A stretch of 33,282 bases of DNA, taken from IMG/VR virus record IMGVR_UViG_3300021376_000201, positions 1 through 33,282 of that record; one strand, given 5' to 3'. This document shows, in pieces, positions 1-33,282 of the stretch (within the stretch, counting starts at the first letter, position 1; each line of letters starts with the position of its first letter). Under the pieces are notes generated by a model. The model had not been told where the DNA came from, made no database searches, and was given only the letters and a program-made list of their open reading frames with translations. Made by a program: the position numbers and the translations under genes. Origin of the DNA: a virus.

Positions 1-166
1 ACGCCTTCATGCTTGCTTCCTGCGTAACCACATCGCCAGTCTGATCTAGGTTGTCTAATGTTGCAAAACCTGAGACTGTTCTTTTTTCTCTGTTGACCTT
101 CGTGAACGGAACTGATAAATTAATAACGTTTCCGTTAGAAGACCAATGGGATTTTTCAATGGTCAT
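1..166 (-). CDS. Prohead protease-like protein, N-terminal part only
   Basis: Partial gene running off the left edge; 55 residues are visible from the ATG at 166. It begins MTIEKSHWSSNGNVINLSVPF and contains VSGFATLDNLDQTGDVV. The pattern 'xVxGxAxxxxxDxxGDVV' is typical of the start of phage prohead serine proteases of the XkdF/HK97 type, which cleave scaffold and capsid proteins during head maturation. Its position directly after the portal gene is the usual place for this function. No Shine-Dalgarno sequence is visible; a TATAAT lies 8 bases upstream of the ATG, so the mRNA may have almost no leader. The catalytic residues lie outside the window, so the call rests on the N-terminal motif and synteny. 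Confidence 0.6.
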   Translation of the reverse strand, partial: MTIEKSHWSSNGNVINLSVPFTKVNREKRTVSGFATLDNLDQTGDVVTQEASMKA

Positions 167-174
167 ATGTGTAT

Positions 175-180
175 ATTATA
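175..180 (-). promoter_or_regulatory. -10 box (TATAAT) for the protease-like gene
   Basis: On the minus strand TATAAT ends 8 bases before the ATG at 166. No ribosome binding site lies between, which fits a near-leaderless transcript. No convincing -35 was found. Confidence 0.4.
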
Positions 181-221
181 GGCTTTTATATATCTAAAGG
201 CAAATAACTAGTTGAGTAGGA

Positions 222-1802
222 CTACTCGACTTGTCTGCCGTCACCCTTTGCATTTCTACCTTCCCCTGAATTATCTGGGGAATTTGCTTCACGCTCCTGA
301 TCCCTGGTTCTGCTATTTAAAGCTTCAGCTTTAATTTCGGCGGCCTTAGCAGCTAAATCTACTACCTCGTCTCCGCCTTCTCTTGGGACCATACCCTTTC
401 TAATTCTAATTTCATTAGGGGTAACTACTTGTAATCTTAAATATCTTTCATCAATTTTAGACTGAGTATCTTCATCGGTTAAACTTAATTCATTAAATTT
501 AAGAACTAGGGCATCAGTCATTTCTTGAATAATTTTATTTAATTTCTTTTCAAGAATATCTTGCGATGGACGGCATACCTGCTCCTTAAATGTCTTATCG
601 GCATCCCTAGCATTTGCCAAAGATATTCCAGTAGCCGTTCCAATTTTATTAATTGGAACTCTGTGTGCCATCAATATTTCATCTCTATTTGCTTGACGAT
701 AAACATTAAATGAAGACTCTTGTGCGCCCGCCTCAATTGGTTCCATCTTAAATTCTGTTTTAGAATCTGGAGAATCTGGTGGCAATGGAATATATAGAGA
801 TCTGTGGTTTTTGCCACGAAGCCCAACTTGGAAAAATTCTAGCAACTTACGCTCAGATTCAGGAGATAATTTTGCTCCCTTAACCGTAATAATGTAGCGA
901 GGGACTGCCTTGTTTTCAAAATAATCTAAGTTATATTTGCCAGCAAACTCATTTCCTGCCATAGCATTTTGTGCTGCAATAATATCTGGAATTCCATAAT
1001 AGTTATTCTTAGGTGTATATTTCTTCAAGTGAATAAGTTCATTAGGACGATCTGTTGCGCCTGCTATTGGATTAGGAGTTTCGGTGTCTCCAAAATTACG
1101 GAAGAATACAGCCTTACCGTATAACAACTGCACAAAACCGTCTCTAAGGCGCCTTACACGCATTGTCTTTGAAGGGATGTGTCCGATGTACCCTATCTTG
1201 CCAGAAGTCGTTCTACCGACCTCTAGATAGCCATTACCAGTGGCTTCTACGTCAGTGTAGAACTTAATAAGTGTTTCTTTAAATGTTTCCTCTTCATTGC
1301 AATCTTCTAGCCACTCATGTAAATCTTGTTTAATTCTATTTAATTTTCTGCGGGCTCTTTCTAATTGTTTTTCATCATTAATACCATCTAACATATCTGT
1401 AGTTTTTCTAGATTCAATAAAATCAAATCCAAGGCCTACAATATTAGAAACCTTAGCATTAATTGCTGCATAATTATATGGGGAAATTTCATATATTGTG
1501 GATAAATAATCTAAATTATATTCAGGCATTACAAGATCAAATAGGGCATATCCGCTAACTGCCTGCTGAGTTAATAATTGCTGGGTTCCAGTTCCTTCGG
1601 TCCCGACAAATTTCTTTTGTATATCTCTGCTTGCTTTTCTTCTTAATGCTGGACTAAGTCCAGATAATTTTAAAAGCTCTTCGCCTTCTAGGGAAAATGA
1701 ATCATTGTTTTTTTGAGTTATACTAGAATTAAATCTAATCCAGTCTGTGATATTTGATATTTCTACATCATTTGACAATGTGTCTTCTTCGTACTCAATC
1801 AT
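222..1802 (-). CDS. Phage portal protein
   Basis: A 526-residue protein with the build of a PBSX/HK97-type portal, the dodecameric ring through which DNA enters the head and to which the neck attaches. Around residues 255-300 it has the family hallmark: LIHLKKYTPKNNYYGIPDI, then an Ala-rich helix (AAQNAMAGNEFAGKYN) and a Lys-Ala-Val-Pro-Arg strand. The later segment SLANARDADKTFKEQ corresponds to the helical region near the end of these proteins. The last 40 residues are charged and low in complexity. The ATG at 1802 follows an AAGGAAGGG ribosome binding site and overlaps the preceding gene by 8 bases. Portal followed by protease is normal phage order; a terminase upstream would be expected but is absent. 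Confidence 0.88.
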   Translation of the reverse strand: MIEYEEDTLSNDVEISNITDWIRFNSSITQKNNDSFSLEGEELLKLSGLSPALRRKASRDIQKKFVGTEGTGTQQLLTQQAVSGYALFDLVMPEYNLDYLSTIYEISPYNYAAINAKVSNIVGLGFDFIESRKTTDMLDGINDEKQLERARRKLNRIKQDLHEWLEDCNEEETFKETLIKFYTDVEATGNGYLEVGRTTSGKIGYIGHIPSKTMRVRRLRDGFVQLLYGKAVFFRNFGDTETPNPIAGATDRPNELIHLKKYTPKNNYYGIPDIIAAQNAMAGNEFAGKYNLDYFENKAVPRYIITVKGAKLSPESERKLLEFFQVGLRGKNHRSLYIPLPPDSPDSKTEFKMEPIEAGAQESSFNVYRQANRDEILMAHRVPINKIGTATGISLANARDADKTFKEQVCRPSQDILEKKLNKIIQEMTDALVLKFNELSLTDEDTQSKIDERYLRLQVVTPNEIRIRKGMVPREGGDEVVDLAAKAAEIKAEALNSRTRDQEREANSPDNSGEGRNAKGDGRQVE

Positions 1803-2142
1803 TTTGACCCTTCCTTAATTTAGCCGTTTCATCTTTATAAACACCTACATCTAATGGATCTGGTGTTAGGCCCCATCTTAGTCTCTGCTTTTGATACTCA
1901 AACTCTTCATCATCAATCTGCCTGCTTCCCTCAAGAAACTTTGGATTGCCTTCAGTAATTCCATATCCCCTTACTGCCTTGGCCAACAAATTGATTCTGT
2001 CTCTATTGTCTTTCATTGACGCTATTGAAAGGAAATTACCATCATCGTCGCCTATCCACCTGCCATCTGGCATTTCCCAGACGTACACGCCCAGCCTGGT
2101 TTCATTTTCTTTAACCTTTGCATTGATCTTTTTAATTTCCAT
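1795..2142 (-). CDS. Conserved small protein upstream of the portal, unknown function
   Basis: A 115-residue charged protein with no signal peptide or membrane segment. It contains RLGVYVWEMPDGRWIGDDDGN near the N-terminus and a Lys/Arg/Asp-rich C-terminal half. The function is not recognised. It overlaps the portal start by 8 bases, so the two are probably translated together, and a head or packaging role is plausible from position only. The ATG at 2142 has no Shine-Dalgarno sequence. Instead an extended -10 box (TGG-TAAAAT) ends 8 bases upstream, suggesting a transcript with a leader of only a base or two. Confidence 0.65.
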   Translation of the reverse strand: MEIKKINAKVKENETRLGVYVWEMPDGRWIGDDDGNFLSIASMKDNRDRINLLAKAVRGYGITEGNPKFLEGSRQIDDEEFEYQKQRLRWGLTPDPLDVGVYKDETAKLRKGQND

Positions 2143-2150
2143 AGGTAATC

Positions 2151-2159
2151 ATTTTACCA
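2151..2159 (-). promoter_or_regulatory. Extended -10 promoter (TGG-TAAAAT) for the 115-residue gene and portal
   Basis: The minus strand reads TGGTAAAAT, with 8 bases between the hexamer and the ATG at 2142. The TG motif one base before the hexamer marks an extended -10 promoter, which can work without a good -35. It would drive the small gene, portal and protease. Confidence 0.4.
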
Positions 2160-2182
2160 CTTTCGGTGCCTCAAGTCCAGCT

Positions 2183-2205
2183 TTTTGTCAATTAAAATGA
2201 CAAAA
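2183..2205 (-). terminator. Stem-loop directly after the LamG gene
   Basis: Eight-base inverted repeat TTTTGTCA / TGACAAAA with a 7-base loop, beginning one base after the stop codon of the 585-residue tail gene. The stem is AT-rich and no U-run follows, so it is at best a weak terminator or an mRNA-protecting hairpin. Confidence 0.3.
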
Positions 2206-3963
2206 CTATATATTATTTAACAGAACCCTGTCTCTAGAATATGTCTTGACTGCTTCTTCTGTGATCTGAATGACAGAATCACTAGCCTCAATAATATCTT
2301 TTCCAATATACAGGTTATAGTGTTTCAAGTGGTCTACTGACTCTAAATCATATATAGCTATATTTTGATAGGTATTATTATCTAGTACTCCTGATCTGTT
2401 CCCGCCATCCTGTTTCCCGTTTATCCAAATCTGGCCTGTCATTTCAGATGACGATTTTATAAGAATATAGTTAGGCTCATCAACATATAAATAGTTAGAG
2501 ATATTATTTTGAGAAGTTATATCTTGACCATTAACATACAAATTTGAGATATTTGTCTTTGTTATTGTGCCATTGGTGGCCCAATACAAAGATGACTCTA
2601 CCCCGTCTGTTTTATTGTAGAACAAATATCCAGAAGATAATGATTTTGGACAAAATATCATCTCAAGATAATTTATGTCTTTTAATGTATTTATATAAAA
2701 GACTGAATTATCAGGAGTAATTCCATTATCCTTTTCTCTTAATAATATATTTGAATTTGTGTTGGATATAGATATTTCCCATGAGTCTCCTAAATTTGGT
2801 TGCTCAACAGAAATTATACTGCCGCCGCCATGGGCTAAAAGCTTTTTCTCATCATAAAAATGTATTTTTATATAATACAATTCTGGAACATATTTTTCAG
2901 AATCATCAGATTCAAATGTTACTTTTATTGCTATAACTTTTTTATTTAAAAAATCAGAACCCTGGCTAAATCCAGGAAGAGCCTTACCGTTTTCACACTC
3001 TTGCCAAGTAGACTGATTATCTGTAGAAATATAAACTGACACTCCGTCACTAGCCAGTATTTCCAATTTGGAGGAAACAAAATTTTTCCAGTGTGGTAAG
3101 CTAATTACTTTTATAAATTCTCCATAACTTGAAGACGGGGAAAGATATAGGCTATTAGTATATTCTCTGTACAATATATTATCGTCTACGTGATATTGCC
3201 AATCTAACAGTGCTGGAAAAGACACGGTTGTGTTTATGTTCTGATACATTTCAGAAGCTTTAAAAATTTCTCCAGAGTCTGGCAAAACAATGTTTGACTC
3301 TGTGTTAGAAATAAAATTATTATAATGGTTTAGAATTTGATTAGGAGACAGGGAATATCTATAAATTGCTGGAGCATCTACAATAAAATATTTGTTTATA
3401 GGTGCTGGACCACAATTAAAAGACAAAGATTCGTTGGTAAAATTTATTTTTGATATTGATTTATTAGCAACTAAATTTCCGTTTAAATATAATGACATTG
3501 ATTTAACTGAGTATATAGCTACAACATGTAAAGACCTACTAGGATTTGGAACCGAATATTCAATCTGTTCTTGCTCTAATTTAAACACTATATTGCCATT
3601 ATCCCAATACACTCCTATTCCAGATGAGTCTGCTAATATTGGAGTTAATGTTGTTAAACTTTTAGGATGAAACCATATTTCAAGAGAGAAATCATTGTCA
3701 GAAGTTTTACCTGTTCCAAATCCTCCTACGCCATTCAGGCCACTAAAATCTTTAGTTATTGAAAATTCTAAATAATTTGTATTAGTTATTTTCGTAGCAC
3801 TAGATCCTCCAGAAACTATTGGAATTGAAGTATTTAATATATTGCCAACATAGCTTCCATTGTTGCCGCATCCAGAACTATCATATGCGACTGACCCAAC
3901 AACCTCATCAAGTTTCCAGAAACCTAGTGGGAGGTCTTTTAATACGTTATGATAATATGACAT
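2206..3963 (-). CDS. LamG/concanavalin-like minor tail protein
   Basis: A 585-residue protein with two laminin-G-like beta-sandwich segments. The first covers about residues 1-215 and begins YYHNVLKDLPLGFWKLDE, the usual start of phage LamG tail proteins; it includes DFSLEIWFHPKSL and LYLNGNLVA. The second covers about 400-570 and includes YLEMIFCPKSL and GQIWINGKQDG. A linker with GVSVYISTDNQSTW lies between. Such domains bind carbohydrates and are common at phage tail tips, so a receptor-binding or tail-tip role is likely. The start lacks a Shine-Dalgarno sequence: an extended -10 (TGA-TATAAT) sits exactly six bases before the ATG, which predicts a leaderless mRNA. It lies between an oxygenase gene and the portal block. 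Confidence 0.75.
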   Translation of the reverse strand: MSYYHNVLKDLPLGFWKLDEVVGSVAYDSSGCGNNGSYVGNILNTSIPIVSGGSSATKITNTNYLEFSITKDFSGLNGVGGFGTGKTSDNDFSLEIWFHPKSLTTLTPILADSSGIGVYWDNGNIVFKLEQEQIEYSVPNPSRSLHVVAIYSVKSMSLYLNGNLVANKSISKINFTNESLSFNCGPAPINKYFIVDAPAIYRYSLSPNQILNHYNNFISNTESNIVLPDSGEIFKASEMYQNINTTVSFPALLDWQYHVDDNILYREYTNSLYLSPSSSYGEFIKVISLPHWKNFVSSKLEILASDGVSVYISTDNQSTWQECENGKALPGFSQGSDFLNKKVIAIKVTFESDDSEKYVPELYYIKIHFYDEKKLLAHGGGSIISVEQPNLGDSWEISISNTNSNILLREKDNGITPDNSVFYINTLKDINYLEMIFCPKSLSSGYLFYNKTDGVESSLYWATNGTITKTNISNLYVNGQDITSQNNISNYLYVDEPNYILIKSSSEMTGQIWINGKQDGGNRSGVLDNNTYQNIAIYDLESVDHLKHYNLYIGKDIIEASDSVIQITEEAVKTYSRDRVLLNNI

Positions 3964-3969
3964 TTTTAT

Positions 3970-3978
3970 ATTATATCA
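3970..3978 (-). promoter_or_regulatory. Extended -10 promoter giving a leaderless LamG mRNA
   Basis: The minus strand reads TGA-TATAAT, then six bases, then ATG (start at 3963). Transcription would begin at or next to the A of the start codon. The same spacing is seen at 23634, 27035 and 28982. Confidence 0.55.
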
Positions 3979-3987
3979 GTATAGCTT

Positions 3988-4539
3988 TTATACCCAGTAT
4001 CCCTTTGCTATATACCTTGAGTTGTTTGTTGCTGGATTATGTTCTATTTTAAATGTAGAAGGAGAGATTATAATGCTGCCTGCCTCTGGTTTAAATGCAG
4101 GCCTACCAGATACAGTTACCTCTCCGCCATCAAATGAATTATTAATATATAGTCTTGCAGTATACCTACCATGTGATGTAAAAACATCATCAGTATTATT
4201 TTCATTAAACTTTTGAATAGAATATGTTGTTTCTAGGTTAACATCATCTTCAATGTTATTAAATATCTTATATTGTCCAAAACAATAGTGGAAAGTGGCT
4301 TTTAAATTATTTATTAAAAACAAAGCTCTTCCATCTATTGGTTTTTCTTTATCACTAAAATCTGAGGAAAAGATTTTTTCATATCCCCATTCTCTATCTT
4401 GCCAGCTACTAATTAAATTATCTTTAGATGGTTGAGATTCCGTCTCTTCAATAAATTGTATATAATTACCTATTTCTTGAAGACAATAAGTAAAATAAAA
4501 AACTTTTGGAGAAAGTTCTTGAAAAACATACATTGCCAT
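3988..4539 (-). CDS. Degenerate 2OG-Fe(II) oxygenase-like protein, metal site incomplete
   Basis: A 183-residue member of the oxygenase family that fills this region, recognisable by its N-terminal ELSPKVFYFTYCLQEI block and C-terminal core (RLYINNSFDGGEV, then KPEAGSIIISPSTFKIEHNP, then SRYIAKGYW). Active family members bind iron with His-x-Asp plus a distal His. Here the first motif reads SHGR (H123-G-R125), so the Asp ligand is missing. The distal His (H167) and the 2-oxoglutarate-binding Arg (R175) are still present. It is also the shortest of the upstream cluster. It may be a non-catalytic subunit or a decaying copy. It is the last oxygenase gene before the LamG gene. Confidence 0.7.
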   Translation of the reverse strand: MAMYVFQELSPKVFYFTYCLQEIGNYIQFIEETESQPSKDNLISSWQDREWGYEKIFSSDFSDKEKPIDGRALFLINNLKATFHYCFGQYKIFNNIEDDVNLETTYSIQKFNENNTDDVFTSHGRYTARLYINNSFDGGEVTVSGRPAFKPEAGSIIISPSTFKIEHNPATNNSRYIAKGYWV

Positions 4540-4551
4540 GATTTTATCTTT

Positions 4552-5268
4552 CTAGGCTGGAACAAAAACGCCGTCTACGAATTGTCCTTTGTTTAACCAA
4601 AATGATGGAACCATATATTTATTTCCGCTTTTTATTAAATGAGCTGTATGGCTATATGGATCTACTGATGGAAATATAATTACGCTACCAGCTTCTGGTT
4701 TAACGTGAAACATTATTCTATTATGATTTAGCGGACTATTAAAATCTTCAGCTGCGGCATCGTCTGTAGAAGTAAGAACTCCATCTTTAACATTAAAAGA
4801 AAGTTCTCCCCCCTCATAGTCGTCGTTTAGATACATTACCAAAGAATATCTTAATCTCTTATCTCCTTCTTGCTGATCAAAATGAGACCCCATAAAGGTT
4901 CCTGGCATATACTTTTTAATCGCAGTATCTGTCATCAATATTATTTTAGCATCATCATTTACCTTCTGTGCGTAATCTTCGCAAACTGCCTTCATGCCGT
5001 CAAAAATTTGACTATATATATACTTGGCCTCATCAAGAACATCGTCTTTACATTCTTTTAATACCTGCTCGATGGACAAACATTTAATTCTTTTATGTTC
5101 TCCATAGACATACATTTCTCCACTACATGCTGACCACTCTTCCCATTTAGTAATAAAGTCTGAAAAGTTGTCTGCTTGAGTAGATTCAATTAAATTAATT
5201 AATTTTTTTGGATCCTCAATTACGTTTTTATAATAATAAACATTGTCAAAAAGTTTTTCTGCTATCAT
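4552..5268 (-). CDS. Prolyl-4-hydroxylase-like 2OG-Fe(II) oxygenase
   Basis: A 238-residue non-haem iron oxygenase. Enzymes of this fold use O2 and 2-oxoglutarate to hydroxylate a substrate, releasing succinate and CO2. The iron ligands are H129-x-D131 (GSHFDQQEGD) and H207 (YSHTAH), and the 2-oxoglutarate anchor is K217 (GNKYMVPSFW). Between them is the family block SLVMYLNDDYEGGELSF. The N-terminal 115 residues begin with LFDNVYYYKNVIEDPKKL and are shared with several neighbours but not assigned to a known domain. A good GGAGG ribosome binding site precedes the ATG. It is closest in motif to the next gene (269 residues). The substrate is unknown. Confidence 0.88.
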   Translation of the reverse strand: MIAEKLFDNVYYYKNVIEDPKKLINLIESTQADNFSDFITKWEEWSACSGEMYVYGEHKRIKCLSIEQVLKECKDDVLDEAKYIYSQIFDGMKAVCEDYAQKVNDDAKIILMTDTAIKKYMPGTFMGSHFDQQEGDKRLRYSLVMYLNDDYEGGELSFNVKDGVLTSTDDAAAEDFNSPLNHNRIMFHVKPEAGSVIIFPSVDPYSHTAHLIKSGNKYMVPSFWLNKGQFVDGVFVPA

Positions 5269-5284
5269 TTTAACCTCCGAAAAT

Positions 5285-5293
5285 AGTATATCA
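5285..5293 (-). promoter_or_regulatory. Possible extended -10 promoter (TGA-TATACT)
   Basis: It lies between two oxygenase genes on the minus strand, 16 bases before the ATG at 5268, and is followed by a GGAGG ribosome binding site. No clear -35 is visible. It could give extra transcription of the last two oxygenases. Confidence 0.3.
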
Positions 5294-5295
5294 TA

Positions 5296-6105
5296 TTAAT
5301 TAAATAAATCCTCTTTATCTGGATAAACAAAGGTTGGTTCCCATTCTGGATCCTGTTTAAATAACACATCTTCTCCGCTTGGATCTATCCAAAACATTGG
5401 GAGCATATACTTCCATCCAGATTTAACTAAATGTGCAGTATGACTAAATGGAGCAGGTGAAGGAAAAATTACAATGCTTCCTGCCTCTGGTTTAATGTAA
5501 AAGTCATATCTTCCTTCGTTTTCTGGGTCAAGTAGGTCATCTTTTAACGCATTTTCAGTTCCAGTTATTACACCATCCCTAATGCTAAAAGAAAGTTCTC
5601 CACCTTCATAATCATCGTTTGGCCAAACAACTAATGAATACAAAAGTCTTGTATCGCCTTCTTGCGAATCATGGTGAACGCCCATATAATTTCCAGCACG
5701 GTATCTGTGAACCCCAAATTGTTCTAAAAGTATAAGTTCTTTTTCAATGCCTTGTTCTTTTTTGTAATCTTCACACACTAACCTTATTGCATTAAAAAGT
5801 GGATCTCTAATTTTCGCAAACATTTCTTTTGTTTCTTCAGAAACTTCTTTGTCAATATTATAAACATTATTTAAAAGACATAATTTTTTATAACCATAAA
5901 TGTATGGGTGCCCCATTGATCTATTTTCATCTACATCCCATCTATTCCAGGGAGTAAGAATTGGGTAGATATCTGGATAATTTTCAGAATCATTTACTAA
6001 ATCTAGCCACTCTTTTATATTAGGAATTGCATTTCTGTAATAATAAACTTGAGGATGTAGTTCTTCACGAATCATTCCGTTTTCTAAAACTGTTGTTTTT
6101 TTCAT
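5296..6105 (-). CDS. Prolyl-4-hydroxylase-like 2OG-Fe(II) oxygenase
   Basis: A 269-residue oxygenase with a complete active site: H144-x-D146 (GVHHDSQEGD), distal H222 (FSHTAH) and K232 (GWKYMLPMFW). The core block SLVVWPNDDYEGGELSF precedes IKPEAGSIVIFPS. The N-terminal half has the shared REELHPQVYYYRNAIPNIKEW block. It is very similar in layout to the 238-residue neighbour (same QEGD after the iron motif, same SHTAHLxKSG), which suggests a tandem duplication. The start follows the stop of the previous gene directly, with a GGAGGA ribosome binding site inside that gene's last codons. Substrate unknown. Confidence 0.88.
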   Translation of the reverse strand: MKKTTVLENGMIREELHPQVYYYRNAIPNIKEWLDLVNDSENYPDIYPILTPWNRWDVDENRSMGHPYIYGYKKLCLLNNVYNIDKEVSEETKEMFAKIRDPLFNAIRLVCEDYKKEQGIEKELILLEQFGVHRYRAGNYMGVHHDSQEGDTRLLYSLVVWPNDDYEGGELSFSIRDGVITGTENALKDDLLDPENEGRYDFYIKPEAGSIVIFPSPAPFSHTAHLVKSGWKYMLPMFWIDPSGEDVLFKQDPEWEPTFVYPDKEDLFN

Positions 6106-6867
6106 TTAATTTAGTCCTCCAGTTTTTAAAGCTACATCTTTTTTAGCAGTTTGATCTGGACCTGGCTGCATTCTTTCTCCACGTTCTTTCATTTCAGCCC
6201 ATTTTTCTGCATCCTCAGCTTGTCTTTTTCTTTGCTCAGCAATATCTTCTTCCCACAGTGCTCTTTTTTCTTCGCTATAATCTGCCTCTTCATTATCCCA
6301 AAAAGATCCTATAGTCCATCTTTCTCCGCTAATTATCATTTGAACTTCATGAATATTATGATGTCCTCCATTAAACGCTACCAACATTCCTGTTTTAGGT
6401 TGTATTGTAATATCATGGTCTCTAAAATTTAATGCCCCGCCTTCAAAATTATCATTTAAATAAAGAAATGCTGCCCATTTACTTCTTTCAAAAGAATTAT
6501 ATTCTTCTGAGTCAATTGCAGTATTGTCGGAATGGTATCCAGCGTATGCGCCTTCTACCCATTTTTGACAATGATAACTTACAAGCTTTACGGGTTTTCC
6601 TCTACAAATAGCGGTGGCTTCTTGAATTTTATCTTGAAGGGTTGTAAAAAAATCTGGTGGTAAATCAAATTTATCTTTATCCTCATCATCTGGTAAATTT
6701 GATGCAAACGAGTCGTAAAAAGAAATCGGCGCCCACAATAAACTTCCTTTTTCTGCAGAGTGCTCCCAATATTTTAAAACTTTATCGCATTCTTCTTTTG
6801 TAAGAAAATCTTCAAATATTAAAACATCTTCTTTAATTTTAGTTTGATTATTTAAATTATATGTCAT
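6106..6867 (-). CDS. Prolyl-4-hydroxylase-like 2OG-Fe(II) oxygenase with charged tail
   Basis: A 253-residue oxygenase. Iron ligands are H112-x-D114 (AGYHSDN) and H173 (NIHEV), with R183 as the 2-oxoglutarate anchor (GERWTIGSFW). This is closest to the textbook prolyl-4-hydroxylase arrangement (HEVxxxxxGxRW). The N-terminus has the short form EDVLIFEDFLTKEECDKVL rather than the long leader of its neighbours. After the core, residues 190-253 form a strongly charged, probably helical tail rich in Glu, Lys, Arg and Ala. The ATG at 6867 has a GGAGAG ribosome binding site and overlaps the end of the preceding gene. Substrate unknown. Confidence 0.88.
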   Translation of the reverse strand: MTYNLNNQTKIKEDVLIFEDFLTKEECDKVLKYWEHSAEKGSLLWAPISFYDSFASNLPDDEDKDKFDLPPDFFTTLQDKIQEATAICRGKPVKLVSYHCQKWVEGAYAGYHSDNTAIDSEEYNSFERSKWAAFLYLNDNFEGGALNFRDHDITIQPKTGMLVAFNGGHHNIHEVQMIISGERWTIGSFWDNEEADYSEEKRALWEEDIAEQRKRQAEDAEKWAEMKERGERMQPGPDQTAKKDVALKTGGLN

Positions 6868-7724
6868 TTTATTCTCTCCGCATTTTTATATATGTAATCA
6901 TAATCTAGGGTTTGGTATTTACCCTCTTTTCGTTCTTGTTTTGTTCTTTCTGACTCCATCTGTTGCCAAACGTCTTTACCATAAATAGACTCTTGATCTA
7001 ACCATTCTTTTGAACCCAAGTAATATCTTTGCCAGTGGTTTCTAATAAAATATTTTGGATTACCATAAACTTTTTTAACGCCATGTCTATATAATTCTCC
7101 TGGCTCTGAAAGATAGTTTGGATCACCAGCTGGAAAGACTAAAACATCTCCAGCTTTTGGTTTATAATAAAATAATTTATTGTCTCCTACCAAAAACTCT
7201 AGGCCTCCACCTTCGTAGTTATCGTTTAAATACATGGTACAGGTTACTGTAAATTTATATCCTCTGTGATTTTCATATTCCTGTTGATAATCTGTATGCA
7301 TATGCATTGCTAAATCAACGTTATTATCATCAATGCCGCCCTCTACTTCATACTTACAAATAGAAGGACCCATTAATTGCCAAAGATTCATCTGTTTGTC
7401 TTCAACTGAATCATGAACAATTTTGTCTTTTTCTATTGGCACATTATGTATTTCTGAATAATGTTGTGTTGTTAAATAAAAAACTTCTCTAACGTCATCC
7501 CACATTTCTTTTTCTTGCTTATTTCTTTCACTATCAGTTCCTCTATCAAAATTTAACATGTTTGTTTCTTTTCCAAAAGTGTACCATCCTTTCCAATCTC
7601 CTAGGATAGACCCTTCTGGATTTTGTTCTGATTCAATAATAACTTTTTTTAAAAGATTAAGATCTTTAAATGGATTCTTGTAAACAAAAATTTTTGGATA
7701 TATTTCTTCAAACTTTAGCGTCAT
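6864..7724 (-). CDS. 2OG-Fe(II) oxygenase
   Basis: A 286-residue oxygenase. An open frame extends upstream to 7820, but the ATG at 7724 is preferred: it has a GGAG ribosome binding site, forms an ATGA overlap with the previous gene, and puts the shared EIYPKIFVYKNPFKDLNLL block at the N-terminus. Iron ligands are H143-x-D145 (MHMHTDYQ) and H214 (YRHGV); the anchor is K224 or R228 (GNPKYFIRNHW). An insertion in the middle (about residues 100-140) makes it longer than its relatives. The core block is TMYLNDNYEGGGLEF. Substrate unknown. Confidence 0.85.
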   Translation of the reverse strand: MTLKFEEIYPKIFVYKNPFKDLNLLKKVIIESEQNPEGSILGDWKGWYTFGKETNMLNFDRGTDSERNKQEKEMWDDVREVFYLTTQHYSEIHNVPIEKDKIVHDSVEDKQMNLWQLMGPSICKYEVEGGIDDNNVDLAMHMHTDYQQEYENHRGYKFTVTCTMYLNDNYEGGGLEFLVGDNKLFYYKPKAGDVLVFPAGDPNYLSEPGELYRHGVKKVYGNPKYFIRNHWQRYYLGSKEWLDQESIYGKDVWQQMESERTKQERKEGKYQTLDYDYIYKNAERIK

Positions 7725-8410
7725 GGTTTTATTTCTCCAGTATGTTCTAGTATCTGCCAAAAAAATGGGGATGTAAATCTGCCGCCAGATATTACTGGCC
7801 TTACTCCATGGACATACCATCTATCTCCTGGGAAAAAGTATGCAGATCCTCCTACTGGCTTAAACTCTATTCCTTGCACTGGAAAAAATAATTCTCCGCC
7901 TTCATAGTCATCATTAAAATAAAATAGTGACGCTATGTCATAGTGAGGAAAATCATTTGGAGTTCCAGCATCTGGACCCTCGTGTAATTCTTTATCGGCA
8001 TGAGGATCTTGTCTTGCGCCAACTGGCCATCTAACTATTGCTGGACCAGTAGCCTGAACTTTAACATTAAAAAATTTTTCAACTTCTACCTGTAATCTTT
8101 GTATTAGCCCCTCAACAACATCTACAATTGTCGGGTCGTGAGATATTTCCATAGAAAGTCTTGTACACACCCTATCGGCCCATGCATTTGCATCATATAT
8201 TACAGTTCCATTTTCATTTTTATGAGAATTGGTTATATCCCAAGTCTGATTTGTTCTGGCAAAGTTAGTTAGTCTTTCTTTTTCATACTCGGTTAAAAAA
8301 TTAGGTAATTCAACAATATTTTCTTTTCCTTTACCAAAAAATCCAGATGGGGTAATAGAACCAAGGGACCTGTAATCGTGAGTATCGTTTGTATTAACCT
8401 GCTTTTGCAT
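7721..8410 (-). CDS. 2OG-Fe(II) oxygenase
   Basis: A 229-residue oxygenase with iron ligands H137-x-D139 (QDPHADKE) and H201 (YVHGV) and anchor R211 (GGRFTSPFFW). The core block is SLFYFNDDYEGGELFF, followed by FKPVGGSAYFFPG. Its N-terminus differs from the long-leader group: it begins with a disordered stretch, then ENIVELPNFLTEYEKERL, as in single-domain prolyl-4-hydroxylases. It overlaps the next oxygenase by four bases (ATGA), which indicates translational coupling. A ribosome binding site (AAGGAAA) precedes the ATG. Substrate unknown. Confidence 0.86.
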   Translation of the reverse strand: MQKQVNTNDTHDYRSLGSITPSGFFGKGKENIVELPNFLTEYEKERLTNFARTNQTWDITNSHKNENGTVIYDANAWADRVCTRLSMEISHDPTIVDVVEGLIQRLQVEVEKFFNVKVQATGPAIVRWPVGARQDPHADKELHEGPDAGTPNDFPHYDIASLFYFNDDYEGGELFFPVQGIEFKPVGGSAYFFPGDRWYVHGVRPVISGGRFTSPFFWQILEHTGEIKP

Positions 8411-9126
8411 TATTTATATTTCCTTTTTGACCAAAATAATTTCTTATAGACCCCGCCCTCGCTGGTTCTAAATGTATCAGAAGTTTTCATTGTTTTTGCC
8501 ATAATTTCTTTTGCAGTATGAAAAACTATTTCAGACTCCCAATCTTCTCTTTTAAATGGAATTACTTGTAAATAAGGAGTGCCAGCTGGAACTATTCCAG
8601 TAAATCCTTCTTTTAAGAAGAACGGAATAAGGCCAGATGTTGTAACCTTATCGCTATCTATTATACCACCCACAGTAATCCACGGCAATTCAAAATGATT
8701 TATTGGTGGAACATATATTGAACTATAACCTTCTGGTAATTCTGGAGCCCAATTTGCATACCAATGAAAATGCCATTTACTGCATCCTATTGGAGTTGCA
8801 AATTCTTGCATTGGCGGTCTTTCTCCCACAAAATCGTCAAAACCGACTGGAACTTTAACTTTTATTCTTCCGTTTTTTTCATAAAATTCTAAATCACATG
8901 GAGTCAATAACATATACCCAGTTTGAAAAGTATCAAGTACTGCAGGGCAGGCTTTAAAACTTAGCATCTTGCCCTCACCATTAAAATTTGCAACTGGATT
9001 TCCTTCATGATCTTTTACAAATGTGTCTGAATTTTCCCACCAATGGGGTAAGGTTTTCCTTGCCGTTACAGGAACAGTATCTTCTTTATTGTAATGTTTA
9101 TTTGAATGAAATATAATTTTATTCAT
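8410..9126 (-). CDS. DUF6065-like phage protein
   Basis: A 238-residue soluble protein starting MNKIIFHSNKHYN. It contains PHWWENSDTF, then FKACPAVLDTFQTGYMLLTPCDLEF, and a C-terminal GFTGIVPAGTPYLQVIPFKR. The last block matches the one in the next upstream gene (VITIPANTPVISVMPISL), so the two are probably distant paralogues. Proteins of this type (resembling DUF6065) are found beside oxygenases and fibres in phages; their biochemical role is not known to me. The ATG at 9126 is chosen because it overlaps the preceding stop (TAATG). A start 15 bases earlier, inside the preceding gene, is possible, and neither has a clear ribosome binding site. Confidence 0.6.
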   Translation of the reverse strand: MNKIIFHSNKHYNKEDTVPVTARKTLPHWWENSDTFVKDHEGNPVANFNGEGKMLSFKACPAVLDTFQTGYMLLTPCDLEFYEKNGRIKVKVPVGFDDFVGERPPMQEFATPIGCSKWHFHWYANWAPELPEGYSSIYVPPINHFELPWITVGGIIDSDKVTTSGLIPFFLKEGFTGIVPAGTPYLQVIPFKREDWESEIVFHTAKEIMAKTMKTSDTFRTSEGGVYKKLFWSKRKYK

Positions 9127-9842
9127 TATTTTATACCACACTGTTCTGGACCATCAACTATATTTAATCTTAAAACTTTTATTTCATGGTCTCCAATTTT
9201 ATTTCCCTTATAGTTAACACCGTCTCTATAAAAATTTGTCCATTCGCCTTTTTTATTTATTTCTGAAACTATTTGTCCGTAATCCGCATCTGGGAAAAAA
9301 TTAGATGGAAGATCTGATATTTTTTTAATTACACCTTCTGAATTGTTTAATGATTTTAAAGAAATTGGCATGACAGAAATAACTGGAGTGTTTGCTGGAA
9401 TTGTTATTACTTCATTGGCTTTTGTTATTCTCCAAGCCACTGGAAACTCTCCTGCAAAAAAGGAAGTACTTATTAAAATAGTAAATGGCCAAACTCCATC
9501 TATTGGCCAATTTGGTGTAGGCATGGCCATCATGCTTAAATCTTCTTTGGTTCTTAATACTAATCCTGTTTTAAAACTAATAGTAGCATTTGATCTTCCA
9601 GTATAAACATATTTATGACCACTTAAAATTTTTACATGAGTATCTGTTGAGTCTGAAATTCCATCCCAAATGAAACTTATTTCTTCTGGAAAAGATATGC
9701 CCCAACCCAATCCATTAGATAATGTTACTGGAAAGCAGTGATATGCATGCTTATCAAAAGTCTCTTCCATCCATTGTCTTTTTATCGTTAATGGCTTTAT
9801 TTCTGCAGAATAAGGGCTAGCCTTATATATCTCAAACTGCAT
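9126..9842 (-). CDS. DUF6065-like phage protein
   Basis: A 238-residue soluble protein. It has the sequence build I associate with DUF6065: HCFPVTLSNGLGWGISFPEE followed by a tryptophan-rich strand, a GLVLRT segment, MPTPNWPIDGVWPF, and a closing PANTPVISVMPISL strand. These are beta-rich, possibly cupin-like folds, but I see no clear metal-binding triad. It sits in the middle of the oxygenase cluster next to its probable paralogue, so a common pathway is likely; no reaction can be named. A GGAT ribosome binding site lies 8 bases before the ATG. Confidence 0.65.
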   Translation of the reverse strand: MQFEIYKASPYSAEIKPLTIKRQWMEETFDKHAYHCFPVTLSNGLGWGISFPEEISFIWDGISDSTDTHVKILSGHKYVYTGRSNATISFKTGLVLRTKEDLSMMAMPTPNWPIDGVWPFTILISTSFFAGEFPVAWRITKANEVITIPANTPVISVMPISLKSLNNSEGVIKKISDLPSNFFPDADYGQIVSEINKKGEWTNFYRDGVNYKGNKIGDHEIKVLRLNIVDGPEQCGIK

Positions 9843-9845
9843 ATT

Positions 9846-10502
9846 TTAATATCCATCCTTTATAGACTTGTCTGACATAAATTGTCTATAAAATTGTTCA
9901 TTGTGTGTAGCATCATTATAATCTGTCATTGTAACAATTGAATATTTTAATCCAGACTTTACTGGTAATGCTGCATGAGAAAATAAATAGTTAGAAGGGA
10001 AGATGTATAAATCCCCAGCTTTTGGCTTAATGGTTTTATCAATTTTATCAAATCTTATCCCGCCATCCTCATAATCATCATTGATATAGGCAACCATAGA
10101 AACAGTAGCTATGTATGACCAACCATGATCTGAGTGATAAGAAAAGTGTTGACCTGGCCCATATTTAACAAAGTTCATTGCCTCCCAATATTTCATTTCA
10201 ATATTATAAAATGAACAATAATCATCTAAAGCAATTTTTTGAGCATCATGAACGTCTTGCCAAATTTTATCAAATTCTTTCATATACTTATCTTTGCCAG
10301 GATAATCAAAATATCTTAATTTAAAATCTACACAATCTCTATATTCTGGCATTTTTTCTCTATAACCAACCGTTGCATCTTGCCAGTTATACAAACCATT
10401 ACTGTTTTTTATTGTATTTTCTAATCTATTAATAATTTCAAATTCTGGCTTTATTACATTTCTATAAACCCATAGTCCTGGAAATAATTCTTGTTTTTCC
10501 AT
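9846..10502 (-). CDS. 2OG-Fe(II) oxygenase
   Basis: A 218-residue oxygenase with iron ligands H123-x-D125 (FSYHSDHG) and H176 (FSHAA) and anchor K186 (GLKYSIVTM). The core block is MVAYINDDYEDGGIRF, followed by IKPKAGDLYIFPS. The N-terminus has the shared QELFPGLWVYRNVIKPEFEI block, so it belongs to the long-leader group. It is the first oxygenase after the fibre module in the direction of transcription, and an AAGGA ribosome binding site precedes the ATG. Substrate unknown. Confidence 0.87.
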   Translation of the reverse strand: MEKQELFPGLWVYRNVIKPEFEIINRLENTIKNSNGLYNWQDATVGYREKMPEYRDCVDFKLRYFDYPGKDKYMKEFDKIWQDVHDAQKIALDDYCSFYNIEMKYWEAMNFVKYGPGQHFSYHSDHGWSYIATVSMVAYINDDYEDGGIRFDKIDKTIKPKAGDLYIFPSNYLFSHAALPVKSGLKYSIVTMTDYNDATHNEQFYRQFMSDKSIKDGY

Positions 10503-10745
10503 TTATTTTCCTTCTTCTTTTCCCCATTTTCCAATAGGACATTCCGCATTAGAAAGCATTACTTTTGCTGACATGAGACAACCACATTTTAAACACTGAT
10601 TAGTTATCGTGTAAAACTTGCAACCTTCACAAACTTTTAGTCTATTTTTTGCAACAGATTCATCAGATACATATTTTTCTAAACTTAACAGGTGCCAAGG
10701 TCTGGCCTCTCCTAAAGAGTTTTTCCATTCCTTCCATTTAGACAT
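10503..10745 (-). CDS. Small cysteine-rich, probable zinc-ribbon protein
   Basis: An 80-residue protein with CEGC (about residues 39-42), CLKCGC (about 53-58) and a single later Cys in AECPIGKWG. This spacing suggests one zinc-binding ribbon. The N-terminus has Trp- and Lys-rich WKEWKNSLGEARPWHLL. Similar small proteins lie in the tail-fibre regions of many phages, but their job is not established. The ATG overlaps the stop of the preceding gene by one base (TAATG), so it is probably translationally coupled. Confidence 0.65.
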   Translation of the reverse strand: MSKWKEWKNSLGEARPWHLLSLEKYVSDESVAKNRLKVCEGCKFYTITNQCLKCGCLMSAKVMLSNAECPIGKWGKEEGK

Positions 10746-11188
10746 TATGCTGGAGCGTTAAAATTAATACCGTCCCAAATATAGCCTGCTGCAACAATGG
10801 TTGATTCATCTTCAATTTTTTTAATAGAAACTTCTCCAGCAAAGGCCGCCTGATACATATCGGCTTGTGCAGAACCTTCTATTGCAGTTAAAACTAAAGT
10901 AAGTTTATTGTCATATGTAAAAGCATATCTTTTATTTCTTGTTTCTTGAGTAGAAAAACCTGACTCTGTTCCTCCACTAAAAGAAGAACCGTCCCAAATA
11001 GCTCCTCTTTTTAAAAATTCAGTATTGACATTAGATATTTCTAGTCCAGCAACTGTCTCATTATTTGATATAGATAAATTTAAAATATTTGCAAGGCTAG
11101 TGTCTTCTTCTGAATCAGCTAATCTTATTACCTGAAAAACTTCCCAGGTAGTGGGGCTAGCCTTTGTCAGTAGTGCATATTTGTTCAT
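10745..11188 (-). CDS. Small virion-associated protein with two WDGxxF motifs
   Basis: A 147-residue protein starting MNKYALLTKASPTTWEVFQV. It carries two copies of a small motif, GAIWDGSSF near the middle and GYIWDGINF near the C-terminus, a pattern seen in phage fibre-associated and tail-assembly proteins. No enzyme motif is visible. It sits between the PPxF-repeat protein and the oxygenases. AAGGAG precedes the ATG, and an extended -10 (TGA-TAAAAT) lies further upstream, so transcription may restart here. Function unknown. Confidence 0.55.
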   Translation of the reverse strand: MNKYALLTKASPTTWEVFQVIRLADSEEDTSLANILNLSISNNETVAGLEISNVNTEFLKRGAIWDGSSFSGGTESGFSTQETRNKRYAFTYDNKLTLVLTAIEGSAQADMYQAAFAGEVSIKKIEDESTIVAAGYIWDGINFNAPA

Positions 11189-11206
11189 TATATTCTCCTT
11201 GTATAT

Positions 11207-11215
11207 ATTTTATCA
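11207..11215 (-). promoter_or_regulatory. Possible extended -10 promoter (TGA-TAAAAT)
   Basis: It lies between the PPxF-repeat protein and the 147-residue gene, 18 bases before the ATG at 11188, with an AAGGAG ribosome binding site between. It could drive the small proteins and the oxygenase cluster apart from the fibre genes. Confidence 0.35.
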
Positions 11216-11237
11216 TTTAATAATGTCTATGTCTAGA

Positions 11238-12254
11238 TTACCAATGATTACATCCGTATCCGCAGACTCCTCCACCTACGAAGTGTGGTGGGAAGAATGG
11301 TGGGAAGTGTGGTGGGAAGAATGGTGGGAAGAATGGTGGGAAGAATGGTGGGAAGAACGGTGGGAAGTGTGGTGGGAAGAACGGTGGGAAGTATGGTGGG
11401 AAGAATGGTGGGAAGAATGGTGGGAAGAATGGTGGGAAGAACGGTGGGAAGTGTGGTGGGAAGAATGGTGGGAAGTGTGGTGGGAAGAATGGTGGGAAGA
11501 ATGGTGGGAAGAACGGTGGGAAGAACGGTGGGAAGTGTGGTGGGAAGAATGGTGGGAAGTGTGGTGGGAAGAATGGTGGGAAGAACGGTGGGAAGTGTGG
11601 TGGGAAAAATGGCGGGAAGTGTGGTGGAGTAAACGTTTGAACTGTTGCCGTTGTTCCTCCAGAAGATTCTCCGTTAGCATTGCTTGCAAAAACTGTATAA
11701 CTTTCATCAGCAGATGAATCTGGCAAAGATGGATCTGCAGTATCAAAAGGTGAAGTGGCACTAGCACTTAACTGACCACGTAAATTAGAAGTAACTCTAA
11801 AGGAAGATATTGCCTTACCGCCAGTTGCTGGATTAGACCAAGTAATTCTATCGCTTCCAGAAGGAATTGACCCTCCATGTGGACCAGAAGCAACTGATGG
11901 AGATGGTGCTGCTGGAACAGTTGTTGCTGTTACAGATCCACTTGTTGCTCCAGCAGAAGATCCAGCATTATTTGAAGCAACTACTGTAAATGTATAAGAT
12001 GTGCCTGAAGCAAGCCCAGGAAATGTAAGGGATGTGTTTGCAGTAGTTTGTGTTGTAGTTGCAGGATTTGATGTAATTGTATAAAGAGTAGCTGGTGGTG
12101 AAGCTGCTGGCAAAGACCACGACAATGAGGCTGCGCCATTATTAAATGGCCTTCCTGTGCCTACGTCTGTTGCTGATAGGCCAGTTACTGCATTTGGCTC
12201 TAAGAAGTTGTCTTGTGCTGAGGATTTAATACCTCTCTTTTTATTAATTGCCAT
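11238..12254 (-). CDS. Fibronectin type III tail protein with 29 PPxF repeats
   Basis: A 338-residue protein in three parts. Residues 1-30 are basic and probably flexible. Residues about 18-208 hold two fibronectin III-like units ([28 protein letters not shown]..., then [18 protein letters not shown] and a second copy ending [17 protein letters not shown]). Residues 210-325 are 29 uninterrupted units of Pro-Pro-x-Phe, where x is Phe, His (9 units) or Tyr (1 unit). The protein ends [13 protein letters not shown] with two cysteines. Fibronectin III units are common in phage tail proteins and suggest surface exposure. The repeat should form an extended polyproline-like rod. It lies beside many prolyl-hydroxylase-like genes, so it is a candidate substrate by inference only. 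AGGAG precedes the ATG. Confidence 0.75.
11280..11627 (-). repeat. 12-bp tandem repeat, 29 copies, coding PPxF
   Basis: Uninterrupted 12-bp tandem array of exactly 348 bases inside the fibronectin-type protein gene. The plus-strand unit is GGTGGGAAGAAT with variants at a few positions (GTG, GTA or AAC forms), giving PPFF, PPHF or PPYF. The unit length is a multiple of three, so slippage would lengthen or shorten the rod without breaking the frame. Confidence 0.95.
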
Positions 12255-12276
12255 CTTTTTCTCCTATCAAATTTTG

Positions 12277-14649
12277 TTAAGCTGTTAAGTCTCCCATAAT
12301 TATCCAAGTATCTGTTGCTCGCTTAAATAATGTTGCTGAAGAATATTGTGAACGCAATTTTAATCCAGGTGTACCATTTAATGTAACCCCTGCTGCGCCA
12401 GCAACTGTAATTTGACCTGTGCCAACCTGTAGGAGATCAATAGATGTTCCTATTGGGTAGGCTGTGGTTGAATTTGCTGGAATTGTTATAGTAAATGCTG
12501 ATGAAGAATTGCATTCAACTAATGTATCTCTTAGCGATAATCCGCCAGTTGATAAATTATATGCAGCGGTAACTGTACTTATTGGCGTTCTTGATGGAAC
12601 ACCTTCTTTTGTTTGTGTGCCGTCTGTAAACGCTACTCCAGATTCTGAAACCGTTACTGTACCAGTAAATGTTGGGGAAGCAAGTGGTGCTTTAGCAGCA
12701 AGGTTATTTGTAAGCGTAGTAGAGAAGTTTGCATCATTGCCAAGTGCTGCTGCCAACTCGTTAAGAGTGTCTAGTGCTCCAGGGGCTGAGGCAATAACAT
12801 TGTCTACTGCAGTTTTTACGAAAGCAGTTGTAGCAATTTGGGTTGTATTGGTTGCTGCTGCTGCTGTAGGTGCTGTTGGAGCTCCAGTAAGTGCTGGAGA
12901 AGCAAGTGGTGCGTAAGTTGAATCTGCAGTTGATGAAGCAAGCTTAGAATCAATCTGTGATTGAATTGCTGAGGTTACTCCGTCAACATATCCAAGTTCT
13001 GTAGCAGAAACTGTTGATGAAATTGCTAACTTAGTCCAATCAATTTCCGCTGAGGCATTAATGTCAGCATTTACAATTGTACCGTCTGCAATCTTTGCAG
13101 AGGTTACTGCGCTATCTGCAATTTTTCCTGTTGTTACGGCTAGATCATTAATCTTATCAGTTTCAACAGCGGATGCTCCTAGTTTTGCTGCAGTAATTGC
13201 AGTGTCTGCAATTTTACCTGTTGGTATTGTTGCATCGACAATCATTGCACCAGTTACTGTGCCATCTGGAAGGGTTACGGTACCAGTAAACGTTGGAGAA
13301 GCAAGAGGAGCTTTTGCATCTAGCTGTGTTTGAACTCCAGAAGTTACTCCGTTTATGTATGCAATCTCTACGTTGGAAACGTCACCAATACTTGTTGAAG
13401 CTGGAAGGGTAACGTTGCCAGTAAACGTTGGGGCAACAAGAGGAGCATAGGTTGAAGCAGCGGTTGCAGATGCAAGTTTATCATCTAGCTGTGCTTGAAC
13501 CGAAGAAGTTACTCCGTTTATGTATGCAATCTCTACGTTGGAAACGTCACCAATACTTGTTGAAGCTGGAAGGGTAACGTTGCCAGTAAACGTTGGGGCA
13601 ACAAGAGGAGCATAGGTTGAAGCAGCGGTTGCAGATGCAAGTTTATCATCTAGCTGTGCTTGAACCGAAGAAGTTACTCCGTTTATGTATGCAATCTCTA
13701 CGTTGGAAACGTCACCAATACTTGTTGAAGCTGGAAGGGTAACAGTACCAGTAAGCGTTGGGCTTGCAATAGGAGCATAGGTTGAAGCAGCGGTTGCAGA
13801 TGCAAGTTTATCATCTAGCTGTGCTTGAACTGAAGAAGTTACTCCGTTTATGTATGCAATCTCAGTTGCACTTACGTCTCCGATAGAAGTTGTAAGGGGC
13901 AAACCAACATTTCCACTAAATACTGGAGAAACAAGTGGTGCATAGGTGCTAGCAACATCAGATGCGTTTGCTTTTGTCGCTAAAGAATTTGTTACTGTTG
14001 TAGCAAAATTAGGATCGTCTCCAAGGGCTTCTGCTAACTCATTTAAAGTGTTTAAAGTTGAAGGTGATGCACTAATTAACGCTGTTATTTGTCCATCTGT
14101 ATAAGATTCAGCATTTGATTGTGCTGTATTGGCAACTGTCTTGGCAAAAGCAGTTGTGGCAATCTGTGTGTTATTTGTATTAGAAGCCGCTGTTGGTGCA
14201 GTTGGCGTACCAGTAAGTTCTGGAGACGTTAAAGTCTTATTTGTTAATGTTTGTGATCCAGTCAATGTGGCAACTGTTGAATCAATATCGATTGTAATTA
14301 AGTTATTTACATCATCATATGTTTTATCAAGACCAGTTCCAGCAACAAGTGCTGCGTTTACTGCATCTTGTGACAATTCGTCTATGCTTGGTATCTGTGC
14401 ATATGGCACCTTGCCAGAACCATCTAGAGTAGCTACGCCACCTGCTTCACCTTTTTGTGATAAAGGAATAAAATCGTCTACTGTGTCTGATAGCGCATAG
14501 TCTAAGCTATTCCATGCCGTTACGCCATCGCCAAATTTAAATGTGTTGGTATCTGTTTCAATACCAATTTCACCTGCTGCCAAAGTGGGATTAGCTGAAT
14601 CCCATTGGTTTGAAGTGCCCCTTCTGAGTTGAATTCTTACTGTTGCCAT
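12277..14649 (-). CDS. Tail fibre with Mtd-like N-terminus and 55-residue repeats
   Basis: A 790-residue tail fibre. The N-terminus (ATVRIQLRRGTSNQWDSANP, then LAAGEIGIETDTNTFKFGDG) matches the N-terminal domain of phage fibres of the major tropism determinant type, which anchors the fibre. The middle is built of repeats such as STYAPLVAPTFTGNVTLPAS with SIGDVSNVEIAYINGVTSSV; three DNA-level copies are 165 bp apart. Two longer units have ALDTLNELAAALGNDANF. The C-terminus is a small beta domain ending WIIMGDLTA, without a chaperone or enzyme motif. AGGGG lies before the ATG and an extended -10 further upstream. It is probably the main receptor-binding or side fibre. Confidence 0.8.
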   Translation of the reverse strand: MATVRIQLRRGTSNQWDSANPTLAAGEIGIETDTNTFKFGDGVTAWNSLDYALSDTVDDFIPLSQKGEAGGVATLDGSGKVPYAQIPSIDELSQDAVNAALVAGTGLDKTYDDVNNLITIDIDSTVATLTGSQTLTNKTLTSPELTGTPTAPTAASNTNNTQIATTAFAKTVANTAQSNAESYTDGQITALISASPSTLNTLNELAEALGDDPNFATTVTNSLATKANASDVASTYAPLVSPVFSGNVGLPLTTSIGDVSATEIAYINGVTSSVQAQLDDKLASATAASTYAPIASPTLTGTVTLPASTSIGDVSNVEIAYINGVTSSVQAQLDDKLASATAASTYAPLVAPTFTGNVTLPASTSIGDVSNVEIAYINGVTSSVQAQLDDKLASATAASTYAPLVAPTFTGNVTLPASTSIGDVSNVEIAYINGVTSGVQTQLDAKAPLASPTFTGTVTLPDGTVTGAMIVDATIPTGKIADTAITAAKLGASAVETDKINDLAVTTGKIADSAVTSAKIADGTIVNADINASAEIDWTKLAISSTVSATELGYVDGVTSAIQSQIDSKLASSTADSTYAPLASPALTGAPTAPTAAAATNTTQIATTAFVKTAVDNVIASAPGALDTLNELAAALGNDANFSTTLTNNLAAKAPLASPTFTGTVTVSESGVAFTDGTQTKEGVPSRTPISTVTAAYNLSTGGLSLRDTLVECNSSSAFTITIPANSTTAYPIGTSIDLLQVGTGQITVAGAAGVTLNGTPGLKLRSQYSSATLFKRATDTWIIMGDLTA
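13343..13837 (-). repeat. Three tandem 165-bp repeats in the tail fibre gene
   Basis: The landmark GTTACTCCGTTTATG (plus strand) starts at 13343, 13508, 13673 and 13838, a period of exactly 165 bp (55 residues). The first three units are almost identical; the fourth, starting at 13838, soon diverges. Near-identity points to recent duplication or ongoing recombination within the fibre. Confidence 0.9.
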
Positions 14650-14672
14650 GTTGTTTATACCCCTATATTAGA

Positions 14673-14681
14673 ATTATACCA
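14673..14681 (-). promoter_or_regulatory. Extended -10 promoter (TGG-TATAAT) upstream of the large fibre
   Basis: The minus strand reads TGGTATAAT, 23 bases before the ATG at 14649, with AGGGG between. It lies in the short gap between the 106-residue and 790-residue fibre genes. Confidence 0.5.
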
Positions 14682-14694
14682 CTTGCTCATTTTA

Positions 14695-15015
14695 CTAGGA
14701 AACCACTCCCGAATCAAATGTAAGAGCAAATGATGAACTGCTTGGGGATCCGCCATCGGCAAATTTAATAGCCTCAGTCACAACCCCATCTCCACCAACA
14801 GAATATATTGGTGAACCATTATAATCAATAGCCAAGCCAATATCATTAAATCCTATATCGTTTGAGTCTGATATATCAATCCACTGATTATTAACTTGAA
14901 TTCTTAATTTATTATTATCTGTATTAAATGCTAGGGGTACTGAGCCTAGTGTAACCTGTCCACCTTGGACTACTAGATTATTTTTAACTTTAAAATCTTT
15001 ATTATTAGTTGCCAC
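14695..15015 (-). CDS. Short fibre-related virion protein, GTG start
   Basis: A 106-residue protein whose first 18 residues (MATNNKDFKVKNNLVVQGGQ) match the start of the neighbouring 491-residue fibre (MATVNKNFRVKNGLVVEGS), so the two share an attachment module. The rest is short and beta-rich; it ends FADGGSPSSSSFALTFDSGVVS, which resembles the LDGGSPNSTYSDPNF ending of the 125-residue protein. The start codon is GTG, as the shared N-terminus shows. A purine-rich GGGGGA lies about 10-16 bases upstream. It is probably a small accessory fibre or the remains of a longer one. Confidence 0.6.
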   Translation of the reverse strand: MATNNKDFKVKNNLVVQGGQVTLGSVPLAFNTDNNKLRIQVNNQWIDISDSNDIGFNDIGLAIDYNGSPIYSVGGDGVVTEAIKFADGGSPSSSSFALTFDSGVVS

Positions 15016-15039
15016 GAGTTCAATTTCCCCCGAATTTTA

Positions 15040-15064
15040 GGTGGGGGATTTTGTGTCCCCCACC
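15040..15064 (-). terminator. GC-rich 9-bp hairpin between fibre genes
   Basis: Perfect inverted repeat GGTGGGGGA / TCCCCCACC with a 7-base loop, 15 bases after the stop of the 491-residue fibre gene. On the minus strand the stem is followed by TAAAATTC rather than a U-run. It may attenuate or protect the mRNA rather than stop transcription fully. Confidence 0.5.
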
Positions 15065-15079
15065 AATTTTATTTAGTTG

Positions 15080-16555
15080 TTAGACAAGCAGAGTAGCGTG
15101 AGCCATTACCTCTGTACTGTTGTTTGTTGGAGTCACACGAATTCTGACATTTCCGCTATCAATATCAGCGTCAATTGTCATGAGTGATCCATTTGTTGTT
15201 GTAATACCATACTCGTTAAGAGCAATATTGTCTGAAGTGTCTAGTGTTACTATTAACTCAGAAACATGGGTATGTGAACCATGTTTTGCCTTAACAAGAA
15301 CTTTAGCTGTTCTATAGTTTGTCTTATTCCAGCTTAGAAGAGTTGTAACTGCTGCGGTTGCAATATTTCCTGTTGTAGCCGCAACCTGACGAGATACTGA
15401 ATTTACATCAAGTGCTGTAAAGTCTGTGTCGCCATCTAGTACATTGGCAAGAGCTGCTGCTGCAGTTGCCTCTGCGGCTGCTTGTGCTGCTGTATCTCCT
15501 GCATCTACATATTGCTTAGTAGCTGCATGTAGAGCGACTGAAGGATCTGCATGAAGTGTTAATGCTCCAGTTAGTGTGCCACCAGTTAGATTTAATTTAC
15601 CAGCCAAGTTGTTTGATATAGTTGTAAAGAAGTTTGCATCATCATTAATTGCTGCTGAAATTTCATTTAATGTATCAAGAATACCTGGGGCTCCGTCAAC
15701 AAGATTTGTTATTGCTGTATCAACATAAGTTTTATTAGCAATTATGTCTGTGTTTACCGAAAATGCACCAGTTCCTGAATTGTAAGATAATCCTGAACCT
15801 GCACTTACTGCCCCACGAGCACGAGCATCTGTGTAATATAGATTTGAACCCTCTCCAATATCTGAAGTTATAAGATCACCAATCTGGGAATCAGTATAGT
15901 CATTTGCATCCTGTAATGCATCAGAGGCTGCGCCATATGCATCAAATGAATTTGCAGCTACACTTACAACACCAGTTGCGGCGTTGTATGTGATTCCTGT
16001 TCCTGCTGATATAGCACTTCTAGCTCTTCCATTTGTAAAGTATAGATTTGAAGAACCTTCTGACAACTGATCAGTATTTGAATCTGCTACGCCATTTTCA
16101 GCAGTAATTGTAAGATTATTTGATCCATCTTTAGAAATTTCAATATTTGTTTTTATTGCATTAACAAGAAGATTTGCAGCCTCTTCTTTTGCACGAGCTG
16201 CTGTATAGTAAAGATTTGTTCCTTCTGTTAGCGCTGTGGTGCTGTGATTAGAAATATCTGAAACTGTACCAGTTACGTTACCAGTAACATTACCTGTTAC
16301 GTTTCCAGTTACATTTCCTGTTACGTTACCTGTTAAATTTGCTGTGATTGTGCCAGCTGAAAAATTACCAGAACCATCACGCTTGACAACCTTATTAGCT
16401 TCATTTGCGGAGGTTGCGGTACCGCCTATCAGATTTACGATATACGATTGATCTGCGTCTTTCTTTGTTAAGATATCAAAGCCGTTTACGGTAGCGGTAC
16501 TTCCTTCAACTACCAGGCCATTTTTTACTCTAAAATTTTTATTTACTGTTGCCAC
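15080..16555 (-). CDS. Tail fibre protein, GTG start
   Basis: A 491-residue fibre. It begins with the MATxNKxFxVKNxLVVxG module, then five TGNV units (residues about 70-97), then repeated blocks such as GTNLYYTAARAKEEA, SNLYFTNGRARSAISAGTG and GSNLYYTDARARGAVSAGSGL, well known in phage fibres. A later segment has GAPGILDTLNEISAAINDDANF and the tail-fibre motif LTGALTLHADPSVALHAATKQYVD. The C-terminal 80 residues (from about 412, YRTAKVLVKAKHGSHTHVSE) form a domain also present in the 183-residue protein next to it. AAGGGGGT precedes the GTG start. It is probably a host-recognition fibre. Confidence 0.78.
   Translation of the reverse strand: MATVNKNFRVKNGLVVEGSTATVNGFDILTKKDADQSYIVNLIGGTATSANEANKVVKRDGSGNFSAGTITANLTGNVTGNVTGNVTGNVTGNVTGTVSDISNHSTTALTEGTNLYYTAARAKEEAANLLVNAIKTNIEISKDGSNNLTITAENGVADSNTDQLSEGSSNLYFTNGRARSAISAGTGITYNAATGVVSVAANSFDAYGAASDALQDANDYTDSQIGDLITSDIGEGSNLYYTDARARGAVSAGSGLSYNSGTGAFSVNTDIIANKTYVDTAITNLVDGAPGILDTLNEISAAINDDANFFTTISNNLAGKLNLTGGTLTGALTLHADPSVALHAATKQYVDAGDTAAQAAAEATAAAALANVLDGDTDFTALDVNSVSRQVAATTGNIATAAVTTLLSWNKTNYRTAKVLVKAKHGSHTHVSELIVTLDTSDNIALNEYGITTTNGSLMTIDADIDSGNVRIRVTPTNNSTEVMAHATLLV
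16271..16330 (-). repeat. 12-bp repeats coding TGNV in a tail fibre
   Basis: About five imperfect 12-bp units (plus-strand pattern GTTACNTTNCCN) coding TGNVTGNV... near the N-terminus of the 491-residue fibre. The third bases differ between units, so the array is older than the PPxF one. Confidence 0.75.
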
Positions 16556-16572
16556 TCTGACAACCCCCTTAT

Positions 16573-17124
16573 TTAAGCCTTAAGCGCAGTCCTCACAAAT
16601 CTGGCTGTAACAGCCGAAGTTGTGGGGGTCACGCATAAACCAATTATACCTGAATTTACTTCAAATGTGATATTTGCTAAAGAATTTGAAGTATTTGATA
16701 TTATGTTGGATTCTGATACATTTATATCGGTTCCATCATTTAATAACAAGTAGTCAGATGATACATATTCGTTATCCCTTGTTATTTGTAGACTGTATTT
16801 AATTGTTCTGTATATACTGGCAGACAAAGTATCCACGGTTGTCTTGTTTTCTATACCAGTTATAGTTAAATCATTATTGCCGTCAAGGCCAAGCAGCACT
16901 AGAGTTGAATCTGATTGATTATCTAGGTCAGCCAACTGAGATTCCAATGTTGAAATTTTGTAATCTAGAGATGTAGCTACGTTAGATCCATTTACACCAA
17001 CCTTAGCCTGTAAAGCCTCTAGTGCATCATTTACGTTTCCATGTAATGCTGCATGGCCTGCTAGGCTATCTGTGCTTTGTGGATTAGATAAATCATCTAA
17101 AGTTGTTGGGAAATTAGTTGCCAA
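16573..17124 (-). CDS. Tail fibre-related protein, TTG start
   Basis: A 183-residue protein. Its N-terminus (MATNFPTTLDDLSNPQSTDS, then HAALHGNVNDALEALQAKVG) is a very common fibre-start module in actinobacterial phages. A predicted coiled coil (SLDYKISTLESQLADLDNQ) follows. The C-terminal 80 residues (from YRTIKYSLQITRDNEYVSSD) match the C-terminal domain of the 491-residue fibre, so this is a short fibre with the same tip. The start is TTG, supported by the conserved N-terminus and by a GGAGG six bases upstream. It overlaps the end of the previous gene by 11 bases. Confidence 0.72.
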   Translation of the reverse strand: MATNFPTTLDDLSNPQSTDSLAGHAALHGNVNDALEALQAKVGVNGSNVATSLDYKISTLESQLADLDNQSDSTLVLLGLDGNNDLTITGIENKTTVDTLSASIYRTIKYSLQITRDNEYVSSDYLLLNDGTDINVSESNIISNTSNSLANITFEVNSGIIGLCVTPTTSAVTARFVRTALKA

Positions 17125-17491
17125 TTTCGCCTCCGTCTAAAAGTGTCAAATCTGTAAAATTTGGATCACTATATGTTGAATTTGGAGAGCCTCCATCAAG
17201 TCCTATTATAGCAGGAATTTCTTCATTGACCGACGCCTCGTTATTAATATCTTCTGTAAAGTTAATTGTTTCTTGTAAGTTAACTGTGTGTACATTTCCA
17301 TCGTAAGTGTGAGTGTGTATATAGAATGGGGCGGGATCTGTAGATCCAGGAGTTAAATCAACCCAAACTAAACCATTATATATTTTAATGTTTTTGCTTA
17401 TTACATTAAAGTAAACATCACCTGCACTGCCAGATAAAGGATCTTCATCTAGTGTTAGTAAGTTCAATAATGATTTAAATTTGCGGGCCAC
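17114..17491 (-). CDS. Small virion/fibre protein, GTG start
   Basis: A 125-residue protein starting MARKFKSLLNLLTLDEDP, followed by GDVYFNVISKNIKIYNGLVW. The same pattern (MARKF..., then GQVYYNTSDNVLYFYNGAEW) starts the 426-residue fibre just upstream, so it is a short protein with the same attachment module. The rest is acidic and ends GLDGGSPNSTYSDPNFTDLTLLDGGEIGN. Start GTG with AGGAG nine bases upstream. It is probably a small structural protein. Confidence 0.62.
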   Translation of the reverse strand: MARKFKSLLNLLTLDEDPLSGSAGDVYFNVISKNIKIYNGLVWVDLTPGSTDPAPFYIHTHTYDGNVHTVNLQETINFTEDINNEASVNEEIPAIIGLDGGSPNSTYSDPNFTDLTLLDGGEIGN

Positions 17492-17501
17492 TATTAAACT
17501 C

Positions 17502-18782
17502 CTATCCGATTACTACTACTCTATACTCTCCAGCTGAAGGTGCTACAGCAAATTTAATAGTTACTGCTGATGTTGATGTATGCTCAACATCTGCTTCTAT
17601 TTGTGCATATGGAGAAGCAACTTCGTAAATTTGCACGACAACATCTTTCGTACCCAAGTTGTGAGTTACTGTATAAGTTGTGGCTGATGTGCTAAGTGTA
17701 GCCTTGTATTTTCTAGTTATTTCGTGGTAATTTGTACCATCATTTGTTAAAGTCCACTGATCGTCTGTTTCGTTCCAGAGTAGCTCTACGTCAGAAGAAG
17801 TTCCTCTGTTTACTTTTAACCCAGCATTTGCTGAAGGGGCGCCAGTTACATTTGTATTAAGTACAACTTTATTGTCAACAATATTAACTTCAGTTGTGCT
17901 AATTGAGTTAATTGTTCCTTGAACATCAAGGTTTCCACCAATTGTTAAATTACCAGTAACTGTAACATCATCTGGCAAACCAATTGTTACTGCTGCTGAC
18001 TCAGATCCAGAACCAGATACTGTAACCTCATTTGCAGTTCCTGTAATTGTTGCTACATAGTTACCTGTAGTATCGGTTCCAAGGGCTACTGAATTAGGCT
18101 GAACTGTAGTGGTAATTGTTACATCGCCAAGATTTGTCATTGTAGCAGAACCAGCTACATCTCCTGATAATGTAATTACTGGATCTTTTGCTAAACTAAC
18201 ATGACCATTTGTAACAGAAAAATCTGTTGAATCAAAACTTGCAACACCCTTATTGGAAGAAGTTGCATCCTCTGCTGATATTGTTACTGTATTTCCAGAA
18301 ACCGATGTATCAATTCCTTCTCCGCCAGTAACAGTTAATGTTTCTGTAAGTAGAGAAATTGTATCTGACCCAGAGTCAGAAGATATATTTAAATCTGTAG
18401 ATATTGTTGAGCTGCCTGCTGCAGTTAATCTACCCTGTGCATCAACCGTAAAGGTTGGAATTTCTGTGGATGACCCGTAAGAACCAGCTGTAACTGATGT
18501 GTTATCTAAATCTATAGTTGTTGTACCAGAAGCATTGTTATATGTAGCAGTTAAACCTACACCACCTGATACAGAGGAACCGATTACATCTTGAATAACT
18601 TCTGTAGAACCAGAAGTAGGAATCCATTCCGCTCCATTGTAAAAGTAAAGTACATTATCGCTGGTGTTGTAGTAAACTTGACCAGATACTGGACTGCTTG
18701 GTGCAGAACCTAAGTTTTGAATTCGAGCATTGAGTAATTCGTTCTTGTTTAAATCAATGCTTACTAAAAATTTTCTTGCCAT
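17502..18782 (-). CDS. Tail fibre protein
   Basis: A 426-residue fibre with an N-terminus common in phages (MARKFLVSIDLNKNELLNAR, then LGSAPSSPVSGQVYYNTSDN and FYNGAEW). The middle is beta-rich with repeated GNLTIGGNLDVQGT-type motifs, typical of fibre shafts. The C-terminal 65 residues (YKATLSTSATTYTVTHNLGTKD and VVVQIYEVASPYAQIEADVE) form a small tip domain seen at the end of many phage fibres. A GGGAG ribosome binding site precedes the ATG. It probably forms part of the host-binding apparatus. Confidence 0.78.
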   Translation of the reverse strand: MARKFLVSIDLNKNELLNARIQNLGSAPSSPVSGQVYYNTSDNVLYFYNGAEWIPTSGSTEVIQDVIGSSVSGGVGLTATYNNASGTTTIDLDNTSVTAGSYGSSTEIPTFTVDAQGRLTAAGSSTISTDLNISSDSGSDTISLLTETLTVTGGEGIDTSVSGNTVTISAEDATSSNKGVASFDSTDFSVTNGHVSLAKDPVITLSGDVAGSATMTNLGDVTITTTVQPNSVALGTDTTGNYVATITGTANEVTVSGSGSESAAVTIGLPDDVTVTGNLTIGGNLDVQGTINSISTTEVNIVDNKVVLNTNVTGAPSANAGLKVNRGTSSDVELLWNETDDQWTLTNDGTNYHEITRKYKATLSTSATTYTVTHNLGTKDVVVQIYEVASPYAQIEADVEHTSTSAVTIKFAVAPSAGEYRVVVIG

Positions 18783-18795
18783 ATTCTATGCTCCC

Positions 18796-19239
18796 TTAAG
18801 ACAGGTATGCTGTCCCTGAAAATGGCTGTGCCATAGTCAGTGTTAAAGTGTTAAGACTATTATAGTCGATTCCAGTTTCTAAAACATCTCCAGCGCTAGA
18901 TTTAACAGTCACATTTGGGCTAAACCCAAGATTGTGCGCTATTTGTATTGAATATAATCCATTTGATGGCCCTAAAACTTGAGCCATTTCCCAGGAAAAT
19001 TCAAAAGATACCTTTTGAGCCAATTTAATTACTGCTGCGCCAGTCCAAGATGTTTGAGAAGGTTTCGGGCCATAGAACTCACTTGTTAATTTATTATAAT
19101 AGAAATCCCCTTCAGTTCCTAGATTATTTGATGGAGCTCCATTCCCGTTAAGAATAGTTCTACCAGCTAATCCTTGAACTCCTGGGGAGCTGACGATAAC
19201 TTTGTTTACATTTTCTATTACTTTAACATTATTTGTCAT
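18796..19239 (-). CDS. Small virion protein, possible baseplate or fibre connector
   Basis: A 147-residue protein. It contains SPGVQGLAGRTILNGNGAPS and GDFYYNKLTSEFYGPKP, a signature found in collagen-like or fibre-connector proteins of phages, where it precedes the tip. The last 65 residues (YSIQIAHNLGFSPNVTVKSS, then TLTMAQPFSGTAYLS) look like a shortened copy of the fibre tip domain of the next gene. No enzyme motif is visible. It overlaps the preceding gene by four bases (ATGA). Confidence 0.62.
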   Translation of the reverse strand: MTNNVKVIENVNKVIVSSPGVQGLAGRTILNGNGAPSNNLGTEGDFYYNKLTSEFYGPKPSQTSWTGAAVIKLAQKVSFEFSWEMAQVLGPSNGLYSIQIAHNLGFSPNVTVKSSAGDVLETGIDYNSLNTLTLTMAQPFSGTAYLS

Positions 19240-19583
19240 ATAGTAACCGATCTATTTAGAGTCAAAAACCCTTCAAGGAGTTTTGTTTTATTTAAATTAG
19301 AATCGGTTAACATAAGGTCATAAGCGGACTTTGGATAAAACAATTTATTAGTTTGAGTTGGTGTCATTTTACAAGTTATTGTTCCTAACAAAGGATCAAT
19401 AGTAATGCCACCGTCTGGTGAATTTAAAGAGAAGGCTAACTTGCTACCACCCTTTGTATCTCTAACCTGAAGCTTTGCAAAAGCTCCTGTTAAATTAATG
19501 GGATTTGCGTTTGAATCTTCATATTCTACTTTAAAAGTAAAAGTAGTATTTTGATCAACTTCCCAATTTTTTTGTCCTGCCAT
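19236..19583 (-). CDS. Small tail/baseplate protein with immunoglobulin-like fold
   Basis: A 115-residue protein starting MAGQKNWEVDQNTTFTFKVEYEDS. The order of strands (TFTFKVEYED, then INLTGAFAKLQVRDTKGG, GGITIDPLLGTITCKMTP and YDLMLTDSNLNKTKLLEGFLTLNRSV) resembles the N-terminal domain of phage upper-baseplate or fibre-base proteins, which have an Ig-like fold. It is the first gene after the terminator that follows the holin-like gene. AGGAGG precedes the ATG. A structural role is likely, with its exact place in the virion unknown. Confidence 0.6.
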   Translation of the reverse strand: MAGQKNWEVDQNTTFTFKVEYEDSNANPINLTGAFAKLQVRDTKGGSKLAFSLNSPDGGITIDPLLGTITCKMTPTQTNKLFYPKSAYDLMLTDSNLNKTKLLEGFLTLNRSVTI

Positions 19584-19610
19584 ATGCTAAGGCCTCCTAA
19601 AATAGGAAAA

Positions 19611-19637
19611 CTCCTATGCTTAATTTTAGCATAGGAG
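19611..19637 (-). terminator. Intrinsic terminator after the holin-like gene
   Basis: Perfect 10-bp stem CTCCTATGCT / AGCATAGGAG with a 7-base loop. On the minus strand it is followed by TTTTCC, close after the holin-like gene's stop codon at 19659. It should separate the RNR-holin transcript from the fibre operon, at least in part. Confidence 0.75.
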
Positions 19638-19658
19638 CAATCCTAATCGACTACTAAA

Positions 19659-19886
19659 TTACGCCTTTTTGGTAAATCCAAAAGAATTTTCATTTGGATT
19701 TAATGCCTTTAGAATAACTGGTAAGCATGCTGCTATACCACCCTTAATTAAATCTCCTGGGTCAGTATTGCCAGTCATATATAAAGCAATTGCCGCACCT
19801 AAAAAGTGACGACCATAGCTTGCCAACGCTGCTAGAATTTTTTCTTGCATTGTTACCTTTCCATCATTATTAAGATCTTGTTTCAT
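19659..19886 (-). CDS. Holin-like small membrane protein
   Basis: A 75-residue protein. The N-terminus is MKQDLNNDGKVTMQEKIL, including an EF-hand-like DLNNDGKVT. It is followed by a hydrophobic helix (LGAAIALYMTGNT) and a second hydrophobic stretch (GGIAACLPVILKAL). Small proteins with this pattern occur in actinobacterial phages and are usually annotated as holins; they would sit in the host membrane and time lysis. The usual endolysin neighbour is not adjacent; the only lytic enzyme here is on the other strand, past the RNR gene. AGGAGG precedes the ATG and a terminator follows the gene. Confidence 0.5.
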   Translation of the reverse strand: MKQDLNNDGKVTMQEKILAALASYGRHFLGAAIALYMTGNTDPGDLIKGGIAACLPVILKALNPNENSFGFTKKA

Positions 19887-19902
19887 TAAAGACCTCCTAT
19901 TT

Positions 19903-19940
19903 CTGGGCTTTGTGCCCAGGAATTTTGGGTGTTAACCCAA
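19903..19940 (-). terminator. Tandem hairpins after the RNR gene
   Basis: Two stems follow the RNR stop at 19955: TTGGGT / ACCCAA with a 4-base loop (19925-19940), then CTGGGC / GCCCAG with a 5-base loop (19903-19919). There is no strong U-run. They probably reduce read-through into, or protect, the holin-like message. Confidence 0.45.
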
Positions 19941-19954
19941 CATTAATTGTACCA

Positions 19955-22039
19955 CTAAGCCAAAATATCTACAATCTCACAATTGCCATCTGAGGTACAG
20001 GCTAGGGTTTGTGTGCCGCTTGTTCCGTCCTCTGTCTCGTAAAAAGATAAATCTTCCCACCGAATTGAAGATGGCATTTTAGCAACAAGTTCAAAATATT
20101 CTGTTTCTGTTATTTCTTGATATGGTGCTTGCTTATAAGAATGATCTGAATATGGTAAAAATGATATTCCAGAAACTTCATCAAAATGTTCCCACACCCA
20201 AGATCCGACAGCCATCCATTCATCTTCGTGAACCGAAACTGTAATAGAAGGTTTATGTTCACACCAAGCACGTTGATAAAGAAGCCATAAATTTAAATGA
20301 TCTATTGCCGTTAAATCTTTTCTAAATGTTGCTTTTTCTGGAGATTTAACTGGAAAAGAAAAAACATAGGTATTGTTTGGGTTCATAAAATCATCTTCAC
20401 ATGGAATGCCAATATCTTTTAAAAAATTAGACAAGGGATCTTTTTTGTCACCACGAACCGTTCGAATATAATATTCAGAGTGCCAAGGATGCATTCCAGA
20501 AGAAACTCCAGTTAATTGAGAGACTGTTCCAGAAGGCTTGACACACGTTACCGCTGCTGAAGAATTAATTCCTATATGTTGTGCCTCTACAGCGTTTGCT
20601 TCTCGTGCACGAGATCTAAGCCTTTGCAGTAAATGTTCAAGTTTTGTATAATTATCTTTTTTTATGTGATCAGCATCGCAACACAGGACTGAACAACCTT
20701 TACCACAATTAAATTCTTTTTCTCCTCTAGCTTTTCCAGAAAATATTGAATTTCCAAATTGTCCAGTTAATGATACTCCCAACAATCTTTCTTCTTCTGT
20801 GTTCTGCTTCCAGATATCTCTTAAATATTGAAAGTCTGTTAATGTAGATTGCCATGTTCCTAATATTGCAGCTAGCTGAACCTTTCTTGATACTGATTCC
20901 TCATTGTCGTTTTCACGTATTACGACCTCGGACAGGTTACAAAATTGATACGGTCTTAAAATAATTTCAGAGCAAGGGTTAGTCCCGTAATGTATGTTTG
21001 GGTCTCTTCCATATAAGGCTGCCTGTTTTTGTGCAGCAGAGACATTATAAATTCCACGTTCTCCAGATTTTGAATCATAAAGATTTTTCCATTCTGTAAT
21101 AAATTGTTCCATTGGTGGTTTTCTAGAATAAGCAACAGAGTTATTTGAAAGTGCTCTTTGAGAGTTAGTTTCCCACCAGTTTCCAGATTTTGCGTGAGCC
21201 ATTTCAATATCATTAATATTAGATAACGAAATCATTGCTGATCTTCTAACTCCTCCGACAACAACAACCTCTCCTATTTTGCACATTATGTCATGGCATT
21301 CAATTGGTTTTAACTGTCTCCCAATTGCATTTTTTAAAGTTTTAATAGTAAAATCAAAAAGATTAATTAAAGGTTGGGGGCCAGAAGATCTTCCCCCCAT
21401 GGTTTTTAATCTAGCGCCAGCAGGTCTTAAATTAGTAACATCTACAGATGGAATTTTGCCATTCCATAAAAATTCAATAAGTTTTCTGTACGCATTTGCC
21501 CAACCTGTTTTTGAATCTTCAACAACTATAACATCATTTGTTTTTTCTAAAATCAAAGGAACTTCTGGAAGTTGATTTATGTATTTGTATTCAACAGAAA
21601 ATCCTACCCCTGCGCCACACATTAATATATACATTGTTTCATCAAAAGATCTAAGACTATCTACTGGAAGATAAGAGCAGTTGTATCCAGCTGCGTTGTC
21701 TCTTTCTAATGCTACCCCCGCAGTCATAACAGCTCTCATCGATGGCATTACATTTCTTGAATACACTGCATCTTTAAGATTAGATAAAACAATTGGATCT
21801 GGCGTGTAATCAAATTTTTCTTTAAGGTGATTTAATATAAATTTAAAATATCTATCTACAGATTCTTTCCATGTTTCCCTTCTGTTTTCTTCTGGAATCC
21901 ATCTTGCATATCTAGATATAGCAATAAAATTTTCGTATGGGTTTTTTATAATATAAGAAAAAGGATTTTCTTCTACAAGTTGCATAGGTTTTTCTTCAAA
22001 ATAATCTGAAGACAATTTAAATGAATCTAAATATGACAT
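19955..22039 (-). CDS. nrdJ: Class II (B12-dependent) ribonucleoside-triphosphate reductase
   Basis: A 694-residue adenosylcobalamin-dependent ribonucleotide reductase, which turns ribonucleotides into deoxyribonucleotides for phage DNA synthesis without needing oxygen or a second subunit. Key residues visible: the redox Cys C121 (YNCSYLP), the glycine-rich CGAGVGF loop, the active-site NPCSE at about residues 354-358 with thiyl-radical Cys C356, the partner Cys C367 (QFCNLSE), and the C-terminal redox pair C681-x5-C687 (CTSDGNC). The length is close to the monomeric Lactobacillus-type enzyme. The host must supply B12. An AGGAAAAGG ribosome binding site precedes the ATG. It is the first gene of the long minus-strand operon and diverges from the lytic enzyme operon. 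Confidence 0.92.
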   Translation of the reverse strand: MSYLDSFKLSSDYFEEKPMQLVEENPFSYIIKNPYENFIAISRYARWIPEENRRETWKESVDRYFKFILNHLKEKFDYTPDPIVLSNLKDAVYSRNVMPSMRAVMTAGVALERDNAAGYNCSYLPVDSLRSFDETMYILMCGAGVGFSVEYKYINQLPEVPLILEKTNDVIVVEDSKTGWANAYRKLIEFLWNGKIPSVDVTNLRPAGARLKTMGGRSSGPQPLINLFDFTIKTLKNAIGRQLKPIECHDIMCKIGEVVVVGGVRRSAMISLSNINDIEMAHAKSGNWWETNSQRALSNNSVAYSRKPPMEQFITEWKNLYDSKSGERGIYNVSAAQKQAALYGRDPNIHYGTNPCSEIILRPYQFCNLSEVVIRENDNEESVSRKVQLAAILGTWQSTLTDFQYLRDIWKQNTEEERLLGVSLTGQFGNSIFSGKARGEKEFNCGKGCSVLCCDADHIKKDNYTKLEHLLQRLRSRAREANAVEAQHIGINSSAAVTCVKPSGTVSQLTGVSSGMHPWHSEYYIRTVRGDKKDPLSNFLKDIGIPCEDDFMNPNNTYVFSFPVKSPEKATFRKDLTAIDHLNLWLLYQRAWCEHKPSITVSVHEDEWMAVGSWVWEHFDEVSGISFLPYSDHSYKQAPYQEITETEYFELVAKMPSSIRWEDLSFYETEDGTSGTQTLACTSDGNCEIVDILA

Positions 22040-22090
22040 TAAACACCTTTTCCTCGTTTTGCGATTGTATTTTAAATTAGTAAGAAGACA

Positions 22091-22099
22091 ATTCTACCA
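22091..22099 (-). promoter_or_regulatory. Possible extended -10 promoter (TGG-TAGAAT) for nrdJ
   Basis: The minus strand reads TGGTAGAAT, about 50 bases before the nrdJ ATG. The -35 region is T-rich with no clear match. It is the best candidate in the AT-rich divergent region 22040-22194. Confidence 0.35.
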
Positions 22100-22194
22100 A
22101 AAAAAATTCTAGAAGGGAAGTGTTTTTGCTTATTATATGGTAAATAAACTATAACATTATCAGTTAACCATAAGTATATTTTTAGTCAACTAGC

Positions 22195-22224
22195 TTGACA
22201 TATATCATAAAACAATGTTATTAT
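22195..22224 (+). promoter_or_regulatory. Sigma-70-type promoter for the lytic enzyme operon
   Basis: Perfect -35 TTGACA at 22195-22200 and -10 TATTAT at 22219-22224, with an 18-base spacer. It is followed by a leader with a GGAGG ribosome binding site. It would drive the plus-strand operon up to the terminator at 23835. Confidence 0.75.
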
Positions 22225-22257
22225 TATAGTCCGTTATCTCTAATGGAGGAAATGCCA

Positions 22258-22815
22258 ATGGAGAATATGAAAGAAAAACTTAGTGATGTTATTCATCATT
22301 ATGTTGCAATAGCGGTTGGTTTAATGTTTTTATTTTCTGGTACGCCAGTTATTAATACACCGCCAGCCGAAGCTCTGATTGTAAAACCAGAGTCAAAAAC
22401 AGAAGCACAACTGAAAAGAGAAACGCTGGAAAAATTCAGCAATACTGTATACAAGCCTTCGGAAATGTTAACAGACAATGAGTTGGTAAAACTTCTCAAG
22501 GCTGTTGGTTTTGAAGGAAACGCCCTTAAAATGGCGTGGGCCATTGCTAAAGCGGAGTCTAACGGACGCCCTATGGCACATAATGGCAACAGGAATACTG
22601 GAGACAGTTCCTACGGAATTTTTCAGATCAATATGCTGGGAACTCTTGGCACAGATCGTAAAGAGAAATTCGAATTGAGATCAAACGTACTTTTGTTTGA
22701 TCCAGTCATAAACGCAGAGATAACGTATTATATGACTAAAGGCGGAATAGATTGGTCATCTTGGCCTAATTCTATACCAAAAGCAAAGAAATTGATAATT
22801 CAATTTCCAAAGTAG
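22258..22815 (+). CDS. Secreted lytic transglycosylase/lysozyme-like protein
   Basis: A 185-residue protein that should cut peptidoglycan glycan strands. Residues 10-30 form a hydrophobic membrane segment ending in TPPAEA, a plausible signal peptidase site. The C-terminal domain (about 75-180) has the SLT/goose-lysozyme-like core: MAWAIAKAESNGRPMAHNGN with catalytic Glu E100, then SSYGIFQINM. The ATG at 22258 is chosen because GGAGG lies eight bases before it, although the frame is open back to 22195, where the promoter lies. It may be the phage lysin exported by the host, or a cell-wall enzyme used at entry; its strong own promoter suggests regulation separate from the structural genes. Confidence 0.8.
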   Translation: MENMKEKLSDVIHHYVAIAVGLMFLFSGTPVINTPPAEALIVKPESKTEAQLKRETLEKFSNTVYKPSEMLTDNELVKLLKAVGFEGNALKMAWAIAKAESNGRPMAHNGNRNTGDSSYGIFQINMLGTLGTDRKEKFELRSNVLLFDPVINAEITYYMTKGGIDWSSWPNSIPKAKKLIIQFPK

Positions 22816-22843
22816 TTAGGAGATAAATATTAAGATACAGATA

Positions 22844-23041
22844 GTGTCTAAATATTTAACTCTTGCAAGAGAGGGTCTTGTTCCACAAATGGATTGTCCA
22901 TTATGCCAAGGCCTTCTTTTTGCAAATTCGGACGGGGAAGACCAAATATTTATGTATTGCCTTTCTTGTGATTATAAAAAATATATTGGTATGCACCTAT
23001 ATAAAAATATGAAAGGTCTAGTAGATGCCATTAAAAAATGA
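22844..23041 (+). CDS. Small zinc-ribbon protein
   Basis: A 65-residue protein with CPLC (about residues 18-21) and CLSC (about 39-42), a typical two-knuckle zinc ribbon, otherwise rich in Lys and Tyr at the end. The GTG start at 22844 lacks a ribosome binding site. GGAG at 22819-22822 is ideally placed for an in-frame ATT codon at 22829, so a rare ATT start five codons earlier is possible. Function unknown; the next gene starts 17 bases before its end. Confidence 0.6.
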   Translation: MSKYLTLAREGLVPQMDCPLCQGLLFANSDGEDQIFMYCLSCDYKKYIGMHLYKNMKGLVDAIKK

Positions 23042-23234
23042 ATTTGATGAAAATTTAAGAGCTAAGGTAGCTAAAAATATACCATGTGTACATATGCCTG
23101 GATTATTGCTAGCGGAAAGAGCCCTAATTGTAGTTAAAGAATATTTAGAAGAGTCAAAGTCTCGTGGGCTTATCACCATAGATGACGTTTTGGAAGACAT
23201 GAAGGTAAAAAATGGAGAATCTGAAAGCAACTAA
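23025..23234 (+). CDS. Small protein of unknown function
   Basis: A 69-residue, mostly helical charged protein (MPLKNEFDENLRAKVAKNIP..., then LAERALIVVKEYLEESKSRG). No known motif. It overlaps the zinc-ribbon gene by 17 bases and the next gene by 23 bases, so it belongs to the same operon. GAAAGG lies about 8 bases before the ATG. Confidence 0.55.
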   Translation: MPLKNEFDENLRAKVAKNIPCVHMPGLLLAERALIVVKEYLEESKSRGLITIDDVLEDMKVKNGESESN

Positions 23235-23433
23235 TTTAGAAGATAATTTGCCTATGGTAAATTATATAATGCTTCATAGAATTTATGACATGCTCACTTT
23301 AGTTGCTAACCTATTAGCAAAAGATGAAGAATCTAGACTTCAGATTTCAAAAATGGTAGAATATCATAAAGAGGGTTTCTTGCTGGGTCCCTCCCCAGCA
23401 TTTAGAGCGGAAGAAAACAATGAACAAGGATAA
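23212..23433 (+). CDS. Small protein of unknown function
   Basis: A 73-residue acidic, helical protein (MENLKATNLEDNLPMVNYIM, then LHRIYDMLTLVANLLAKDEE). No recognised domain. It overlaps both neighbours (23 bases before, 14 after), typical of compact phage operons. Confidence 0.5.
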   Translation: MENLKATNLEDNLPMVNYIMLHRIYDMLTLVANLLAKDEESRLQISKMVEYHKEGFLLGPSPAFRAEENNEQG

Positions 23434-23617
23434 AAATTCTGTAGTTGAATTAATGACAACTGTATACGAAGCAATGAATACTAGAATGGCCCTTATGTCG
23501 GGCATGTCGGAAGAAGAAACAGAAGAAAAAACAACACAGTCCAGGCCTGCAATAACTTATTACATGTCTGAGATATATGATCGTCTAGAACAAAATGACT
23601 TATTAAAGTATGAATAA
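23420..23617 (+). CDS. Small protein of unknown function
   Basis: A 65-residue protein, helical and acidic in the middle (MSGMSEEETEEK), ending in a helix (YYMSEIYDRLEQNDLLKYE). No recognised domain. It overlaps the preceding gene by 14 bases; its end lies just before a leaderless promoter for the next small gene. Confidence 0.5.
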   Translation: MNKDKNSVVELMTTVYEAMNTRMALMSGMSEEETEEKTTQSRPAITYYMSEIYDRLEQNDLLKYE

Positions 23618-23618
23618 G

Positions 23619-23627
23619 TGATATAAT
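23619..23627 (+). promoter_or_regulatory. Extended -10 promoter giving a leaderless small-gene mRNA
   Basis: TGA-TATAAT with exactly six bases before the ATG at 23634, the same geometry as at 3963, 27035 and 28982. No good -35 is visible. Confidence 0.5.
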
Positions 23628-23633
23628 TATGTC

Positions 23634-23786
23634 ATGCCAAGAAATTTTGCTAAAAAAATGTATGGCCCGTATTTTCCATATGATCACGGGCGAAAACATA
23701 CTGATGAAGAATACCGAGAAAAAGATCTAGAGGCAAAGATAGAAAAACTTATCACAAGGATAATAAATAAATTTAAAAGGAAGTAG
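23634..23786 (+). CDS. Small basic protein of unknown function
   Basis: A 50-residue basic protein starting MPRNFAKKMYGPYFPYDHGR and ending in a Lys/Arg-rich helix (KLITRIINKFKRK). It is the last gene of the plus-strand operon and is followed by a structured region and a strong terminator. A leaderless promoter six bases before the ATG supports the start. A nucleic-acid- or membrane-binding role would fit the charge but is only a guess. Confidence 0.5.
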   Translation: MPRNFAKKMYGPYFPYDHGRKHTDEEYREKDLEAKIEKLITRIINKFKRK

Positions 23787-23830
23787 CCTTAGTTGAGCAT
23801 TAGCTCCCAAGGCTATGCACGTGAGTGCAG
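23785..23830 (+). ncRNA. Structured RNA segment before the terminator
   Basis: Two stems directly after the 50-residue gene. The first is AGCCTT / AAGGCT (23785-23790 with 23809-23814) enclosing GAGC / GCTC with an ATTA loop. The second is TGCAC / GTGCA (23816-23829) with a GTGA tetraloop, a GNRA-type loop. The terminator follows at once. It could be the 3' end of the operon mRNA or a small RNA made by processing. No known RNA family is recognised and it is not a tRNA. Confidence 0.4.
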
Positions 23831-23834
23831 CAGG

Positions 23835-23867
23835 TCCCGAATAGATCCGCCTCTATTCGGGATTTTT
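23835..23867 (+). terminator. Strong intrinsic terminator, convergent
   Basis: Perfect 11-bp stem (23835-23845 with 23852-23862), 6-base loop, then TTTTT at 23863-23867. It ends the plus-strand operon. The stop codon and last codons of the convergent oxygenase gene lie inside the stem. In the other direction the stem is not followed by a U-run. Confidence 0.88.
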
Positions 23868-24386
23868 GCTATATATAAATCCTACCATCACAAACCTGTT
23901 ACCAGAAATAATTTTTTTTACCCCGTGAGTGCATTCTTCTGATGTTTCATGAACTAAAAGAGTTCCTGATAAAGGCTTAAGAATAATATTTTTATCAGTA
24001 TATACAACCTCTCCCCCCTCATAGTCATTGTTTAAATACAATACATATCCATAAACTGGAATTTCATTATTGTCAGAAGAATAATTTTCTTTGTCTGAAT
24101 GTGGGTAAAATGCCCATTTGTCATTAGATTTTTTATATTTTAAAACTTGGTCTGGCACATATATTCTTTCATTATTTTTAATTAATGATAAAAATTTATT
24201 ATTATATTTGTCTAATATTTCTTCTACTGTTTTATCTAAATTTATTTTTTTTGTAAAATGTATACTATGAGGCCAGCTGTTCCAGCCGTCTTCTAACTGA
24301 CAAAAAGATAGTATGATTTGTAAATCTATCTTATCTATAAAATTTTCAATATAAAAAATATCTTTATCCAAATAAATTTTATCCAT
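23853..24386 (-). CDS. 2OG-Fe(II) oxygenase, single domain
   Basis: A 177-residue oxygenase with complete ligands H96-x-D98 (FYPHSDKE) and H154 (CTHGV) and anchor R164 (GNRFVMVGF). The core block is YVLYLNNDYEGGEVVY, followed by ILKPLSGTLLVH. It is clearly close to the second domain of the 444-residue protein two genes upstream (same NIFYIEDF-type start, same KNII-KP-SGTLL-H pattern), so one derives from the other. It is the last gene of this cluster; its stop codon lies in the convergent terminator stem. The previous gene's last codons supply a GGAG ribosome binding site. Substrate unknown. Confidence 0.86.
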   Translation of the reverse strand: MDKIYLDKDIFYIENFIDKIDLQIILSFCQLEDGWNSWPHSIHFTKKINLDKTVEEILDKYNNKFLSLIKNNERIYVPDQVLKYKKSNDKWAFYPHSDKENYSSDNNEIPVYGYVLYLNNDYEGGEVVYTDKNIILKPLSGTLLVHETSEECTHGVKKIISGNRFVMVGFIYSKNPE

Positions 24387-24396
24387 TAAAGATCTC
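24368..24396. repeat. 29-bp gene-junction repeat, copy 1
   Basis: It spans the end of the sulfotransferase gene and the start of the 177-residue oxygenase gene. It matches 25001-25029 at 27 of 29 positions. Copy 1 holds a functional start codon. Confidence 0.85.
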
Positions 24397-24994
24397 CTAG
24401 TATTACGCTTTTCTCTATAGCCTTATTGTATAACTTGTAATGTTCTTCTAAAGGCAAACCTTTAATCATTTCCAGGTGGCGGTTATACAGAACATCTTTT
24501 TTTGAAGTAACAGTTTTTCTTTTGTCTTGAGTTTTAACGTGCCAACTAGAGTAGGATTTAAAATCTTCGTTGGTTAAGGAAAAGAATTTTCCCAATGAGT
24601 TACACAAAAATTTGGCAACCTTGTCTGTATTACTAATAACATCTTTAAAGTCAAAGAAGGTAACATTATGGTCTAGCATCTCAGAATAGTGATCTAAAAA
24701 TTGATTACTTCTAAACTGCATTTGAGAAAAATTTTCCATTACATTTATGGATGTTAATGACTCAATTGGATCTCTTGCAATTGAAAAAACCTTAGAGTAA
24801 TCTTTGCCTGCGGCAGACTGTATTTCATACATTCTAGATTTAAAGAATTCCGATGGAGTATCTTTATTTATTTTTACGTAGTGTCCAAAATCTATATCCA
24901 GGTCAGTATTTAAGTCTAAATACCATGATAGCCAATTTTTACCAGATCGGGGATAGGTTAAGAAATAAGCGTCAGGTTTTAAATTTACAATCAT
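24386..24994 (-). CDS. Sulfotransferase-like protein
   Basis: A 202-residue protein with the PAPS-binding P-loop of sulfotransferases near the N-terminus (FLTYPRSGKNWLSWYL, residues 11-26; the family consensus is TYPKSGTTW). A second conserved block, FSIARDPIESLTS at about 70-82, corresponds to the 3'-phosphate-binding segment. Such enzymes move sulfate from PAPS to hydroxyl or amine groups of sugars, lipids, small molecules or tyrosine. It is a little shorter than typical cytosolic ones. It lies between two oxygenases, so a hydroxylated product could be its acceptor; this is inference. It overlaps the next gene by one base (TAATG). Confidence 0.8.
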   Translation of the reverse strand: MIVNLKPDAYFLTYPRSGKNWLSWYLDLNTDLDIDFGHYVKINKDTPSEFFKSRMYEIQSAAGKDYSKVFSIARDPIESLTSINVMENFSQMQFRSNQFLDHYSEMLDHNVTFFDFKDVISNTDKVAKFLCNSLGKFFSLTNEDFKSYSSWHVKTQDKRKTVTSKKDVLYNRHLEMIKGLPLEEHYKLYNKAIEKSVILGDL

Positions 24995-25000
24995 TATTTA

Positions 25001-25029
25001 CCAAATAAACTTTATTCATTAAAGATCTC
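25001..25029. repeat. 29-bp gene-junction repeat, copy 2, with vestigial start
   Basis: Second copy of the junction repeat, at the end of the 175-residue oxygenase gene. Here the matching start codon at 25019 opens a frame of only 15 codons, so it looks like the remains of a displaced or deleted gene start upstream of the sulfotransferase. Confidence 0.8.
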
Positions 25030-25546
25030 TTTTATCTTTATTTTTGTTTTCTATGTAGTTTAAGTTTAGCACAACACGAATATTTGTATCTGTTTGAGAG
25101 TATCCACTATGCATAATATTAGAATCAAAAACCACTAATCTATTTTCTAAGCTCCCAATTTTCTCTCCGCTTTCAAACATAGTAAATCCATTATTTGTGT
25201 TTAAATAAAATATTGCAGTGGTATGTTTCATTTTGCTATCGGTATGCATACCACCCTCAATATGAATAGGAGTTCTTGTTCCAAGATTTGCTTTTACTCT
25301 CAGTATCTCTTCTGGATTAATTTTATTTATTAATGGCATAACATCTGAATAAAAATTAGATTTTACCCCAACATCTTTTCTATACATTAAATTAAAAAAT
25401 TGAAACTTATCTATTTCTTTTATTTCATTGGGATAGGCTACGTTAGGACTGTAGTACCATGGAAATTTTTCGTTATCTATAAAAACACTTTTTATTACTG
25501 CAAACTCTTTTTTGTCTAAATAGTTATCAAATATTTTGATGCTCAA
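25019..25546 (-). CDS. 2OG-Fe(II) oxygenase, divergent type
   Basis: A 175-residue oxygenase of a different sub-branch. It begins MSIKIFDNYLDKKEFAVIKS, has the ILRVKANLGTRTP block seen in phage enzymes of this type, and ligands H101-x-D103 (GGMHTDSK) and H146 (IMHSGYSQ) with anchor R157 (NIRVVLNLNY). The core lacks the EGGEL motif of the others and reads FYLNTNNGFTMFESG instead. It overlaps the end of the two-domain oxygenase gene by 20 bases. Such enzymes are known in cyanophages and pelagic phages; their targets are mostly unknown. Confidence 0.82.
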   Translation of the reverse strand: MSIKIFDNYLDKKEFAVIKSVFIDNEKFPWYYSPNVAYPNEIKEIDKFQFFNLMYRKDVGVKSNFYSDVMPLINKINPEEILRVKANLGTRTPIHIEGGMHTDSKMKHTTAIFYLNTNNGFTMFESGEKIGSLENRLVVFDSNIMHSGYSQTDTNIRVVLNLNYIENKNKDKRDL

Positions 25547-26861
25547 CTATATCCTCTTTTTTGTAAGTAAATCCAGTAAAAACTATTCTTCGTCCTCCAG
25601 AAAACCTTAAGACTCCATGCTCATATTCTTTTGATCCAGGATGACATAACAATGTACCAGATTTAGGTTTAAAAATAATATTTTTATTAGTATATTTAAT
25701 TTCTCCTCCAGAAAAATCATCTGTAATAAATATTACAATACCTTGTGCAACATTTGCAATTACACCATCATGATCAATATATGTGTCTTCTGTATTGTCT
25801 GAATGTGGTTGCATTATCCATTCGCCATTAGGATTTCGAGGGCTTCCTAAGTTTTTTTCATCTCCATAAACTATAATTGGAGGAGATCCACATGACCTAT
25901 AGAACTGAGTTTCATTATTTAAAAGATCTAATAATTTAGAATTATATTTTTGCCACAGATCACAAATTGAAGGGACTTCATAAATTTGATGAATTGCATG
26001 CTCATAAGCAGCTGATTTGGGAACTTTATTTACTTCTTCAACAATTATTTTTATGTCTTCTGGTGATACAAAATCTTCTATATAAAATATATTTTCTTCT
26101 AAATATTGCTTTTTAAATTTACTTTCTTTTCTTTTTTCTTCTACATTTTTTAAATTTAAAAAATCATGCGTAATGTTTTTAGTACTATCTTCAATTTTTG
26201 TTCCGTATGGAATAAAACCTTGAGATGGTCCCATTCTCCAAAAATGTGGAGTTATATATTTATATCCTTTAGGGTAAAGGGCTTCGTGTTCGTTTTCTAA
26301 ATCAGAAGATTTAAACATAATTATGCTGCCAGCCTCTGGCTTTATTGTTAAGTTATGTTTAACAAATTTTAATTCTCCGCCCTCATAATCATCATTATAA
26401 TAAATAACATATGAGTGTTCTAAATCATCATATGGGCAATCGGTATGAGGTCCTCTACTTGACATTGCGTTATATCTGCCAATTACATACCCTCCAGATG
26501 AAAGTTTTGGATTATGCTTTGTATCTATTTTCATCAAATCTGCATAAATTTCAGAACATTTATTAACTGCATCATCAATAGATTTAAAAACCCAATAACT
26601 ATCTGTATACACTTTATCTCGATCTGCTACATTATCAATAATGTTATATATGCATTTTGCTGATCCAAAATCAGGAGAAACAATACCTTCTTTTTTCCAA
26701 TCTCTTTCTTGCTCTAACGAAAAAGCATACTGGTTCCCCCAAGGAAGCCAGTCTGTTATCACATTATTGCTTGTTTTATTTATATAGTCTATAATTTCTT
26801 TAGAATTAGGTATTGCATTTTTAAAATAAAATATCTTTTCATTAAATACTTCATATTCCAT
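25527..26861 (-). CDS. Two-domain 2OG-Fe(II) oxygenase fusion
   Basis: A 444-residue protein made of two complete oxygenase domains. Domain 1 (about 1-215) has the long-leader start EVFNEKIFYFKNAIPNSKEI, ligands H139-x-D141 and H192 and anchor K201. Domain 2 (about 255-435) has the short-leader start NIFYIEDFVSPEDI, ligands H353-x-D355 and H415 and anchor R424. The linker is charged. Both active sites look intact, so it could act on two positions or two substrates. Domain 2 closely resembles the separate 177-residue gene. The start at 26861 has GGGAGG seven bases upstream; an in-frame ATG 15 bases earlier lies before that site and is less likely. Confidence 0.88.
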   Translation of the reverse strand: MEYEVFNEKIFYFKNAIPNSKEIIDYINKTSNNVITDWLPWGNQYAFSLEQERDWKKEGIVSPDFGSAKCIYNIIDNVADRDKVYTDSYWVFKSIDDAVNKCSEIYADLMKIDTKHNPKLSSGGYVIGRYNAMSSRGPHTDCPYDDLEHSYVIYYNDDYEGGELKFVKHNLTIKPEAGSIIMFKSSDLENEHEALYPKGYKYITPHFWRMGPSQGFIPYGTKIEDSTKNITHDFLNLKNVEEKRKESKFKKQYLEENIFYIEDFVSPEDIKIIVEEVNKVPKSAAYEHAIHQIYEVPSICDLWQKYNSKLLDLLNNETQFYRSCGSPPIIVYGDEKNLGSPRNPNGEWIMQPHSDNTEDTYIDHDGVIANVAQGIVIFITDDFSGGEIKYTNKNIIFKPKSGTLLCHPGSKEYEHGVLRFSGGRRIVFTGFTYKKEDIVEHQNI

Positions 26862-26921
26862 ACTATATCCTCCCAATTAAGTGAAAAAGTGCGGCGGAAA
26901 GTGAACCGAAAAATAGAACCA

Positions 26922-27035
26922 TCAATATCCCTTATTCTTCCATTTATCACTATCAAATTCACTAAAGGATGCCAATAGGGCAAAACCCATTAATATAATG
27001 CCCACTATGCATCCAATTATGAAGACTGTTTCCAT
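26922..27035 (-). CDS. Small single-pass membrane peptide
   Basis: A 37-residue peptide starting METVFIIGCIVGIILMGFAL. A strong membrane helix (residues 4-22) is followed by an acidic then basic tail (SEFDSDKWKNKGY). The ATG is preceded by TATAAT with exactly six bases between, as in three other genes, so a leaderless mRNA is likely. It sits between two oxygenase genes in an otherwise non-coding stretch. Function unknown; membrane micropeptides in phages can act in lysis control or exclusion, but nothing here shows that. Confidence 0.5.
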   Translation of the reverse strand: METVFIIGCIVGIILMGFALLASFSEFDSDKWKNKGY

Positions 27036-27041
27036 ATATAT

Positions 27042-27047
27042 ATTATA
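27042..27047 (-). promoter_or_regulatory. -10 box (TATAAT) for the membrane peptide
   Basis: TATAAT on the minus strand, six bases before the ATG at 27035, within an extremely AT-rich stretch. The -35 is weak, and the AT-richness lowers the significance of the match. Confidence 0.35.
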
Positions 27048-27246
27048 ATATATTTTTTATATATTGATATCTGGGGATATTAGATTTTAGCAAAGCCCCC
27101 CTTTCCCCCCGTTTGTAAAAATTACAAAAAGAGAGAAAGGAGGTTTATTTGTAGCTACACATCTGGTACATATTGAGTTTCAGTGTAAGCCCCCCACAAA
27201 CCAAAAGTAAGTGTAGCATTTAGTTTTCATCAAAGTCAAGAGGTAA
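27048..27246. other. Intergenic region with G-tracts and an orphan ribosome binding site
   Basis: No convincing gene. On the minus strand it has GGGGGG-AAA-GGGGGG plus a third G6 tract, a hairpin TTTGTAA / TTACAAA and a palindrome TGTAGCTACA. On the plus strand AGAAAGGAGGT at 27134-27144 is a perfect extended Shine-Dalgarno with no open frame after it. A promoter-like pair lies at its right end. Confidence 0.4.
27210..27239 (-). promoter_or_regulatory. Promoter after the 233-residue oxygenase gene
   Basis: On the minus strand -35 TTGACT (27234-27239), an 18-base spacer ending in TGC, and -10 TACACT (27210-27215). It points into the intergenic region and so would transcribe it, the membrane peptide and the oxygenases beyond. 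Confidence 0.5.
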
Positions 27247-27948
27247 TTAATATGAATAAGAAATATTAGGGACATAAAGCGCCCTATCTATTCCGCATCT
27301 TTGAGGTCTAATCAAACAAATTTCACATTTACATAAAGGTACGTATCCTTTACCTGGACCATCATGCCACATCTGTATTGTAAATGCTTTGGTACCTTCA
27401 GTTAAAAGTTTTGTGCCATGACTCAATTCTTTATCCGTAGAACTAAAAATTATTATATCCCCTGCATTTGGCTTTAATTCAAGCGGGTAGGATTCAAAGT
27501 ATAATTCTCCTCCAATATAGTCATCAGTCCAATAAATTAAAATTGAATGTTCTTCTCCAACATAATCATCTGGAGTGTCTATATGAAAATTAAGTTGATG
27601 TAGTAAATTATATACGGATATTGCAAAGCTTTTTTCAGGCCTAAATTCAACCTTAACATTATTTTTTTCTTTATAAATTTCAACACATTGAAGCAAGATT
27701 TTTCTAAAACTGTTTAAATATGAAAGCGTTTTTTCATCACAATCATTTTCGTTCCAATATTTTTGATGAAATGATTTAGTTTTACCATAATTCTGATTCC
27801 ATGTATCATCTCTCCAATCTTGCCATTCGCTAACAGCTAGATTGCTTGTTTTGTCAAAATACTCAAACATTTCTTTTGCATTTGGTATTGCTTTCTCAAA
27901 TACAAAAATTTTGTCGTGTAGTATATTGAGATTAATTTTAGTACTCAT
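27247..27948 (-). CDS. 2OG-Fe(II) oxygenase with cysteine-rich tail
   Basis: A 233-residue oxygenase with long-leader start LHDKIFVFEKAIPNAKEMF, ligands H122-x-D124 (NFHIDTPD) and H177 (LSHGT) and anchor K187. The core block is SILIYWTDDYIGGELYF. The last 30 residues carry CKCEIC and a further Cys (residues 206, 208, 211 and 218), a possible metal-binding tail not seen in the other copies. The ATG at 27948 is chosen because it puts the shared block near the N-terminus and overlaps the preceding stop by 11 bases; an in-frame TTG at 27990 is an alternative. No clear ribosome binding site. Confidence 0.83.
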   Translation of the reverse strand: MSTKINLNILHDKIFVFEKAIPNAKEMFEYFDKTSNLAVSEWQDWRDDTWNQNYGKTKSFHQKYWNENDCDEKTLSYLNSFRKILLQCVEIYKEKNNVKVEFRPEKSFAISVYNLLHQLNFHIDTPDDYVGEEHSILIYWTDDYIGGELYFESYPLELKPNAGDIIIFSSTDKELSHGTKLLTEGTKAFTIQMWHDGPGKGYVPLCKCEICLIRPQRCGIDRALYVPNISYSY

Positions 27949-28654
27949 GAGGCTTGGTATAAAAATTTTCTGGCAAATCATTTTTACCAAATATATCAGT
28001 TACAGCACTAGACATTTTAATTGCATCAACACCTTCATATAATTGATCTTTTTCTCTCAATGCCTGCGCTTCTGGTAAAGATGCAAATCCTGCCACTATA
28101 TAACGGATTCTATTGCCCTTTACAGGCTTTGTCCCATGTAAGTAGTCCTCCCATCCTGGATGTAGGAGCAAATCGCCCTTATTTGGCTTGTATTCAAAAT
28201 TTACGTATGGATAATATATTTCTCCCCCGTCAAAATTGCTTATATAATGGGTAACTCCAAATACACATTTATTATCTAGCCCCAGTGATTCCGCCAAATT
28301 ATCAGCATGTTCAAACATGGTCTGTCCTTCTGTCATTCTGTGAACTGAATTCATGCTTTCTACCCAAAGTTCTTGATTAAATAATTCTTGTAGTCTTACA
28401 CGCATATGTTTTAATTCTTGATCTAAATCAGGATCTTCTACAAAAAAGAATTTCCCGTGCCACCATTCTCTTTTATTTTTTTCCCACCATGCTTCTTCTC
28501 CAAATGATTCTGCATGATTTACTAGTCTGTCGCAAAGATCGTCTGATAGCCAGTTTTTTAAAACAACTATATTTTTTTCTATTAAAACAGCATTGGGTTC
28601 TTTTTCTAAAATTTGAGTTAATTGTTTTTTGACTATTGATGCATATGGTTCCAT
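27938..28654 (-). CDS. 2OG-Fe(II) oxygenase
   Basis: A 238-residue oxygenase with ligands H116-x-D118 (MFEHADNL) and H173 (YLHGT) and anchor R182 (GNRIRYIVAGF). The core block is THYISNFDGGEIYYPY, followed by YKPNKGDLLLHPG. It is of the short-leader type (NIVVLKNWLSDDLCDRL) and has a C-terminal extension of about 45 residues. Start taken at 28654, one base after the stop of the iron-sulfur carrier gene, which suggests coupling; the frame is open to 28708 but that would overlap the carrier's metal-binding end. Substrate unknown. Confidence 0.83.
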   Translation of the reverse strand: MEPYASIVKKQLTQILEKEPNAVLIEKNIVVLKNWLSDDLCDRLVNHAESFGEEAWWEKNKREWWHGKFFFVEDPDLDQELKHMRVRLQELFNQELWVESMNSVHRMTEGQTMFEHADNLAESLGLDNKCVFGVTHYISNFDGGEIYYPYVNFEYKPNKGDLLLHPGWEDYLHGTKPVKGNRIRYIVAGFASLPEAQALREKDQLYEGVDAIKMSSAVTDIFGKNDLPENFYTKPHEY

Positions 28655-28655
28655 A

Positions 28656-28982
28656 TTAGTTAAAACTATCTCCACAGGCACAGGAGCCCTGAGCATTCGG
28701 ATTGTCAATGGAGAACCCCTGGCTACTGATTGTGTCTTTAAAGTCCATTGTAGCCCCTTCTAGGTATATCCAGGACATCTTGTCTACCCTAACATCAAAA
28801 TCTTTATATCTAATTAACTCATCATCTTTAACTTCATAATCAAAATAAGTTTGATATCTTAATCCAGAGCATCCTCCAGGTTGTACAGCTATTCTCAAGA
28901 ATAACGTTCTATCTGTAAAAATAATTTGTTGTTCTTTTATTAATTCTCCCGCTTTTTTTACAGCAGATTCAGTTAATTTCAT
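28656..28982 (-). CDS. A-type iron-sulfur cluster carrier (IscA/ErpA-like)
   Basis: A 108-residue protein of the HesB/IscA family, which carries iron-sulfur clusters or iron to target proteins. The three ligand cysteines are present: C38 (QPGGCSGLRY) and C101/C103 (GSCACGDSF). The length is typical. It heads a minus-strand cluster of non-haem iron enzymes. It has a good promoter and no ribosome binding site; the -10 lies six bases before the ATG, so the mRNA should be leaderless. The next gene follows after one base. Confidence 0.92.
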   Translation of the reverse strand: MKLTESAVKKAGELIKEQQIIFTDRTLFLRIAVQPGGCSGLRYQTYFDYEVKDDELIRYKDFDVRVDKMSWIYLEGATMDFKDTISSQGFSIDNPNAQGSCACGDSFN

Positions 28983-28988
28983 GCATTA

Positions 28989-29016
28989 ATTATACACCCT
29001 CACGCATTCTAGTCAA
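28989..29016 (-). promoter_or_regulatory. Leaderless promoter of the IscA-like gene and oxygenase cluster
   Basis: On the minus strand -35 TTGACT (29011-29016), a 16-base spacer and -10 TATAAT (28989-28994), then six bases and the ATG at 28982. This is the best-formed of the leaderless promoters in the window. Confidence 0.75.
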
Positions 29017-29065
29017 CTATAATTTAGATTTTAAAAAATGTTAATATAGATTTATTTTGTATGAT

Positions 29066-29117
29066 GCACTATCTAGAGAAATCGGACATTTCGGATAGTG
29101 CGCCCATAGTTAGCGCA
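29066..29117. repeat. Nested inverted repeats in the divergent control region
   Basis: GCACTATC / GATAGTGC (29066-29073 with 29094-29101) encloses GAAAT / ATTTC around CGGAC. TGCGC / GCGCA (29099-29103 with 29113-29117) follows at once. An 8-bp arm, TCGGACAT (29082-29089), is repeated inverted at 29163-29170. These could be operators or part of a replication or partition site. Confidence 0.7.
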
Positions 29118-29120
29118 TTT

Positions 29121-29136
29121 TGTGATTATAATCACA
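29121..29136. promoter_or_regulatory. CRP/GlxR-like palindrome, site 1
   Basis: TGTGATTATAATCACA, a perfect 16-bp palindrome matching the TGTGA-N6-TCACA site of CRP-family regulators. It lies about 95 bases upstream of the predicted start of transcription of the first small gene. Confidence 0.65.
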
Positions 29137-29138
29137 GA

Positions 29139-29154
29139 TGTTTCATGTGAAACA
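29139..29154. promoter_or_regulatory. parS-like palindrome
   Basis: TGTTTCATGTGAAACA differs at one base from the bacterial chromosome-partition site TGTTTCACGTGAAACA (T instead of C at position 8). It overlaps CRP-like site 2, and copies of the 11-bp sequence ATCACAGATGT lie on both sides (29131-29141 and 29156-29166). Confidence 0.45.
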
Positions 29155-29161
29155 CATCACA
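29146..29161. promoter_or_regulatory. CRP/GlxR-like palindrome, site 2
   Basis: TGTGA-AACACA-TCACA, centred 25 bases after site 1 and about 70 bases upstream of the predicted start of transcription from the first TGTCRG promoter. Confidence 0.55.
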
Positions 29162-29195
29162 GATGTCCGAATTGTTCTATTTATACTCTTGAAAA

Positions 29196-29217
29196 TGTCA
29201 GTCCCCCATGATAATAT
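29196..29217 (+). promoter_or_regulatory. TGTCRG-N10-TANNNT promoter 1
   Basis: TGTCAG box at 29196-29201, ten bases, then TAATAT at 29212-29217; C-rich subtype (TCCCCCATGA). It precedes the 65-residue gene at 29249, which has an AGAAAGGAAA ribosome binding site. Confidence 0.7.
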
Positions 29218-29248
29218 TTAATTATTAGATAAACAGAAAGGAAATATC

Positions 29249-29446
29249 ATGTCAAATCTATACTCAGTAGAATCTCTACTAATTGGCAAGGCTTATCGGT
29301 CTGCCTCCGTTGAAGGTGTTATTACAGACGCCGAGCCTTATACTAAGGCTTACTATGCTGATGCTGATGCTTATCGTGTGCGTGTTCGCCCTAGTGGCTC
29401 GCTATCCGATACCTATCGAATCGTAGCCGTAGCGCATGTGAGCTAA
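29249..29446 (+). CDS. Small protein of unknown function
   Basis: A 65-residue, mostly beta protein (MSNLYSVESLLIGKAYRSAS, then ending GSLSDTYRIVAVAHVS), with Ala-Tyr-Asp repeats in the middle. No known motif. It is the first gene of the plus-strand small-gene array, behind TGTCRG promoter 1 and an AGAAAGGAAA ribosome binding site. Its stop codon lies inside CRP-like site 3. Likely an early regulatory or host-interaction protein by position only. Confidence 0.6.
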   Translation: MSNLYSVESLLIGKAYRSASVEGVITDAEPYTKAYYADADAYRVRVRPSGSLSDTYRIVAVAHVS

Positions 29447-29452
29447 ATCACA
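29437..29452. promoter_or_regulatory. CRP/GlxR-like palindrome, site 3
   Basis: TGTGA-GCTAAA-TCACA. The inverted arms extend to 9 bp (CGCATGTGA / TCACATGCG, 29433-29456). It spans the stop codon of the 65-residue gene and lies about 65 bases upstream of the predicted start from TGTCRG promoter 2. As RNA it could also form a hairpin. Confidence 0.6.
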
Positions 29453-29480
29453 TGCGACACGCATAGGATAGGCTTGGAAA

Positions 29481-29502
29481 TGTCAGTCCCCTATGATAGT
29501 CT
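29481..29502 (+). promoter_or_regulatory. TGTCRG-N10-TANNNT promoter 2
   Basis: TGTCAG at 29481-29486, ten bases, TAGTCT at 29497-29502 (weak -10). It precedes a structured, non-coding stretch rather than a gene directly. Confidence 0.55.
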
Positions 29503-29530
29503 TACAGACATAACAATTAAATAAGAATTA

Positions 29531-29589
29531 GTAGAGCGTGAGCCTAGCAAATAAACCGAAAGGGTGAGCCTAGCAAATAACCGCTCTAC
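29531..29589 (+). ncRNA. Structured leader or small RNA with a duplicated 17-base motif
   Basis: Outer stem GTAGAGCG / CGCTCTAC (29531-29538 with 29582-29589, 8 bp perfect) encloses two identical 17-base copies, GTGAGCCTAGCAAATAA, at 29538-29554 and 29564-29580 (26 bases apart). It lies downstream of TGTCRG promoter 2 and 48 bases before the next ATG. It could be a small RNA, a protein-binding leader or an attenuator. No known family recognised. Confidence 0.45.
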
Positions 29590-29637
29590 AATACAACTAA
29601 ATAAATTACAATTAATAAACGAATAGGAAATAAATAA

Positions 29638-29796
29638 ATGAAAATCACTTACTCTATCTGGCAGGGCTCCTTAATCAAGGGTTCAAAGTTCACCGCCTCC
29701 AAAATGTCCGAGATTATCTCAGTAATCGAAGACCTAAACTCGGCTAAGCCAACAACTAAGTTCGAGTATTTCATAACACAAATCGAGCAGAATTAA
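29638..29796 (+). CDS. Small protein of unknown function
   Basis: A 52-residue protein starting MKITYSIWQGSLIKGSKFTA, ending FEYFITQIEQN. No known motif. An AATAGGAAA ribosome binding site precedes the ATG. Its stop overlaps the next start (TAATG), so the two are coupled. Confidence 0.55.
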   Translation: MKITYSIWQGSLIKGSKFTASKMSEIISVIEDLNSAKPTTKFEYFITQIEQN

Positions 29797-29909
29797 TGAA
29801 CGCTCAAGTTTTCGAGTGCGACTCTTGCTTTGGTCATGGGGTAATCTTTATCGGTGATGATGAAGATTATTTCATTGAGCCTTGCTTATGTCAGCCCGAC
29901 CCGCTATAA
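29796..29909 (+). CDS. Small zinc-binding protein (CxxC...CxC)
   Basis: A 37-residue protein: MNAQVFECDSCFGHGVIFIG, then acidic residues, then EPCLCQPDPL. The C-x-x-C-x-G-x-G and C-x-C pattern resembles half of a DnaJ-type zinc finger and recurs in the 67-residue protein at 31447, so the two are paralogues. Its last codons carry the TGTCAG and TATAAT boxes of promoter 3. It is coupled to the preceding gene by a TAATG overlap. Confidence 0.55.
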   Translation: MNAQVFECDSCFGHGVIFIGDDEDYFIEPCLCQPDPL

Positions 29910-29910
29910 T
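29889..29910 (+). promoter_or_regulatory. TGTCRG-N10-TANNNT promoter 3 (inside a gene end)
   Basis: TGTCAG at 29889-29894, ten bases, TATAAT at 29905-29910. It lies within the last codons of the preceding zinc-binding gene. AACGAAAGGAAA follows as the ribosome binding site. Confidence 0.7.
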
Positions 29911-29939
29911 AAAGCCCTAAACGAAAGGAAATAAATTAA

Positions 29940-30107
29940 ATGTATGCTATGTCATGGGAAAGAGATGTATCTACTTACAAATACGAATCAATACAAGACC
30001 CTTACTCAGTAGAGTTTGACGAATACGAATCAAGCGAGAGAGATTTATCGCTTGACGAATTGCTAGAAAATGAGTTAGACGAAATGGAAATAGAGGAAAT
30101 GCTATAA
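29940..30107 (+). CDS. Small acidic protein
   Basis: A 55-residue strongly acidic protein starting MYAMSWERDVSTYKYESIQD and ending LLENELDEMEIEEML. No known fold. Acidic small phage proteins can mimic DNA or bind host factors, but nothing here proves it. AACGAAAGGAAA precedes the ATG and TGTCRG promoter 3 lies upstream. Confidence 0.55.
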   Translation: MYAMSWERDVSTYKYESIQDPYSVEFDEYESSERDLSLDELLENELDEMEIEEML

Positions 30108-30188
30108 ATGGATAACTCACACCCACTAGCCCCTGTCGGTGGCAGGTGCTACAATTACAGACAACACAAAGAAAAGGAAAACAAATAA
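30108..30188 (+). CDS. Possible 26-residue micro-ORF containing a promoter
   Basis: Starts directly after the previous stop and ends directly before the next ATG: MDNSHPLAPVGGRCYNYRQH then KEKENK. Both the promoter 4 boxes and the AAGAAAAGGAAA ribosome binding site of the next gene lie inside it. It may be only a by-product of the promoter sequence; the similar frame at 31318 is more convincing. Confidence 0.25.
   Translation: MDNSHPLAPVGGRCYNYRQHKEKENK
30134..30155 (+). promoter_or_regulatory. TGTCRG-N10-TANNNT promoter 4
   Basis: TGTCGG at 30134-30139, ten bases (G-rich subtype TGGCAGGTGC), TACAAT at 30150-30155. An AAGAAAAGGAAA ribosome binding site follows. Confidence 0.7.
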
Positions 30189-30449
30189 ATGACCGCAACT
30201 TACACAGATTACCCATTCACAAAAGATGGTGTTAATTTCATTTCAAGAGTTTATTCTAACTCACCACATGCAAAAGATATTGCAGAAATGCCTCTTGCTG
30301 ATTTCGCTAACCTTAATGTTGAGGCTATTGACGAATTAATAGGCAACCCTTCTCTCTTAACTCGTGAAGAATTAGAGCATGAGTTAGCCTGCTTAAATGA
30401 GGGTGGCTCTCACTCTTTCGTCATGCTAAACGATGAGGTGTTAGTATGA
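30189..30449 (+). CDS. Small protein, paralogue of the 86-residue protein at 32392
   Basis: An 86-residue protein: YPFTKDGVNFISRV near the start, then EMPLADFANLNVEAIDELIG, then SLLTREELEHELACLNEG. The protein at 32392 has the same order (YPFTLDGIDFVSLI, AMPAEVRNNLNKQAL, YSLEELQGELDEVNLG), so they are duplicates. Function unknown. TGTCRG promoter 4 and its ribosome binding site precede it. It overlaps the next gene by four bases. Confidence 0.65.
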   Translation: MTATYTDYPFTKDGVNFISRVYSNSPHAKDIAEMPLADFANLNVEAIDELIGNPSLLTREELEHELACLNEGGSHSFVMLNDEVLV

Positions 30450-30640
30450 GTTTAACTAAAACACATTTCAAGGCTATCGCCTCAATTCTTAACGATGTAA
30501 AAAATGACATTCACCCACAAGTCTATGAAGATTTAGTAGATGGCTTCTCAAATTATTTTGGAATTAAAAACGAAAATTTTGACAAAGCAAGATTTGAAAC
30601 TGCTTGCGGTGTTGATGAGTTAGGACTAATTCCATCATGA
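30446..30640 (+). CDS. Small protein, paralogue of the 63-residue protein at 31856
   Basis: A 64-residue helical protein: MSLTKTHFKAIASILNDVKN, then DIHPQVYEDLVDGFSNYFGI, then ENFDKARFETACGV. The KxHFxxxAxIL...F...NxxFDxxxFxxAxxV pattern is common in small actinophage proteins of unknown function. Paralogue at 31856. ATGA overlaps on both sides (with the genes before and after). Confidence 0.65.
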   Translation: MSLTKTHFKAIASILNDVKNDIHPQVYEDLVDGFSNYFGIKNENFDKARFETACGVDELGLIPS

Positions 30641-30798
30641 CAATTTTAACAACTGATGTAATTGCAATAATAATTGCGCTTCTCGGTTTAATCGGAATTA
30701 CAATTCACGGACTAATTACACTTAGAAAATTAGAAAATGAAAATACAAGATTGAGAAAAGAAAATCTTGAAATGAAATGGAATCAAATAAAAGTTTGA
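30637..30798 (+). CDS. Small membrane protein with coiled-coil tail
   Basis: A 53-residue protein. Residues about 7-27 are a membrane helix (DVIAIIIALLGLIGITIHGL). The rest is a charged coiled coil (LRKLENENTRLRKENLEMKW). It overlaps the previous stop (ATGA). A shorter membrane protein in the same relative position at 32137 is probably the duplicate. Function unknown. Confidence 0.55.
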   Translation: MTILTTDVIAIIIALLGLIGITIHGLITLRKLENENTRLRKENLEMKWNQIKV

Positions 30799-30811
30799 TC
30801 TAAAATTTCCT

Positions 30812-30848
30812 CAGCTGTCCCCCAGCTGCCCGCAACGATTGTGCGGGC
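30812..30848 (+). terminator. Tandem hairpins after the small membrane gene
   Basis: CAGCTG-TCCCC-CAGCTG (30812-30828), then GCCCGCA / TGCGGGC with a 7-base loop (30828-30848). No U-run follows. A related hairpin lies in the same relative place at 32236. Confidence 0.4.
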
Positions 30849-30880
30849 GATTTGTCCGTTACGCCCGATTTTAAAAAACG

Positions 30881-30905
30881 CTGGAAATTTGTGAGATTTA
30901 TCACA
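30881..30905. repeat. 25-bp perfect repeat, copy 1, with CRP-like site 4
   Basis: Identical to 32288-32312. The last 16 bases (30890-30905) are TGTGA-GATTTA-TCACA, a CRP/GlxR-like palindrome. It lies about 50 bases before the TGTCAG box of promoter 5. Confidence 0.85.
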
Positions 30906-30953
30906 CGACACGCCGTCTCATTATTTGATATTACTGGCTAGTAAGTAGAAAAA

Positions 30954-30975
30954 TGTCAGACCCCCATGCTAAAAT
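30954..30975 (+). promoter_or_regulatory. TGTCRG-N10-TANNNT promoter 5
   Basis: TGTCAG at 30954-30959, ten bases (ACCCCCATGC), TAAAAT at 30970-30975, then AACGAAAGGAAA and the ATG at 31003. Confidence 0.75.
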
Positions 30976-31002
30976 GTAAGAAATTAACGAAAGGAAAACT
31001 AA

Positions 31003-31119
31003 ATGAAAATTTGTTGCTTTTGCGAAAAAGATTATTCAGATGAAGCCTTATTTTGCGGTTTCTGTAATGAGTATAAAAGTCTAATGACTGTTGAGGAATT
31101 TGACGCTATCTACGGATAA
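31003..31119 (+). CDS. Small zinc-ribbon protein
   Basis: A 38-residue protein MKICCFCEKDYSDEALFCGF, then CNEYKSLMTVEEFDAIYG. CxxC and CGFC give a complete four-Cys zinc ribbon. TGTCRG promoter 5 and AACGAAAGGAAA precede it. Promoter 6 starts at its stop codon. Likely a small nucleic-acid- or protein-binding protein. Confidence 0.6.
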   Translation: MKICCFCEKDYSDEALFCGFCNEYKSLMTVEEFDAIYG

Positions 31120-31141
31120 TGTCAGACCCCCCTGCTATAAT
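31120..31141 (+). promoter_or_regulatory. TGTCRG-N10-TANNNT promoter 6
   Basis: TGTCAG at 31120-31125, directly after the stop codon of the previous gene; ten bases (ACCCCCCTGC), TATAAT at 31136-31141, then AACGAAAGGAAA. Confidence 0.78.
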
Positions 31142-31168
31142 TAAAATTCAACGAAAGGAAAACTATAA

Positions 31169-31321
31169 ATGACACCTCAAGATAAATGGGAAAGACTCGC
31201 TAAGATTGAGCAACTAGCGAAAGATAAATACGGAAAAGATTATGCCCACGCTCTTTGGAGTTCTGCCTCATGCTTTTTAGAAGAATATGAAATGACAGTC
31301 ATGGAAAATGTGATGAAATGA
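31169..31321 (+). CDS. Small protein of unknown function
   Basis: A 50-residue helical protein MTPQDKWERLAKIEQLAKDK, then YGKDYAHALWSSASCFLEEY. No known motif. Promoter 6 and AACGAAAGGAAA precede it. It overlaps the next start by four bases (ATGA). Confidence 0.55.
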   Translation: MTPQDKWERLAKIEQLAKDKYGKDYAHALWSSASCFLEEYEMTVMENVMK

Positions 31322-31446
31322 AATTAGCTGAATTTAGAGAATTTATTATTGCTGAGCGTGAAGCAACACGCCAGCAAAACCTTGCGGCAATTTTGTCGGT
31401 GGTAAATGCTACAATATCAGACAACAACGAACGAAAGGAAAACTAA
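31318..31446 (+). CDS. Small protein whose 3' end carries the next promoter
   Basis: A 42-residue protein: MKLAEFREFIIAEREATRQQ, an amphipathic helix, then NLAAILSVVNATISDNNERK. The TGTCGG box codes within AILSVVN, the -10 within NATIS and the ribosome binding site within ERKEN. The stop codon directly precedes the next ATG. The N-terminal part looks like a real protein; the C-terminal part may be shaped by the promoter. Confidence 0.45.
   Translation: MKLAEFREFIIAEREATRQQNLAAILSVVNATISDNNERKEN
31394..31415 (+). promoter_or_regulatory. TGTCRG-N10-TANNNT promoter 7 (inside a gene)
   Basis: TGTCGG at 31394-31399, ten bases (TGGTAAATGC), TACAAT at 31410-31415; AACGAAAGGAAA follows. All of it lies within the 42-residue reading frame. 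Confidence 0.7.
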
Positions 31447-31650
31447 ATGAGTAAGACACAACAAGCACTAGCAGATATTCTTGCGTGTAAATTATGCGGT
31501 GGCAAGGGCTACAATTATTGGGGAAATGGCGAGGACTACGATATTGAAAATTGTATTTGTAATCCTTATGGTTTAATTATTGACGGCGAGGAAGTTATCT
31601 ATTCCGAACTAATTGACGAAAGTCTATTCACAACTAGCGAGGCTAACTAA
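31447..31650 (+). CDS. Small zinc-binding protein, DnaJ-finger-like
   Basis: A 67-residue protein with CKLCGGKGYNYWGNGEDYD, then ENCICNPYG. The CxxCxGxG...CxC pattern matches the 37-residue protein at 29796, so they are paralogues. The C-terminal 30 residues are acidic. TGTCRG promoter 7 and AACGAAAGGAAA precede it. It shares one base with the next gene (TAATG). Confidence 0.62.
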   Translation: MSKTQQALADILACKLCGGKGYNYWGNGEDYDIENCICNPYGLIIDGEEVIYSELIDESLFTTSEAN

Positions 31651-31856
31651 TGTATAAAATTTCTGTAATCTATGACGGAAAGCCTCACGAAGTTTTCCAA
31701 TACTCAGACGCTCTTGACGCTTTTCACACTTATTTATTTAAGTGTGTAGATGTCGGCTTTGCTACAAATAGCGCAACCTATAATTTAGAACTACCTGACG
31801 GCAAAATGTATAGTAAAAATTTTGTGCGTGGTATTGGTTTTGTAGGTGGTAAATAA
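31650..31856 (+). CDS. Small protein of unknown function
   Basis: A 68-residue mixed alpha/beta protein: MYKISVIYDGKPHEVFQYSD, then ALDAFHTYLFKCVDVGF, then TYNLELPDGKMYSKNF. No known motif. It is coupled to both neighbours by one-base overlaps. Confidence 0.58.
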   Translation: MYKISVIYDGKPHEVFQYSDALDAFHTYLFKCVDVGFATNSATYNLELPDGKMYSKNFVRGIGFVGGK

Positions 31857-32047
31857 TGATGACTAAAAAACACTATATTGAAACCGCTAAAATTCTAAAA
31901 TATGTTAGCGATAAAACTCACCCTGCCGTTTTTTCTAAAATGGTAAATGACTTTGCGGAAATGTTCGCAAAAGATAACCCAAGGTTTGATGTAAATACTT
32001 TTCACAAAGCGAGCAATTATCATGTTCCAAAATTTACCTCGGATTAA
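31856..32047 (+). CDS. Small protein, paralogue of the 64-residue protein at 30446
   Basis: A 63-residue helical protein: MMTKKHYIETAKILKYVSDK, then THPAVFSKMVNDFAEMF, then NPRFDVNTFHKAS. It matches 30446 in order and key residues (KxHxxxxAxIL, HPxVxxxxVxxF, NxxFDxxxFxxA). Function unknown. It overlaps the next small frame by 26 bases. Confidence 0.65.
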   Translation: MMTKKHYIETAKILKYVSDKTHPAVFSKMVNDFAEMFAKDNPRFDVNTFHKASNYHVPKFTSD

Positions 32048-32144
32048 AAAAGTTTTGGAATTGCGCCGTAGTAATGCGGCCTCTCCAATAAAATCTAAAA
32101 AAATCTATTCACGAAAGAGAAAGCATAAAAATAAAAATGTTTGA
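32022..32144 (+). CDS. Possible small basic protein
   Basis: A 40-residue frame: MFQNLPRIKKVLELRRSNAA, then SPIKSKKIYSRKRKHKNKNV. Extremely basic. It overlaps the preceding gene by 26 bases and the next start by 8 bases. No clear ribosome binding site, and it could be chance in an AT-rich stretch. Confidence 0.35.
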   Translation: MFQNLPRIKKVLELRRSNAASPIKSKKIYSRKRKHKNKNV

Positions 32145-32232
32145 ATTTATTTTATTTGTTGGCGCAGTTTCAATTTTTGGTTTAACTGTAATTAATTTAA
32201 TTAGGTTGCGCCAAGATCAAAAAAATTGCTAA
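32137..32232 (+). CDS. Small membrane protein, likely duplicate of 30637
   Basis: A 31-residue protein MFEFILFVGAVSIFGLTVIN, then LIRLRQDQKNC: one membrane helix plus a short basic tail. It occupies the same place relative to the helical paralogue, hairpin, 25-bp repeat and promoter as the 53-residue protein at 30637, with the coiled coil shortened. Confidence 0.45.
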   Translation: MFEFILFVGAVSIFGLTVINLIRLRQDQKNC

Positions 32233-32235
32233 GCG

Positions 32236-32252
32236 CCCGCAAATACTGTGGG
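32236..32252 (+). terminator. Hairpin after the second small membrane gene
   Basis: CCCGCA / TGTGGG (one G-U pair) with a 5-base loop, in the same relative place as the hairpins at 30812-30848. No U-run follows. Confidence 0.35.
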
Positions 32253-32287
32253 GGCCTGCAGCTCGTTACGTCAAATTAAAAATACCC

Positions 32288-32312
32288 CTGGAAATTTGTG
32301 AGATTTATCACA
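32288..32312. repeat. 25-bp perfect repeat, copy 2, with CRP-like site 5
   Basis: Identical to 30881-30905. TGTGA-GATTTA-TCACA at 32297-32312 is centred about 63 bases upstream of the predicted start from promoter 8, near the classical class I activation distance. Confidence 0.85.
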
Positions 32313-32339
32313 AAAAATAATTAGAACTAATTTAATAAA

Positions 32340-32361
32340 TGTCGGTGGGCTAGGCTATAAT
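32340..32361 (+). promoter_or_regulatory. TGTCRG-N10-TANNNT promoter 8
   Basis: TGTCGG at 32340-32345, ten bases (TGGGCTAGGC), TATAAT at 32356-32361, then AACGAAAGGAAA and the ATG at 32392. Confidence 0.8.
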
Positions 32362-32391
32362 TGCGACATAACCAAACGAAAGGAAATATAA

Positions 32392-32652
32392 ATGGAAACT
32401 GCTATTGATACAACAAATTGGATTAAATATCCTTTTACTCTTGATGGAATTGATTTTGTGTCTTTAATAGACCCAAAGGGAGATTTTTACCCACAATTAG
32501 AGGCTATGCCTGCTGAAGTTAGAAATAATCTTAACAAGCAAGCACTTAGAGAGTTTATTGGCTCACCCACCAATTATTCTTTAGAGGAATTACAGGGTGA
32601 ATTAGATGAAGTTAATCTCGGCTATTCGCAGGCTTTCTTAGCCTTAGCCTAA
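32392..32652 (+). CDS. Small protein, paralogue of the 86-residue protein at 30189
   Basis: An 86-residue protein starting METAIDTTNWIKYPFTLDGI. It matches 30189 in order: YPFTxDGxxFxS, a middle MPAEVRNNLNKQ, then EELQGELDEVNLG. Function unknown. TGTCRG promoter 8 with AACGAAAGGAAA precedes it, and promoter 9 starts three bases after its stop codon. Confidence 0.65.
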   Translation: METAIDTTNWIKYPFTLDGIDFVSLIDPKGDFYPQLEAMPAEVRNNLNKQALREFIGSPTNYSLEELQGELDEVNLGYSQAFLALA

Positions 32653-32655
32653 TAA

Positions 32656-32677
32656 TGTCGGTGGGTTAGGCTATAAT
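32656..32677 (+). promoter_or_regulatory. TGTCRG-N10-TANNNT promoter 9
   Basis: TGTCGG at 32656-32661, ten bases (TGGGTTAGGC), TATAAT at 32672-32677, then AACGAAAGGAAA and the ATG at 32708. Confidence 0.8.
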
Positions 32678-32707
32678 CTAACCCACTAACCGAACGAAAG
32701 GAAACAA

Positions 32708-32980
32708 ATGTTATCAACCGCAACTGCCTTAATTAAGGCAACCGAGGAAGCAATTTTTGATGATGAAGCCATGGCTTTTGCTCAAGGTTTTTGCCTTCAT
32801 GCTAAAGACTTAAATGAAAAACAATTCGCTAAGTCTATCTATGTTTATTCCTCCATTATCGCAAGCCTAGCAGTAGATAAGGCTATGAAGGTATTACTAA
32901 GTAAAGAGCAGGTAGAGGAACTATGCTCTGCCATTGACGAATTAGAGCAAATGGAAAAGGAAGTGTTAAATGGGGAGTAA
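32708..32980 (+). CDS. Small helical protein of unknown function
   Basis: A 90-residue, almost wholly helical protein: MLSTATALIKATEEAIFDDE, then IYVYSSIIASLAVDKAMKVL, then a Glu-rich end (CSAIDELEQMEKEVLNGE). No known motif. Promoter 9 and AACGAAAGGAAA precede it. It overlaps the next gene by 11 bases. Confidence 0.6.
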   Translation: MLSTATALIKATEEAIFDDEAMAFAQGFCLHAKDLNEKQFAKSIYVYSSIIASLAVDKAMKVLLSKEQVEELCSAIDELEQMEKEVLNGE

Positions 32981-33236
32981 TTTCGCTCATGAATTAGCTG
33001 ACTATGACTTAGGATTAGATTTATCTACTGCTATAAGGATACACCTAACTGCTAATCATTACCCGCCCGTTCCCGTATCTATGGTGGAACCTTGCATAGA
33101 TGCTATTGACGCATACCATAATGAGGACACGGATCAAGAAATACAAATGCCCGAAGGTATAACCTATAAAGGTAAAAAGACCGCCCCTGCTTGGGCTATC
33201 ATAGAGCAACACCACCTAGAGGCTTGGTGCGAATAA
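32970..33236 (+). CDS. Small protein of unknown function
   Basis: An 88-residue protein: MGSNFAHELADYDLGLDLST, then PPVPVSMVEPCIDAIDAYHN, then a basic KGKKTAPAWAII near the end. No known motif. It overlaps the preceding gene by 11 bases, with AAGGAAG about 10 bases before its ATG. Promoter 10 starts two bases after its stop codon. Confidence 0.6.
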   Translation: MGSNFAHELADYDLGLDLSTAIRIHLTANHYPPVPVSMVEPCIDAIDAYHNEDTDQEIQMPEGITYKGKKTAPAWAIIEQHHLEAWCE

Positions 33237-33237
33237 A

Positions 33238-33259
33238 TGTCGGTGGGCTATGGTAAGAT
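33238..33259 (+). promoter_or_regulatory. TGTCRG-N10-TANNNT promoter 10
   Basis: TGTCGG at 33238-33243, ten bases (TGGGCTATGG), TAAGAT at 33254-33259, then AACGAAAGGAAA at the window edge. The gene it serves lies beyond the window. Confidence 0.7.
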
Positions 33260-33282
33260 AGCCCTCCAATAACGAAAGGAAA

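Follow-up and report, generated by a model that had tools for sequence, protein, structure and literature searches.

The final 4 kb of the viral DNA analysed here (the window, 33,282 nt) harbour ten copies of the element TGTCRG-N10-TANNNT, which, to judge from their sequence, are best read (probability roughly 0.8) as PafBC-dependent promoters of the RecA-NDp type, drawn from the DNA-damage regulon of an actinobacterial host and driving early small genes, with CRP/GlxR adding activation. The phage and many of its relatives seem, in effect, to run a block of tiny genes on the DNA-damage alarm of the host. Within this explanation, we infer binding, activation, timing and the identity of the host. 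The first-pass annotation of this DNA overlooked both the PafBC identity of the sites and the phased CRP/GlxR palindromes that accompany them.

When both strands of the window were searched in full, exactly ten sites were recovered, all exact matches on the plus strand; these are the very sites that had been listed before, limited to the small-gene region, and there are no others. Dinucleotide shuffles are expected to contain 0.45 sites, and ten were reached in none of 100 shuffles. With one mismatch allowed, 12 more sites appeared (14 expected); they are scattered and all lie outside the gene cassette, indicating that the element is all-or-none. The fixed ten-base gap was likewise borne out: scanning of the plus strand yielded 10 matches at spacing 10 and 0–2 at other spacings, except for 5 matches at spacing 5, which probably reflect a second TANNNT within the same spacers. 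TGTCRG is exact in 10/10 sites; TG comes next in all five G-type sites and in none of the five A-type ones. An extended -10 (TGN or GGN ahead of the hexamer) is present at most sites, as noted previously, with CGC at 29889. When TANNNT is set at -12 to -7, the box falls at -28 to -23. The earlier view that the box sits too near the -10 to act as a -35 is supported; a scan for standard -35/-10 promoters returned a weak excess only. The two subtypes proposed earlier, TGTCAG with C-rich spacers and TGTCGG with G-rich spacers, are apparent in the window; among the relatives, ACCC-type spacers are the most frequent ones behind A-type boxes (58/294) and are not among the frequent ones behind G-type boxes, whereas TGG-type spacers occur with both.

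The cassette (29249..33236, plus strand) consists of approximately 16 tiny ORFs (38–90 aa) behind the ten predicted promoters. Promoter 1 (29196..29217, TGTCAGTCCCCCATGATAATAT), with its PafBC-type -26 box and extended -10, would serve a 65-aa ORF (29249-29446); promoter 2 (29481..29502, TGTCAGTCCCCTATGATAGTCT), a 52-aa ORF (29638-29796) beyond a structured leader; promoter 3 (29889..29910, TGTCAGCCCGACCCGCTATAAT), a 55-aa ORF (29940-30107); and promoter 4 (30134..30155, TGTCGGTGGCAGGTGCTACAAT), ORFs 30189-30449, 30446-30640 and 30637-30798. Promoter 5 (30954..30975, TGTCAGACCCCCATGCTAAAAT) precedes a 38-aa Cys-rich ORF (31003-31119), the stop of which adjoins promoter 6 (31120..31141, TGTCAGACCCCCCTGCTATAAT), predicted to drive ORFs 31169-31321 and 31318-31446. 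Promoter 7 (31394..31415, TGTCGGTGGTAAATGCTACAAT) is located within the latter ORF and would serve ORFs 31447-31650, 31650-31856, 31856-32047 and 32022-32144. Promoter 8 (32340..32361, TGTCGGTGGGCTAGGCTATAAT) is assigned to an 86-aa ORF (32392-32652), promoter 9 (32656..32677, TGTCGGTGGGTTAGGCTATAAT) to ORFs 32708-32980 and 32970-33236, and promoter 10 (33238..33259, TGTCGGTGGGCTATGGTAAGAT), directly after the preceding stop, to a gene past the window end. Downstream of most sites come (A)ACGAAAGGAAA and then an ATG, in agreement with the first-pass annotation; the exceptions are 29196 (with ACAGAAAGGAAA), 30134 (with AAAGAAAAGGAAA) and 29481, where a leader of ~135 nt leads to the ATG at 29638. 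The AACGAAAGGAAA leader is a Shine-Dalgarno sequence, a ribosome-binding site outside the promoter proper. An Rfam search produced no match.

The cassette proteins have essentially no matches in PHROGs and Pfam and almost no known domains, the first of them has no homologues in phages or plasmids, and a nucleotide search of the region against known phages returned no match. Homologues of two genes that lie behind promoters of this kind are found among cluster A mycobacteriophage right-arm genes and within the first 3 kb of Streptomyces phages of the Karimac type; on these grounds, the cassette genes are probably expressed early in infection. No lysogeny genes were seen among the proteins scanned. 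Phage tRNAs were also observed.

The first-pass annotation had compared the sites, in concept, with the start-associated sequences of mycobacteriophages. Their reading as an otherwise unknown element of phages is not supported: they coincide in letters and spacing with the published mycobacterial promoter of LexA/RecA-independent DNA-damage genes, tTGTCRgtg - 8 nt - TannnT (PMC5656591), with a box at -26, no usable -35 and a SigA -10. At such promoters, the helix-turn-helix domain of PafB binds the -26 motif and that of PafC contacts SigA domain 4, with single-stranded DNA (ssDNA) as the signal (PMC11804915). As host proxies, we used nine actinobacterial genomes of 1.2–1.4 Mb, picked by size and class, which may not be of the true host's kind. 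All nine encode a tandem pair of WYL proteins (putative pafB-pafC); in the one proxy inspected, the pair matches the PafB and PafC chains of the solved PafBC structure (E values 4e-40 and 6e-27, respectively), and the ORF adjoining the pair is read as tatC. The motif is found ahead of recA or dnaE2 in 8/9 proxies, namely, ahead of recA in seven and of dnaE2 or dnaE2-dinB in two, as well as ahead of a LysM-nrdR-RNR block in two.

This correspondence bears on the possibility that TGTCRG is read by a phage-encoded activator or sigma-appropriating protein akin to T4 MotA, the likeness to PafBC being mimicry or coincidence. Such phages do carry many unknown small genes, and a gene for a WhiB-like regulator is present in 19 of the 34 virus records searched; nevertheless, in virus records screened for the WYL, Crp and WhiB families, none of 48, mostly fragments, encodes a WYL protein, the box and spacing are exactly those of the host consensus, and the motif stands ahead of recA or dnaE2 in small genomes of actinobacteria, so that we consider a phage activator unlikely.

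The search of relatives suggested by the first-pass annotation showed that the motif recurs upstream of small genes, which supports its earlier reading as a small-gene promoter element. It is present in at least 120 stretches in IMG/VR, where a scrambled box gave 0 matches and a spacing of 13 gave 2. The motif-bearing contigs mostly contain 6–27 copies each, clustered and nearly all on the same strand, and spacing 10 stands out in scans of two sets of relatives. These relatives provide 813 further spacing-10 boxes that were not used in locus selection, against 4–90 for most other spacings. A Shine-Dalgarno sequence and a start codon follow 351 of the 460 promoters of relatives, compared with 14% of random positions. 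Portal-gene loci from related phages were rejected as motif carriers and serve as a negative control: they show no motif excess (16 matches in 0.95 Mb; 3–23 at other spacings). The motif was not found in the isolated relatives BillNye (whole genome) and Karimac (first 11.7 kb) and thus appears to be a feature of this branch only. The leader-extended pattern had 19 matches in 257 Gb of cellular genomes, near a rough chance estimate, and is accordingly not informative of the host.

Alternatively, the sites might be strong, constitutive, immediate-early SigA promoters with an extended -10, the upstream box being contacted by RNA polymerase itself. The TG before the -10 is indeed frequent (G at 0.82 in relatives), and the related Karimac has SigA-like -10 hexamers as well as comparable leaders ahead of numerous tiny genes that lack the box. 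The near invariance of TGTCRG at a single spacing, with other spacings at background in these genomes, renders this option improbable, and PafBC-dependent promoters remain the preferred reading.

The window further contains five perfect CRP/GlxR-type palindromes, TGTGA-N6-TCACA (no strand assigned), each no more than 68 bp upstream of a box, with four of the ten boxes represented: 29121..29136 (TGTGATTATAATCACA) and 29146..29161 (TGTGAAACACATCACA), centred 67.5 and 42.5 bp before box 1; 29437..29452 (TGTGAGCTAAATCACA), 36.5 bp before box 2; and 30890..30905 and 32297..32312 (both TGTGAGATTTATCACA), 56.5 and 35.5 bp before boxes 5 and 8, respectively. The GlxR consensus is TGTGANNTANNTCACA (PMC4254451). 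Palindromes occur at about a fifth to a third of the relatives' promoters: a perfect one lies upstream of 96/460 non-redundant promoters, compared with 0/460 for each of four control palindromes, and none is present in the 0.95 Mb of portal-region loci. Distances from palindrome centre to box increase in steps of ~10 bp, with a period of ~10.2 bp; in an independently selected set, 66 of 77 palindromes are in phase (~31% expected), and ~12 of 160 CRP sites are half a turn off, at 41.5 bp. If transcription starts 7 nt after the -10, the centres would be offset by ~3 bp from the class I positions of Escherichia coli. All nine proxies encode a Crp/GlxR ortholog, and an ortholog with an SRETV recognition helix is present among them; none was detected in 31 virus records, mostly fragments. 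The palindrome is not enriched in the proxies (0 perfect; 123 with one mismatch vs 130 in the control), and the composite of PafBC box and phased CRP site is absent from the proxy DNA-repair promoters examined. No description of this architecture was found in the literature searched, and the phased palindromes upstream of PafBC-type promoters are new here.

The phasing is also relevant to the idea that the boxes are repressor operators and the array a repressed, rather than activated, regulon. Promoters are often overlapped by repressor sites, and in cluster A mycobacteriophages the early genes lie close to an immunity repressor; however, the box is non-palindromic and clear of the -10, and helically phased CRP palindromes upstream point to activation, making repression very improbable. 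The balance tilts moderately towards an early region that, in large actinophages of a widespread branch, would be a two-input regulon combining host PafBC (DNA damage, ssDNA) and host CRP/GlxR (cAMP), with CRP dimers placed integral turns from the -26 box.

We envisage that a phage without its own activator would use host PafBC instead. Activated by ssDNA, PafBC would bind TGTCRG at about -26 and bridge SigA domain 4, allowing the housekeeping RNA polymerase to start from promoters without a -35 and to express tiny genes that are probably early and each have a Shine-Dalgarno leader. Where free DNA lies upstream (4/10 promoters in the window), a host CRP/GlxR dimer on TGTGA-N6-TCACA, at a fixed helical phase relative to the transcription complex, would add activation, and ssDNA arising from infection would raise expression still higher.

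This scheme offers a testable account of the onset of early expression in uncultured actinophages and would link phage takeover directly to the host DNA-damage sensor. If PafBC activates phage early genes, host DNA damage should be to the phages' advantage, and hosts mutated in pafBC should be resistant. The hundreds of natural variants of predicted PafBC promoters constitute a library showing which positions matter, and the phased sites predict that CRP acts on the PafBC-RNA polymerase complex, an action for which we found no study.

Among known systems, a close parallel is the mycobacterial RecA-NDp promoter, such as recA P1 (PafBC, sigma adaptation), which shares with the phage sites TGTCRG, ten bases to TANNNT, a box at about -26 and a dispensable -35; by contrast, the phage sites stand in arrays of at least ten copies, precede tiny unknown genes instead of repair genes and, unlike the repair-gene promoters of the proxies, often carry a CRP palindrome. 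CRP/GlxR-activated promoters of class I style similarly combine perfect TGTGA-N6-TCACA with distances stepping by one helical turn, although in the phage the palindrome is paired with a PafBC box and not with a -35. The start-associated sequences of mycobacteriophages are likewise repeated ahead of small genes, as in the window, with no sequence likeness to the phage element to our knowledge. Coliphage 186 tum, a LexA-controlled gene subject to LexA repression and involved in prophage induction, also ties a phage gene to the host DNA-damage response; here, however, the predicted control is activation by PafBC at many promoters. Finally, the T4 middle promoters have an activator box near -30 in place of the -35, used together with the housekeeping sigma factor and an extended -10, an arrangement like that proposed for the phage sites; T4 encodes its own MotA and AsiA, whereas the activator predicted here is that of the host.

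As the first-pass annotation had claimed, ten TGTCRG-N10-TANNNT sites are present in the window. There are exactly ten (0.45 expected), all on the plus strand and all within the cassette of tiny ORFs at its right end, and each of them precedes one gene or a short overlapping operon. The fixed ten-base spacing it had described also held, other spacings occurring in the window only at background, and one-mismatch versions elsewhere in the window do not exceed chance level. In the left 29 kb, most genes point leftward and have structural or auxiliary roles, encoding the portal, tail fibres, numerous 2OG-Fe(II) oxygenases and ribonucleotide reductase; at 29.2 kb the strand switches to the rightward cassette of ~16 ORFs of 38–90 codons each. 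Since the portal is 55%–60% identical to those of Streptomyces phages of 120–134 kb, such as BillNye (Stanwilliamsviridae), the 33,282-base record probably represents part of the genome of a large actinophage. The oxygenase genes are unusually numerous (about ten or more) at 3988–10502 and 23853–28708, and an Fe-S biogenesis protein is encoded alongside, at 28656–28982. By eye, the cassette contains paralogous modules (30189–30798 and 31650–32652), in which ORFs 30189 and 32392 share YPFT..DG, 30446 and 31856 share KTHF/KKHY, and 30637 and 32022 are two short membrane-type peptides. The AACGAAAGGAAA leader looks like a Shine-Dalgarno sequence, its GAAAGGA being complementary to UCCUUUC of the 16S 3' end. 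The promoter 2 leader (29509–29640) contains a repeated GTGAGCCTAGCAAATAA within a GUAGAGCG/CGCUCUAC hairpin (z = -2.1) and has no match in Rfam; its GAGCCTAGCAAATAA is also found in leaders of two relatives (L008:5927 and L013:1519).

Occurrence of the motif upstream of genes in relatives, one of the checks proposed at first pass, was borne out: IMG/VR contigs contain at least 120 stretches with the pattern and its leader, compared with no match for a scrambled box and two for a spacing of 13. The retrieved loci hold 813 additional spacing-10 boxes, none of them a selection criterion, against 219 at spacing 5 and 4–90 at most other spacings. Most motif-bearing contigs of 50–115 kb carry 6–27 copies, nearly all on the same strand and within a short block, and the motif is not in excess in 0.95 Mb of portal-region loci from related phages. 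A tRNA-Asp(gtc) gene lies in or near the promoter array of many relatives (L008:13900, L020:11534, L014:11951 and others). The flank consensus of 169 unique sites, namely, an A/T-rich stretch, TGTCRG, T(0.80)G(0.63)G(0.61) and then G(0.82) two bases 5' of the -10 element, is close to the mycobacterial motif of RecA-NDp promoters. The latter are controlled by PafBC through sigma adaptation, whereby PafB binds the -26 motif and PafC binds domain 4 of SigA, the signal being ssDNA held in the WYL domains (PMC11804915).

The regulator would most likely be supplied by the host: PafBC, switched on by ssDNA, would recruit RNA polymerase to all ten promoters, with either infection-derived ssDNA as the trigger or basal PafBC activity sufficing. 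Genes for WYL proteins are absent from all 48 virus records searched, and a tandem WYL pair is present in each of the nine host proxies (genomes of 1.2–1.4 Mb from the class of Pseudolysinimonas). In the one proxy inspected, the pair adjoins an ORF read as tatC, and both proteins match solved PafB and PafC. The box lies upstream of recA in seven proxies; in five, the RecA reading frame itself was found at the expected distance, and in G139 and G149, where a longer ORF covers the site, recA is assigned from the downstream neighbour gene and position. It also precedes dnaE2 in two proxies, in one of them with dinB, and a LysM-nrdR-ribonucleotide reductase block in two, all gene names being readings of translations. 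In three small actinobacterial genomes (L267, L269 and L271), the motif stands 24 nt before an ORF reading as CarD; if this reading holds, an RNA polymerase regulator would belong to the PafBC regulon. Of 34 virus records, 19 contain WhiB-like genes, which have been proposed to be a key actinophage indicator (PMC10202952).

A second input, activation by CRP-cAMP, would be added at promoters with free upstream DNA. The window contains five perfect TGTGA-N6-TCACA palindromes (GlxR consensus, TGTGANNTANNTCACA; PMC4254451), each at most 68 bp upstream of a box (promoters 1, 2, 5 and 8), and none elsewhere; the remaining six promoters lack a perfect copy, and several of these begin inside the preceding ORF or right at its end. 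A perfect palindrome accompanies 96 of the 460 non-redundant promoters of relatives, compared with none for four control palindromes, and the number rises to 160 when a single mismatch is allowed (controls, 0–38). Centre-to-box distances fall at 26.5, 36.5, 46.5, 56.5 and about 67, a period of ~10.2 bp, with a minor group half a turn off at 41.5; Rayleigh values for this phasing are inflated by relatedness, the stronger argument being the several distance classes one turn apart. A second scan, which accepted any gap of 17–47 and did not demand the leader, placed 66 of 77 non-redundant palindrome-box pairs in phase (~31% expected). At 29139–29154, TGTTTCATGTGAAACA, one mismatch off the ParB parS site, overlaps the palindrome at 29146; 14 similar sites occur in relatives (L006–L125) and none in the portal-region loci. 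A Crp ortholog is present in the host proxies, and the 31 virus records searched contain none; the proxy protein that was read out shows the recognition helix GASRETVNKAL and matches Mycobacterium tuberculosis CRP (E = 4e-77) and GlxR (4e-73). CRP sites are not enriched genome-wide in the proxies, so that either the Crp regulon is tiny there or the true host is a different actinobacterium. Because none of the twelve proxy boxes checked, most of which precede DNA-repair genes, has a palindrome of this type close by, the composite of PafBC box and CRP palindrome looks phage-specific.

Homology suggests that the genes behind these promoters are early: in relatives, one has matches among the right-arm genes of cluster A mycobacteriophages, which are early genes, and another matches genes in the initial 3 kb of Karimac-type phages. 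Among the openly licensed papers retrieved on PafBC, RecA-NDp or GlxR in connection with phages, no title or abstract opening mentions phage promoters of this kind. The cluster A mycobacteriophage LadyBird has a single exact TGTCAG-N10-TANNNT on the minus strand at ~46.29 kb of its record, ~0.28 kb upstream of the immunity repressor gene, which may be a chance occurrence. BillNye and the first 11.7 kb of Karimac contain no copy of the motif, and in the latter TAGACT-like hexamers and similar leaders precede many tiny genes; for these reasons, the tiny-gene layout looks shared, with the PafBC box being particular to this branch.
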